Source of the DNA: a bacterium
GTDB taxonomy: Bacteria > Vulcanimicrobiota > Xenobia > Xenobiales > JADMJV01
DNA length: 51,811 bases
Assembly (NCBI GenBank): GCA_030149525.1
Contig: JASBRJ010000230.1
Span: forward strand, 1-51,811
Direction of reading: 5' to 3'
Numbering within the stretch: the first letter of the stretch is position 1; every line of letters begins with the position of its first letter. A program made the position numbers and the translations under genes. Under the pieces are notes generated by a model. The model worked only from the letters and a program-made list of their open reading frames with translations, ran no database searches and was not told where the DNA came from. Shown piece after piece: positions 1-51,811 of the stretch.

Positions 1-873
1 CCGACAGAGTGGCTCCGGGTGGAGAAGTTTGATATTCAGCGCGGTGGAGACCCGGGAATGATAGAGAAAGAACTCACCTTCCCACATAGCGTCCTGGAAG
101 TCACCGAATTTCTTGAGCCTCTTCTCCAGGAAGTCTTCCACTAACTCTTGAGCCTGCTCGGGAGTTACCGGCAAAGCAAAGTTGTCCACCTTCCCCGGGT
201 GATCGGGGTAGCGCTCGGCCACCAGCTTTTGGACTTCGGCGACGATATCGGTAGGTGGGAAGCGGCGAGGCGAATCGATGACGTCCTCAGGACCGTCCTT
301 GCCGAAGGTTTGTCGATTGTCTTGATCATAATTCCAATCCCCACCCAGCGGCTCTCCGTCGGAGTCGAGAAGGAAGTTGAAACGTTTACGGAGTTCCCGG
401 TAGAAAAACTCCAAACGGAGGCTTTTTCGACCTTTCGCGTGCTCGGCAAAGTCTTTTGGGGTGGTGAAAAAATGGGTGTCTTCCAGAATGTCGAGATCTA
501 AATCGAACTTTGAGCAGGCAGACTGAAGCATTTTTAGGACGCGTTTGTCGCCCGGGCGAACCACTCGAACGGATTCGGGTTTCTGGGAATTTAACTGGGC
601 TTCCAGTAATTGGCCGAGTTCCTTGCCGCTATCTTCTCTTCCGTCGGCTGTGAGGCGGTGATAGAAAACTGTGCGACCAAGCTCTTTCTGCTCCCGGGCG
701 AAATGGCGCATGGCAGAAAGAAACATCACAATCTGATGCTTGTGATGTTTCACCTGGGTATTCTCTCCGTTGGCCTCAGCCATCCAGATGGCGTCGTTGT
801 CCTTGTCGAAGTCTTGGAAAAGACAAGAGTTGCGATCCATCTGGTCGCCGAGAACGATGTTTAAAGTGCGCAT
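1..873 (-). CDS. FeS-type (6-4) photolyase/cryptochrome-like protein, partial (C-terminus off the left edge)
   Basis: An open frame runs from the ATG at 871-873 leftwards through base 1 without a stop (291 codons seen). It begins MRTLNIVLGDQMDR and continues with MAEANGENTQVKHHKHQIVMF (about residues 31-51), then FLSAMRHFA. This is the pattern of the deoxyribodipyrimidine photolyase-related family (DPRP; bacterial iron-sulfur photolyases/cryptochromes such as PhrB and CryB). Members use FAD and a [4Fe-4S] cluster for light-driven repair of (6-4) photoproducts or for light sensing. Only the N-terminal alpha/beta domain and the first helical part are present. The FAD pocket and the four cluster cysteines would lie beyond the edge, so repair activity cannot be judged. 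The usual length is about 500 residues, so roughly 200 are missing. Confidence 0.85.
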   Translation of the reverse strand, partial: MRTLNIVLGDQMDRNSCLFQDFDKDNDAIWMAEANGENTQVKHHKHQIVMFLSAMRHFAREQKELGRTVFYHRLTADGREDSGKELGQLLEAQLNSQKPESVRVVRPGDKRVLKMLQSACSKFDLDLDILEDTHFFTTPKDFAEHAKGRKSLRLEFFYRELRKRFNFLLDSDGEPLGGDWNYDQDNRQTFGKDGPEDVIDSPRRFPPTDIVAEVQKLVAERYPDHPGKVDNFALPVTPEQAQELVEDFLEKRLKKFGDFQDAMWEGEFFLYHSRVSTALNIKLLHPEPLCR

Positions 874-939
874 GGCGGTCTCTTATAGAGACGGATTGTA
901 AAGTTCCTGGGGCCGGAGATGATCTGTTTAAAGGTGGAT

Positions 940-1404
940 TTATTGGGCGATGATGTATTCTTCGACGTAATTTTTCGAAGGTTCATCGAAGTCAGCGAAA
1001 AGCTTTCGAGCCGTGGTTCCCTGGGGGCTCTCCACCACTTCGTATTTGGTCACGCCTTCACTTGTGAACTCCGTTCGAGAAGTGGTCGTCGCCGTCGGTT
1101 TTCCACTGGTTCGGACCGGCAGGTCGAGAAAGAGGGAGTCCTGCTTGCACATCTGACCGTTTTCCAGGGTTCCGGAAATATGCACCTGGGAACGGTAGGG
1201 GGGCGCCATGGGGTGGTTGGGGACCTGGAGATCGTAGGTGCCCTGGCGGGCCTCAGGGTTATCGGAAAGACGCTCGAAAGTCTCGATGGCACGATTGGCG
1301 TCGTAGTTCGACCAAGATTCGTTGCCGGTCAATTTGCGGCTCGGTTGAGGGCCGGCTTTGGCGAAGGTACTGGTAATTTTGGCGTTGATTGTAGAGCAAT
1401 TCAT
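940..1404 (-). CDS. small hypothetical protein, 154 aa
   Basis: The ATG is at 1402-1404, with a GGAG-type ribosome site a few bases upstream. The protein is hydrophilic with no signal peptide or membrane segment. It has a central stretch with possible beta strands (residues about 55-100, including QVHISGTLENG) and an acidic C-terminus ending EEYIIAQ. I do not recognise the family. It is transcribed towards the photolyase gene with a gap of about 65 bases, so the two could share a transcript. A 171-codon frame lies opposite on the plus strand. I prefer this strand because of its ribosome site and more ordinary composition, but certainty is moderate. Confidence 0.55.
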   Translation of the reverse strand: MNCSTINAKITSTFAKAGPQPSRKLTGNESWSNYDANRAIETFERLSDNPEARQGTYDLQVPNHPMAPPYRSQVHISGTLENGQMCKQDSLFLDLPVRTSGKPTATTTSRTEFTSEGVTKYEVVESPQGTTARKLFADFDEPSKNYVEEYIIAQ

Positions 1405-1540
1405 AGTGTGACTCCGTGTCTTTGTATCTGCTGATTCGGAGTCTAAACAGAGAGTGTCAAGAAAACGTCACAAGTTTTCGTGACCGGTTCGTGACTAAGC
1501 CATGGGCCTCTATTTTAGGGCTCTAAGCTAGATTCGAGAT

Positions 1541-1984
1541 ATGGAAATTCGCAGCTCACATCTCACTCAAAAAGTCTCTCGTAAACAACCTTCTTCGCAC
1601 ACGGCTTCTACCTCCGAGCCCCCCTCAATGCCGGTCGACAGAGTGGAACTGGGTAGCCGTCCTCAAACACCGGACTGGATCAAGCGATACGGTCAAGGGT
1701 CGGCCGCAGGTATCATAGGGCTTTTCCCTTTTGTCGGAGCGCGACATAGCTTCGCCCTGGGCGATAAATTTAAAGAAGAGAAAAAGCATGTGGCCGCAAC
1801 ATTGGCCAACGTGGGCGCCGTCGCGAACTGTGTTGCCGGTGGATGTGCCATGGCTTCCATTCTTCTGGGGCAGAGCGAACTGGCTGTCTTAGCCACTCAG
1901 GCAACTCTTGTCTCCATGATTGCGCCATCTCTCGCGGCGGCTCTTCAACCGGATCTTGCAAATGAGGTTCTTAGCAAGCGTTAG
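1541..1984 (+). CDS. hypothetical protein with Ser/Thr/Pro-rich N-terminus, DRVEL motif and hydrophobic C-terminal half
   Basis: A 147-residue protein of unknown function. Residues 1-30 are rich in Ser, Thr, Pro and Gln and look disordered. A short motif DRVELGS sits at residues 33-39. The second half holds hydrophobic stretches: about 52-65 (AAGIIGLFPFVGA), 84-105 (TLANVGAVANCVAGGCAMAS) and 113-135, which may be membrane helices. There is no signal peptide. A similar DRVELS motif follows a Ser/Pro-rich N-terminus in the unrelated protein at 39548-41230, which hints at a shared tag or docking motif in this organism. The gene stands alone between a divergent and a downstream gene, and the ribosome site upstream of the ATG is weak. 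Confidence 0.5.
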   Translation: MEIRSSHLTQKVSRKQPSSHTASTSEPPSMPVDRVELGSRPQTPDWIKRYGQGSAAGIIGLFPFVGARHSFALGDKFKEEKKHVAATLANVGAVANCVAGGCAMASILLGQSELAVLATQATLVSMIAPSLAAALQPDLANEVLSKR

Positions 1985-2070
1985 AGGCCCGAAAGAGCAG
2001 TTTCTCTCAGGGTGCCGAACGGCTCCGTCCGCTCTTCCGAGATCTGAGGAGAGCATAATTTTTCTCTTAG

Positions 2071-2083
2071 ACTATCCGATAGT
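2071..2083. promoter_or_regulatory. 13-bp palindrome upstream of the exporter genes
   Basis: ACTATC-C-GATAGT is a perfect inverted repeat about 40 bases upstream of the first exporter gene and inside an AT-richer patch. It could be an operator for a small dimeric repressor. No promoter hexamers are clear around it and it occurs once, so a chance palindrome is possible. Confidence 0.25.
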
Positions 2084-2123
2084 TCAGACTACTTTAAGGG
2101 TATGAGAGTAGAACGTGTGAACT

Positions 2124-2897
2124 TTGAAAAACTGGACTAGAGAAAAGCTTCACGACGCAGCCTCGCTTTGCTTAGAGATGGCGGCGGGACTGCTTGAGAA
2201 CGGCGCGGAAACGAGCCGAGTTGAGGAGACTGTTCGGATGACCGGTCAGGCCCTTGGCCTAGATGTGGAAGCCATGGTTCATCCCACCGGGATTACTGTG
2301 GGCTTTGGTGAGGGTGAGGCGGTCACTCGGGTGGCGCGAATCAAGGAGCGAGTCATCGATCTCAACAAGGTCGCTGAACTCAATCGCCTCTCTCGTGCGC
2401 TGCATGAGGCTCCCTTTGAGATTGAAGACGCTCGGGCTCAGGTGGATAAGATACGAAGAGGGCATGATCTCTATTCGGATGGCCAGAGGACACTCTCTGT
2501 GGCTGTGGCTTGTGCTTGTTTGACCGCGGCGGTTGGTGGTGGTCTTCCAGAGGTTTTGATGGCAGTGCTTGCCGGTTGCACCAGCAAAAAGTTTGTGGAG
2601 ACCTTCACCAACGGTTTCCCCACGTTTCTCTCTCTTTTCGTATTGGGATTCTTGAGCACCATATTCGGTGTACTGGGCGGCCAATACGGGATGTCCACCG
2701 AGTATATCGTCGTCGGTTCCTTACTCTATCAGATGCCGGGACTGGCCTTTGTCTCAGCCACACGGGACTTGATGGCCGGAGAGTTAGTGGCCGGAAACGC
2801 CCGTCTGGCCGAGGCGGTTCTGGTCACCCTTGGGATGGCGAGTGGAGTCCTCGCCTGCCTTGGCTTGGCCTTGAGATTTGGAGTTTCAGCAGGATGA
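2124..2897 (+). CDS. threonine/serine exporter family protein, ThrE_1/DUF1212 half
   Basis: A 257-residue protein. The hydrophilic N-terminal half carries the ThrE signature (CLEMAAGLLENGAETSRVEE, residues about 13-32, then HPTGITVGF), and about five hydrophobic segments follow from residue 115. The family exports small amino acids such as threonine and serine through the inner membrane. Corynebacterial ThrE is one long chain. Here, as in many bacteria (YjjP/YjjB type), it is split in two, and the second half follows with a four-base overlap. The start is a TTG (2124-2126); no better ATG is in frame. The exact substrate cannot be read from sequence. Confidence 0.85.
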   Translation: MKNWTREKLHDAASLCLEMAAGLLENGAETSRVEETVRMTGQALGLDVEAMVHPTGITVGFGEGEAVTRVARIKERVIDLNKVAELNRLSRALHEAPFEIEDARAQVDKIRRGHDLYSDGQRTLSVAVACACLTAAVGGGLPEVLMAVLAGCTSKKFVETFTNGFPTFLSLFVLGFLSTIFGVLGGQYGMSTEYIVVGSLLYQMPGLAFVSATRDLMAGELVAGNARLAEAVLVTLGMASGVLACLGLALRFGVSAG

Positions 2898-3358
2898 AGA
2901 CTCTTTTGATATTTATCGCCACAGTGGCCATCGGAGTGCGCTTCAATCTTCCTCGTAACATGCTCTGGATAGCCGCTGGAGTAGCCGCCGGAAGTTACTG
3001 CTCCGCGACTTATCTTCGAGAGTGGGGCGCAAGTTCGGTGGAGTCGGCCTTTGTTGGAGCTTTTCTTGTGGCCATGACGTCAGAACTTCTGGCTCGTCGA
3101 TTTAAGGTGCCCTCTCCGGTTTTGTCGACTCCGGGTATCATTCCGCTAGTGCCCGGAAGCCTGGCCTATCGCGGGGTGATTCACCTGGTGAGCGGTCGAG
3201 AAGTAGAAGGTGTTGCCACAGCCACGAAAGTCGTCCTGACTGCGGTGGGGATCGCTTCAGGTTTGCTTCTGGCCAGTGCCTTGAGCCGCACGGTACTGAA
3301 ACCCGTCTTCTCCATCGTCATCCCAGAGGATGAAGCGGGTCCGGATAACGACCACTAG
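2894..3358 (+). CDS. threonine/serine exporter family protein, ThrE_2 half (YjjB-like)
   Basis: The ATG at 2894 overlaps the TGA of the preceding gene (ATGA), so the two are translationally coupled. The 154-residue product has four to five membrane segments and the ThrE_2-type motif STPGIIPLVPGSLAYRG (residues about 77-93). It should form the permease together with the upstream half. A longer upstream extension of the frame exists but is out-of-frame shadow of the first gene. The TAG stop lies in a CTAG that also encodes the stop of the convergent gene on the other strand. Confidence 0.85.
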   Translation: MKTLLIFIATVAIGVRFNLPRNMLWIAAGVAAGSYCSATYLREWGASSVESAFVGAFLVAMTSELLARRFKVPSPVLSTPGIIPLVPGSLAYRGVIHLVSGREVEGVATATKVVLTAVGIASGLLLASALSRTVLKPVFSIVIPEDEAGPDNDH

Positions 3359-4107
3359 CCTCTATTCAGTTCCGGGACGCGAGCACCACCGATGAAAGTG
3401 TCCCAGTTGATCGGTTCCACTCGGGCTCCCTCCTTGGGGTTGTCGGTTCCCATGGTCATGCCGTTGCCCAGATAGATTTCGATATGGGTGGCCTGTCCGG
3501 CGGGGATCCCGCGATCGTTTTTGGAGTGGAAGAAGACCAGATCGCCGGGTTTGAGGTCTTCTTTTCGAACCATGCTATTTTTGTATTTCGCCTGGTAGCC
3601 ACGGGCGGTTAAGCGAGGGCCTTTGACACCGGCTTCGTTGAGAGCCGCATGGACAAGACCTGAGCAATCGTATTTTCCGTTGCCTGCCGCGCCGAAAACG
3701 TAAGGGGCGCCGCGCTTCTCAAGCGCTTTGTTGATGAAGTTTTGAGTCGCGGCATTGGTACTGCCGTCGGTAGAGGGGGGAAGGTAGCTACCACCGCCCA
3801 CACCGCCGGCACTCTGGCCACCGGTTCCGCCTCCGGCATAGCTTCCCGGGCTTCCGGGCATTCCCAGGAAGTTGGAAACAGGAGAGCCGGCGCAGCCGGG
3901 GCAGCCGGAGCCGCCGAATCCGGGATGGGAGGCAGACATGGGAGTCTGTCCCATCATCATCCCCATAGTCATTTCCATCAACTGGAGCATCATTTGCATC
4001 AGCATCATCATGGTCATGGTGGACCCGACGGCGGCAGGTCCTTGCATTCCCATCATAGGGTTGCCGTACATTGCGGGGGACTGAAAAGGGCTGGTGAGCT
4101 GAATCAT
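3355..4107 (-). CDS. NlpC/P60-family cysteine peptidase with Met-rich N-terminal segment
   Basis: A 250-residue protein. Residues about 120-250 form an NlpC/P60 domain, with the catalytic Cys in YDCSGLVHAAL (C148), the His in QATHIEIYLG (H208), and the GDLVFF strand typical of the fold. Such enzymes cut gamma-D-glutamyl-diaminopimelate bonds in cell-wall peptides or related amides. The N-terminal part is unusual. Residues 13-57 contain about 18 methionines (for example MTMMMLMQMMLQLMEM), followed by a Gly/Ser/Pro linker with CPGC at 69-72. There is no classical signal peptide, so the Met-rich helix may act as membrane anchor or copper-binding segment (inference). A ribosome site AGGAG precedes the ATG. 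The stop shares a CTAG with the convergent exporter gene. Confidence 0.82.
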   Translation of the reverse strand: MIQLTSPFQSPAMYGNPMMGMQGPAAVGSTMTMMMLMQMMLQLMEMTMGMMMGQTPMSASHPGFGGSGCPGCAGSPVSNFLGMPGSPGSYAGGGTGGQSAGGVGGGSYLPPSTDGSTNAATQNFINKALEKRGAPYVFGAAGNGKYDCSGLVHAALNEAGVKGPRLTARGYQAKYKNSMVRKEDLKPGDLVFFHSKNDRGIPAGQATHIEIYLGNGMTMGTDNPKEGARVEPINWDTFIGGARVPELNRG

Positions 4108-4139
4108 GATTGGAGTTTCTCCTGTTTCGCTTGGTATTG

Positions 4140-4145
4140 ACTATA
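4140..4145 (-). promoter_or_regulatory. candidate -10 box for the NlpC/P60 gene
   Basis: TATAGT on the minus strand lies about 35 bases before the ATG of the peptidase gene, in a 93-base gap. No convincing -35 hexamer lies 16-18 bases upstream, so this is a weak call. Confidence 0.3.
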
Positions 4146-4200
4146 AGATGCCAGAGCCAACGATAATGGAGGTGGACTTGTAGCTTGAAGATGTTAACTT

Positions 4201-5607
4201 TTATGACAGAATCAGTTCAAATCGCGAGAGAACGGTATCCAACCTCGCTTTGAGCTCTTTCGTTTGCTTGTTGTGAGTGTAGTCTTCTATTCTCTTGACC
4301 AAAGGCTTGGTGAGCCCGGTGGCTTCGATGGCTTTGGAGACCAGCCAGAATCCTCCGCACGCTCCGGCTAGAATGATCGCATGCGGAATGAATAGAGACA
4401 TGAACCCCGCGCCCAGCACGGCTCCCATGGAGGCACCCGGAGCGTCTCGTGGTTCAGGTGGTTCGGTGCTCAAAGCCCAGGGAGAGCGCTCGCATCGGAT
4501 TCTGAGATCTTCGAGTGCTCGAACGATCTCAGGAAGACACAACATGAGGATGGGGCGGTAGGTCTGTTGGCGGACGGCCATTTGAGTGAGATCAAGATCG
4601 TCCCAGCCAACTTCCACATAAAGGTCCAGAACGAAGTCGTCCTTGCCGTTCTCCAGGGCAAGCTTGACGGCGTTGAGTTGTGGGTCATCGAGGGTGAGGA
4701 GATGTGAGGATTGGAGAGTCACTCCGTCCATAACAAAATTGATTCGCGACTCTCGTTGAAGGCATCCGTAAACGCATACGACAGCTTCCACCGGACCGTC
4801 GGCTGGAACCGGCCGTCTGATGCTTTCAAAAGCGCCATCCTGATTGACCACCGAGTCGAGAGGGGCCGAGTCTATGGGGTACGGCAGGCTCCTGCGACCG
4901 AGGTTTGTGACCGGAATTTGGGCAAATAGAACTTTCCGACCGTCCGAGGATTCCGAATCATAATGCTTGACGGGGGGCAGCGAGGTGGTCGTCACCTGGT
5001 AACTGCACCCCAGAAGCCGGCCGTCGACATAGATTTTGATCGGGCAAGCGGTGGTCTTGTCGATGAGCGACTTGTATTCCTGAGCCGTCTGTCGTAAGAG
5101 GTAACGGATAGGGCTTGAAAAGAGCCCTGAGGTGAGGGCCGACCGGCGAGGCCGGCGGGCTGCGAAGGAAAAAGACTCGGCTTCAGGATTCTCTTCAAGT
5201 GAGGGACCGCTCTTGGTCACTCTGACCACCTTGTCTTGAGTCATCCAGGCGATCTCCTCGCTGAACCCAAGGGCGGCGCCGAGAATACCGGAGAAGAGGT
5301 GTCGTTTGGACGACTCCTTGGGAGACTGGGCGGTGAGGAGTTGAGTGAGAAGTTCCTCGGCGTCCCAGTCCTCCGCGGGCCGGAATTTGACCTTGACCTT
5401 GCGGCGCTCGAAGGTAAAACGAATCTCAGGAGCGCCGGAGGCCACCGCCGCCTGCACCATTTTGACCACCCATAACCCGGGCTCCGGGAGCGAAAAGAGG
5501 CTGAGCTTTTCCAGGGCTTTCTCCGGGTCGAGACTGAACTCTCCCTGGTCGATCATAAGACCCTGGGCTGCTTCACTGGCGAGATATTGATCGAGGTTGT
5601 CGCTCAT
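4201..5607 (-). CDS. hypothetical protein with GHKL-like N-terminal region and C-terminal membrane segment
   Basis: I chose the ATG at 5605-5607 (MSDNLDQYLASE). A longer reading would run through the terminator of the upstream gene at 5628-5658. The product is about 468 residues. Residues about 40-75 (PGLWVVKMVQAAVASGAPEI) resemble the N-box helix and following strand of GHKL ATPases (HSP90/MutL type, normally ELVxNAxDAGAxxI). The Asn and Asp expected there are Ala and Ser, so ATP hydrolysis is doubtful. The middle is mixed alpha/beta with no motif I know. A hydrophobic segment at about 395-430 suggests membrane attachment, and a charged tail follows. The function is unknown and the GHKL link is an inference from pattern only. 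Confidence 0.55.
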   Translation of the reverse strand: MSDNLDQYLASEAAQGLMIDQGEFSLDPEKALEKLSLFSLPEPGLWVVKMVQAAVASGAPEIRFTFERRKVKVKFRPAEDWDAEELLTQLLTAQSPKESSKRHLFSGILGAALGFSEEIAWMTQDKVVRVTKSGPSLEENPEAESFSFAARRPRRSALTSGLFSSPIRYLLRQTAQEYKSLIDKTTACPIKIYVDGRLLGCSYQVTTTSLPPVKHYDSESSDGRKVLFAQIPVTNLGRRSLPYPIDSAPLDSVVNQDGAFESIRRPVPADGPVEAVVCVYGCLQRESRINFVMDGVTLQSSHLLTLDDPQLNAVKLALENGKDDFVLDLYVEVGWDDLDLTQMAVRQQTYRPILMLCLPEIVRALEDLRIRCERSPWALSTEPPEPRDAPGASMGAVLGAGFMSLFIPHAIILAGACGGFWLVSKAIEATGLTKPLVKRIEDYTHNKQTKELKARLDTVLSRFELILS

Positions 5608-5627
5608 GCAGAAAAGGTTCTCAGCAA

Positions 5628-5658
5628 ATAAAAAAAGGCCCGCCGTTGGGCGAGCCTT
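5628..5658 (-). terminator. rho-independent terminator after the TPR/beta-barrel gene
   Basis: On the minus strand, AAGGCTCGCC and GGCGGGCCTT pair over ten positions (one T-G wobble) around a CAAC loop and are followed by a run of T (5636-5627). It lies directly downstream of the stop at 5677, so it ends the PelA/PelB-like operon. It also argues against a start upstream of 5607 for the next gene. Confidence 0.88.
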
Positions 5659-5676
5659 TCTCAAGCTTGGTGGCTT

Positions 5677-7557
5677 TTAGAAAGTCACACCGAAGTTGAC
5701 GTTGAGGTTGTCGTTCTTGGTACGAATGCTCTGTGCGTTGGGGGTCAGAACACCGCGTCCGAAGTTACCACGCTCGTATTCGAGGCCCAGCCAGGCACCT
5801 TTCCAAAGTTGGAAGTCGGAGCCGACGTTCCAGGAGCCGAGGTTGGTACCGTCGTTCACCCAGGTGTGGTAGTAAGCGCCGCGGACCCGCCACCAGTCGG
5901 TGAGCACCCGGTTGTATTCGAGGCCTACGGAGTCGGCCTGCAGGTTGCCGGGCGAGAAACGAACGATGGGGTCGATGGTGCGGCTGTTGGTCACGCCGGA
6001 GTGAACGTAGCTCACTTGAAGCTCCTGAACACCTGGCTCAAGAATGAGTTGGTATCCGGGGCCGATGGACCAGATGGTCTGATCGATGCCGTCGTTGAAC
6101 TGATAAAGATCGACGCGGCCGTCGATGCTCCAACGGTCTCCGATGGAAACACCGCCGAAGGCACCCTGGCGATTAAAGTAGAGGTCGGTGCCCAGGGCGC
6201 GAGGAGTGAAGGCCCAAACATCGCGCTGGAAGAGAACTCCACCACGGAAGTTGTCTCCTTCATAGAGGGTGGTGACATCGTAAAGCCCTTGCGAACCGAC
6301 GTAGGCCTGGGTGCTCCAGTTCTTGTTCCAGTTGTAGTTGGCGCCTGCATAGATGTACTCTCGGCTGGCGTTCCCCGCGAAGCTTGAGGCGTCACGGTAA
6401 GAGTGGCGGACTCGAAGGTCGAGTTCGGTCCCACGAATGGGCACGCGGGCCACGTTGTCGATCAGGGTGTAGCTGTTGACATCCTGGTTACCGAAGTCTC
6501 CGTCAAAAATGTATTGGGGCTCAAGCAGTTGTTGAGCAGCCGACCGTCGTTCGGCCAGGCTTCCACCCAGTTTGGCAAAGCCGCTGGTGCCGCGACGATA
6601 GGTCCCGATTCCCACCCCGGGAGAGGAACTCTGGGTGTTGAAAATCTGGTTCGTGGTGTTCACCGTGCCGGTGTAGGTTCCCACGATGGTTTTGGAATCA
6701 TCACCTTCGACCTTGCCGGTGGCTGCTGCTTTGTCGTAGTATTCGAGCGCCGTGTTGCCTCGACCACGGACGAGGTACTCGTCGCCTTGTTGGGCATAAA
6801 GGCGTGCCAGTTCGTCTTTGACTCCGGGGTCGTCGGGGTTTTCGGCTTTGAGCTCTTCGAAGACCTCTTCGGCTTTGGTCAGATTGCTCTGCTCCATGTA
6901 GATTCGACCGAGCTGGTTGCGATACTTAACGCTCTTGGGCTCTTTTTCTAGAGACTGGTTGATAGCCATCTCGGCTTTGCGAGGTTGACCGGCGGCGGTG
7001 TAGGCGGAGGCCACCTCACTCCAGTATTCGGCGTCGGCGTTGGTTCGTGTGGCGTAAAGGTCCATCATTCGAGCCTTGTCCTTCACCTTGTCTACCGAGC
7101 CGTAGAGTTCAGCCATACGCTTGACCGTGGCGTCGTCGGCCTTGCCCAGGTCCAGGAGCACCTCTCCCGACTTGAGGGCCTCGTTGGGCGCTTCGTAAGA
7201 GTCGTAGAGACTGAAGAGCACTTTGCGATACTCGGGGTTGCGGGGCTCAAGCTCGCCCAGTTTAGAGTACATCTGGATGGCGTAGGCGAAGTTGCGCTTG
7301 TCCATCATCAGTTTGCCGAGCTCTTCGTAGGGCTTGGTGTAGTTGGGAGCAATCTTAAACGCTTCCTGATACTTCACAACGGCCGAATCGAAATAACCCT
7401 GCTTTAGCAGTTCACGAGCTTTTTCCATCTCCTGATCGGCCTGCTGGCGTCTCTCTATTTTTGTGGTGGGCTGGGGGGAGCTTTCCTGCGCCCAGCCGCC
7501 CTGAATGGACGCGGCGATCAGGCAACCCAACAGCGTTATCTTGATCCGTTTACTCAT
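5677..7557 (-). CDS. TPR plus outer-membrane beta-barrel protein, PelB/PgaA/BcsC-like exporter
   Basis: A 626-residue protein with a Sec signal peptide (residues 1-23, ending GGWAQ). Tetratricopeptide repeats follow from about 35 to 275 (for example EELGKLMMDKRNFAYAIQMY). After a Gly/Ser/Thr linker (about 280-345), a C-terminal region of alternating strands ends in NVNFGVTF, with the terminal Phe typical of outer-membrane barrels. This layout matches the exopolysaccharide export proteins PelB, PgaA and BcsC, where the TPRs guide polymer to the pore. At 626 residues it is about half the length of PelB. Its ATG overlaps the stop of the PelA-like gene by four bases, so the two proteins probably work together. 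A strong terminator follows. Confidence 0.8.
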   Translation of the reverse strand: MSKRIKITLLGCLIAASIQGGWAQESSPQPTTKIERRQQADQEMEKARELLKQGYFDSAVVKYQEAFKIAPNYTKPYEELGKLMMDKRNFAYAIQMYSKLGELEPRNPEYRKVLFSLYDSYEAPNEALKSGEVLLDLGKADDATVKRMAELYGSVDKVKDKARMMDLYATRTNADAEYWSEVASAYTAAGQPRKAEMAINQSLEKEPKSVKYRNQLGRIYMEQSNLTKAEEVFEELKAENPDDPGVKDELARLYAQQGDEYLVRGRGNTALEYYDKAAATGKVEGDDSKTIVGTYTGTVNTTNQIFNTQSSSPGVGIGTYRRGTSGFAKLGGSLAERRSAAQQLLEPQYIFDGDFGNQDVNSYTLIDNVARVPIRGTELDLRVRHSYRDASSFAGNASREYIYAGANYNWNKNWSTQAYVGSQGLYDVTTLYEGDNFRGGVLFQRDVWAFTPRALGTDLYFNRQGAFGGVSIGDRWSIDGRVDLYQFNDGIDQTIWSIGPGYQLILEPGVQELQVSYVHSGVTNSRTIDPIVRFSPGNLQADSVGLEYNRVLTDWWRVRGAYYHTWVNDGTNLGSWNVGSDFQLWKGAWLGLEYERGNFGRGVLTPNAQSIRTKNDNLNVNFGVTF

Positions 7558-10500
7558 TTGACCTTCCTTATTCGAACCTGTCTAGACGTTCGGTAGCCTT
7601 CGTAGCGGCTGTTCCACTCGAGGACCCCCTGAGAGTTCGACGAGACGGTGCCTTCTAGCGATCCGGCCTCTATCCTGTATTGAGAAGCCGGAATAAGTCC
7701 GCCCATTTTTAAGTGTACGGGACCCTGTCCTTCAGTCTTAAAAGAAACGGCTTCGGGACTGGCTTTCCAGTCTTTGATGGAGTGGCTGTACTGGTCGATG
7801 AAAGGTTGAGAAGGAGCGGCCTCGGTCAGAGCGATGCGCGCCTCGCCCGAACCGTCGGTGTGGACGTAGAGCGCTCCGTTGTGTCGGTTGAAGCCCACCA
7901 CGCCCTGGGAATTCTTAAGATCGGGGTAACGGTTTTCGTTATCGAATCGAACGGTATTGCACAAACCACGGTTGGCCACGTAGAAACGACCACGGCTATC
8001 CCGACCCATCTTGGTTTCGGTCCAGTCACGTAACAAAAAGGCGTAGTCGCTGGCAAACATAGGGGCTGAGTTTTGATTCTTGACATAGCCGTAGGCGGCT
8101 TCGAGCCCCTCAATGCCCGGCTCTCGCTCGGCCAGGTAGAAGTGGTAGTAGACGTTCATACAGCGAAGTCGTCGAGGCCGATCGGTGCGCTCAAGGTAGG
8201 CGGGGAGATCCTTCATTCCGTCATACGGGCCGGTCCAGGAGTTGGTGTAGTGGAAGTCTCCGGCGGCACTCACATGAAACTGAATCTCTCCATCGACCTC
8301 GCCGATGAGGGGAGCTATACCACCCAGAAGTGGATGGGCCTCATCCACGAACGACTCCCCGCCGTTCATGTTGATGATCCCCAGATCGCGGACTAACTCG
8401 ATAGCCTTTGCCGGGGGGTTACATTTCCCGCTCCACAAAAGAATTCGACAACGTTTATCGGGTGGACAGAGCTTGTCTATGAAGTCCACCGCGTGAACAA
8501 CCTCCTTCTCCAGGTCGATGTTCTTTCGGATAAGGACATACTCTCCCGGCTTGCTGTCGTCCAGGCCCAGGTCTCCTTTAATCCAGTTAAACGGGTGGCT
8601 GAAAGTGTGGCAGGCCGGCTCGACGTTGGGCAGTTCGAAAATCTCCTGGGCCACCGCCAGTTCTCTGGAATACTTGTCGTCGAGCCGTTTTTCCACGTCC
8701 AGGGTGACGTAGCTTATGGAGATGGGAAGGCCCAGGTCCCGCAAGACCCTTTTGAACATCATTTCACCGTTGAGGCTGCTTCGGTCGATGAGGGAGATGC
8801 CGCCGAAGGCGTCGCCGTCGATGTGAGAGTAGTAGATCCGGCTTCCGTTAAGCGTTGTGAAGTCGGGCCGGCCCAGGCCCTCAATGTCGAAGGCATCGGC
8901 GAAGAAAAGGTAAGGGTCGATACGCCATTCGTTCACGGCGGGAATCTCGGCCTGGGCCTTTTTGGCGCCTTCTCGCTGGGCTGACTCGTTGAGCTTGATA
9001 GGGTCTTCCCCTTTGTCGAATTGAGCGAAGTGGCCGAGACAAACGGCCCCTCGAGGAGTTTGGACGAGAACGTCGCTTGCCCCCTGGGCGGTACCAACCG
9101 TAAGGCCTACTCGATTCTCGGCAATGACTGAGCGGACCAGATCCCAACTGGTCTTGAGATCTTTGTCGTCCCAGTTGATCTCGCGTTCGAATCCCAACCA
9201 CTCGTCCTTTTTGCTGAGAACCTTGCGGTTTTGGGCTATGGTTCGCCGAACCGTACCCTGTCCGCGGCCTCTAGCCACCAGCGGGGCGTTGCCGAGGGGA
9301 TCGTAGTGGAGGCCCATGGCACCGTAGAGTTTTTGCGGGTTGACCAGGCTAAATGTGTCGGCCTCACGGATTTCGTAGTCCATCATGAGGGCGAGTTTTC
9401 GTCCCTCTTCTAGATTTTGAATCAACCAACTGTCGAATTCTCTAGCGTTGGGGACCTGCGGGTCGGTGAGCCACAGAACGATGCCTCGAAAGCTCTTCAT
9501 CTCTTCCATGCTGGGGAGCGGGTCCTTGTCCAGGTCCACATACACCATCACAAAACCCAGATGTTCCAGGATAAGCTGGGCGGCCAGAGCTGTGGGATTG
9601 GTCGACCCGTCCTGATTATGAGAGGATTGATAGAAGCCCAGAATCTTGCGCGATTCCGGAGTGACGTCGGGCGGATACACCCCGTTGCCTCCGATTTGAG
9701 GCTTGGGCAGGGGAGGGAGAGCCGGTTTGGACTTCAGTTCCGAAACGTCGGGGGTCAAGCTGACTTTGCTGGTGGGCTGCAAAGTGAGAGAGGCGGAAAG
9801 AAACTTTTTTAAGTCGATATGCATCCGCGGTTGCTTGGTGTCCGGGTCGGTCCCCAGAACATAACTCTCCAAGGCCAGGCCTCCGTGAGGAGTGGCCACC
9901 ACGACAGCGCTCTCACCGTCTTGAAGATCGGTCCGGTTGACGGTCAAGAACTGTTTGTTGTCGGGATGAACGGAGCGGATCCAGTAGTAGTGTCCCACAT
10001 GCCCCGGCTCAAGCCAGGTCACCACGGATTCGTCCTTCTTCACAACCTGAACCGACTTCTTTTCAGGCGTCCAAGCAGCACGAAACTCAAGGCCGAAGGG
10101 GTAGAAGAAACGATTGTATTCCGGCGATTGGAGAAAGCGTCTCACGTCACCGGCTTTGGAAGGGATATCTTCGGCAAACGCGCCGAAATTGCCCAGGATA
10201 ACGACCCGACGGCCGGCGTCGTTTTGGGCGGCCAGCCAGTTGATATAGTCTGCGGCCTTGGCGACTTCCGGTGTGGTGAACCAACTTATCACGCCAACGT
10301 AACGAGACATCTTGGAGTCGGCGGGCAAGCCTTGATCGAGATCGTAATAGTCCAACTCGTAGCCGAGGTCATAGAGAATGGGAGCTACGAAGCGAGCCAG
10401 AAAATTGGTGCGTTCATTGACGTTTTCGCTGCTTTTGTAGAGCCCCAACAGCCGTTTGTCGGCGGAAGCCGCCTGCTTCTTGGTGGAGACGACTTGCTTG

Positions 10501-11177
10501 ATAAAGGCCGGCAGATCCAGATTGTTAACGTAGAGTTCCTGAGCCATACCACCGTAAGGTGTTCGAACCACCAGAGCGCTCTTGCTGTTGGCTAAATCAC
10601 TACGCTGAACCTCAAGATAGACCGTGTTGGCCGGGTTCACACTCTCCAAGAGTAGATAGTAGTTCACCGGCACAGGCTGCTTGGCGGGAAGCTCTTGCTT
10701 AGTGATGCTGAGGATCGCTGGGTCGCCGGTGTAGGCCGCTCCGTACTTCAAGCCGAATGGATAGAAGAATCGATTGAGACTTTCATTGGTCATCCAGGTT
10801 TTGCCGTCGGTGGTATGGGCCCCGAAGTTACCTAAAATAAGAACTTTTTTCCCTGAGGAGATCTGGGCTTTCATCCAGTCCACGTAGGCTTCCGGATCGG
10901 CGATCTTGGCGGAGTTGTACCAGGTGGCGATGAGGTCGGCATCGACCGCCGGCGGCAGACCCTGATCGACATCGTGGTAGGCGGTTGTGAAGCCCAGTTG
11001 CTTGAGCACCGGTTCCACATTGACGGCCAACCGTGAAACGGCGGCGGAAGACTCCTCCGAACTCTTAAAAAGAAGTAAGGCTTTCTTCTGTTGGGCCAGA
11101 GCCGGAAAAGCCAGAAGTAGGACTCCCAGAACGACCAATATCGGGGTTATGCGAAAATAGGTTTTGCTTCGTGACAT
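7554..11177 (-). CDS. PelA-like polysaccharide deacetylase with three tandem N-terminal Rossmann-like domains
   Basis: I chose the ATG at 11175-11177, which gives a clean signal peptide (MSRSKTYFRITPILVVLGVL, cleavage after ALA at about residue 28). Upstream extensions add a non-signal-like leader. The product is about 1207 residues. Three homologous domains start near residues 31, 241 and 511. Each begins with a strand then K/Q-SS and later carries a D-V/L-D-Q/K-G/D-LP motif; the first two also share NRFFYPFGL. A deacetylase domain follows, with D787 and D789 (SHIDGDAFGG) and H857/H861 in CHTFSHPFNW. This is the metal-binding set of the PelA deacetylase (CE18-like). The C-terminus (about 1060-1207) is beta-rich. 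PelA partially deacetylates Pel polysaccharide in the periplasm. Here the PelA glycoside-hydrolase barrel is not evident and the Rossmann-like unit is tripled. Confidence 0.75.
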   Translation of the reverse strand: MSRSKTYFRITPILVVLGVLLLAFPALAQQKKALLLFKSSEESSAAVSRLAVNVEPVLKQLGFTTAYHDVDQGLPPAVDADLIATWYNSAKIADPEAYVDWMKAQISSGKKVLILGNFGAHTTDGKTWMTNESLNRFFYPFGLKYGAAYTGDPAILSITKQELPAKQPVPVNYYLLLESVNPANTVYLEVQRSDLANSKSALVVRTPYGGMAQELYVNNLDLPAFIKQVVSTKKQAASADKRLLGLYKSSENVNERTNFLARFVAPILYDLGYELDYYDLDQGLPADSKMSRYVGVISWFTTPEVAKAADYINWLAAQNDAGRRVVILGNFGAFAEDIPSKAGDVRRFLQSPEYNRFFYPFGLEFRAAWTPEKKSVQVVKKDESVVTWLEPGHVGHYYWIRSVHPDNKQFLTVNRTDLQDGESAVVVATPHGGLALESYVLGTDPDTKQPRMHIDLKKFLSASLTLQPTSKVSLTPDVSELKSKPALPPLPKPQIGGNGVYPPDVTPESRKILGFYQSSHNQDGSTNPTALAAQLILEHLGFVMVYVDLDKDPLPSMEEMKSFRGIVLWLTDPQVPNAREFDSWLIQNLEEGRKLALMMDYEIREADTFSLVNPQKLYGAMGLHYDPLGNAPLVARGRGQGTVRRTIAQNRKVLSKKDEWLGFEREINWDDKDLKTSWDLVRSVIAENRVGLTVGTAQGASDVLVQTPRGAVCLGHFAQFDKGEDPIKLNESAQREGAKKAQAEIPAVNEWRIDPYLFFADAFDIEGLGRPDFTTLNGSRIYYSHIDGDAFGGISLIDRSSLNGEMMFKRVLRDLGLPISISYVTLDVEKRLDDKYSRELAVAQEIFELPNVEPACHTFSHPFNWIKGDLGLDDSKPGEYVLIRKNIDLEKEVVHAVDFIDKLCPPDKRCRILLWSGKCNPPAKAIELVRDLGIINMNGGESFVDEAHPLLGGIAPLIGEVDGEIQFHVSAAGDFHYTNSWTGPYDGMKDLPAYLERTDRPRRLRCMNVYYHFYLAEREPGIEGLEAAYGYVKNQNSAPMFASDYAFLLRDWTETKMGRDSRGRFYVANRGLCNTVRFDNENRYPDLKNSQGVVGFNRHNGALYVHTDGSGEARIALTEAAPSQPFIDQYSHSIKDWKASPEAVSFKTEGQGPVHLKMGGLIPASQYRIEAGSLEGTVSSNSQGVLEWNSRYEGYRTSRQVRIRKVK

Positions 11178-11221
11178 GATCTCTTTCGGTGCGCCGAAGT
11201 CCGGGCATCCTCCTTCGTGGG

Positions 11222-11227
11222 TATAAT
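11222..11227 (+). promoter_or_regulatory. candidate -10 box (TATAAT) in the divergent intergenic region
   Basis: A perfect TATAAT lies on the plus strand about 65 bases before the ATG of the aminopropyltransferase fusion gene, inside the 116-base gap to the divergent PelA-like gene. No good -35 element stands 17 bases upstream, so an activator or an alternative sigma factor would be needed. Confidence 0.4.
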
Positions 11228-11293
11228 CTCCGGAGACTTCGATTTGTTCTGAGGCAAGCGGAGATTTTAGAAAGTGAGACGAACGGCCAAAGC

Positions 11294-14200
11294 ATGACAG
11301 ATGACCGCGTGGAAGCAGCATCGCAGCGCTCAAAGTTAGTTTGGACGCTTGGCCTTTTCTTCTTTTCCGGGGCGACTTCGCTGGTCTACGAAGTTCTGTG
11401 GACACGACGATTGTCCCTCACTTTCGGGCATACCGTCTTTGCCGTCTCAACGGTCTTAACCGTCTTCATGTCGGGCCTGGCCCTGGGCTCTTTCCTGGCA
11501 GGACGCTGGTCGGACAAAGAGCGGGTCAGATTGGCGGAGGATTCTCACGCCAGCGGCCCTGCACGATTTCTGGCACTCTACGGCAAGCTTGAGATCGGAA
11601 TAGGAATCTGGGCCGTTCTGACTCTGTTGTTACTCAATCTGGTTGAGTCTGTTTATCTCTGGGCGGCTCGAGGTGGCGCCACCGGAGCCGCTCTCTACTC
11701 CGTTGTCTTTCTCGGATCGTTTCTCGTCCTTCTGCCTCCCACCACGGCCATGGGCGCCACGCTTCCGGTGTTCACACAGCTCTTGGTTGCCACCAGGCAA
11801 GACGTGGGGGCATGGCTTTCGCGAATCTATGGATGGAACACGTTGGGAGCCTGCTTCGGCGCTGGTTTGGGCGGATTCGTCCTGCTTCCCACCCTCGGTC
11901 TGAATCTTTCCGTCTGCGCTGCGGCCTTGGGCAACCTCGCCATCGGTGTCGCCGCCCTCAAACATTCCCGGAAATTAGCCTCCTTGCCGGGAGAAGTCGA
12001 ATCGCCGGAGGAGGAAGAGGGGCCGGAGGGCGAGTCCCGGCGGAGTGGCTCCTGGCTGCTTCCGGTGGCCTTCGGTCTTTCAGGCTATGCCGCCATGATG
12101 TATCAACTGGGTTGGACGCGTGGACTGGTTCTCTCCATCGGCTCTTCCACCTATTCCTTTGCCATCATCCTGACCGCTTTTCTGGCTTCCCTCGGACTAG
12201 GCTCGCTAGTTTATAAACAGGTTATGAGGGGGCGAAGTCCCGACGTCGTTCACCTGGCCTATCTGCAATTTGCCATCGCTCTTTCCGGTCTTGCCGCCAC
12301 TGTCTTCATCGGACAACTTCCGCAGATCATGGTGAAGGCGATCCCGGCACTGGACTTCAACTTCCTGAAGATCCTACTTTTCGATTTCCTCATTTGTGTC
12401 GCTCTCATGGTCGTACCCACACTGGCCATGGGTTTGACTTTCCCTCTGGTCACCCATCTCTACACCGATCGCCTGTCCTCGTTGGGAAAGCGACTGGGGG
12501 AGGCTTACGCGGCCAATACGCTGGGTGCCATTTTGGGCTCCTTTACGGTCGGCTTCTTCCTCATCCCGAATCTGGGGGCGCAGAGATCGCTGTTGGGGGC
12601 TGTGGCGCTCAACCTCTTAGTAGGCCTGGTGCTCACACTCTCCTCTCAACGCTCGAAGACCACCGGGGTCCTTCTTACCCTGGCCGGGGTATGTGCCTTA
12701 ATTTTCGCTCCTAACTGGGATCCGACAAAGCTCTCGGCGGGGGCCGGGATCTACGCTAAGTCGGAGAACTTTCTGTTCGTACCGGCGGTTTTCAAAGACG
12801 GTCTCTCCGCCACCGTCACGGTCGGCTACAACGGCGCTCACTCCCCTTATCTCAAAGTCAACGGGAAAACGGATGCGTCGGTGGGACTCGAAGACATGGC
12901 CCACCAGGTGCTGCTCGGACTGCTGCCGGTCAGTCTTCACCCAAACCCCAAGAAGGTCGCCCTCATCGGTCTCGGTTCCGGGGTGACCACGGCCACCCTT
13001 GTCGACACCGATTCCGTGGAAGAGGTCGAGTGCTCGGAACTGGAGCCTGCCATTGTGGAGGTTCAGGAGTATTTCGCCCCCTACACCGAGCATGTGCTGA
13101 AGAATCCCAAGTTGCATATGAGCGTGACCGATGGTCGTACCTTCATACTCGGATCTCCGAAAAAATACGACTTGATCATCAGTCAGCCATCCAATCCTTG
13201 GATTGCCGGCATCGGGAACCTTTATACCGAAGACTTCTATAAAGCCTGCGTGGAACAGCTGGAACCGAACGGACTGATGTGTCAGTGGTTTCAGCTCTAC
13301 TCCGTGTCGGAATACGACCTCCGACTCGTGCTCAACACATTTTACTCCGTCTTTCCCGAGGGTCTGGTTTTTCAGACCGGTCCGGGAGACGTTCTCCTGG
13401 TGGGGGCTCATCATCCGGTGAACTTCGAGGATGCCCGCCTCCAGCAGCTTTGGACAGAGGAAAAGCTAACCTTCTGGTCTCAGATGATTGGCCTTTTCGA
13501 GCCGGAGTATCTCTTGGGAGCCTATGTGGCCAATCGGGCGCAGGTCATGGAATCGAGTTTCTGTCAGAGCGAGGAAAAGGTTTTCAACACCGACGATAAG
13601 CCGCTCCTTGAGTTTCAAGCCCCGCGTTCACTCTATCTGAAGTCGAGCGAAGTGGCCGGATTCCCCAACTCCTTCCAAGATCTTGTCCCGGCGGGATACG
13701 CGGATAACCCGGAGGCGGTAGGGAAGGCTCTTCTCGGCCGTTTTCAACTGAAGCGATATATCGGTTTGGAGGAACGGGTGGCCAAGGCTTTGGAAGCTCA
13801 GAATCCGTGGGCACCCCTGGCGGGAGCTCTTTTGGCTCAGAGGCAGGGGGAGGTCACCATGGCCGAGGGCCTTTTGCGGGCGCTTCCCTCCCAGGAGGCT
13901 ATCAAGCCGACGGCCCAGATCCTCATGGGCGACATGAGAAGTCGCGCCGAGCAGTGGGACGCGGCCATGGTTCACTATCAAAACGCTCTCGAGGATCCGC
14001 CTAGCGGGGCTCGTTACATGACTTTGATGAAGATGGGGCGGGCTGCCTCTATGGCCGGGAATTTGGACGAAGCGCTGATGGCCTACGAGCAAGCTTCGGA
14101 GATTTCCGACCGCCCGGATCCGTTCTTCCAACTGGGCCACGTCAGCTATATGCAAGATCAGGATGCGGAAAAGTCTCTGCTCTATTTTGAGGAAGCGATA

Positions 14201-14443
14201 AAGCGTGATCCCAACGACTACGCCTCTCTCTTTCGAGCGGCCTTCATGAAGGCCACTCTGGGCGACATGCCGGGAGCGGCGGAGTATTCTCGAAAGAGTT
14301 ACAAGCTGTTCCGAGAGGACCGTCGGAACGTGGAGTTCCTCAGCGCCGTCCTGGCCAAATTGGGGCAAACCGAAGAGGCTCTCCGGCTGGAGCGTGAAGC
14401 TATCTATCTGCAGCAGTTGGAAATTGAGCAGGCCAATAAGTAG
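11294..14443 (+). CDS. polytopic membrane / spermidine synthase-like / TPR fusion protein
   Basis: The start at 11294 (MTDDRVEAASQ) was chosen because it lies just before the first membrane helix. It gives about 1049 residues. Residues about 15-490 contain many hydrophobic helices with repeated patterns (SGATSLVYEVLWTRRLSLTFG; later AMMYQLGWTRGLVLSIGS), as in the membrane domain fused to spermidine synthase-like proteins. Residues about 530-720 resemble the polyamine aminopropyltransferase fold: a SAM-type loop ALIGLGSGVTTATL, ECSELEP, VTDGRTFI and LIISQPSNPWIAGIGNLYT. The last 250 residues are TPR-like (EQWDAAMVHYQNALEDP, AEKSLLYFEEAIKRDPNDY). True polyamine synthesis is uncertain, because fusions of this kind have no settled substrate. 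The ribosome site is weak. Confidence 0.8.
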   Translation: MTDDRVEAASQRSKLVWTLGLFFFSGATSLVYEVLWTRRLSLTFGHTVFAVSTVLTVFMSGLALGSFLAGRWSDKERVRLAEDSHASGPARFLALYGKLEIGIGIWAVLTLLLLNLVESVYLWAARGGATGAALYSVVFLGSFLVLLPPTTAMGATLPVFTQLLVATRQDVGAWLSRIYGWNTLGACFGAGLGGFVLLPTLGLNLSVCAAALGNLAIGVAALKHSRKLASLPGEVESPEEEEGPEGESRRSGSWLLPVAFGLSGYAAMMYQLGWTRGLVLSIGSSTYSFAIILTAFLASLGLGSLVYKQVMRGRSPDVVHLAYLQFAIALSGLAATVFIGQLPQIMVKAIPALDFNFLKILLFDFLICVALMVVPTLAMGLTFPLVTHLYTDRLSSLGKRLGEAYAANTLGAILGSFTVGFFLIPNLGAQRSLLGAVALNLLVGLVLTLSSQRSKTTGVLLTLAGVCALIFAPNWDPTKLSAGAGIYAKSENFLFVPAVFKDGLSATVTVGYNGAHSPYLKVNGKTDASVGLEDMAHQVLLGLLPVSLHPNPKKVALIGLGSGVTTATLVDTDSVEEVECSELEPAIVEVQEYFAPYTEHVLKNPKLHMSVTDGRTFILGSPKKYDLIISQPSNPWIAGIGNLYTEDFYKACVEQLEPNGLMCQWFQLYSVSEYDLRLVLNTFYSVFPEGLVFQTGPGDVLLVGAHHPVNFEDARLQQLWTEEKLTFWSQMIGLFEPEYLLGAYVANRAQVMESSFCQSEEKVFNTDDKPLLEFQAPRSLYLKSSEVAGFPNSFQDLVPAGYADNPEAVGKALLGRFQLKRYIGLEERVAKALEAQNPWAPLAGALLAQRQGEVTMAEGLLRALPSQEAIKPTAQILMGDMRSRAEQWDAAMVHYQNALEDPPSGARYMTLMKMGRAASMAGNLDEALMAYEQASEISDRPDPFFQLGHVSYMQDQDAEKSLLYFEEAIKRDPNDYASLFRAAFMKATLGDMPGAAEYSRKSYKLFREDRRNVEFLSAVLAKLGQTEEALRLEREAIYLQQLEIEQANK

Positions 14444-14528
14444 GTGAGCTCGGCCTGCTCGGTCCAGTGTTAGAATATTTGAACTAAACGGCAGGACCCG
14501 CTTGGGCAGACCTGAACCGGCAGGGGCC

Positions 14529-16181
14529 ATGCTGAGAAAACTTGTTTGTCTGATATTTTGCTGGCTTTTCATCGGTCCTGTCTGGGCCGAGCCGGAGAAG
14601 CCGAAACTGGTTGTCCTGATCCTGGTCGACCAATTTCGAGCCGACTACCTGGAAAGATTTCGCCAAGATTTTCTTCCGCCCAGAGATGCCCAAGGCCGCC
14701 CTGGAGGTTTCCTTTTTCTGGAGAGAGAGGCCGCCGTCCACAGTCGCTGCTTCTACGATCACTGGCCCACTCACACGGGTGTGGGACACGCGGCCGTGTC
14801 TACCGGAGCTCTACCTTCAGTGCACGGAGTCGTCAACAATTACTGGATGGATCGGGAGACGGGCCGGAAGGTGGATGTAGGTCGGGATTCGGAGCAGTTG
14901 CTGGTGGGGACGGAAGGTCGCCTCCAAGGCTCCTCACCCATGCGGCTGGAGGCGCCCACTATCGGGGATGCCATGAAGTTTCACACCGGCGGCAAGACCA
15001 AGGTTTTCGGGGTTGCTATCAAGGACCGAGCGTCGGTGCTCGCCACAGGTCGAATGGCGGATCGGGCCCTATGGTTTGAGTCGAAAACGGGAGACTGGGT
15101 GACCAGTACTTATTACGGACCGCTCCCGGACTATGTTCGAGAGGTGAATGAGAGTGGCTGGTCGGAGACGCTTCACCAGGAGGTGTGGACTCCTCTTCTT
15201 CCCCTTTCTCGATATTCTCAGCAGCGCCTCAAGGCGCAAAAAGGGGTTTACGACAACTGGGCGTCACTGGGGGAGACCTTTCCCCATCGACTCAATGGTG
15301 GCAAGTCACAACCGGGGCCGGATTCTTTCGAGGCGCTCACTTTCAGTCCGCAATCTCTCACCGGTCTTTTCCATATGGCAAGGTTAGTCGTCACAAACGA
15401 GGGTCTCGGTCGCGATGAGATTCCTGATCTTATGACGGTTGGCGTGAGCACCAATGATCGGGTCGGTCACGCCTTCGGACCGTACTCGCCCGAGGTTCAT
15501 GACATCACTCTTCGCACCGATCGTGAGTTGGCAAATTTCTTTCGTTTTCTGGATTCGGAGATAGGGTTGCAGGATGTCTTGATTGTTCTGACTTCCGACC
15601 ACGGCGTGGCCCCTGTTCCCGAGTTTTCTCAGCGAACTCGTGCTATGGGCGGTCGCATTTCACCAGAAGAGATCCGAGCCGCCGTCAACCAGGCTCTGAG
15701 CCGCGAATTCGGGGCGGCAGAGTATGTCCGAGGATTCTATGACCCCCATCTTTACTTCGATTTCAGGCGGCTGACCTCGGCCCAGGTGGAAAGAGCCGAG
15801 GAGCTTGCCAAGAGCGCGGTGGAGAATATCGAAGGCGTTCAGTACGCTCTCTTAGCATCCCACATTCGCCAGGGGAGGCACTTGAAGACGCCTCTTGAGC
15901 GTCGGGTGTCGGCCAGCTTCTTTCGTGGGCGTTCCGGAGACCTGGTCATCCTGCCACGACCCCAGTGGATCGTGAGCTTCGATGAGCCCAAAGGAACAAA
16001 TCACGGCTCCGGTTGGACCCATGATACCCATGTGCCCTTAATAGTGAGGGGCAACGGCGTGCCCGCGGGTCGTTACAGGCAGACTTGTACACCGCGCGAT
16101 ATCGCTCCAACTATCTCGGAGATCCTGAAAATGACTCCTCCCGCAGGAAGCGATGGGGAATTGCTGGAGTGGCTACGCTGA
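14529..16181 (+). CDS. alkaline phosphatase superfamily protein (PafA-/nucleotide pyrophosphatase-like), secreted
   Basis: The ATG at 14529 is preceded by GGGG and gives a signal peptide (MLRKLVCLIFCWLFIGPVWA, residues 1-20). The product is about 550 residues. Motifs of the metal-dependent phosphatase/phosphodiesterase superfamily appear in order: VDQFRADY (first metal Asp), WPTHTGVGHAAVSTGALPSVHG (Thr nucleophile region), STNDRVGHAFGPYS (Asp/His), LTSDHGV (Asp-His), and GSGWTHDTHVPLI (last His). The order and the Thr nucleophile fit PafA-type phosphate-irrepressible alkaline phosphatases or type I phosphodiesterases, which release phosphate from organic esters in the periplasm. The exact substrate (mono- or diester) cannot be fixed. 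It lies 85 bases after the aminopropyltransferase fusion and might be co-transcribed. Confidence 0.85.
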   Translation: MLRKLVCLIFCWLFIGPVWAEPEKPKLVVLILVDQFRADYLERFRQDFLPPRDAQGRPGGFLFLEREAAVHSRCFYDHWPTHTGVGHAAVSTGALPSVHGVVNNYWMDRETGRKVDVGRDSEQLLVGTEGRLQGSSPMRLEAPTIGDAMKFHTGGKTKVFGVAIKDRASVLATGRMADRALWFESKTGDWVTSTYYGPLPDYVREVNESGWSETLHQEVWTPLLPLSRYSQQRLKAQKGVYDNWASLGETFPHRLNGGKSQPGPDSFEALTFSPQSLTGLFHMARLVVTNEGLGRDEIPDLMTVGVSTNDRVGHAFGPYSPEVHDITLRTDRELANFFRFLDSEIGLQDVLIVLTSDHGVAPVPEFSQRTRAMGGRISPEEIRAAVNQALSREFGAAEYVRGFYDPHLYFDFRRLTSAQVERAEELAKSAVENIEGVQYALLASHIRQGRHLKTPLERRVSASFFRGRSGDLVILPRPQWIVSFDEPKGTNHGSGWTHDTHVPLIVRGNGVPAGRYRQTCTPRDIAPTISEILKMTPPAGSDGELLEWLR

Positions 16182-16345
16182 AGACGGCAGGGCCAACAAA
16201 TGTTCGCTTACCAGGAGGGGCCTCACCGGCTCCTTCTAAGTTTTGCCTCGTGTTGATTCGTGACGGTATTCATCAACTTGACGGTGTGCAGATGCTCCTC
16301 TTCAGCGGTGACGACTCATCAGGTGAAGAGGTCTCCGTTAGGGAC

Positions 16346-16663
16346 TCAGACATTCGCGGACTGGAGCAGGAGAGGCCGGTGCTCCACATGCCCATGTCCG
16401 GGGCCGGTCGCTAAAAGCCTGGCTTCGGCCGCCCTCACGTAAAGCTTCCACACTTCTTCGGAGGGTTGCTGAAACAGGGGAACCTGGCCGGCTCTGACCT
16501 TTTGAAAGTGTTCTTGAATCGCCTCTTCCAGCCGGTCGACGGCTTCCTCCGGTTGCGACCCTTGCCCCTCGATTGCGAAGTCCAGACAGTAGGCTATCCA
16601 GCCACCATCTTTCTCGGTTACGACTGTGCGAATCGGAACGTCATTCTGATTTTCAGTACACAT
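16346..16663 (-). CDS. HicB-like antitoxin-fold protein without a visible HicA partner
   Basis: I chose the ATG at 16661-16663, preceded by GGAGC; a longer upstream reading has no ribosome site. The product has 105 residues. Residues about 12-50 (TVVTEKDGGWIAYCLDFAIEG, then a helix with EEAVDRLEEAIQEHF) match the degraded RNase-H fold of HicB-type proteins. In HicAB toxin-antitoxin systems the small HicA mRNA interferase is adjacent. None is visible on either side, and the C-terminus lacks an obvious DNA-binding helix-turn-helix or ribbon-helix-helix. It is more likely an orphan HicB-fold regulator. It is divergent from the hydrogenase operon, with 115 bases between them. Confidence 0.6.
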   Translation of the reverse strand: MCTENQNDVPIRTVVTEKDGGWIAYCLDFAIEGQGSQPEEAVDRLEEAIQEHFQKVRAGQVPLFQQPSEEVWKLYVRAAEARLLATGPGHGHVEHRPLLLQSANV

Positions 16664-16778
16664 GGTTTGCTCCAAAAAGAAAGTGTGTTCGGCAGGATAT
16701 TGTTCAGTGAAGATTAAATATCTCAACCATTGAACCCTTTCGACCGCCTACTACGAAATGCCCCCGGGGGGAAACGCT

Positions 16779-17582
16779 ATGTCACAAAGCAACGGAGCGA
16801 CTTCGAAACTCCAAGAGAGATTGGCGGACGCCGGCACTGTTGATAATTTGCTGCAGATTCTGGACAAACTGGAAGTTGCGGCGTTCGCACTCAACGCGGC
16901 GGATGGTTTTCTCAAACGTGGGGAGGAGATTGCGGACAATGTTGCCGACACCATTTCCGACGCCAAGCTGAGCACCTCTCTCAAAGCCGACGACCTTCAG
17001 GAAGGTCTTGCCCTTCTGCCCGATCTGATCAAGCTTGGAGCGATCGCCCGAGACTTGCTCAACGATCCTCAGATCCGTGGGCTTCTCGACCTTCTACGGG
17101 AGCCGGGTAACGCCCAGGCGCTTCGGAGTTTGTTGCAGAACGCCGAACTCATCGCTTTCGGGCTGGAAGCACTCAAAGGGTTTCTGGGGCGCTCCGAAGA
17201 GGTGATCGAAAACGTGACTCAGGGAGTGGGTGAGGCTCGTCAGGCTGCCGAAGGCCTTAAGGGTATGGCCAATCGCCTTCCGGAAATGATGGAGACTCTA
17301 CCGCTTCTGGCCGACACGACTCAGCAGCTCAAAGAGTCCGGCGTCTTCGAGAAGAAGCCGGTGGAAGTTGTGGGTAAGGCCGGTCGAGCCGCAGCCCATG
17401 CTTATAACCAAACCATCCATGAAGACAAGACCGATGTTGGCGTTCTTCAACTCATGACGGCTATGCGCGATCCTGACATCAAGTCAGCTGTTTCTTTCGC
17501 CTACCACATGGCTCAGCATTTCGGGAAACAGATAAACGATCGAAAGAAGAATGTCAGTGCACGAACTCTCGATCGCGCGTAA
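16779..17582 (+). CDS. DUF1641-like helical protein, first gene of the hydrogenase operon
   Basis: The ATG at 16779 follows a GGGGGG ribosome site at the right distance; an in-frame ATG 21 bases earlier has none. The product is about 267 residues and almost wholly helical, with amphipathic repeats (NLLQILDKLEVAAFALNAAD; LRSLLQNAELIAFGLEALKGFL). It has no cysteine cluster and no membrane segment. The pattern resembles DUF1641, found next to hydrogenase and other redox operons, with unknown role. Its 3' end overlaps hypA by 26 bases, so it belongs to the operon. A scaffold or membrane-association role is only inference. Confidence 0.6.
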   Translation: MSQSNGATSKLQERLADAGTVDNLLQILDKLEVAAFALNAADGFLKRGEEIADNVADTISDAKLSTSLKADDLQEGLALLPDLIKLGAIARDLLNDPQIRGLLDLLREPGNAQALRSLLQNAELIAFGLEALKGFLGRSEEVIENVTQGVGEARQAAEGLKGMANRLPEMMETLPLLADTTQQLKESGVFEKKPVEVVGKAGRAAAHAYNQTIHEDKTDVGVLQLMTAMRDPDIKSAVSFAYHMAQHFGKQINDRKKNVSARTLDRA

Positions 17583-17925
17583 TATCGTCGAGATAGTGTC
17601 TCAGGTTGCCATGGAGGAGAAGTCCCCTCGAGTCAGCGTGATCCATCTGCAGATCGGGGCACTCTCTTGCGTTGTTCCCTCGGCGCTCGAGTTCGCTTTC
17701 GAGGTAGCCTCCCAGGGCACTCCTACTGAAGGGGCCCGCCTCCAGATGGAGTGTATGCCTGTGGTGGTTCATTGTGATAGTTGCGAAACTGAGGTGGCTT
17801 TAGAGTCACCTCAGTCTTTTCGTTGCCCTCGGTGTGCTCAACCCACTCCCACTCTCGTTTCAGGTCGAGAACTTGAGATTTCGCGAGTGGAGCTTGAAGA
17901 GGAGCCGATCTGTGCGCACGGTTGA
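17557..17925 (+). CDS. hypA: HypA, nickel insertion protein for [NiFe]-hydrogenase
   Basis: I set the start at GTG 17557 rather than ATG 17551. It gives M-H-E-L-S-I-A, restoring the invariant second-position His and adjacent Glu that bind nickel in HypA; a GAAAGAAGA ribosome site sits before it. The product is about 122 residues, the family's normal size. The zinc site is CDSC (about residue 70) plus CPRC (about residue 90). HypA delivers Ni to the large subunit with HypB. It overlaps the preceding gene by 26 bases and the hypB start by 14. Confidence 0.93.
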   Translation: MHELSIARNIVEIVSQVAMEEKSPRVSVIHLQIGALSCVVPSALEFAFEVASQGTPTEGARLQMECMPVVVHCDSCETEVALESPQSFRCPRCAQPTPTLVSGRELEISRVELEEEPICAHG

Positions 17926-18595
17926 CGTCAAACAGGGGATCCTTAGCAAGAATGACCGCCTAGCCCGAAAGCTTCGTCAGAGGTTTGAAGAGGCAGGCGT
18001 CTACGTTCTTAATATGGTTTCAAGCCCCGGGACGGGCAAGACAGAGCTCCTCCAGCGGACGCTCAAGGAACTCTCGGAGGCCGGTTACAAAGTGGCGGCA
18101 CTAGTAGGAGACCTCCAGACCGACAACGATGCCAAACGCTTGCAGAAGAGTGGCGTTCCGGTTCGTCAGATCACAACCTCCGGACTGTGCCACTTAGAAG
18201 CGCAGATGGTGGAAGAGCATCTGGCAGACTGGAACCTTGCCGACTACGATTTTCTGTTTGTGGAAAATGTGGGCAATCTGGTCTGTCCTTCTTCTTTCGA
18301 CCTGGGAGAACAGCTTCGCATCGCCCTGCTCTCGGTCACCGAGGGGGAAGACAAGCCGCTCAAATACCCGCCGATTTTCTCCTCTGCTCACGTCGCTGTT
18401 ATCACTAAGGCCGATCTGGCGGAAGCTTGCGAGTTTCAAGCTGAGTCGGCCTACGAGAACTTACAATCAGTCCATCCGAACATAACCGTTCTGACCACCT
18501 CGGCCCGCACAGGTCTGGGGTTTTTAGAATGGCTCGACTATCTCACACAACAACGCCGAGCCTGGCTCGACGAATTGAAGGGAGCAGCTGTATGA
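17912..18595 (+). CDS. hypB: HypB, GTPase for nickel delivery to [NiFe]-hydrogenase
   Basis: GTG 17912 is preceded by GAGGAG at the right spacing and gives MRTVDVKQGILSKNDRLA, the usual HypB opening. The product has 227 residues. Walker A is SSPGTGKTELL (about residues 37-47), followed by VGDLQTDNDA. The metal site of the G domain is visible as GLCHLEA and NLVCPSSFDLGE. TKADL is the NKxD-like guanine motif. The N-terminal CxxCGC and His-rich nickel-storage stretch of some HypBs are absent, so this is the minimal type. Start and stop overlap neighbours on both sides (hypA 14 bases, small subunit ATGA). Confidence 0.95.
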   Translation: MRTVDVKQGILSKNDRLARKLRQRFEEAGVYVLNMVSSPGTGKTELLQRTLKELSEAGYKVAALVGDLQTDNDAKRLQKSGVPVRQITTSGLCHLEAQMVEEHLADWNLADYDFLFVENVGNLVCPSSFDLGEQLRIALLSVTEGEDKPLKYPPIFSSAHVAVITKADLAEACEFQAESAYENLQSVHPNITVLTTSARTGLGFLEWLDYLTQQRRAWLDELKGAAV

Positions 18596-19563
18596 CCTCC
18601 GTTTTATGGTTCCAGGGAGGGGCCTGTAGCGGCAATACGATGTCATTCTTGAATGCAGAGGAACCGAGTGTATGTGATCTGATCACCGATTTTGGGATTG
18701 AGGTCATATGGCACCCCTCGCTGGGAATGGAACTGGGAGACCAGGCCAAGAAAATCTTTCACGACTGTGCCAAAGGAGAGCGCCCGGTAGACATTTTTGT
18801 CTTCGAGGGAACGGTTATCCAGGGGCCGAACGGTTCCGGCCGCTACGACATGTTCGCCGACCGGCCTATGAAGGACTGGGTAACCGAACTCGCCGCCCAG
18901 GCTCAATTAGTGGTTGCGGTGGGCGACTGCGCTTGCTGGGGCGGTATTCCCGCCACCTCACCTAACCCCACCGACTCGGTGGGACTTCAGTATCTCAAAC
19001 GCGCCCACGGCGGGTATCTGGGAGCGGATTTTCGCTCCAAAATGGGGCTTCCGGTTATCAACATACCAGGTTGTCCCGCGCACCCTGACTGGATCACTCA
19101 AATCCTGGTGGCCCTGGCCGCCGGACGAGCCGGGGATTTGGCCCTGGACGACCTGCAACGGCCCGCGACGTTCTTTACGACCTTCACTCAAACCGGCTGC
19201 ACTCGGGTTCAGTTCTTCGAGTACAAACAGTCGCCCACGGAATTCGGACAGGGTACTCGAAAAGGCTGTCTGTTTTATGAGTTTGGTTGCCGCGGGCCGA
19301 TGACTCGCTCTCCATGCAACCGCATTCTGTGGAATCGCCAGTCCTCCAAAACCCGTGCAGGTATGCCCTGTACCGGTTGTACGGAGCCGGAATTCCCCTT
19401 CTTCGACCTGGCTCCCGGAACGGTCTTCAAGACCCAGAAAATAGCCGGGTCCATTCCCAAGGAAGTACCCACGGGTACCGACCACGTCACATACATGGCT
19501 CACGCCGCCGCGGCTCGAGTGGCTGCACCGCAGTGGAGCAAAGAAGACATGTTTGTGGTCTAG
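18592..19563 (+). CDS. hhyS: [NiFe]-hydrogenase small subunit, group 1h/actinobacterial type
   Basis: The ATG overlaps the hypB stop (ATGA). The product has 323 residues with no Tat signal peptide, as in group 1h enzymes, which face the cytoplasm. Cluster ligands: a single Cys in GGACSGNTMS (C12) where most groups have CxxC, then C113 (GDCACWGG) and C161 (IPGCPAHPDW) for the proximal cluster. C203, C226 and C233 serve the distal cluster, and C242, C260 and C263 the medial one. In the characterised Ralstonia actinobacterial-type enzyme an Asp supplies the fourth proximal ligand, which fits the missing Cys here. The subunit relays electrons from H2. These enzymes oxidise atmospheric-level H2 and tolerate oxygen; that property is inferred from the subgroup. 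Confidence 0.93.
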   Translation: MTSVLWFQGGACSGNTMSFLNAEEPSVCDLITDFGIEVIWHPSLGMELGDQAKKIFHDCAKGERPVDIFVFEGTVIQGPNGSGRYDMFADRPMKDWVTELAAQAQLVVAVGDCACWGGIPATSPNPTDSVGLQYLKRAHGGYLGADFRSKMGLPVINIPGCPAHPDWITQILVALAAGRAGDLALDDLQRPATFFTTFTQTGCTRVQFFEYKQSPTEFGQGTRKGCLFYEFGCRGPMTRSPCNRILWNRQSSKTRAGMPCTGCTEPEFPFFDLAPGTVFKTQKIAGSIPKEVPTGTDHVTYMAHAAAARVAAPQWSKEDMFVV

Positions 19564-19567
19564 GAGG
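19562..19567 (+). promoter_or_regulatory. strong Shine-Dalgarno fixing the TTG start of the large subunit
   Basis: AGGAGG lies eight bases before the TTG at 19576. No ATG or GTG is available near the conserved N-terminus, so this site decides the start. Confidence 0.75.
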
Positions 19568-19575
19568 TAAAACAA

Positions 19576-21192
19576 TTGGCTAAAACAAAATCCAAAGAGC
19601 TTCATATCAGCCCTCTGGGGCGTGTGGAGGGAGACCTGGACCTTCGGGTTACGGTGGACGACGGCACGGTCACCGATGCATTCACTACAGCGGGGATGTT
19701 TCGCGGGTTCGAAATGATCTTGAAAGGGAAAGACCCTCAGGCCGGCCTGATCGTCACTCCGAGGATCTGCGGTATCTGCGGCGGCAGTCACTTATACAAG
19801 GCTGTCTACGCCTTGGACACCGCCTGGAAGACCGAGGTGCCGCCCAACGGTACTCGAATCCGTAACATTGCGCAGGCGTGCGAAACTCTTCAGAGTATTC
19901 CCAGATGGTTCTACGCCATTTTTGCCATCGACCTGGTCAACAAGAACTACGCAAAAGCCAAAGGATACGACGAGGCTGTACGTCGCTTCTCGCCCTTTGT
20001 GGGAACCAGCTATGAGCCGGGTGTCACCCTCTCGGGAAAACCAGTTGAGATCTACGCCATCTTCGGAGGTCAATGGCCTCACTCAAGCTTCATGATTCCT
20101 GGTGGCGTCATGTGTGGGCCGACTCTCTCCGATATCACCCGTTCCATCGCTATTCTGGAGTACTGGAAAGATGAATGGTTGGAGAAGAAATGGCTCGGCT
20201 GTTCTGTGGATCGCTGGTTGGAGAACAAGACCTGGAACGACATCCTGGAGTGGGCCGACGAGAACGACAGTCAGCGAAATTCCGACTGCGGTTTCTTCAT
20301 CCGCTATGCCCAGGAGATCGGACTGGATAAGTACGGTCAGGGTTGCGGAGCTTTTCTTGCCACCGGCACCTTCCTGCACCCGGACCACTATACCAAGCCA
20401 ACCATCGAAGGTCGAAACGCTGCCCTCATTGCCCGCTCCGGAATCTGGGACGGCGAGGGATACCACGAGTTCGACCAGGCCAAGGTCAGAGAAGATCACA
20501 CCCACTCCTTCTTCAAAGGCAAGGGCGCGCTTCATCCTTTCGAGGGGCGAACCGAGCCGCTGGATCCCAAAGATGCCGCCAAAGAGAACAAGTACAGTTG
20601 GGCTAAAGCTCCTCGCTACGATGTTGCGGGCAAGGGTCTTATACCGCTTGAGACCGGACCGCTTTCGCGACAGGTGATGGCCGGACAGGGTAACGCCAAA
20701 GACTATCAGGACCACGACGGCCTCTTCTCAGACGCGATCAAAACGGTGGGACCGAGTGTTCTGGTTCGGGTTATGGCTCGAATGCATGAAGCGGCGAAGT
20801 ACTACAAACTCACCCGCAAGTGGCTGGATGAGGTGGATCTGCACGACAAGTTCTACATCAAGCCGGTTGAGCACGACGAAGGTCAAGGGTTCGGAGCCAC
20901 GGAAGCCGCTCGAGGGGCTCTCTGTGATTGGATCAAGATCAAAGACGGCAAGATCGAGAACTATCAGGTGGTCACGCCAACGGCATGGAACATTGGGCCT
21001 CAGGACGGGGAGAAGACCCACGGTCCTATGGAGCAAGCCTTCATCGGCACGACCATCAAAGATATGGAAGATCCGGTGGAGCTTGGACATGTGGCCCGAA
21101 GCTACGACTCCTGTTTGGTGTGCACTGTGCACGCCTACGACGCCAAAAGCGGAAAGCAACTCACCAAGTTTCAGGTGAACAATTTCTGCTAG
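19576..21192 (+). CDS. hhyL: [NiFe]-hydrogenase large (catalytic) subunit, group 1h/actinobacterial type
   Basis: A 538-residue catalytic subunit carrying the NiFe(CN)2CO centre. The L1 motif is TPRICGICGGSHLYKA (C65 and C68). The L2 motif is DSCLVCTVH (C513, C516, H519); it has Ser where most groups have Pro. After H519 a 19-residue tail ends FQVNNFC, the peptide expected to be removed by the maturation protease encoded next. The N-terminal LGRVEGD is the usual opening. It starts with TTG behind a strong AGGAGG, 12 bases after the small subunit. With the small subunit it forms the H2-oxidising dimer. No cytochrome b partner is encoded nearby. Confidence 0.95.
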   Translation: MAKTKSKELHISPLGRVEGDLDLRVTVDDGTVTDAFTTAGMFRGFEMILKGKDPQAGLIVTPRICGICGGSHLYKAVYALDTAWKTEVPPNGTRIRNIAQACETLQSIPRWFYAIFAIDLVNKNYAKAKGYDEAVRRFSPFVGTSYEPGVTLSGKPVEIYAIFGGQWPHSSFMIPGGVMCGPTLSDITRSIAILEYWKDEWLEKKWLGCSVDRWLENKTWNDILEWADENDSQRNSDCGFFIRYAQEIGLDKYGQGCGAFLATGTFLHPDHYTKPTIEGRNAALIARSGIWDGEGYHEFDQAKVREDHTHSFFKGKGALHPFEGRTEPLDPKDAAKENKYSWAKAPRYDVAGKGLIPLETGPLSRQVMAGQGNAKDYQDHDGLFSDAIKTVGPSVLVRVMARMHEAAKYYKLTRKWLDEVDLHDKFYIKPVEHDEGQGFGATEAARGALCDWIKIKDGKIENYQVVTPTAWNIGPQDGEKTHGPMEQAFIGTTIKDMEDPVELGHVARSYDSCLVCTVHAYDAKSGKQLTKFQVNNFC

Positions 21193-21201
21193 GACGCACT
21201 G

Positions 21202-21699
21202 ATGACGAGTCCCATGAGAGTTGAGACCGACTGCCATACACTTGTCATCGGCTGCGGTAACTTGTTGCGAGCCGATGACGGCGTGGGGCCGGTCTTGATC
21301 CGACATATGTGGGAAAGAGGACTTCCTCCGGGGGTTCGTCTGGCAGACGGCGGCACCGCCGGGATGGACGTGGCGTTTCAAATGCGAGGCGCTCAGCGAG
21401 TCATCCTGATCGATGCTTGTTGCTCCGACTCCGAGCCCGGCACTCTTTTTCGGGTGCCGGGCGAAGAGTTGGAGGACTTGCCACCGTTGGAAGGGCTCCA
21501 TAGCCACAGCTTCAGGTGGGACCACGCGTTGGCTTTCGCCCGTTGGTTGCTCAAAGACGAATATCCCACAGATATCCTGGTCTACCTCATCGAGGCGGGG
21601 AATCTCGACCCTGGAATGGAGCTGACACCGCCTGTAGAGAAGACCATGCACGCTCTCATCGACACTCTCCTGGAGGAACTCCGTGAAGGCTCCGGTTAG
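21202..21699 (+). CDS. hydrogenase maturation endopeptidase (HyaD/HupD family)
   Basis: A 165-residue protein, typical for the family. The motif GCGNLLRADDGVG (residues 17-29), an Asp in LIDACCSD (D71) and His residues in HSHSFRWDHALAF (100-112) are the usual nickel-sensing and active-site elements. It should clip the C-terminal tail of the large subunit after nickel insertion. It lies ten bases after the large subunit gene and overlaps the next small gene by 17 bases. I leave the symbol blank because naming differs between hydrogenase groups. Confidence 0.9.
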   Translation: MTSPMRVETDCHTLVIGCGNLLRADDGVGPVLIRHMWERGLPPGVRLADGGTAGMDVAFQMRGAQRVILIDACCSDSEPGTLFRVPGEELEDLPPLEGLHSHSFRWDHALAFARWLLKDEYPTDILVYLIEAGNLDPGMELTPPVEKTMHALIDTLLEELREGSG

Positions 21700-21994
21700 C
21701 GTAGAGCTGGAATTGACCGAGAGCGGCTATCTGCATATCCCGGCCGCGCTGGCCCAGGAGCATTTCCCCCGGGATGTTCTGGTGGTGCTTCCCCGGGGCA
21801 ATGAAGTTTGGCTTTTGCCCACTCGTGGTCCCGAGGCCGGTGGCTTGTTACTCAAGCAGAGAAACCTCAAGGGGGATCGGAGTGTCTTGATATGGGAAGT
21901 CTTACCCGAAGGCACTTCGACCGGCCCGAAGACAGCCTTTTGGGACGAACAACAAGGAGCTCTTCGCATGGCTCTAACGACGACTCCCCAGTGA
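21683..21994 (+). CDS. small conserved-looking hydrogenase operon protein, 103 aa
   Basis: GTG 21683 has TGGAGGAAC just upstream. The product has 103 residues and is rich in beta strands: ELTESGYLHIPAAL, DVLVVLPRGNEVWLLPT and SVLIWEVLP. It resembles a small barrel or AbrB-like/HypC-sized fold by eye only. It has no cysteines, no signal and no membrane helix. It overlaps the protease by 17 bases and the following gene by four (GTGA), so it is translated as part of the hydrogenase operon. I think similar small proteins accompany the large subunit in other group 1h clusters, but I cannot name it. A role in maturation or stability is inference. Confidence 0.65.
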   Translation: MKAPVSVELELTESGYLHIPAALAQEHFPRDVLVVLPRGNEVWLLPTRGPEAGGLLLKQRNLKGDRSVLIWEVLPEGTSTGPKTAFWDEQQGALRMALTTTPQ

Positions 21995-22215
21995 GTTCAG
22001 GACCGCAAAAGGTTGAGACTCGCGTAGTTGAAGAGCAGGGCCGTTGGGTAGTTTATCTCGAGGTCACCTTCTGGGAAGACGACCAAGAATTCCCACTCAA
22101 GACGGTGAAGCATCGAGTTCAGGATTACCCAACCAAGAAGCGGGCGGAAATGGCCGCAGAGATCTATCGTCGGGCAGCCGACAGAGATATGGAAGGACCA
22201 TCATTTGGATTGTGA
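21991..22215 (+). CDS. small hydrogenase operon protein, 74 aa
   Basis: The start was set at GTG 21991, whose GTGA overlaps the stop of the preceding gene, the coupling used throughout this operon. An upstream extension would simply be the shadow of that gene. The product (74 residues, opening MSSGPQKVETRVVEEQGRWV) shows three short strands then a helix (KKRAEMAAEIYRRAADRDM). It is acidic and cysteine-free. It resembles small DUF-type cofactor or adaptor proteins but has no motif I can name. It overlaps the next gene by 11 bases. Confidence 0.6.
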   Translation: MSSGPQKVETRVVEEQGRWVVYLEVTFWEDDQEFPLKTVKHRVQDYPTKKRAEMAAEIYRRAADRDMEGPSFGL

Positions 22216-23335
22216 GCAGATAAGTCGACCCCAGCCGGTCGGTATCCTCGCCCCGCCGGAGGGGTTACTCTTGTGGCCTCAAGAGCAGGCCAAAGCGATA
22301 GGGGAGTCGGGTGAAAGGGCCGGCCGGCCAATTCTTGACGACACTCCCCTGGGGCGCTACAACCGATTCGTCCTGGAACCCGATCTGGAAGTCTACCGGG
22401 CTCTCCAAGAAGAGTTGTCCCAAGAGTTTGCCGGGCTTCTTCACCTCGCCGCCTTCACCGGTGGGGTGGCCTCGCAGCCTCCGGAACCGTTTGGTGAAGG
22501 GGAGTTTCTCGGTCTCTGCAGACTGATTAGAGCTTCCTGGTTTTTCGAACAAGACGAGCCCGAGAAAGCGATCGTTGAGCTTAAGGCTGGAGTAGAGGCC
22601 AGTCGTGAAGCGTCTCCGCTCCTGGCCGCTCAACTGTTGAGTCATCTGGCCGACAGCGAGAGCGGTCCGCACAAAGTTTTGTGTTATCAGGAGGCCATTC
22701 GACTTGCCGGGGAGAGAAATCTGGTGGTTTCGGAACTTTGGCTCAACCTGGGCATAACCTATCAGCAGTTGGCCCAGCAGGGGCAGCGAGGGCCTCTGGT
22801 TGAGGCCGTGTCGTGTTATCAGCGCGCTTTGCAATACTTCACCAAAGAGGAGCATCCCCAGAGCTACGCCTTGGCCCAGAACAATATGGCACTGGCTTAT
22901 CTGTCTATGCCTATGACCGAGGCAAGCGATCAGTTGAGAATGGGAGTCGCCGTCCAAGCGCTTCGAGAAGTTCTCAAAGTCTACACCAGAGAGAACGCGC
23001 CGGCTGCCTGGGCCAGCGCTCAAATGAACCTGGCCAATAGTCTGCAATATCTTCCCAGTGCTCACCCGGAACAGAATCTGGCGGAAGCGGTGGAGATCTA
23101 TGAACAGTTACTGCCGTTGAGAGACCCGGAAACAGATCCGCTAGGTCACGCTCGTCTGCTGGCCAATCAAGCCAACGCCCTGGCACATCTCGGTGTCTTT
23201 CTTCACGCTCGTGAGAAGTTTACCCAAAGTCGAGAGTTTTTTCTGAAGGGCGGCGACCCTGAGTCCGCTCGGGCGGTGGAGGAGCAACTAGAAGCCTTAC
23301 CGGTAGAGAAGGAGAGTCGCCTTGGAGCACTATGA
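22205..23335 (+). CDS. tetratricopeptide-repeat protein of the hydrogenase operon
   Basis: A 376-residue soluble protein starting with TTG, with GGAAGGA about nine bases upstream. Residues about 100-360 are helical pairs of TPR type (SELWLNLGITYQQLAQQGQ; AEAVEIYEQLLPLRDPETDP; ALAQNNMALAYL). TPRs bind other proteins, so this is a likely scaffold or assembly factor for the hydrogenase. The N-terminal 90 residues have a PxxG-rich stretch with no motif I recognise. It overlaps both neighbours by 11-14 bases, which fixes its place in the operon. The family assignment is firm; the role is inferred from context only. Confidence 0.8.
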   Translation: MDCEQISRPQPVGILAPPEGLLLWPQEQAKAIGESGERAGRPILDDTPLGRYNRFVLEPDLEVYRALQEELSQEFAGLLHLAAFTGGVASQPPEPFGEGEFLGLCRLIRASWFFEQDEPEKAIVELKAGVEASREASPLLAAQLLSHLADSESGPHKVLCYQEAIRLAGERNLVVSELWLNLGITYQQLAQQGQRGPLVEAVSCYQRALQYFTKEEHPQSYALAQNNMALAYLSMPMTEASDQLRMGVAVQALREVLKVYTRENAPAAWASAQMNLANSLQYLPSAHPEQNLAEAVEIYEQLLPLRDPETDPLGHARLLANQANALAHLGVFLHAREKFTQSREFFLKGGDPESARAVEEQLEALPVEKESRLGAL

Positions 23336-23681
23336 ACGTCAGCAATTCGATTTTCTCTTAATGACGGCTGTGGAGCGCTTCCAAGAGCGTTTGACCCAAC
23401 GGAATCAAGGATACGAAAAGGCGCTTGAAGGTCTGCGGAGCGACCCCAACGGTGAGGGTATCTGGCTGGACCGCTATGTGGAGGCGATTTTCAACGAGTT
23501 TCTCCTGGACAATATTGAGGGGGCTTGTTTTGTCCTGAGGGCTCTGCCGCGAAGACCGCTTCCCCACCTGCAGGCAGGGGTTGTTCAAGACGTTTTGGTG
23601 GCGGCTGCGCGTCACGCTTTTTCGGAGCTCCTCAGGGCCAAGACTGAAGAGTTTTTGGAACAGACTATGAGTTACTCGTAA
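23322..23681 (+). CDS. small helical hydrogenase operon protein, 119 aa
   Basis: TTG 23322 is preceded by GAAGGAGAG. The product is a 119-residue, mostly helical, cysteine-free protein (FDFLLMTAVERFQERLTQRN; YVEAIFNEFLLDNIEGACFV). It overlaps the TPR gene by 14 bases and ends ten bases before the NifU-Rieske gene. I do not recognise it. Its position between a scaffold and the iron-sulfur protein suggests assembly or adaptor function, which is inference. Confidence 0.65.
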   Translation: MEHYERQQFDFLLMTAVERFQERLTQRNQGYEKALEGLRSDPNGEGIWLDRYVEAIFNEFLLDNIEGACFVLRALPRRPLPHLQAGVVQDVLVAAARHAFSELLRAKTEEFLEQTMSYS

Positions 23682-23690
23682 GGAGACCGG

Positions 23691-24554
23691 ATGGAGTTCG
23701 AAAAGTTAGCGGAAGCGGTCGATATTGCGGTTAAAGAGATGGAAAAGCTCGAACCCGAGGCCAAAAAAAAGGCGCGGGAAGTCAAGAAGGCTATCGAGGA
23801 CTTCCATAAACCGGGTATCACCGCCATCGTAAAGAAACTTAAAGACGACCCAAGGGGAAAAGAGCTGCTTTTTGAGTTGGTCGATGAACCCGAAGTCCAC
23901 GCCATATTCGCCCTTCACGGGTTAGTCCGGGTCGACCCCACCACTCACGCTTCTCGTGTTCTTGAAATGGTGAAACCTTACATGCAAAGTCACGGGGGGG
24001 ATGTTGAGCTTGTCAAGGTGGAGGGCTCGGTGGCGTTCGTTCGATTGCTGGGAAGTTGTAACGGATGCTCAATGTCCTCGGTCACGCTCCGCGATGGAGT
24101 GACCGAAGCTTTGGTCAATAACGTGCCCTCTATCGAGAGTGTGGAGGTGGTACCCAACGAGCCCACGGCAGGAGTCATCTCGCTTTCCTCTGTGGGGATG
24201 ATCGAGCGGGGCTGGCTGGAAGGCCCTCCCATCAGCGAAGTTCCTCAAGGTAAAGCCGTCCGAGTGGATGGTGAGAATGGAGACTCCGCCGTAGTGGTCA
24301 ATTTAGAGAACAGCTTCTTTGCCTACCGAAACGCTTGTGCTCATCAGGGATTACCTCTCGATGGCGGCATGGTGGATCCCGAGAACGGTACACTCACCTG
24401 CCCCTGGCACGGATTTAGCTTCGATGCCCGAAGCGGAGAGTGTTTTACCGCCCCTGCCGCTCAGTTGGAGCCGCTTCCTTTGAAGGTGGAAAACGATCGG
24501 GTCTGGATTCGCCTGGGGACCGAAGTCAAGATGAAGGCTTTGAACCAGGCGTGA
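23691..24554 (+). CDS. NifU-domain/Rieske [2Fe-2S] fusion protein of the hydrogenase operon
   Basis: A 287-residue protein. Residues 1-80 are a helical N-terminal part rich in Lys and Glu. Residues about 85-155 are a NifU C-terminal-type domain with the Cys pair GSCNGCSMSS (C123, C126), able to hold an Fe-S cluster. Residues about 175-275 are a Rieske domain with CAHQG (C216, H218) and CPWHGFSFD (C237, H240), the full ligand set for a [2Fe-2S] cluster. Mycobacteria carry related iron-sulfur proteins (HucE, HhyE) in their atmospheric H2 hydrogenase operons, where they are required for H2 oxidation. I infer that this protein takes electrons from the hydrogenase towards the respiratory chain. 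An ATG is preceded by AAGGAG. Confidence 0.88.
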   Translation: MEFEKLAEAVDIAVKEMEKLEPEAKKKAREVKKAIEDFHKPGITAIVKKLKDDPRGKELLFELVDEPEVHAIFALHGLVRVDPTTHASRVLEMVKPYMQSHGGDVELVKVEGSVAFVRLLGSCNGCSMSSVTLRDGVTEALVNNVPSIESVEVVPNEPTAGVISLSSVGMIERGWLEGPPISEVPQGKAVRVDGENGDSAVVVNLENSFFAYRNACAHQGLPLDGGMVDPENGTLTCPWHGFSFDARSGECFTAPAAQLEPLPLKVENDRVWIRLGTEVKMKALNQA

Positions 24555-25654
24555 GCACGATCTTGCAAAGGACCTACAAGCCCTGGCGTTGGGTGGGGGC
24601 AACGGCTCCTGGGGGCTTGGCGTTGCCGGCCGCCCATCCCAGTGCTTCCACCTTGTACGCTCCCCGTGGTGTGCTCATTCGAAATGAGCTTCTCATCGCT
24701 GTGGACTCCGGGAATCACAGGGTCTTGATCTGGCACGGATTGCCCCGAGAGGATCATGCCGAGGCGCAAGTTGTCCTGGGGCAGCCCAACTTTGAGAGTG
24801 AGGGGCCGGGAAAGGGCGGGCCCGAACGTGGGCTCTACCTGCCCACCGGGGTTGGAGTTTATGAGGGCAGACTTTATATAGCCGATGCTTGGCATCATCG
24901 TATTTTGTGGTGGAACGACGTTCCTAAGGAGAATCGCCCGCCCGACGGCGTGCTGGGCCAGCCGGATCTTTCAAGCGTCGAGGTGAATCGAGGACGGGAG
25001 GCGGGGCCTCTCACTCTCTACTGGCCCTACGGAATCTCTTATCAGAACGGCCTTTTCTCTATCGCCGACACAGGAAATCGAAGAGTTTTGATTTGGAACG
25101 GTCTCCCTGAGCCGGAACAGCTTCCCGACGAAGTTCTGGGCCAGGACGATTTCACCACGACTTTGGAGAATCGAGGAGATTTTCCCTCCGCTAAGAGCTT
25201 TCGGTGGCCCCACGGAATCACTCAAGTGGGCTCTCGTTACCTGGTGGCCGACGCGGGCAATCACAGGGTCCTGGGTTGGGAGAAGGAGCGTAACGGAGAT
25301 GCGGATCTGCTGCTGGGACAGCTCGATTTCCAAAGTAATATGGAGTGGCCCTATGGTCCCCAGGGAGCCACCAGACTTCGCTTCCCTTATTCCATAGCGA
25401 GCGCCGGAGAGACTTTGGCCGTCTCGGATACGGCCAACAATCGCGTTTTAGTGTGGGAAGAATTCTCTCAACAGAGTTCCCAGGCTCCTGCGGTCGAAGT
25501 ACTGGGCCAGCACGATTTTGAATCCAATGGGGAGAATCGATGGGACAGAGTTTGTGAAGATTCTCTCTGCTGGCCTTACGGAGTCGACCTTTTTGAAGAC
25601 TATCTGGCCGTAGCGGACTCAGGGAACAACAGGGTGATGATCTGGAAGCGTTGA
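24551..25654 (+). CDS. NHL-repeat six-bladed propeller protein of the hydrogenase operon
   Basis: GTG 24551 overlaps the previous stop (GTGA). The product is about 367 residues with six NHL-like blades. Each carries a D-x-x-N/H-x-R-V/I-L/M-x-W core (SGNHRVLIW, AWHHRILWW, TGNRRVLIW, AGNHRVLGW, TANNRVLVW, SGNNRVMIW), and five are joined by VLGQ-x-x-F/L turns. It has no signal peptide, so the propeller is cytosolic, like the hydrogenase. NHL propellers bind protein or small ligands; here it may be a docking platform for the Rieske protein or the membrane. It overlaps hypF by four bases (TTGA). Confidence 0.85.
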   Translation: MSTILQRTYKPWRWVGATAPGGLALPAAHPSASTLYAPRGVLIRNELLIAVDSGNHRVLIWHGLPREDHAEAQVVLGQPNFESEGPGKGGPERGLYLPTGVGVYEGRLYIADAWHHRILWWNDVPKENRPPDGVLGQPDLSSVEVNRGREAGPLTLYWPYGISYQNGLFSIADTGNRRVLIWNGLPEPEQLPDEVLGQDDFTTTLENRGDFPSAKSFRWPHGITQVGSRYLVADAGNHRVLGWEKERNGDADLLLGQLDFQSNMEWPYGPQGATRLRFPYSIASAGETLAVSDTANNRVLVWEEFSQQSSQAPAVEVLGQHDFESNGENRWDRVCEDSLCWPYGVDLFEDYLAVADSGNNRVMIWKR

Positions 25655-27861
25655 GCACAAGAACGGAATTTTTGGTGGAGGGCCTGGTCCAGGGAGTAGG
25701 CTTCCGACCTTATGTCTATCGACTGGCCCGGGAGTTGAACCTGACCGGCTTTGTGGGAAACGATTCCCGAGGTGTCTTCATTGAAGTGGAAGGGCCGGCC
25801 GAGCGAGTCGCTGAGTTTCATCGGAATCTGATGGAAGAACCACCCCCGGCCGCGGTGATCGATCGCGTTATGCAGAAGGGGATGCCGCTCCAACAGGGGG
25901 AGAATTTCGTCATACTGGAATCCCGGGCGACGCATCGCCCCAAGGTTTGGGTCTCCCCCGATCTCCACTGTTGTGAGCAGTGTCTAGAGGAAGTTCTCGA
26001 TCCTGCCAACCGACGCTATCTCTATCCCTTCACCAACTGTACTCATTGCGGGCCGCGATACACTCTCATAACAGGCCTGCCCTATGACCGACCGCTCACG
26101 ACTATGGCCGAGTTTGAGATGTGTGCGGACTGCCGTCGGGAGTATGAAGACCCTATGGACCGGCGCTTTCATGCCCAACCTATCGCATGTCCTATTTGCG
26201 GTCCCAAGCTTTGCCGGCCGCTGGAGGAGGTTGTAGACGCCCTCACCAGAGGAGAAATCGTCGCGCTCAAGGGTGTTGGAGGCTATCATCTAGTCACCGA
26301 TGCGACCAACGCGCAGTCGGTTTCGCGACTTCGTCGCGGCAAACGTCGATTGACAAAACCCATGGCGGTGATGGTGGCGAATATTGAGGCAGCCCGGCAG
26401 TTGGCTCAGGTAAGCGTTTTTGCTGCAGAACTCTTGCAACAACCGGCGCGGCCTATCGTCCTTCTCCCCACGCTCCATAAGCTACCTCAGGCGGTGGCAC
26501 CTGACATGAAGACTCTGGGCGTGATGTTGCCTTACTCGCCCCTCCACCACTTGCTTTTTGAAGTGGGCAAGTTTCAGGCTCTGGTGATGACCTCGGGCAA
26601 TCTCAGCGGCCAACCCATCGCCTCCACGGAGGCAGAAGCTCGTTTTCAGATGGAGGGCTTGGCGGAGCGATTCGTGGACCACAATCGACCGATCGAGATA
26701 CCGTGTGACGACTCGGTCGTCAGAGAGTTTCGGGGCCAGCCTCTCCCTATCCGTCGAAGTCGAGGCTATGCTCCCTTTCCCCTGAAAGTTTCAAAGCAGT
26801 TGAGGCCGTCCCTGGCGGTGGGGGCTCAGATGAAGTCCACTTTCTGCCTGGGGGCGGGCCGTGATGCCTACCTGAGCCAGCATCTGGGGGATCTGGATAG
26901 CCTGGAGAACCTTGACTACTTCACCCGAGTGGTGGCCCATCTCCAGTCGCTCTATCGCTTGAAGCCCGAATATCTCTGTTGCGATCTTCACCCCGACATG
27001 ATGAGTACCAGATGGGCTGAGAAGCAAGGCCTTCCCCTGGTCAGAGTGCAGCACCATCACGCCCACCTGGCTTCGGCCCTGGCTGAGCACGGCTTGGAAG
27101 AGGCTCTGGGAATCATCCTCGACGGTACCGGTTTGGGTGAGGATGGAACCATATGGGGGGGCGAAATCCTACGGGGCTCTTTTGCAACATATGAACGGGT
27201 AGCGCACCTCAAACCGATTCCTCTGGCCGGAGGCGACCTGGCAGTCAGGGAGCCTTGGAGGTTGGCTTTGGCCCACTTGTGGTCGGCGGGAATGCCCTGG
27301 GATCAGACCCTTGACTCGGTTCAAATGGCGGGAATGAACGAGGAGCGGTTTCGAGTCCAACTCGAACGTGGAATCAACTGCGTGCAGACCTCCAGTGCCG
27401 GTCGTCTGTTCGATGCCGTGGCAGCTCTTTGCGGCCTTCGCCAAACGGTCCAATATGAAGCCGAGGCAGCCATTCTTTTAGAGAATATTGCTGATAAAAA
27501 CGAGCGTGGTTCCTACTACTTCGGAGACCCCTGGGATGCGGGACCCGCCGTGACAGCTATCTTTCGCGACCTCGGAAGGGGGATTTCGCCGGCTCGAATC
27601 TCGATGCGCTTTCATCGTGGCCTGGCTGAACATCTTGCCATCCTGGCCGCGCGATATAGTGATGGGCTGCCGATCGTGCTTTCCGGCGGAGTCTTTCAGA
27701 ACGCTCTTCTCACCGAATTACTTCTCAATGAACTGGGAACCTTAAGACTCCCGGTTTTCATGCATCGTCTCGTACCGCCCAACGACGGAGGATTGGCCTT
27801 AGGACAGCTTATGGTTGGCGCGGCCAGGATGGAAAATGGAGGAATACCAACATGTGCTTAG
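25651..27861 (+). CDS. hypF: HypF, carbamoyltransferase for the cyanide ligands
   Basis: A 736-residue protein with the full HypF layout. It has an acylphosphatase domain (VEGLVQGVGFRPYVYRLA, residues about 8-25), two zinc fingers with CxxC pairs between about 107 and 190 (CEQC, CTHCG, CADC, CPICG), a YrdC-like domain (about 195-380), and a Kae1-like carbamoyltransferase domain with HHHAHLASALAEHGL and DGTGLGEDG. HypF makes the carbamoyl group that HypE turns into cyanide. It starts with TTG overlapping the NHL gene stop. Length and domains are normal and nothing looks broken. Confidence 0.95.
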   Translation: MSTRTEFLVEGLVQGVGFRPYVYRLARELNLTGFVGNDSRGVFIEVEGPAERVAEFHRNLMEEPPPAAVIDRVMQKGMPLQQGENFVILESRATHRPKVWVSPDLHCCEQCLEEVLDPANRRYLYPFTNCTHCGPRYTLITGLPYDRPLTTMAEFEMCADCRREYEDPMDRRFHAQPIACPICGPKLCRPLEEVVDALTRGEIVALKGVGGYHLVTDATNAQSVSRLRRGKRRLTKPMAVMVANIEAARQLAQVSVFAAELLQQPARPIVLLPTLHKLPQAVAPDMKTLGVMLPYSPLHHLLFEVGKFQALVMTSGNLSGQPIASTEAEARFQMEGLAERFVDHNRPIEIPCDDSVVREFRGQPLPIRRSRGYAPFPLKVSKQLRPSLAVGAQMKSTFCLGAGRDAYLSQHLGDLDSLENLDYFTRVVAHLQSLYRLKPEYLCCDLHPDMMSTRWAEKQGLPLVRVQHHHAHLASALAEHGLEEALGIILDGTGLGEDGTIWGGEILRGSFATYERVAHLKPIPLAGGDLAVREPWRLALAHLWSAGMPWDQTLDSVQMAGMNEERFRVQLERGINCVQTSSAGRLFDAVAALCGLRQTVQYEAEAAILLENIADKNERGSYYFGDPWDAGPAVTAIFRDLGRGISPARISMRFHRGLAEHLAILAARYSDGLPIVLSGGVFQNALLTELLLNELGTLRLPVFMHRLVPPNDGGLALGQLMVGAARMENGGIPTCA

Positions 27862-28109
27862 GAGTGCCCGGCAAGGTGCTTGAAGTTTATGAGGCTCACG
27901 GGACCCGAATGGGGCAAGTGGACTTTGGAGGAATCAAAAAGGAGATCTGTCTTGCCTATGTTCCGGAGGTCGTGGCCGGTGATTACACCATCGTTCATGT
28001 CGGCTTCGCTATCACTAAGCTTGATGAAGCTTCGGCTCTAGAAACTCTCAAAATGTTTGAAGATCTGGGCATTCTTGAGGAAGAGTTGGGTGAGGAGGTG
28101 GAGGTATGA
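27852..28109 (+). CDS. hypC: HypC, chaperone for Fe(CN)2CO assembly
   Basis: An 85-residue protein beginning MCLGVPGKV, with the essential Cys2. The strands match HypC ([33 protein letters not shown]). HypC carries the iron centre between HypD and the large subunit. It overlaps hypF by ten bases and hypD by four (ATGA). Confidence 0.95.
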
Positions 28110-29206
28110 AGTATCTCAGCGAGTTCCGGGATCCGGAGCTAGCCCGGAAACTATTCGACGAAATCCGTTCTATGGTCACCCGCCCCTGGGCCATTATGGA
28201 GGTGTGTGGTGGACAGACTCATTCCATCATACGAAACGGGATCGATCAGCTTTTGCCGGAGCAGGTGGAACTGGTTCACGGGCCGGGCTGCCCGGTGTGT
28301 GTGACACCTCTTGAGATGATCGACAAAGCCTTGGAGATTGCCTCGCGTCCGGGAGTCATTTTTTGTTCTTTCGGAGATATGCTGAGGGTTCCGGGGAGTG
28401 AAAAAGATCTGTTTCGAGTCAAGAGCGAAGGAGGCGATGTCAGGGTTGTTTACTCTCCCCTCGATGCCGTGAAGCTGGCCCGGGAAAACCCCGACCGTGA
28501 GGTCGTCTTCTTCGGTATAGGTTTTGAGACCACCGCTCCGGCAAACGCTATGGCCGTTTTTCAAGCCAGACAACAAGGTCTCAAGAACTTCTCTATGCTG
28601 GTCTCTCATGTTCTGGTTCCGCCGGCCATTGCGGCTATTATGGAGGCTCCCGACAACCGGGTGCAGGCGTTTTTGGCAGCAGGACATGTGTGCAGTGTGA
28701 TGGGTTATGAAGAGTATTATCCCCTGTCGGAGAAGTATAAGGTGCCCATCGTGGTGACCGGATTTGAACCGCTCGATCTTCTGCACGGGTTACGACAGGT
28801 TGTCAAGCAGTTGGAAGAGGGACGCCACGAGGTGGAGAACGCTTACCCTCGCGCCGTTCGCCCGGAAGGCAATCTTCCGGCACGCAACATGCTCACCGAG
28901 GTCTTTGAGGTGACCGACCGAGGGTGGCGAGGGATAGGAGAGATTCCCCACAGCGGGTGGCGATTGAAAGACGATTTCGCTGAATTTGATGCGGCTCGCC
29001 GTTATTCGGTGGAGGATATCAAAACGGAAGAGTCCGGTCTATGCAAGAGTGGAGAGGTTTTGCAAGGCAATCTGAAGCCTCACCAGTGTCCGGCCTTCGG
29101 AAAAGAGTGTACGCCGAGAACGCCGCTGGGAGCCACGATGGTCTCTAGTGAAGGAGCGTGTGCTGCCTACTATCAGCATCGACGGTTTGAGGCGGTGTCC
29201 CATTAA
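28106..29206 (+). CDS. hypD: HypD, Fe-S scaffold for Fe(CN)2CO assembly
   Basis: A 366-residue protein with the HypD motifs [11 protein letters not shown] (C34 region), [11 protein letters not shown] and GFETTAP. Near the C-terminus, [19 protein letters not shown] and [10 protein letters not shown] hold the cluster cysteines. HypD binds iron and the diatomic ligands with HypC. It opens with [13 protein letters not shown] and overlaps hypC by four bases. It is complete and normal in size. Confidence 0.95.
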
Positions 29207-30233
29207 CTGGACCTGTCCGCTACCGCTTCGCGATTACCCTCGAATAGTGATGGGACACGGTGGGGGAGGGAAGCTCTCGGAAGAACTGGTGGAACATCTC
29301 TTTCGCCCTGCTTTCGACTCTCAGGGAGAGATGTGCGATGCCGCTGTTTTTGACGTGAATGCCGGGCGTCTGGCCTACTCTACAGACAGTTACGTGGTGC
29401 ATCCCCTGTTCTTCCCAGGCGGCGATATCGGGAAGCTCGCTGTGCACGGGACAGTCAACGATCTCGCCATGATGGGAGCCAAGCCCCTTGTCATGAGCGT
29501 CGGCTTTATTCTGGAAGAAGGTTTCGAACTGGAAGCCCTGGGGCGCATCGCGCAGTCCATGGGAGAGGCTGCGCGTCGTAGTGGAGTGAAGATCGTGACA
29601 GGAGACACCAAGGTCGTGGATCGTGGGCACGGTCACGGAGTCTACATCAATACCTCGGGGATAGGCTGCTTACCCCAGGGGCGAAAACTCGGTCCTGAGC
29701 GTGCTCGAGGGGGCGATGCTATTCTCGTCAGTGGGCCTCTGGGCAACCACGGAATGGCCATTATGAGCCTGAGAGAAGGGTTGGAGTTCGAGTCCACCAT
29801 CGAATCCGACACAGCCTGTTTGAGTCCCCTGGTGGAACTCCTGATGGAGGACCCGGAAAAGGTTCGAGTTCTAAGAGACCCCACCCGAGGAGGACTCGCG
29901 TCCTCTCTTAACGAGATTGCAAAGTCTTCCGGTGTGGGCATGATGCTCGAAGAACGCCATCTCCCGGTGGACCCTGACGTGAAAGGAGCCTGTGAGTTCC
30001 TCGGCTTGGACCCCCTCTACGTAGCCAATGAAGGCAAACTCGTGGCCATCGTTGCCCCTGAGGCCGCCGACGGTTTGCTGGCAAAACTCCACTCGCATCC
30101 TCTGGGTCGGGGTGCCGCACGGATCGGTTTCTGCACGGAGGAGCGCTCGGGGATGGTCGCTCTCAAAACGGCCTTCGGCGGCACTCGGGTAGTGGACACT
30201 CAGGTGGGTGAACAGCTTCCTCGTATTTGCTGA
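29148..30233 (+). CDS. hypE: HypE, carbamoyl dehydratase
   Basis: An approximately 361-residue protein with the nucleotide-binding motif MGHGGGGK, the AIR-synthase-like [35 protein letters not shown], and the C-terminal PRIC whose Cys accepts the carbamoyl group and becomes a thiocyanate. The start is not certain. GTG 29148 overlaps hypD by 59 bases, while TTG 29187 would overlap by only 20 and gives a leader nearer the usual HypE length. Neither has a strong ribosome site. It is the last gene of the operon; no hairpin terminator is visible in the next 90 bases. Confidence 0.92.
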
Positions 30234-30256
30234 GGTTCATAGCGGTTTTGGATCAA

Positions 30257-30286
30257 TTGTTACGTTAAAAGGTTGTTCTCTAGTCT
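30257..30286 (+). promoter_or_regulatory. candidate sigma-70 promoter for the secreted protein gene
   Basis: TTGTTA (30257-30262) and TAGTCT (30281-30286) are separated by 18 bases and lie 38 bases before the ATG at 30324. Each matches four of six consensus positions, so this is a modest call. Confidence 0.3.
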
Positions 30287-30323
30287 ATTGTGGAAGCTAC
30301 GGGGAAACCCGGGAGGAGTGACT

Positions 30324-30968
30324 ATGAAACAAATTCTTGCAACCTGTCTGATGGCCGGCCTTTTGAGTGGAAGCGCCCTGGCCGACATCTACATCTTCAA
30401 TACAACCAACGACCGGTTCACCTATGAAATGACCTTGCCGAACGGAGACACCAAGACTGGTGAGATCGAGGCAGAGCGCGGGTACGGTCCGGCCCAAAGC
30501 GATTTTAGCAGCGGCGGTCAGAAAACCCATTTCAAGGTCTTCCAGGAGGACGGTTCGCTTTTGGCTGAAGAGACCGCCACCGATTATCGGACCTTCATTA
30601 TCTGCGACAAATCCGGGACTATGAAGATGGAGCGGGCCTCTTGGTATCAAGACAACGGCCAGACTCATAAGCGGGTGATAGAGTTTTTCAACGCCACCGA
30701 TAAGCCGCTCACCTTTGATCTCATCGATGAGAAAGAAGTGAGAAAGGGCTTAACTCTTCAGCCGGGAGAAAGGCAAACGTATGAGGCAAAGAACGGTTTC
30801 AACGGTTCCAGCGGCTACCATGATTTGAAATTTGCCGACGGATATCGCTCTAATAAGGAGGCCGCTGCAGGTTACTTTGTCATCCTCCATACCGACACTC
30901 GGTATCCCGGTCAGATCAAGGTCACCAACAGCGGCCATGTCACCCCCCCAAGGGGCAAGAGCGACTGA
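30324..30968 (+). CDS. secreted or periplasmic protein of unknown function, 214 aa
   Basis: The ATG at 30324 follows a strong GGGAGGAG ribosome site. The first 20 residues (MKQILATCLMAGLLSGSALA) are a Sec signal peptide. The mature part looks beta-rich with two similar halves, each containing an F-N-A/T-T motif followed by a strand (IFNTTNDRFTYEM; FFNATDKPLTFDL). It suggests two small Ig-like or jelly-roll domains. Mature Cys is limited to one (IICDKSG). I do not recognise the family. It faces the next gene convergently and shares its terminator. Confidence 0.75.
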   Translation: MKQILATCLMAGLLSGSALADIYIFNTTNDRFTYEMTLPNGDTKTGEIEAERGYGPAQSDFSSGGQKTHFKVFQEDGSLLAEETATDYRTFIICDKSGTMKMERASWYQDNGQTHKRVIEFFNATDKPLTFDLIDEKEVRKGLTLQPGERQTYEAKNGFNGSSGYHDLKFADGYRSNKEAAAGYFVILHTDTRYPGQIKVTNSGHVTPPRGKSD

Positions 30969-31000
30969 AATCAGCTATCCTCAAATCCAGACCATGAAAA

Positions 31001-31022
31001 AAGGGCCGGCGAACCGGCCCTT
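31001..31022. terminator. bidirectional rho-independent terminator
   Basis: AAGGGCCGG-CGAA-CCGGCCCTT is a perfect nine-pair hairpin, flanked by AAAAAA on the left and TTCTTCTT on the right. It lies 32 bases after the stop at 30968 and 14 bases after the minus-strand stop at 31036, so it can end both convergent transcripts. Confidence 0.88.
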
Positions 31023-31035
31023 CTTCTTATCGTCT

Positions 31036-31449
31036 TTACTGTCTGTGCATTTTGGTGAAAGAGTCCCGCAGTTTTCCGTTCTCCCAGATCTCGGCTTTCA
31101 CTTCGAAACTCTTGGCCATCAACTCCGGCTCAATCATGCCTTCGGCGTTGGCGAAGTAGTCATGGGAGAGTCGGTGATCGGGGCTAATGGTGTCGTGGTT
31201 GGACCATTCTTTGATAAGCTTCCAGTCGCTTTGCATGGTGTCTCTCACCCAGAGAGTCACGGTAGGGTTCTGAACCGCTTGGGGTCCGTCGTTTGCGACG
31301 TTGACCCTAATATTGACCCCGTCGATACCGTCACTAAGATTCTTGCTAATGACGATCTCCTGAATCAGGTTGGCGGGTCCCGCACTCACAAAACCGGCCA
31401 TCATAAAGAGTAGGCTCGCCGTCAGTCCCAGCATAAAAAAGTTTTTCAA
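31036..31449 (-). CDS. secreted protein of unknown function, 137 aa, CARDB/FxLYD-like
   Basis: A 137-residue protein with a signal peptide (MKNFFMLGLTASLLFMMAGF, cleavage after VSA). The rest is beta-rich, with NIRVNVANDGPQAVQNPTVTLWV resembling the adhesion-like CARDB or FxLYD folds found in exported proteins. It contains no cysteines. It is preceded by a GGAG-type ribosome site. The function is unknown. Confidence 0.7.
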   Translation of the reverse strand: MKNFFMLGLTASLLFMMAGFVSAGPANLIQEIVISKNLSDGIDGVNIRVNVANDGPQAVQNPTVTLWVRDTMQSDWKLIKEWSNHDTISPDHRLSHDYFANAEGMIEPELMAKSFEVKAEIWENGKLRDSFTKMHRQ

Positions 31450-31546
31450 GGTCGTATCTCCTTCGATTAGATGCGTTCATTATGAACCGGGCCAGGATAG
31501 GCGAGGAGATGCTGTTGTCTCATGTCAGGGTATCCGATCAGACCCG

Positions 31547-34500
31547 TCAACTGTGGGAACTGCTCGTGATCCGGTGGGTCTGAATTTGAAACGGCTTAAA
31601 GTCGAGTTGGACTTCCCGGCCACTGATCTTAACCTCGATGGCGTTTTCTTCCAGAAGATCCGTTTTTTGGGCCTGCTTCACTCTGTTGTCGAAGACCAAC
31701 TTGCCCTCACCACGATGGCGCAGGGCCTCATAGTGTCTGACGGTTATGCCCTGTTCGTTTTGGGCGGGTTTCACCGTTTCGATAACGAGATTATCCGGCT
31801 CCGCTCTCACCAGTGAGCGAGGACGGCCGGCCTCACCGCGACCTTGATGAACCAGCACAGGATAGTTGAGAAAGTACCCCTGAGCTATTGTGGACACGCC
31901 CAAGGTGCCCTGGTGAGGAAGGAGTGCGTAAGTGAAACCGTGCCTTCCCTGGTCCGCTTCCGGATCGGGCATGGTGGGGCTTCGAAGCAGGGTGATTCTC
32001 AATTGACCGTCGCTCACGTCGTAGCCGTACTTGCAGTCGTTGAGAAGACTTACCCCATAGTTCCCTTCGCTCAGGTCCGCCCATTTCTGGGCAGGAACCT
32101 CGAAACGGGCCCAATCCCAACTCGTGTTTCGATGGGTGGGTCGAGACACATGACCCCACTGAATCTCAAACTTGGCCTCGGGAGAGAGGATGTCTACCGG
32201 AAAGGCCGCTTTCAGCAGGGTGTGACGCTCCCTCCACTCCACTTCGGTCGTAAAATCCAGGCGAGGGCCGGTACAGGCGAGCGAGACGAACTGAGTGATG
32301 GTGCTCTGCTCGGTGGTGTAGACAAACTTCAGAGCCGCCACCAGAGGACCACTTTCCACCACTTCCGGCGGGCCCTGAAGTTCAGCAGTCCATTGGCGGT
32401 CGGTGTAGTAGATGTCGATGTCCCAGGCGTCCCACTGCATGGGGCGGTCTTCGAACAGTTGAAGTTGATTGCCGGACTGACCCGGGGGGAGAAGTTCTCT
32501 TTGAGCCTGCTTGTCGAAACATCGAGAGATTTGACCTTGGTGATCGAACTCCACGCGGAGAAATCGATTCTCCAGGTGGGTCGGACCCGCACTCAACTCG
32601 CTTTCAAAGTCCGCCAAGGTCTCTTCACTCGTTTGCAGAGCGAGCACACCGTAGCAATCTATAGGTGTGGCAGGCAGAAGCCACTCACCCTGGCGGGCGA
32701 CCGGCAGCCCCTCGGAGTCTTTCCAACTTCCGTGGGCCAGACCTGGGATCCGAATCGGTTCGTGTCGCTCAAAGCTGGTGGGATTGAAGAGCAGGAGTTC
32801 ACCGGAAAGACTCTGGGTCAAACGCTCAAGAACCTCTCTTTGAAGTTCGGCCGCGGAGGCAAGGACTGTGGAGTGATCACGAGCAGCTTCCACATTGACC
32901 TGCCTGATGCTGCTTCCGGGCAGAATGTCATGAAACTGATTGAGGCAGATAACTTGCCATAACTCTTTCACCTTTTCGGCTGGGAATCGATAGTCGCAGC
33001 GGAGATGACAGGCCCAGGAGGCGAGGAATTCCAGGTTGTGAAGAGCCACCTCGCATTTTCGATTACCCCTTTTCAGGGCGGCCTGGGTGGTATAGGTGCC
33101 GCGATGATATTCCAGATAGAGTTCGCCCTTCCAGGTGGGGAGCTTAGAGCCGCTTCGCCGTTCCATCTCTTTGAAGAAGTCACCCACGCGGCCCAATTTC
33201 GCTCGAGGAGCTGAGGGAGCGGACTTTAGAAAATCAAGATTCTCAAGCATTTCCCGAGTTGGACCGCCCCCTCCGTCGCCGTATCCATAGGCCATGAGGA
33301 GAATGTCTTGGGACTCTTGTTGTTGGAAGTTGCGCCAGGTCCCCACATACTGTTCCGGTGTCACCTCGGCGTTGTAGGTGGCTGCGTGAGTTCCCCTGAG
33401 GACCGGGGTGGTGGAGAAATGGGTGAGGACTCTGGTTCCGTCGATCCCTTGCCACCAGAAGCTCTCCACCGGCATTCGGTTGTATTGATTCCAACCGATT
33501 TTGATGGTGAAGAAGTACTCTAGGCCGGCCTGTTTTATCAGTTGAGGTAGACTCCAGGTATAGCCGAAAACGTCGGGGAGCCAGAGCACCGGAGACTCCG
33601 CCTCGCCAAAATGCTCCCGAAAGAATCCGCGCCCGAGAAGGAGCTGTCGAACCAACGACTCGGCTCCGGTGAGATTGGCGTCTGCCTCTACCCACAAGCC
33701 ACCCAGCACTTCCCAGCGACCTTCTTTGACCCGCTCTTTGATACGTTCGAAGAGCTGAGGGTAGTCTTTACGAATGAAGTCGTAGAGTTGCGGTTGGCTC
33801 TGACTGAAATGGTAGTCGGGGAAAGCGTCCATAAGGTGGTCCACCGTATGAAAGGTTCGGGCTGCTTTCCCACGTGTTTGACCCACCGGCCAGAGCCAAC
33901 CCACATCCAGGTGGGCGTGACCTGCGCAGACCAGATCTACCTCCAACGGATGTCCGGCTTCTTTCAATCCCAGGGTGAGAATCTGCAGTGCTTGAGGGGC
34001 CGACTCATAAAAACGTTCGGTCATCGGTTCCCGGGTGTCAAGGGTTTGGAAAGCCTCATAGAGCACATTGAGTAGGCGCGTGCGAGCCGGATCGTTTTGG
34101 TCGAGAACTCTGGTTAGACCGAGGGCCACCCGGGCGGCTGCTAAAACTCCGCGTGTGTGGGGGCAGATATCCACCACGTAGCAAGCTCTCATCTGCATTC
34201 TATGAGTGGGGTCCAGATGGCTCCAGCTTGAACCTAAGCCGGTCCAACCGTGAAGGGCGAGTTCGTGCTTTTCCCCGTCGCAAACTCGAGAGGGGAGGTA
34301 GACCTCTTGATGATGACGGTCACATCCGGCGTGGGCCTGACCGTCGAGATAGACCAGGGTTTCGGGGTGACTGAAATCTCCGGAGAGACCGAGAGGGAGG
34401 TACAGCGCAGGCGTCTTCCACTGCTTCGGAACCTGAAAGCTGCCACGCATGAGGAAGTCCTGGTGAGGAGGCCCCCAGAACCGGTCGGCTTCCAGGATGT

Positions 34501-34663
34501 GCCAGTTTTCGGTGGGCTCATCTAGAGGAGGAGGCGTTTGCGGGTCGGGCAATTCCTTGTAGCGAAAAGGTTGGAGAAGAATCTTGGAGCGATGACGAAG
34601 GGGCTCGATCTGTTTTAGTCGAGCGGCAACCTTTTTCTCGGTCCAGTGGGTGGAGTGGAACAC
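31547..34663 (-). CDS. alpha-mannosidase, glycoside hydrolase family 38
   Basis: A 1038-residue cytosolic enzyme (no signal peptide), of normal GH38 size. Residues 248-253 (GHAHLD in AGHAHLDVGWLWP) provide zinc ligands. The nucleophile Asp is in WLPDVFGYTW (D364). HFSQSQPQLYDF and WEVLGGLWVEADANLTGAES are also typical. The C-terminal half is the beta-sandwich region. GH38 enzymes release alpha-mannose from oligosaccharides. It starts with GTG directly after the TGA of the upstream small gene (TGAGTG), so it is the last gene of a minus-strand operon that includes an aromatic-pathway enzyme. That pairing is unusual, and the natural substrate is unknown. Confidence 0.92.
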   Translation of the reverse strand: MFHSTHWTEKKVAARLKQIEPLRHRSKILLQPFRYKELPDPQTPPPLDEPTENWHILEADRFWGPPHQDFLMRGSFQVPKQWKTPALYLPLGLSGDFSHPETLVYLDGQAHAGCDRHHQEVYLPSRVCDGEKHELALHGWTGLGSSWSHLDPTHRMQMRACYVVDICPHTRGVLAAARVALGLTRVLDQNDPARTRLLNVLYEAFQTLDTREPMTERFYESAPQALQILTLGLKEAGHPLEVDLVCAGHAHLDVGWLWPVGQTRGKAARTFHTVDHLMDAFPDYHFSQSQPQLYDFIRKDYPQLFERIKERVKEGRWEVLGGLWVEADANLTGAESLVRQLLLGRGFFREHFGEAESPVLWLPDVFGYTWSLPQLIKQAGLEYFFTIKIGWNQYNRMPVESFWWQGIDGTRVLTHFSTTPVLRGTHAATYNAEVTPEQYVGTWRNFQQQESQDILLMAYGYGDGGGGPTREMLENLDFLKSAPSAPRAKLGRVGDFFKEMERRSGSKLPTWKGELYLEYHRGTYTTQAALKRGNRKCEVALHNLEFLASWACHLRCDYRFPAEKVKELWQVICLNQFHDILPGSSIRQVNVEAARDHSTVLASAAELQREVLERLTQSLSGELLLFNPTSFERHEPIRIPGLAHGSWKDSEGLPVARQGEWLLPATPIDCYGVLALQTSEETLADFESELSAGPTHLENRFLRVEFDHQGQISRCFDKQAQRELLPPGQSGNQLQLFEDRPMQWDAWDIDIYYTDRQWTAELQGPPEVVESGPLVAALKFVYTTEQSTITQFVSLACTGPRLDFTTEVEWRERHTLLKAAFPVDILSPEAKFEIQWGHVSRPTHRNTSWDWARFEVPAQKWADLSEGNYGVSLLNDCKYGYDVSDGQLRITLLRSPTMPDPEADQGRHGFTYALLPHQGTLGVSTIAQGYFLNYPVLVHQGRGEAGRPRSLVRAEPDNLVIETVKPAQNEQGITVRHYEALRHRGEGKLVFDNRVKQAQKTDLLEENAIEVKISGREVQLDFKPFQIQTHRITSSSHS

Positions 34664-34903
34664 TCAGGAATCCTTGCTCCCATTTTGGACATCTTCTTGG
34701 CGTTGGCGAAGAATCGGATCAAGCTCCTCGGTGAGGTCGTAGAGGCGATTGTTCTCAAGTTGATTCTGGTGGACTTCTAGAGCCGAGAGGGGCCGTCCTG
34801 ACCGCAGAACGGCGTTTTCCACTTTCTTGTCCAGTTGAACCTGTTGAGTTTGGATTCGACTCAACACATCGGGGCTATTGAGGTGAGCTTTGATAGGAGC
34901 CAT
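34664..34903 (-). CDS. small hypothetical protein, 79 aa
   Basis: The ATG is preceded by AAAGGACGG. The 79-residue product is hydrophilic and mostly helical (VLSRIQTQQVQLDKKVENAV), with no cysteine, signal or membrane segment. Its stop abuts the mannosidase start, and its ribosome site overlaps the stop of the preceding gene, so it is embedded in an operon. The function is unknown. Confidence 0.6.
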   Translation of the reverse strand: MAPIKAHLNSPDVLSRIQTQQVQLDKKVENAVLRSGRPLSALEVHQNQLENNRLYDLTEELDPILRQRQEDVQNGSKDS

Positions 34904-34914
34904 TTTACCGTCCT

Positions 34915-35277
34915 TTAGATCATAGAATGTTGCGATAGCTGAGTCTTATTGGCTTCAATAAGTGCTCGTACCGACTGCAAAACATCGTCTGAGGTTTGTA
35001 CCAACTCGGCAGCTCTTAAGAGGTGGGTTATATCGTTGTCCTCCAGATAATCCAGAACCTCCTCAAGACTCTGGTAGCCTAACTCAATAGATTCCACCAG
35101 AAGCGATTGAGTGGCCAGGGTTTCGGCAATTCCCCGACCCTTTCGAGCTTGTCCGGCGAGATATTCCAGATCGAGTTGCGTGACCCTCAGGACACCTTCG
35201 AGCCTGCTTCGCTCTGAGGGTGGAGCCGTCATCAATTTGTCGATAACCGTCTCCACGAATGGTCTTAACTCTCGCAC
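34915..35277 (-). CDS. small helical hypothetical protein, 120 aa
   Basis: A 120-residue protein starting with GTG at 35275-35277. It is almost wholly helical (PFVETVIDKLMTAPPSERSR; SIELGYQSLEEVLDYLEDND), acidic and without cysteine. It may be a small coiled-coil or helical-bundle protein. It lies between the FAD enzyme and another small gene, with short gaps on both sides. The function is unknown. Confidence 0.6.
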   Translation of the reverse strand: MRELRPFVETVIDKLMTAPPSERSRLEGVLRVTQLDLEYLAGQARKGRGIAETLATQSLLVESIELGYQSLEEVLDYLEDNDITHLLRAAELVQTSDDVLQSVRALIEANKTQLSQHSMI

Positions 35278-35308
35278 CCGGTTATCTTAGAGGAGTCGGC
35301 AAGAATTC

Positions 35309-36919
35309 CTAGACCGACCACTCGTCGAGGTAGTTGAGAAGTTCCACCTTATCCACGGGTTGAGATCGGTAGGCTATGTAGCCGTCGGGTCGGATGAGAT
35401 AGGCACAAGGCTCGATAGCCGAGTAGAGATGGTGAAGCTCTTCTTGGAAGTCTTCCAGAAAGGGGCATGGCAGTTTCTCTCGATTCGCGCTCAAGGTGCT
35501 CACGAGGACGGTGTCCACTCGTCGACAATGATGTTCCTGCAGCTGTTTGAGGAGAGTCTCCCAATTGAGGGCCAGGACAGATCTGCCGCTATCGAAGAGG
35601 AGCAGATGAAAAAGTCGACCTCGCAGATGAGAACTCAGCCTGGTTTCCAGGTCGTTGTAACGAACCAGACCGTCCGGGGCTCGTTCCCCCGGTCGAATGC
35701 CCTGGCGGTAGCGCCATCCTGCTCCAACGTAAGCCGGTTCCCGGGAAAGAGAGGAGGAGCGATAGTTGATCTCTACTTCCGAGAGCGTGTTCCTGAGCTT
35801 ATTCTGCACCGGTGGAAGACTGGCCACAAAGCGAGCCGCTTGATCGCGAAAGGCTGCCACGATGGGCTGGCGATTGGTCAGCATGTCGGTGCCTCGGGAG
35901 GTGGCTTCTACCAGCCATTTCCCAATAGGATGTCTTTCCTCGTGATAGGTGTCGAGGACCTTCGGGTTCAGGTCTCCCTTACACACCATGGCAAGCTTCC
36001 AGGCCAGATTGTGGGCGTCTTGGATTCCTGTGTTCATGCCCTGCCCTCCGAGAGGACTCTGCACATGGGCGGCGTCGCCGGCCAAAAAGATCCGACCCTT
36101 TCTGTAGCGGTCAACCTGGCGTTCGTTAATGGAGAAGAAACCCGCATCGGTGACCTTGCCGAGTTTGAGATTTCCACTTTGCACTCGCGTGCCGACAAGC
36201 TCTCTGACTGCCTGTTCCGCAAGCTCGGTTGTCTGGTCGGCCACCGGTTCGGTCTGACCGACGATTCTGTAAAGAGAGTCGCCCAAAGGAAAAAGACCGG
36301 TGGGTCCGTCCTGGTGCATAATGAGGAGGATTTCGTCGTCGAAAGGCAGGCCTTCGATTTCGGCATCGGCCACCACCCATTGACTTTCCAGTTCTCGGCC
36401 TTCAAAACTCAAGCCCGCGCTCTGACGAACCTGGCTGTGCGCACCGTCGCAGGCGATGAGATATCGGGCTGTCAGCGTTTGACCGTTGTCCAGAGTGACC
36501 TCAACGAGGTCGTCTCTTTCTTCCACGGAAACGACTGAGCAGTTGTAGTCTAGCGAAGTACCTTTCTCTTCAAGATAGGTTCGGAGCACTTCCTCGGTCT
36601 TATGCTGAGCCAGCATGAGAACATAGTTGTGGACGCTGTCGATGGAATCAAGGGTGAGTCTTGCGACTCGCTTGCCGCCGGCAAAGAAACTGGCACCAAA
36701 AACCTTCACGCCTTCCTCCAGGAATCGCTGGGTGAGATTCATCTGGTCGAAGATCTCTGCTGTTCGACTCCAAACGGCGGCCGCTTTTGTGCGTTTGACC
36801 GGGCCGGGCAGTTTGTCGATGATGCGGAAGGCGATGCCGTACTGGTGAAACTGGCAGCCCAGCGTCAGCCCCACCGGCCCCGCGCCAACGATCAAACAGT
36901 CTGGAATGTCAGCCTCCAT
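35309..36919 (-). CDS. FAD-dependent aromatic monooxygenase (phenol hydroxylase/PHBH-like)
   Basis: A 536-residue flavoprotein. CLIVGAGPVGLTLGCQF (residues 8-24) is the FAD-binding Rossmann motif. ACDGAHSQVRQSAGL is the DG motif that also contacts NAD(P)H. GRIFLAGDAAHVQSPLGGQG is the second FAD motif of class A hydroxylases. The C-terminal 130 residues look thioredoxin-like, as in the TfdB/MhpA/phenol hydroxylase branch. Such enzymes hydroxylate aromatic rings with NAD(P)H and oxygen. The substrate is unknown. It follows the DAHP synthase-prephenate dehydratase fusion by nine bases and has a GAGGTGG ribosome site. Confidence 0.88.
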   Translation of the reverse strand: MEADIPDCLIVGAGPVGLTLGCQFHQYGIAFRIIDKLPGPVKRTKAAAVWSRTAEIFDQMNLTQRFLEEGVKVFGASFFAGGKRVARLTLDSIDSVHNYVLMLAQHKTEEVLRTYLEEKGTSLDYNCSVVSVEERDDLVEVTLDNGQTLTARYLIACDGAHSQVRQSAGLSFEGRELESQWVVADAEIEGLPFDDEILLIMHQDGPTGLFPLGDSLYRIVGQTEPVADQTTELAEQAVRELVGTRVQSGNLKLGKVTDAGFFSINERQVDRYRKGRIFLAGDAAHVQSPLGGQGMNTGIQDAHNLAWKLAMVCKGDLNPKVLDTYHEERHPIGKWLVEATSRGTDMLTNRQPIVAAFRDQAARFVASLPPVQNKLRNTLSEVEINYRSSSLSREPAYVGAGWRYRQGIRPGERAPDGLVRYNDLETRLSSHLRGRLFHLLLFDSGRSVLALNWETLLKQLQEHHCRRVDTVLVSTLSANREKLPCPFLEDFQEELHHLYSAIEPCAYLIRPDGYIAYRSQPVDKVELLNYLDEWSV

Positions 36920-36928
36920 ACACCACCT

Positions 36929-38830
36929 CTAAGGCGCTGACTTATAGCGACCCAACTCCCGGAAATAGGGCGCTTGCTTTGACAGCTCTTCCAGCGCGTC
37001 ATCCAAAACTTGGATCTCCTCGGGGATCTCAAGGTCAAGATAAAACATGTATTCCCAGGGCTTTCCGGCGATAGGGCGCGACTCCAGCTTTTTCAAGTTA
37101 ATGGAGTTTTGGGAAAAGCATTCCAGCGCTTTGTAGAGAGCGCCCGGAGAGTCTGCGGTATCAAAGACCACGGAAGCTTTATCAGGGTTCTGCTCCAGCT
37201 TGTCTGTCTGCGACTTCTGCGTCACCACCAAAAAGCGAGTGAAGTTGTGAGGGTTCGACTCGATGCCTTCTTTTAGAACCTTGAGGCCTCGACGTTCGGC
37301 TGCCGCCAGACTGCTGATGGCGGCGGAGCGGACGAGGGAGTTCTTCACGATGTGCTCGGCAGAACCGGCGGTATCATACATGTTGACCACCTTCCAGTTC
37401 AGATTAGAGCGGAGGAAAACATCGCATTGAGCGGCCGCCTGAGGATGGCTGAAGATGGTCTCGATGTCGTTGATATCGACTCCTGCATTGGCCACCAGGT
37501 TGTGCTGGATGCGCACTTTCAGTTCGCCGACGATGGTCAGCTCTTCGTGCTCGAGCAAAAGGTCGTAATTGACATGAATGGAGCCGGTGAGACTATTCTC
37601 CACCGGAACCATTGCGTAGGCGATATCCCCCGCGCTCAACGCATCGAAGAGTTGCCCGAAGGTTTCGTAAGACTGGGTGGGAGTCTCGGTGCCGAAGTAT
37701 TGATGGATCGCTTTCTCGGAAAAGGAGCCGGAAAGTCCCTGCAGACCGACCGTTTCCTGACCTTTGTCGGGCGCTTTGCCGACGTTTGTCACGCGTCGAC
37801 GATGCAGACCTTCCATCTGCTTACCCACCACGGGAGCAATGACGGACAAGTCCTTCATCAGGCGCTCCAACTGTTCCGGGTAGAGCGATTGTGCTCCGTC
37901 GGAAAACGCTTCGGGAGGGTTCTGGTGACACTCAATCATAAGAGCGTCGGCTCCGGCAGCAACGGCGGCCATAGCCATGGAGGCAACATAAGTTCTGACT
38001 CCGGTACCATGACTTGGGTCCACCAGGATCGGAAGGTGAGTGAGTTTCCTGAGAACGGGGATGGCGGAAAGATCGAGAGTGTTTCGGGTACTGGACTCGA
38101 AGGTTCGAATACCACGCTCACACAGAATCACTTGCGCGTTACCCGGCCCGGCCAGAATGTATTCGGCCGACATGAGAAGCTCGTCGATGGTGGCCGACAG
38201 CCCCCGCTTGAGCAGCACCGGCTTGTCTTGCATGCCCACTTCTTTGAGGAGCTCGAAGTTTTGCATGTTGCGAGTTCCCACCTGGAGAACGTCGGCATAC
38301 TTGTTGACCAGTTCCACCTGGCGAGGAGACATCACCTCGGTCACCGTGGCCATGTCGTACATCTGACCGGCTTCTTGGAGAATCTTGAGGCCCTCTTCAC
38401 CCATGCCCTGGAAGGAGTAGGGGGAGGTGCGAGGTTTGAAGGCACCACCACGAATGACTCCGGCCCCGGCCTTCTTCACCATGGCGGCGATCTCTAAGAA
38501 CTTTTCCCGACCCTCGATACTACAGGGGCCTGCCATCACCACGACCTGGGAACCTCCCACGATAGGGCCGTTCGGTCGTAGCGGTATTTTGGATGTTTCG
38601 TCAGAGGCCTCACGGGAGGCGAGCTTGTAAGGTTTGGAGACCCTCATAACACGGGCGACACCCGGCATCAATTGAATTTCTCGGGGGTCGGGAAGATTGG
38701 TCCCCACCAGGGCCAGGACCGTGCGCTCCTCTCCGGAGATGGAGTGAAGCTCCAAACCTCGTGCGGTCAGCTTTTCAGACAGCCAATCGATTTGGCTTTG
38801 CTCAACATTTGATTTCAGTACGACGATCAT
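36929..38830 (-). CDS. DAHP synthase-prephenate dehydratase-ACT fusion
   Basis: A 633-residue protein combining the first step of the shikimate pathway with a late phenylalanine step. Residues 1-70 are a ferredoxin-like regulatory domain, as in Thermotoga-type DAHP synthases. Residues about 90-340 are the DAHP synthase barrel (AGPCSIEG 100-107, KPRTSPYSFQG 132-142, LVDPSHGTG 269-277). Residues 362-540 are prephenate dehydratase (GLQGLSGSFSEKAI and the TRF signature at 531-533). Residues about 550-633 are an ACT domain with GAL (563-565) and ESRP (583-586), the phenylalanine-binding motifs. No chorismate mutase domain lies between the halves, unlike common AroA/PheA fusions. Both regulatory domains imply feedback control. 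All key motifs look intact. Confidence 0.93.
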   Translation of the reverse strand: MIVVLKSNVEQSQIDWLSEKLTARGLELHSISGEERTVLALVGTNLPDPREIQLMPGVARVMRVSKPYKLASREASDETSKIPLRPNGPIVGGSQVVVMAGPCSIEGREKFLEIAAMVKKAGAGVIRGGAFKPRTSPYSFQGMGEEGLKILQEAGQMYDMATVTEVMSPRQVELVNKYADVLQVGTRNMQNFELLKEVGMQDKPVLLKRGLSATIDELLMSAEYILAGPGNAQVILCERGIRTFESSTRNTLDLSAIPVLRKLTHLPILVDPSHGTGVRTYVASMAMAAVAAGADALMIECHQNPPEAFSDGAQSLYPEQLERLMKDLSVIAPVVGKQMEGLHRRRVTNVGKAPDKGQETVGLQGLSGSFSEKAIHQYFGTETPTQSYETFGQLFDALSAGDIAYAMVPVENSLTGSIHVNYDLLLEHEELTIVGELKVRIQHNLVANAGVDINDIETIFSHPQAAAQCDVFLRSNLNWKVVNMYDTAGSAEHIVKNSLVRSAAISSLAAAERRGLKVLKEGIESNPHNFTRFLVVTQKSQTDKLEQNPDKASVVFDTADSPGALYKALECFSQNSINLKKLESRPIAGKPWEYMFYLDLEIPEEIQVLDDALEELSKQAPYFRELGRYKSAP

Positions 38831-38834
38831 GTTT

Positions 38835-39404
38835 CTATCCGTGTTCGGTGGCTTGAAGTTCGGCTACTAGATCTCGCATCTTCTGATGCAACTCTTCCAC
38901 CGTGCCGTTATTTTCGATTTGGTAGTCGTAGGTCCAGTTTTCGGAGGCGCGGTCGGACACATGTTCGTTGACCGGTCCGAAGCCAGGACGTGTGACTCTT
39001 ACCAGGATCCCCCCGTGGGTTTTTATCAGGCGTGCTTCGTTGGGGAATCGAACATCGGTTATCACCGTGTCTCCCACGCTGAGTGTGCTGGTGAGCTTGC
39101 GCTCCGCCAGTTTCACCCAGATCTCCGGGTCGAATAGATTTCGTCCCACTTCGGTTCCCAGAATCTGCATGAGACGCCTGACTTCCGGGTATTCCTTAAC
39201 CTCGGCCCAACTTCGATCGGCGGCAAATTGAGAGACGCGGAGATACTCTCCCTCGTCGGGCCCCGGAACCAGAGGGTCCAAAGCCAGCAACGCCTGCTTG
39301 ATGGGGTCGGCGAAGGCTACCCTATGAAAGCCATACTCGTCGAGCAATACCTGGGCCGCCGTGTCTTTCCCACAGGCGGCGTAACCACACAATCCTAACA
39401 ACAC
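38835..39404 (-). CDS. deoxynucleoside monophosphate kinase-like P-loop protein
   Basis: A 189-residue P-loop protein. LGLCGYAACGKDTAAQVLLD (residues 3-22) is a Walker A in the GxxxxGKDT form of dNMP kinases of the phage T4 type. ITDVRFPNEARLI is the other hallmark motif of that family. Such kinases phosphorylate dNMPs or act in dephospho-CoA-kinase-like roles. It starts with GTG and ends four bases before the fusion gene, so the two are likely co-transcribed. I rate the family as solid and the substrate as open. Confidence 0.8.
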   Translation of the reverse strand: MLLGLCGYAACGKDTAAQVLLDEYGFHRVAFADPIKQALLALDPLVPGPDEGEYLRVSQFAADRSWAEVKEYPEVRRLMQILGTEVGRNLFDPEIWVKLAERKLTSTLSVGDTVITDVRFPNEARLIKTHGGILVRVTRPGFGPVNEHVSDRASENWTYDYQIENNGTVEELHQKMRDLVAELQATEHG

Positions 39405-39490
39405 GCTTTGGGCTTCTCATTTTCCTGATGGGGACCTTCTCGGATTTTAGCTCTTCATTTCGGATTCGGCGTTCTTTAGAGGCCTCTCGG

Positions 39491-39525
39491 CAAAAAGAAA
39501 GCGCCCGGGTATATCACCCGGGCGC
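39491..39525 (-). terminator. rho-independent terminator after the repetitive Ala/Gly-rich protein gene
   Basis: On the minus strand GCGCCCGGGT and ACCCGGGCGC form a perfect ten-pair stem around a five-base loop and are followed by TTTCTTTTTG. It lies 22 bases after the stop at 39548. Confidence 0.88.
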
Positions 39526-39547
39526 GAGGTAGCCTGATGGCTGAGCC

Positions 39548-41230
39548 CTACCAGAGCAGTCCCCCCAGACTGGTGATATTGTAAGCCCCCTGGCCCAGGC
39601 CCTGAATAAAACCGCCTCCTACCGCTCTGCCGTATTGAGCACCGGTGTGAGCCCGTTCTACGGCATAGTCGAGGGTGCCGCCGACCGCTCGTTCCACCCT
39701 ATCGGTCACGGCATCGGCCGTGCTGCTCAAGCGCTCACCCGCAGCGTGATAAGCATGACCGGCTTCTTCAGCGAAGGTGTCGGCAAACTCCACTCCATTG
39801 CGATAGACGCCGTGAGCTGATTCAGCGGCAGCAATTCCGGTATCGGCAATAAAGTTTCCAGTGGACTGAGAGCCCATCTCGTGGAGGAAGTCCTGTCGTT
39901 GATTAGCACTTTGTCGCATGCCGTCAGTCACTCTTGCCACGGCGTCGGCTCCATCCCCGATGGCGCTGTAGGTGGATCCCCCGGCGGCCAAAGGAGCCGA
40001 AGCGGTCTCGGCGATATCGCGGTCGGCGATGGTGGCCTGGGTATTGAAGTGCAATCCTCCTACGATGCTTCCACTGGCCTGGATGCCGAAAGACGTTCGG
40101 CCGGGCTCCCTGCCGATGTTCCCACCGGCGCCCATACCGACGCTTCCTATGGTACCCCCGGCGGTGGTGGAAAAGGTGCTACCGTTTTGAGTCTCGCTGC
40201 GGAAGGTCCCCTCACCCATCAGGCTCGCGTTGGCTCCAAATCCGAAATCCCCACCGGCGTTGAAACGGTCTTCGGAGAGTTCAAAGTGGCTGTTGGCGTG
40301 AGCCTCGGCTCCCAGACGGGCTTCTCCTCTCGCTTCTGTTTGTACGGAGTTCCCACCGTAGGATAACTCTCGGGAGACGGCGGCGTCGGCGGCGACCGCA
40401 GCCTCTGCCGAGGCAGAAGAGCGGGACTCAATGCCGTTTTCATCGATATTCAGAGTTCGACTGACTTCCGCCCCAAGGTGGGTTCCGGCTCCGACCCGAG
40501 CCTCGTCCCTCAGGGTGGCCCCTCCCACTCCCACTTCTGTGGCGGCGTGAGCGTCCACTCGGGCGTTGACATCAACGGCCGCCCTGCTGTCGTGATGGAA
40601 GGTGGAGTTGGCAAGGTCGACTTCTGTGCTTGACCGCAACCCTGCCTCGGCAGTCACATCGGCGCTTCCTCCGCCCTCGGCGGCCAGTTGGACTCCGCCA
40701 ATTTCTGTTTCGGCACGTGTAACAGAGCTCTCATGATTCTCAGCGGAAGCCCCCACATCGAACTCCGAGCCGAAACGGCCTTCGGAAAGATTTCCCGAGA
40801 CGGATGCTCGGGCGTGTCCTTCTCGGCTTTCAGATTCTCGATGGGTGGTTTGTCCGTCTACGGTTTCGCTCTCACGACTCCTGGAGGATTCCACTCCGGC
40901 ACCGGCCTCGAACATGTTGTTGAGAGGATTGACGAAGTCGGAGCGAGGGCTTTGTTCTTGGCCGGAGAGTTCCACCCGGTCGCCCTTATTGGATTCACCG
41001 GCTCTTGCGATTTCAGCACCCGACGGTGAGCCGGAAGCTCTTGTCTTGGAGGCTTCCGACGCGCCGCCGCTCGCCTTGGTGCCGGAAGAGGTTTTTGTGG
41101 AGGAAGAGCTTGCGGGTTTGGAAGTTGACCGGCCTCTGGCAGAAGGTGCCGGCTTTTTCGGAGGCGGAGTGCTTCGTCGACTGGGCTTTCGAGCAGAAGA
41201 GCTTCTGGAACGGCTTGAAGAGGTTTTCAT
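39548..41230 (-). CDS. repetitive Ala/Gly/Ser-rich protein with basic Ser/Pro-rich N-terminus and DRVELS motif
   Basis: The start at 41230 (MKTSSSRSRSSS) has AAGGAGA about nine bases before it; a start 12 codons earlier lacks a ribosome site. The product is about 560 residues. Residues 1-80 are Ser, Lys, Arg and Pro-rich and disordered. DRVELS lies at 84-89. Residues about 120-420 are imperfect repeats with patterns such as E-A-R-x-G-A-x-x-H and E-V-S-R-x-L, in beta-helix style, grading into Gly-rich stretches (GGTIGSVGMGAGGNIG). The C-terminal 130 residues are more helical, ending SLGGLLW. There is no signal peptide. The function is unknown; a surface or secretion-linked repeat protein is plausible but unproved. 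Confidence 0.65.
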   Translation of the reverse strand: MKTSSSRSRSSSARKPSRRSTPPPKKPAPSARGRSTSKPASSSSTKTSSGTKASGGASEASKTRASGSPSGAEIARAGESNKGDRVELSGQEQSPRSDFVNPLNNMFEAGAGVESSRSRESETVDGQTTHRESESREGHARASVSGNLSEGRFGSEFDVGASAENHESSVTRAETEIGGVQLAAEGGGSADVTAEAGLRSSTEVDLANSTFHHDSRAAVDVNARVDAHAATEVGVGGATLRDEARVGAGTHLGAEVSRTLNIDENGIESRSSASAEAAVAADAAVSRELSYGGNSVQTEARGEARLGAEAHANSHFELSEDRFNAGGDFGFGANASLMGEGTFRSETQNGSTFSTTAGGTIGSVGMGAGGNIGREPGRTSFGIQASGSIVGGLHFNTQATIADRDIAETASAPLAAGGSTYSAIGDGADAVARVTDGMRQSANQRQDFLHEMGSQSTGNFIADTGIAAAESAHGVYRNGVEFADTFAEEAGHAYHAAGERLSSTADAVTDRVERAVGGTLDYAVERAHTGAQYGRAVGGGFIQGLGQGAYNITSLGGLLW

Positions 41231-41473
41231 GGATTGCGGTCTCCTTTTGCTGACTGTTGAGATCAAACTACCTCACCCCGAGAACCTCGATTCTTGAGTG
41301 GATGGGGCGAATATGAACAGAATGTTTCAAAGAGGTTATTTCAGTATTTTTTAAGGGTCCGGGTTAGGGCGAAGATGGCCATGACGGAAAGAGCCCGGGG
41401 ATGTCTTGAGTCTTTATCTAGATGGAAACAAGAGTTTTAAGTTCGTAGACACCAAGGGCTCTACAATCAAGGC

Positions 41474-42178
41474 ATGTTAATCAGACGAAACGTGTCGGTT
41501 CCTACCACCCGCGGCGATTTTGGGGAGTATCACGGTCACTTCTCCACCGAAAAGAGCGCTCACGAGACTCGCATCAGAGGCGACTTCGGAGAGTATCACG
41601 GAGACTACACCATAACCACCAACGGCGATCAGACTCGAGTCAGAGGCGACTTTGGCGAGTATCATGGCGACTACACCGTAACGCTTGGTCAGGGCTCGAC
41701 ACGAGTTCAGGGCGACTTCGGAGAATACCACGGAGATTACACCATCACCGAAGAGGGGAACACGACTCGGGTGCGCGGCGACTTCGGCGAATACCACGGC
41801 GACTACACTCTCACCAAGTCCGGTCATACCACTCGAATTCGGGGTGATTTTGGAGAGTATCACGGAGACTACACCGTCACCGAAGGCGAGAAGGAAACTC
41901 GTGTCCAGGGAGATTTCGGCGAATATCATGGTGACTTCACCGTATTTAAAGACAACGGGCTTATTCGCACGCGAGGCGACTTCGGTGAATACTTCGGCGA
42001 CTTTACCGTCACGGAGAACGGGGATGATATTCGCGTGCGGGGCGACTTCGGTGAATACTTCGGAGATTTCACCTCACCCAAAGGGAGCGAGCCTTTTCTG
42101 TTGGACCCGGTAGCCTTTCATATGCCCACCGAAGCCACGGCGCCCCTAACGATCTTTCGGTTTCCCGAAGACGAGTAG
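41474..42178 (+). CDS. tandem 22-residue repeat protein (RGDFGEYHGDYT units)
   Basis: A 234-residue protein. After 12 residues come nine units of exactly 22 residues, consensus R/Q-GDFGEY-H/F-GD-Y/F-T-x-T-x-x-x-x-x-T-R-V/I. The first half of each unit is almost invariant and the second half varies. Alternating strand-turn-strand patterns suggest a beta-solenoid with one turn per unit. A 30-residue non-repeat tail ends IFRFPEDE. There is no signal peptide, cysteine or membrane helix. I do not recognise the family; MORN repeats are loosely similar (Gly and aromatic pairs) but differ in period and order. Synonymous codons differ strongly between units. The ribosome site is weak (AAGG), so the start codon may be used with a very short leader. 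Confidence 0.8.
   Translation: MLIRRNVSVPTTRGDFGEYHGHFSTEKSAHETRIRGDFGEYHGDYTITTNGDQTRVRGDFGEYHGDYTVTLGQGSTRVQGDFGEYHGDYTITEEGNTTRVRGDFGEYHGDYTLTKSGHTTRIRGDFGEYHGDYTVTEGEKETRVQGDFGEYHGDFTVFKDNGLIRTRGDFGEYFGDFTVTENGDDIRVRGDFGEYFGDFTSPKGSEPFLLDPVAFHMPTEATAPLTIFRFPEDE
41510..42103 (+). repeat. nine in-frame 66-bp tandem repeats encoding 22-residue units
   Basis: The period is exactly 66 bases from the Arg codon at 41510 through nine units, with no insertion or deletion. At DNA level the units differ at many third positions (for example GATTTTGGG, GACTTCGGA, GACTTTGGC for Asp-Phe-Gly), while the encoded GDFGEY core is kept in all nine. That points to old duplication under protein-level constraint, not recent slippage. 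Confidence 0.92.
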
Positions 42179-42214
42179 GAATCAACGCGCCCGTATGGGT
42201 TGGCAGGTCGAGGG

Positions 42215-43255
42215 TCACGAGCTCGGACCCCATCTCCATATCTTGCGCCACAATCTGCCGAGGAGGTCTCGAAAACCTTGGAGTTCAAGTCTTCTCACCA
42301 GGTATCGCTTTAGACCCCATTCACTTTCGCGATAGTGGAGCCAGTAGTCGAATAGGGGAAAAAATGCAAACCCAATTTCTCCCACCAGGTCGTGACGATG
42401 TCTGGTGACCGTGCTCCAGGCCCGGTCAAACAGAGACGCCGGATGCTGTGGTCGTAAGCAAGACCATCCCAGGTCGCGCAAGGGGAGGTTGTGGAGGCGT
42501 TGCAGGAGGTGCCGCTCGGTGAGCAATCGTTCGATCTCTTCAAAATCTATCTCCGTGCGATGACGTCGCAAGAAGATCTCTATGTCGTAGAGATAACGGG
42601 CCAGATGATGAGGTTCTCGGTGGGCCACAGCCACAAGATGAAACAGTTGGTGAGTGAGAGACAGACTGCTCATCTCGTGCCCCTCCAAGTGAAACGCTGA
42701 GCGCGATTCCCAGAAAACAACATCACAGCCGTTCCAGCGTGCCTCTCTTAGCAGAAACCAGTGCAGATCGAGCTTGGCACCATCACGCTTGAACTCCATG
42801 GCGTTCTCGAGACGTTCCTCGGGTTCGACCCAGTCCGCCCAGGGCTGCCATCCTTCTTCGAGTAAAACTTGTTGGGCTTGAGAAGCTTGTTCAAATCGCA
42901 CCAGCAGATCGAAATCGTGGGCAGGGCGTACACCAAGACTGTTGTGGGTCGATCGGTTCAGGACAACTCCCTTGAGCACGATCACGTCGATGCCCCGAGC
43001 TTCCAGAACGGTGACCACTTGACAACACGCGATCTCCAGCATCCGATTGTGGGAGAGCGCCTTCTCGCACTCCTCAGCCACGATCGGGTGCTCCACCCCC
43101 AGGTTCTGTGCAACTTGAGGAAGTAACCTCTTGGCTCTGTAGCTGAAGTCCTCGAGAGGTAGCGCGCTGAGAAGTTCTTCCCAACGACGCAGCCCCTCCT
43201 GGGGCGGGAGAGTGGCACAATGAAAGAGCTCAATTTGCAAATCAAATTCCTGCAT
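42215..43255 (-). CDS. NTP_transf_5-like nucleotidyltransferase
   Basis: A 346-residue protein with the nucleotidyltransferase-fold pattern of the NTP_transf_5 family. VIVLKGVVLNRSTHNSLGVR is followed by HDFDLLV, whose two Asp residues are the expected metal ligands. A helical C-terminal half carries HQLFHLVAVAHREPHHLARYLYDIEIF. Members occur in peptide-modification and exopolysaccharide clusters, often beside HprK-like kinases. They may transfer a nucleotide to a metabolite or peptide, but few are characterised. It is the last gene of the seven-gene minus-strand operon, three bases after the GT4 gene. No clear ribosome site is visible. Confidence 0.8.
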   Translation of the reverse strand: MQEFDLQIELFHCATLPPQEGLRRWEELLSALPLEDFSYRAKRLLPQVAQNLGVEHPIVAEECEKALSHNRMLEIACCQVVTVLEARGIDVIVLKGVVLNRSTHNSLGVRPAHDFDLLVRFEQASQAQQVLLEEGWQPWADWVEPEERLENAMEFKRDGAKLDLHWFLLREARWNGCDVVFWESRSAFHLEGHEMSSLSLTHQLFHLVAVAHREPHHLARYLYDIEIFLRRHRTEIDFEEIERLLTERHLLQRLHNLPLRDLGWSCLRPQHPASLFDRAWSTVTRHRHDLVGEIGFAFFPLFDYWLHYRESEWGLKRYLVRRLELQGFRDLLGRLWRKIWRWGPSS

Positions 43256-43258
43256 GGG

Positions 43259-44437
43259 TTAGGAGATGCTCAACTCAGCTTTCCATTTTCTCACAAGGGA
43301 GTCCCAGTCCATGGGTTCTTTGGCTAGAAAATCCGGCCCCTTGTGGGCTAAAGCTTCTCGCAATTCTTCATCCTCGCTCAATCGAACAAGGCTGTCTGCC
43401 ATCTCCTCGGTGGACTCAACCAAAAGCCCGGCACCACTCTCCGACACCAACTCTTGCAGGCCTCCAACACGGGCGGCCACCACAGGCACTCTGCAAGCTA
43501 GAGCCTCAATGGTCTGCAATCCCAAGCCTTCCGTTCGAGAAGGAACTAAAATCACGTCGCTGCTCCGCAGAGTTTCGGCCACAACCCGAGACGAAACACT
43601 GCCCTCAAAATGAATTGGCGTTCCGTGGCAAGATTGTTCCAATTCCGAGCGCATGCGACCGTCACCAAGCACCGTGGCCTTTATGGAACAGTTCTGCTCC
43701 AGGGCAAGTTTCACCGCCTTCACAAAACGGTCCGGACCCTTGTCCGGCTCTAGTCGTCCCACAAAAATTACCCGCAAGGACCCCTCGGATTTTGTGCGGC
43801 CTCCGGGATGAAAAAGTTCAGGGTCATAAGCTCCCCGCATCAGTTGGGTGTGCGCGTCTTTCAAACCACATCGGTGGCGAAGATGCTCTCTCATAAATCT
43901 GGAAGGCACGGCCACTCGGTCAACCCTCTGGAGTCGTTCGGCCAACTCTTGCTCCAAGGGCGTGTCCATCACTCGGTAGGTGAACGGCCCTCCGTGACAC
44001 ATGACGATCCGTCGGACACCCACGATCTCCGACAGAATCCAGGCCCAGGGAAATTCTCGATGGGCTACGATCGCTTGAGGCCGACACTGGTTTAGAACAC
44101 TGCGGGTTCGCTCTACTAACGCCTCCCAGGAAGCTCTCCCATCCTTAAGGTTGATGGCCTCTTCAAACCCCCAATGGCAAGCCAGATCACCGATCGAGCC
44201 CGGGTCTCCGTAGCCGAGTGTATGCTGGGCGATCCCACTCTCGCTCAGCCCGCGGATTACATGATAGGCGACATTGGATGCTCCCACTCCCGGGCGTTCC
44301 AAAATAGTTAGGATACCACCGGTAGACGAGGCAGATGCTTTTCGTCTAGCGCCCCCCCAGTCGTCAGTCAAATTCGGGTTGGTGCGTACCTGTTTTCTGA
44401 ACGCTTCATACTCGGCTAGACAGGCTTGGCTCAGCAT
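43259..44437 (-). CDS. glycosyltransferase family 4 (GT-B fold)
   Basis: A 392-residue protein. The C-terminal half has the GT4 pattern: RVIFVGRLEPDKGPDRFVKA, VLGDGRMRSELE and VPSRTEGLGLQTIEALACRVPVVA, whose E-x7-E holds the nucleotide-sugar. The N-terminal acceptor domain is less conserved (TILERPGVGASNVAYHVIRG). It transfers a sugar from an activated donor to an unknown acceptor. It overlaps the methyltransferase gene by seven bases. Cytosolic, with no membrane helix. Confidence 0.88.
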   Translation of the reverse strand: MLSQACLAEYEAFRKQVRTNPNLTDDWGGARRKASASSTGGILTILERPGVGASNVAYHVIRGLSESGIAQHTLGYGDPGSIGDLACHWGFEEAINLKDGRASWEALVERTRSVLNQCRPQAIVAHREFPWAWILSEIVGVRRIVMCHGGPFTYRVMDTPLEQELAERLQRVDRVAVPSRFMREHLRHRCGLKDAHTQLMRGAYDPELFHPGGRTKSEGSLRVIFVGRLEPDKGPDRFVKAVKLALEQNCSIKATVLGDGRMRSELEQSCHGTPIHFEGSVSSRVVAETLRSSDVILVPSRTEGLGLQTIEALACRVPVVAARVGGLQELVSESGAGLLVESTEEMADSLVRLSEDEELREALAHKGPDFLAKEPMDWDSLVRKWKAELSIS

Positions 44438-45471
44438 TGGGCGACCTTTCTTGCGCTGGTAACACTGAAGTAGCCTGAGGAAGCGGTGGTCTCAACTTGC
44501 TGGAAGCCAACTCCCTCCAAGATCGCTTTCAACTCCTTGAATGTATGCTGCTTTCCTACCGGTGACCACACCAACATATTCACGCTTGCCGCGGCTGCCA
44601 CCAAAGGTCCGTTCTTCTCTTCATCCAGCAGCATCTCGTGAATCATAATTCGACCACCCGGAGGCAGTTGGGCGAAGCTCTTTTGGGAAAGCAAACGACA
44701 CTGCTCCAGGGAATGGTTGTGGAACACCTCCGAGTAGAAGTGAAGATCGGCCTGGGGAAGGTCCACCTCGGCCCAGAAATCACCACGGTGTGTTCGAACT
44801 CTGTCCTGCAGCCCAGCCTTATTTATGAAAATCTGGGCTGCCGGACACACAGGTTCGCGCTCCAGCACCACGGCACTCAGGTCGGGCCATTTCCGAACCG
44901 CCTCCAGGGAGTAGACGCCTGAGCCTCCTCCGATATCCAACATGACCCGATGTTCAGAGAGGTCGACTCGGGTTGGCCAAACTCGCGCTGGAGCCTGTCC
45001 TCTGGCGTGCATAGCGGCCGTGAAAGCTTCCGCCCAACCTTCTTCTTCGGAATGCGGGGTGGTCTGAAAGATACGGTCAAAAGATGGCGTCCCGCTGAGT
45101 ATCGCGTCTTTGATACTATCGTAGCTAAAAAGGGCCCGTCGTTTGAGTAACATATCCCAGTAGGCGCCAAAGCTGTAGGGAGAGTCGTTTAGAAAGAACA
45201 TGCGTCCGAGAGAGCACAATTCGAATCGCCCCTCATAGTGGTGTAACAATCCCGCTGCGGCGCACATCGATAGCATTCCCTCGGCGGCCCGGGGCTCAAG
45301 TTTGAAACGCTCACAGACTTCGGTGAGGTTTCGTGCTTGCTGACCAAGAAATTCGTAGACCCCGATCTCATGAGCTACCAACACAACGGGCATCACCAAG
45401 CTTGCGGCCAAAAGATCGCGCAGTGAGGTTTCGGCTGTGGCAAGTTCTTCCGGGGTCGAAGCCTGGTTCAT
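44431..45471 (-). CDS. SAM-dependent O-methyltransferase with dimerisation domain
   Basis: A 346-residue protein. Residues about 15-100 form a winged-helix dimerisation domain (VAHEIGVYEFLGQQARNLTE). Residues about 165-340 are the class I methyltransferase, with MLDIGGGSGVYSLEAV for SAM, YSEVFHNHSLEQC holding the catalytic His, and MIHEMLLDEEKNGPL. The layout is that of O-methyltransferases of natural-product pathways (AcetylSerotonin/caffeate type). It overlaps both neighbours by 4-7 bases within the operon. The acceptor is unknown. Confidence 0.85.
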   Translation of the reverse strand: MNQASTPEELATAETSLRDLLAASLVMPVVLVAHEIGVYEFLGQQARNLTEVCERFKLEPRAAEGMLSMCAAAGLLHHYEGRFELCSLGRMFFLNDSPYSFGAYWDMLLKRRALFSYDSIKDAILSGTPSFDRIFQTTPHSEEEGWAEAFTAAMHARGQAPARVWPTRVDLSEHRVMLDIGGGSGVYSLEAVRKWPDLSAVVLEREPVCPAAQIFINKAGLQDRVRTHRGDFWAEVDLPQADLHFYSEVFHNHSLEQCRLLSQKSFAQLPPGGRIMIHEMLLDEEKNGPLVAAAASVNMLVWSPVGKQHTFKELKAILEGVGFQQVETTASSGYFSVTSARKVAQC

Positions 45472-46415
45472 TCATCATCCTCTCGCCGACCGAGAAAGTA
45501 ATCCTCCATGACCGATTTCCATTCAGGCTGAGGCTTGCGAAATTTCCATACGCCTTGATTTGTGGTCTCAATATCGGTGTCACAGTCTATTCCCAACTCG
45601 ACGAATAGAGCGTGTCGCTCAAAGTACTTGCGATTTGCGAGCTCTCCGTGGTTGAGATGAAAAAGGGCTCGGTTCAGGTAGCCAACCTTACCGTGCACTT
45701 TCTCAAATGTCCTGCGAGCCCAGGTAGAATAACTAGACCGAGCGACGTAGTTGAACAGACCCAAATCTGCTCGTTTATGAAGCCAAGTTTGAGAGAGACC
45801 GACCGTACCCAAAAGCCAGAAGAAATCACCTGAGCCCATGATGCAGCGGTCAAACAGCCCAACCTCACTCATGAGCTCTCGCCTGGCAGCCCACGCCATA
45901 CCCGGCGCACCCGCGTGAGATTCGACAAAGGAAGCCTCGCCGCGCTCGGCCCAATCTCGGGCAGAGGAGAGCTTGGGATCGGTCAAGTGGAGTTCTGTCT
46001 CGCCTGGCGGTAGTTTTGAAGAGACAAGAGTCTCAGTCATCTCGCGGTTGATATAGTGCACTTCTGAAAATAACTGAACTACGGGATTTTCTTCGAGGAT
46101 TCTTATGATCTCATCCGACACATCCGCCTTTGTATAGAAGATGTCGCAGTCTAGCCAGGCCACAAATTCTGCCTCGGAGGGCAGTCGAGAAAATCCTATA
46201 TTGAGCAAGCGCTCTTTCTGCCACATCATGTCGCCACCGCTGAGTTGAACCAGGATGTCGGCGTCGTCGGGAGTTAAACTAAATTTGCCGGTGGGATGCC
46301 ATTCCACTGTGAGGAGCGGCATTTTCAACCAACGACGAAAAGCTCGGTAGTTACGCAGTCGGCTCTTCCACCCCAAGGGATTGAAATAGCTCGTCACAGC
46401 CCAAAGCCGGCTCAA
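45468..46415 (-). CDS. GT-A-fold glycosyltransferase with DCD motif
   Basis: I set the start at TTG 46415, which overlaps the stop of the upstream gene (TTGA) and has GAGGGA ahead of it. A longer ATG reading would run through that gene. The product has 315 residues and opens MSRLWAVTSYFNPLGWKSRL. FVAWLDCDIFYT holds the metal-binding D-x-D. DMMWQKERLLNIGFSRLP is also typical of a sugar-transferase group found in EPS and natural-product loci. Donor and acceptor are unknown. Confidence 0.78.
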   Translation of the reverse strand: MSRLWAVTSYFNPLGWKSRLRNYRAFRRWLKMPLLTVEWHPTGKFSLTPDDADILVQLSGGDMMWQKERLLNIGFSRLPSEAEFVAWLDCDIFYTKADVSDEIIRILEENPVVQLFSEVHYINREMTETLVSSKLPPGETELHLTDPKLSSARDWAERGEASFVESHAGAPGMAWAARRELMSEVGLFDRCIMGSGDFFWLLGTVGLSQTWLHKRADLGLFNYVARSSYSTWARRTFEKVHGKVGYLNRALFHLNHGELANRKYFERHALFVELGIDCDTDIETTNQGVWKFRKPQPEWKSVMEDYFLGRREDDE

Positions 46416-47248
46416 AGGGTTCCCTCGTTGAGAAAAGCTGTCAGACGACTCTTGGGGAAATCTACTCCCTTGGCACCCAGAGTGGAGTGAAAGTAAAGGC
46501 CTTTGACCACAGCCACGGCTTTCCAAAAGTCAAGATCGCTCACGGTGCGCTGAGAGAATCGCTCGTAATAATTGAGAAAGCCCTTCCACTGTTCCGGGGG
46601 GAGAGGCCAGCGATACCAACTTAAGCCCACATCGTAGTCGAGAAAGTCCAGATCCAAGTTCTCGTTGTCCACACTCCAGACTTCTCCGTCGACATCCTGC
46701 ACCAGGTTTTCTCCGCAAAAGTCGCCATGAATCAAACCGCGTTGTCCTCGCCACGCACTCGAATTCTCGAACACCGATTCTAGCGCCCTCAACTGGGACT
46801 GCTCCAAGATGGCCCTATGGCGGAGCCAGTCCAGTCGTTCCTGGACCAGTTCAGGACTTATGCCCGAACCGGGCGGAGAGTCATCAACTCTGCAGCTATG
46901 AAGTCGAGCCAAAAGTGAGGCGGCTTTTCGCAGGGTATCGTCCTCGGAGGGAAAGTGGTCCAGAGTATGGCCCTGGATCCAATCCTCCACCATCACTCGA
47001 CCTCTCCGAGCCAACATCGGCGACAAGCGCACACCGGCGGTAGAGTTCCTCATACGACACAGTCGTTCAACCCTCCACTCTTCGCTCAGGCACCGAACTT
47101 TGACAACGGAGTTGGCGTTTGTGGTCACTCGATGAGCCCTTCGCCCCGAACGATGTTGAGCGAAAGTGGTTATGAGCTCCGAGGTGAGCGGCGTGAAACC
47201 CAACTGGCGGCAGGTGTTCACTATCTCCTCCGACATCGACAGGTTCAC
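46412..47248 (-). CDS. APH/choline-kinase-like phosphotransferase
   Basis: GTG 47248 overlaps the kinase stop before it (GTGA); an ATG 12 bases later is also possible. The product has 278 residues. The catalytic loop is GLIHGDFCGENLV (HGDFCGEN 174-181), and the metal Asp is in SVDNENLDLDFLDYDVG. These are the signatures of the aminoglycoside phosphotransferase superfamily, which phosphorylates small hydroxyl substrates such as choline, homoserine or sugars. In this operon it probably modifies a pathway intermediate rather than an antibiotic. The upstream leader seen in frame is the shadow of the neighbouring gene. Confidence 0.82.
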   Translation of the reverse strand: MNLSMSEEIVNTCRQLGFTPLTSELITTFAQHRSGRRAHRVTTNANSVVKVRCLSEEWRVERLCRMRNSTAGVRLSPMLARRGRVMVEDWIQGHTLDHFPSEDDTLRKAASLLARLHSCRVDDSPPGSGISPELVQERLDWLRHRAILEQSQLRALESVFENSSAWRGQRGLIHGDFCGENLVQDVDGEVWSVDNENLDLDFLDYDVGLSWYRWPLPPEQWKGFLNYYERFSQRTVSDLDFWKAVAVVKGLYFHSTLGAKGVDFPKSRLTAFLNEGTL

Positions 47249-48381
47249 CCTGAGTGCGCTCCCGAGAGGCTGATCCTTGCGAGGAGCTGGAGTGCTACCT
47301 CTGTTGAGGCAAACGCCTGGGTGCCCAGGGCTACCTCCCAGCAAGGAATCTTGCCCACCCAACTCTCAATTTCTCCCATTTCTGCGTTTCCGGAAGGTTC
47401 GCCGAAGATAGTCTTAGCGGGACGATTCCCGGGCAGACCATAGAGACACTCTTCTATCCTTAGCTTAGCTTCAACGGGAGGTATGATTCTGGTACGAAAC
47501 GATTCGTCATCTTGTTTCACAGGAAAAAGCAGCCCTCCCAAAGGAGCCGATGCGAGCGGTCGACTTCTTAAATTCCGTGAAAAATCTGCCGGATTGAGAA
47601 AGACTTCTTCCGCCGGACCGGGCGGCGGAAGGGGGAGAATAAGAGTCGCTCTCTCGTCATTGCTGTGAGTGATAAAGCGCGTGGCAGTGTCGAGACCTAA
47701 TTTGAGTTGAGGGATGAATTCCTGGGTCCCTTCACGCACTCGAATCACCGTAGGTACACCTCGGACGACGATCTCGTCAAGGTCCGACCGCTCAAGCATA
47801 ACCCAGTCGTTGGATAAGAATTCGGCTTCCGTGGAGTTCAAGAGATAGGACAGCAAAGTTGTTTTCCCAGCCCGCTTTGGACCAAGTATGAGAAACGCTC
47901 GCCCAGCAAAAACCAATGCCGAAGAGTGGAGGGCCAACATCGTTTGACAGGTGCGCTGCCAGGCCAATTCCCTTAAGGTTCTGACCAAGGAAACCCTGGC
48001 AGCGACCGAACCCGCACGGGTGAGAAGAGTGATCTCATCGTCAAAGACCTGGTAAAAACACATCCTTATCTCATCGAACACCGTGGTCCGGCCGGAGGTC
48101 GTCCAGCCTGGCTTCACGATCAACTGACTGTCGAGTGAGAAGCAGTTTCGAGGAGAGGTGGAGGAAACTTCCATCTCTGTTGTTGCCCGCGCGTAGGCCT
48201 CGTCGTCATGCCAGAGCCTAATATGTCTTCCCCGGCAGTGGTCGCTAAAGAGGTACCAGGGAGTGAGAAAATCTTCCAGCCACAGGCGGTCGGTAGGATC
48301 GTTGCCGGAGAGGCGAAAATGACAGGAGCCCCACTCGACACCAGCCTCCCAAACATCCTCACTGACGCTGCTGCAGCTCAA
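47245..48381 (-). CDS. HprK-like P-loop kinase
   Basis: A 378-residue protein starting with TTG, which overlaps the preceding stop (TTGA) and follows a GAGTGAGG ribosome site. LHSSALVFAGRAFLILGPKRAGKTTLL (within residues 151-177) carries the HprK-type pattern of a His-containing strand followed by a Walker A loop (GPKRAGKT, 167-174). SNDWVMLERSDL is like the second metal motif. Bacterial HPr kinase proper acts on phosphocarrier protein; these shorter relatives occur in lasso-peptide and EPS clusters and can phosphorylate peptides or lipids. Here no HPr or peptide precursor is seen, so the substrate is unknown. Confidence 0.75.
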   Translation of the reverse strand: MSCSSVSEDVWEAGVEWGSCHFRLSGNDPTDRLWLEDFLTPWYLFSDHCRGRHIRLWHDDEAYARATTEMEVSSTSPRNCFSLDSQLIVKPGWTTSGRTTVFDEIRMCFYQVFDDEITLLTRAGSVAARVSLVRTLRELAWQRTCQTMLALHSSALVFAGRAFLILGPKRAGKTTLLSYLLNSTEAEFLSNDWVMLERSDLDEIVVRGVPTVIRVREGTQEFIPQLKLGLDTATRFITHSNDERATLILPLPPPGPAEEVFLNPADFSRNLRSRPLASAPLGGLLFPVKQDDESFRTRIIPPVEAKLRIEECLYGLPGNRPAKTIFGEPSGNAEMGEIESWVGKIPCWEVALGTQAFASTEVALQLLARISLSGAHSG

Positions 48382-51300
48382 CGGCAGACCTCACTCCTGC
48401 TGCCTTCCAGCCAACGACTTACGTCGCCTTGAGAGAGTCTTGGGGGCGGCCCCAGCTCAAGCTGCTTCAACTCTTGGCGAAACTTCTGAGCCTCCACCCG
48501 CTCCGGTGCCAACGGCTTCGTCCAGGGGCGAGCCAAGAGAGGACCAACGGTCTGCTCCAGTCTCTCTCGAAACAAACTGTGGTCAACTCTCCGAACGGGT
48601 AGGCAACGGCCGACCCAATCGATGAGGTGGTCCAGGGAAACGTCTTGGCCGACGCCCCAGTTGCTGAGATGAAAGACCCTCAACTCTTGACTCGGCTGGT
48701 GGAGGCAAAGAGCAGCTAGAAAACCGGCCACAAAATCCACCGGAAGACCGTCGAAATGACGGTGTTCGGCATCATCTCGATAGAACGTATAGGGCGCCGA
48801 ACTGCTTTCTAGAATCCCCCGAAGCAGCGTCTGAAACATGTCCTGGTGATTGAGCTCCAAAGGATAGCTTCGATGAGGCAAGAGAAGACACGAGCGAGAA
48901 ATCGAAATGGGTAGACCTGTTTGTTGATGGAATTTCTCTAATAAGACCTCTCCCGCCCACTTGCTCGTAACATAGCCGTGAGCGTAGCCATCTGAGACTA
49001 TCTCTCGCTGCGGCCATAGTCGAGAGGCAGGTTCTTCTCCAAAATCTTTGCGGCCGAGCCCGGCAGTGGAAACAAAATGAAACGCTTTGGCTCTGCCCTC
49101 CAGAGCAAATTGGGCCAGAGTAGCGGTGCCTTCTACATTCGATTCAAAGAGGTCTGAGTAGGCAAGTGCGTGATTGACCAGGGCGCCTGCGTGAAGGATA
49201 GCCTCTACCTCTTGTGTGAGCCGAGAGTACAGAGTCTCTGTCAGTCCTAAACGGGGCGATTGAAAATCCCCGGCCACCACTTCCACCCGTCCGAGTGCGC
49301 TAAACCGAAGATAAGCCTGACGGGCTTTCCCGTCGAGAAAAGAGCGCTCAACGCGCGAGCAAGCTTCTTTGTCGTTGCGGGCCCGAACGAGGCAAACCAA
49401 TCGAGCACCGCGCTCCAATAATTCAAGAGTCAGAGCTCTTCCCAAAAAGCCGGTGGCCCCCGTTATGAGTACGGTTTGGACTGTCTTTTCCGCCGCCGTC
49501 TTGGATGATTTGAAAACTTGGGGGCTCAAGAAAAGCGCTGGTCTAATATCCTGGTGCCGGATCTGGGCAGCTCCTACCGGATGAATCGTTTCATACAATC
49601 GTTTTTGTGAACTCGAGACGGTTTGCTCCAGCTCCTCAATGGTAAGCTCTAAAAGCTTCCCTGCGGGCAGCTCCCATCCGGCATTCTCTTTGGCCAGGAC
49701 GCTGAGCCTGATGGCGTCCAAGGAATCACCACCGAGGCTTCTCAACGTGCTGTCGCTCGTCACTTCGCTCATCTCGAGTTCGAGGACAAAAGCCAGCAAG
49801 GCGCGCAATCCGTCTGGTCGTTGGGACCATTTTTTCAGCCGGTTTATCTGGCTTTTTTCGCGATCTAAATAGAGTTGCTCAAGTCGCTCGCCGTAGTAAG
49901 CCTTCAAGTTCGCGCGACGAAGCTTTCCAGTATGACTCAGCATCCCGTTGGCCTCGCTAAACGGGGCGTCTGCGAGTAACAGATCCGAGGGAACCTGGTG
50001 GGGCTGGAGTTGGAACTCCCGAGCCACTCGTCGCAGCTCCTCGGCGAGAATCGCTTGGCTCATTTCGCCCTTCAAAGAGTGGGGAACCACAACCGCCAGA
50101 AGACGCGATTTCTGAGCGTTTCCATAGAGAAAAATCTGATGAATTTTTGCACTCGCTGCCACAAAGAGAGCTTCCAGTCGAGACACGTTGACAAATTTGC
50201 CAAGACCTAGTCGAAGCAAGCTACTTGCCCGTTCGAGCCATACGATCTTCCCTTTCTCAGTTTCTTCCACAATATCACCGGTTAGGAAGTAGCCTTCTTC
50301 GTCTCGCAGTGCCTGGTGAGATGTGGTCTTCCCGTAGTACCCGGTGGTCCCGCGATGGGTTTTTATGGCCAACTCTCCTCTGGGGAAGGGTCGATCCGAC
50401 CGGGTGAAGCCTAAATCAGGGCGGTCGATCAGCTTGTAAGAAAGCCAAGGGTAAAGCCGACCGTTGCAGGCGATCGGTCCAACCTCGGTGGAGCCGTAGA
50501 GATCGTTGACGGGAACTTGCAGACACTGTTCTAGGAAAACAATGATCTGCGGGTCGGTGGGAGCGGAACCGATCTTGACCTGAGAAAGTCGGCCTCCCAT
50601 GCTCTTCCTCATCCTAAGAGCCAGTCGCTTTCCGAGTGGAGTCTCTAACATTTTTACCGGGTCTGCAGCCTCTTCTCCACGAGCCGTGAATTCCATCTGA
50701 AAGCGTTGCCACAAAAGTTGGCTCAAAGATGGTAAGAGGAAAAGCTCCGTGGGCCGCGCTCTGGGCAGGTCGTCGAAAAGCGAAGACAGACCATCCTCGG
50801 CCGGCATGTAGGTGAGGCCTCCCGACATAAAAACTTTATAGAGAAGTGATCTTCCAGCCATATGGCAGAAGGGCAAATAGCCGAGTGTCGTGGGTGAAGG
50901 AGCTTTGGATTCAAACGCCTTACCGAGAGCCTCTTTCAGGGTGCTCTGAGACAACTTTACACCTTTGGGCTGCCCACTGTTGCCGGAAGTATAAACAACG
51001 CTATATGTTTGCTCATCGTCAACGGGAAGAATCCAGGACGGGACCCCGCTCGAATTCTTCAACGCCACCTCGTCTCGAAGGGGCTCTAACTCAGTCTCAT
51101 TGATGCAGTCCAGGGCGAGCGCCGCGCAGTCATCTGGAATTATGCCTTCAAAACGTAACAGTTGCTCGGACTCACTCACCAGGCAGCGCGGGTGAGTTTC
51201 TGAGAGGATGTGTCGCAATTCGCCGGACGTCACACCTTTTGAGATCGGCACCGAGATGCAGCCCAGGTAGAGGCACGCTACGTCCGCAACCACCCATCCC

Positions 51301-51497
51301 ACCCTGCAGGAACCGCAGAGCAACACGCGGTCTCCACGGTTGACAAGCCGGCCCAATCGGCTTGAGAAGTCGACTACACGATTCCAGAAATTTCGAAAGG
51401 AAATCTCTTTGTACTCTGAGTCCACCGTCCGCTCGGCAAAGCAGGGCCGTTGGTCGTAAGCTCGGCAGGCCTGGTGCAGCAGTTCAATGGCGTGCAC
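48378..51497 (-). CDS. carboxylic acid reductase-like A-T-R enzyme
   Basis: A 1039-residue three-domain enzyme starting with GTG. The adenylation domain spans about 1-545: YTSGNSGQPKG (169-179), YGSTEVGPIAC (334-344), YFLTGDIVE (403-411), and a catalytic-Lys region HTGKLRRANLKAYYGERLEQLY close to that of carboxylic acid reductases. The carrier domain has LGGDSLDA with phosphopantetheine Ser592. The reductase domain has TGATGFLGRALTLELLERG (679-697), Y842 and K846 (YVTSKWAGEVLL), and HFDGLPVDFVAGF. Such enzymes activate a carboxylate with ATP, load it on the carrier and reduce it with NADPH to an aldehyde. It is slightly shorter than typical CARs (about 1170). No phosphopantetheinyl transferase is in the window. 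It is the first gene of a seven-gene operon. Confidence 0.9.
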   Translation of the reverse strand: MHAIELLHQACRAYDQRPCFAERTVDSEYKEISFRNFWNRVVDFSSRLGRLVNRGDRVLLCGSCRVGWVVADVACLYLGCISVPISKGVTSGELRHILSETHPRCLVSESEQLLRFEGIIPDDCAALALDCINETELEPLRDEVALKNSSGVPSWILPVDDEQTYSVVYTSGNSGQPKGVKLSQSTLKEALGKAFESKAPSPTTLGYLPFCHMAGRSLLYKVFMSGGLTYMPAEDGLSSLFDDLPRARPTELFLLPSLSQLLWQRFQMEFTARGEEAADPVKMLETPLGKRLALRMRKSMGGRLSQVKIGSAPTDPQIIVFLEQCLQVPVNDLYGSTEVGPIACNGRLYPWLSYKLIDRPDLGFTRSDRPFPRGELAIKTHRGTTGYYGKTTSHQALRDEEGYFLTGDIVEETEKGKIVWLERASSLLRLGLGKFVNVSRLEALFVAASAKIHQIFLYGNAQKSRLLAVVVPHSLKGEMSQAILAEELRRVAREFQLQPHQVPSDLLLADAPFSEANGMLSHTGKLRRANLKAYYGERLEQLYLDREKSQINRLKKWSQRPDGLRALLAFVLELEMSEVTSDSTLRSLGGDSLDAIRLSVLAKENAGWELPAGKLLELTIEELEQTVSSSQKRLYETIHPVGAAQIRHQDIRPALFLSPQVFKSSKTAAEKTVQTVLITGATGFLGRALTLELLERGARLVCLVRARNDKEACSRVERSFLDGKARQAYLRFSALGRVEVVAGDFQSPRLGLTETLYSRLTQEVEAILHAGALVNHALAYSDLFESNVEGTATLAQFALEGRAKAFHFVSTAGLGRKDFGEEPASRLWPQREIVSDGYAHGYVTSKWAGEVLLEKFHQQTGLPISISRSCLLLPHRSYPLELNHQDMFQTLLRGILESSSAPYTFYRDDAEHRHFDGLPVDFVAGFLAALCLHQPSQELRVFHLSNWGVGQDVSLDHLIDWVGRCLPVRRVDHSLFRERLEQTVGPLLARPWTKPLAPERVEAQKFRQELKQLELGPPPRLSQGDVSRWLEGSRSEVCR

Positions 51498-51658
51498 AGT
51501 GTCCCTCAGTCAGTCTCTCTTCGACCATTTTTGCGCTACCAACTTCTCCTTATACCCCTGGATGGGGAACCGCCCGAGCCTTCACCATCAAGGACTTGAA
51601 GCCTTCAAAGAGGTGGTTGAGCGCAGGACATTCTGCTTGTTCGGGAAAGCCAAAAAGG

Positions 51659-51811
51659 GTGAACTATCGCCGCCTCATTCCCGCTCTTCTTTGCTGCTCT
51701 CTCCTCGCTTCTTGCGGAGGTTCTGGAGGGTCGCCGGCTCCCTTCACCGGGTCAACGGCATCTCAGGTGACGCCTGCTCCTACGAACCCGCAGCCTATCA
51801 CTGTCCGAGCC
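51659..51811 (+). CDS. lipoprotein, partial (C-terminus off the right edge)
   Basis: From GTG 51659 the frame stays open to the window end. It encodes MNYRRLIPALLCCSLLASCG, a signal peptide with basic start, hydrophobic core and a LLASC lipobox (Cys at residue 19), followed by a Gly/Ser/Pro/Thr-rich linker. This is a typical lipoprotein start. A TTG 42 bases upstream is an alternative start but fits signal structure less well. The mature domain is not visible, so no function can be given. Confidence 0.6.
   Translation, partial: MNYRRLIPALLCCSLLASCGGSGGSPAPFTGSTASQVTPAPTNPQPITVRA

Follow-up and report, generated by a model that had tools for sequence, protein, structure and literature searches.

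A seven-gene operon pairing a divergent carboxylic acid reductase-like enzyme with HprK-like and NTP_transf_5 proteins in a member of the Vulcanimicrobiota

Seven coupled genes at one end of the contig

The window analyzed here is the entire contig C157 (JASBRJ010000230.1; 51,811 nucleotides) of an assembly of 8.27 Mb. Genomes of the host family are about 8 Mb in size, and many other genomes of the phylum are 2-5 Mb. Direct reading of the sequence revealed seven intact open reading frames (ORFs) between positions 42215 and 51497, all on the minus strand and coupled at all six junctions. From first to last gene, they are:

48378..51497, minus strand: predicted CAR-type carboxylic acid reductase (A-T-R), 1039 aa, GTG start; Pfam AMP-binding, PP-binding and NAD_binding_4
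47245..48381, minus strand: HprK-like kinase, 378 aa, TTG start; weak NCBIfam matches and motifs
46412..47248, minus strand: APH/choline-kinase-type phosphotransferase, GTG start overlapping the HprK stop; Pfam APH, E 7e-13
45468..46415, minus strand: putative GT-A-fold glycosyltransferase, 315 aa, TTG start; viral homologues and AlphaFold model
44431..45471, minus strand: class I, type-2 O-methyltransferase (OMT), 346 aa; Pfam Methyltransf_2, E 1e-28
43259..44437, minus strand: GT4-family glycosyltransferase, 392 aa; Pfam Glycos_transf_1, E 4e-30
42215..43255, minus strand: NTP_transf_5 protein, 346 aa, last gene of the operon; Pfam PF14907, E 3e-28

The junctions between them are:

CAR/HprK: TTGA, 4-base overlap
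HprK/APH: GTGA, 4-base overlap
APH/GT-A: TTGA, 4-base overlap
GT-A/OMT: ATGA, 4-base overlap
OMT/GT4: ATGCTGA, 7-base overlap
GT4/NTP_transf_5: TAA-CCC-ATG, 3-base gap

Both the extent and every junction of the set of same-direction, coupled genes described in the original prediction were confirmed from the sequence, and its placing of an A-T-R enzyme at the head of the operon is supported. Downstream, the operon is flanked by a convergent repeat-protein gene (41474-42178). On the upstream side, only 314 bases separate the CAR gene from the contig end, which truncates a divergent lipoprotein-like ORF, so that genes beyond this point are not visible. The GC content of the seven genes (0.52-0.56) and their GC3 (0.57-0.63) match those of neighboring genes, indicating that the operon is no obvious contaminant. 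Scans for promoters and terminators and an Rfam search gave nothing over chance level. Within the operon, no transporter, regulator, phosphopantetheinyl transferase (PPTase) or further aldehyde-processing enzyme was found. A nearby DAHP synthase-prephenate dehydratase and an FAD hydroxylase were considered as parts of the cluster in an aromatic-acid pathway; this was rejected, as the DAHP synthase is family-wide (6/6 family genomes, 53-55% identity) and other genes lie between it and the operon.

The first enzyme is CAR-like but divergent

CARs are known mainly as stand-alone enzymes, chiefly from Actinobacteria, and are used in biocatalysis. The protein encoded by the first gene carries the A-T-R order in a single chain, with Pfam domains at residues 9-381, 563-623 and 678-924 that all score above their cut-offs. 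CAR motifs are present in the A domain (YTSG169, HMAGR212, YGSTE334 and the A10 lysine in NGMLSHTGK), in the carrier (serine in LGGDS588) and in the reductase (TGATGFLGR679 and the Tyr/Lys of YVTSK842). With the solved CARs (PDB 5msc, 5mso and 5msp; E 6e-164 for 5msc), it shares the A-T-R order, all core motifs and an alignment over nearly the whole chain, but it differs from known CARs in its shorter N terminus, its neighbors and its divergent sequence. As judged from its sequence, the protein is CAR-like but divergent, scoring 689 bits against the NCBIfam carboxyl_red equivalog (NF041592), below the cut-off of 1300 bits, and showing ~34% identity to the closest GTDB CAR among the matches listed. 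In a tree it grouped with Minicystis, and since both are long branches, the claim is limited to a position outside the actinobacterial CARs. Full-length alignment to the PDB and GTDB CARs places it nearer to CARs than to NRPS-type A-T-R proteins, and an NRPS-like A-T-R protein encoded on C105 of the same genome gave no blastp match to it at the 1e-30 limit. These data suggest that it is a CAR-type A-T-R enzyme, for which reduction stopping at the aldehyde is the predicted activity. The only similar protein of the sister genus, a 630-aa protein (44%) in the sister genome G002, was rejected as a CAR orthologue, as it consists of an A domain without T, R or partners.

The original prediction proposed looking for an adjacent PPTase. 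The sole ACPS-family match in the genome, an Sfp-type PPTase by length and motifs, turned out to be stand-alone on another contig (C32:5229-5918), away from the operon.

The other enzymes retain most catalytic motifs

The enzyme with the GT-A fold has no Pfam match, and its identity as a glycosyltransferase is suggested by its viral homologues and a structure model. It belongs to a phage-rich family with homologues on 80 viral contigs, in one Xanthomonas phage and on Cupriavidus/Burkholderia plasmids, and Lys67-Glu68 and the DxD residues Asp89/Asp91 are invariant in 41 sequences. The top PDB matches of its AlphaFold model (pLDDT 90.8) are GT-A enzymes; Foldseek thus gave the fold class but no functional match (TM-scores by query length <0.5). 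The GT4 enzyme has the E-x7-E motif (EGLGLQTIE303), the OMT has a SAM motif (DIGGGSG179) and the histidine in VFHNHS249, with 5i2h and DSYB as nearest PDB entries, and the APH-type kinase has the catalytic loop HGDFCGEN.

For the HprK-like protein, all family matches fall below threshold (HprK_rel_B, E 8e-6; FomB, E 1.4e-5). It contains a P-loop (GPKRAGKTT167), and His152, Gly172-Lys173 and Asp192 are invariant in it and seven homologues. Residue 191 is Asn, where the paralogues on C368 and C215 have Asp. Lasso kinases are described as having a His-Lys-Asp-Asp motif, one position of which may be taken by this Asn, and it is therefore uncertain that the protein is an active kinase. A fold model of this protein (pLDDT 32) was too poor to use. 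The NTP_transf_5 protein scores 99.7 bits against PF14907 (cut-off 31.2), contains a DxD motif as HDFDLL, and has Gly96, Arg110, Asp114, Asp116 and Asp163 invariant in eight homologues. Its paralogue on C368 is 39-40% identical.

The HprK and NTP_transf_5 pair is a recurrent module, here beside a CAR

In pseudomycoidin biosynthesis, according to reviews, a serine is phosphorylated by the kinase PsmK, and the nucleotidyltransferase homologue PsmN is then responsible for the attachment of one or two hexoses to the phosphate; a true nucleotidyl transfer by PsmN, followed by the action of a host glycosyltransferase, is a further possibility (PMC9266682; PMC8498205). The two genes were initially taken to stand for two separate activities. 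A single known module with two steps, phosphorylation and then glycosylation or nucleotidylation of the phosphate, as in pseudomycoidin, is the better interpretation. The likeness to PsmK/PsmN and to paeninodin-type lasso kinases, an HprK-like kinase with a nucleotidyltransferase-family protein, is one of family rather than of direct alignment to PsmK/PsmN. A profile built from eight HprK-like proteins matched 40 of the 149 genomes of the phylum, and NTP_transf_5 matched 37 of them. At 33 of the 54 NTP_transf_5 loci of the phylum (27 genomes), an HprK-profile match lies within 6 kb, indicating that the pair is a recurrent module of the phylum.

Those HprK and NTP_transf_5 enzymes that reviews describe as studied by experiment act on lasso peptides (PMC9266682; PMC8498205), which favors a RiPP-type pathway, in which the HprK-like kinase would phosphorylate and NTP_transf_5 would glycosylate a peptide, while the A-T-R enzyme would reduce a carboxylate of this peptide or supply an aldehyde cap. 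In the same genome, PqqD accompanies NTP_transf_5 at three other loci (C215, C1 and C368), which also speaks for this explanation; its presence there is as expected for RiPP clusters. However, the genome-wide Pfam search that gave five PqqD matches placed none on C157, in agreement with the earlier claim that PqqD is missing, and a lasso cluster was rejected on this result. The precursor peptide and asparagine-synthetase partners, likewise absent on first reading, were not found in the operon, upstream of which the sequence ends with the contig. Neither a cysteine (transglutaminase-type) protease nor an asparagine-synthetase-like cyclase was found in the operon by Pfam and ORF analysis, and the coupled genes leave no room between them for a precursor. 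The operon differs from those of pseudomycoidin and paeninodin in the lack of a lasso precursor, PqqD/RRE, protease and cyclase, and in its uncertain second kinase-motif Asp. Because there is no precursor and no PqqD, the RiPP-type explanation is less likely, and we consider it unlikely overall. The contrast within one genome, where the module occurs once without PqqD and beside a CAR, is the most informative new fact.

Another explanation is the assembly or decoration of a cell-surface glycoconjugate or glycolipid. The two glycosyltransferases and the phosphate-modifying pair would make a sugar chain bearing phosphate and methyl groups, anchored by a fatty aldehyde or alcohol from the CAR. 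Besides the two glycosyltransferases and kinases of the operon, it is favored by the GT2-like genes adjoining HprK and NTP_transf_5 at C368, and by the only NTP_transf_5 homologue among relatives, a distant one (31%) in genome G004 with other neighbors, which lies near GDP-mannose dehydratase-like and asparagine-synthase-like genes. Moreover, a reductase-wax-ester synthase fusion encoded at C313 indicates that fatty-alcohol chemistry is present in the genome. In contrast, neither the operon nor the genes adjoining it include a recognized flippase, polymerase, priming transferase or exporter, and we regard this explanation as possible but doubtful.

The operon occurs in a single genome among those searched

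The original prediction proposed a search for co-conservation of the seven families and named its absence as a refutation; by this criterion, the set is not co-conserved. In the 148 phylum genomes searched, the host included, full-length matches to the CAR and HprK-like proteins occurred only in the host's own genome, and at 1e-8 the remaining genomes of the phylum yielded no HprK relative. The GT-A enzyme had no match in 57 relatives. Near the 80 GTDB CARs among the matches listed, tblastn and profile searches found no HprK, NTP_transf_5 or GT-A partner, apart from one chance-level match (E 0.006). The HprK gene did not lead to further copies of the cluster either, as no relative appeared among GTDB genome contigs at pattern-scan sensitivity. 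The set is thus a singleton operon and not a conserved pathway, and its occurrence in one genome offers no evolutionary test of the seven genes acting together. The lack of co-conservation does not make the operon unreal. Each enzyme type is already known, but the same combination was not found elsewhere in the genomes and literature searched.

Presence in only one genome of the phylum would also fit mobile tailoring genes that came together by chance or recently and do not serve one product. The phage- and plasmid-borne family of the GT-A gene points the same way. So does the comparison with sister genomes, in which no synteny is seen at the locus except for DAHP synthase; this also ruled out an empty-site comparison. 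Tight translational coupling at 6/6 junctions, base composition matching that of the neighbors, intact reading frames and retained motifs argue against such an assembly, which appears improbable. For the intact, coupled singleton operon, a common function is suggested instead by the coupling and by enzyme logic.

Proposed function and parallels in other phyla

Our preferred explanation, of moderate confidence, is that the seven genes form an orphan operon that makes a small molecule or a lipid, in which a pseudomycoidin-type pair would be used with a CAR. Against it weigh the occurrence in one genome, the lack of a transporter, regulator, PPTase or further aldehyde-processing gene within the operon, the Asn at residue 191 of the HprK-like protein and the nearby contig end. 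From the enzyme families, we infer a substrate, an order of steps and a product as follows. The A-T-R enzyme, primed by the Sfp-type PPTase, would activate a carboxylic acid with ATP and reduce it with NAD(P)H, so that an aldehyde is released. The methyltransferase would cap a hydroxyl, the GT4 and GT-A enzymes would add one or two sugars, and the APH kinase would possibly make a sugar phosphate. The HprK-like kinase would phosphorylate a hydroxyl, and NTP_transf_5 would then put a sugar or nucleotide on that phosphate, as reported for PsmK/PsmN, here on a non-peptide substrate. The operon thus read suggests a reduced, methylated, glycosylated and phosphorylated metabolite. More speculatively, and by analogy, the HprK and NTP_transf_5 pair, so far shown on ribosomal peptides, might here phosphoglycosylate or nucleotidylate a non-peptide compound derived from a CAR-made aldehyde or alcohol, which would define a new class of phospho-decorated natural products. 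Outside the Actinobacteria, a divergent CAR that belongs to a dedicated tailoring operon could point to a natural substrate and product of such enzymes. The operon would also put to the test the HprK/NTP_transf_5 module as a general hydroxyl-phosphate tailoring device beyond lasso peptides, and bears on the role of the large "uncharacterised nucleotidyltransferase" family.

Plasmid collections searched with single queries provided parallels that serve as examples and not as a survey. On plasmids of Streptomyces sp. NBC_00445 and Amycolatopsis sp. AA4, distant HprK homologues (20-23% identity) adjoin NTP_transf_5 and lie near APH, all within a few kb and with no PqqD annotated, as in the window. 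These clusters are of the 7-deazaguanine/sugar-phosphate type and carry such genes where the window has the CAR, OMT and glycosyltransferases. In addition, a further Streptomyces plasmid has an HprK homologue with GT4 and APH genes nearby, and in Rhizobium rhizoryzae a homologue adjoins a PEP mutase gene. The plasmid clusters and the Rhizobium locus indicate that HprK-like proteins occur in small-molecule-type (non-RiPP) clusters.

Relatives of the operon GT-A glycosyltransferase

Relatives of the GT-A glycosyltransferase encoded in the operon (window 45468-46415) were found in at least 80 viral contigs (L130-L209), and Xanthomonas phage XaC1 also carries a member of this family. Despite this viral distribution, neither Pfam nor PHROGs gave a match for the family.

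Other loci with HprK-like kinase and NTP_transf_5 genes

The locus on contig C215 of the same genome is RiPP-like and comprises the following genes:

L010:1726-10695, radical SAM protein, HprK-like kinase, PqqD and NTP_transf_5

These genes adjoin a gene for a 1300-aa low-complexity protein with Ser/Ala/Asp repeats. A Streptomyces plasmid (L125) and an Amycolatopsis plasmid (L129) carry 7-deazaguanine clusters that match each other, with these genes in both:

L125 and L129, HprK, NTP_transf_5, AAA kinase, inositol monophosphatase and APH

Additional observations in the genome

The end of the operon is faced convergently by a gene built of 66-base DNA repeat units, whose product consists of about 10 repeats of the RGDFGEYHGDYT type, and hydrogenase genes also lie in the window:

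41474-42178, plus strand, repeat-protein gene
18529-30233, plus strand, both subunits (small and large) of a NiFe hydrogenase, together with HypF, HypD and a HypE-type gene that is AIR-synthase-like

A second A-T-R protein of the genome, which is NRPS-like and 967 aa long, is encoded on contig C105 (L247:6848-9751), followed almost directly by a putative trigger-factor-like ORF, so called on the basis of its sequence. On contig C313, a fatty acyl reductase-type domain and a wax ester synthase/DGAT are fused in a single ORF (L248:5556-8690).
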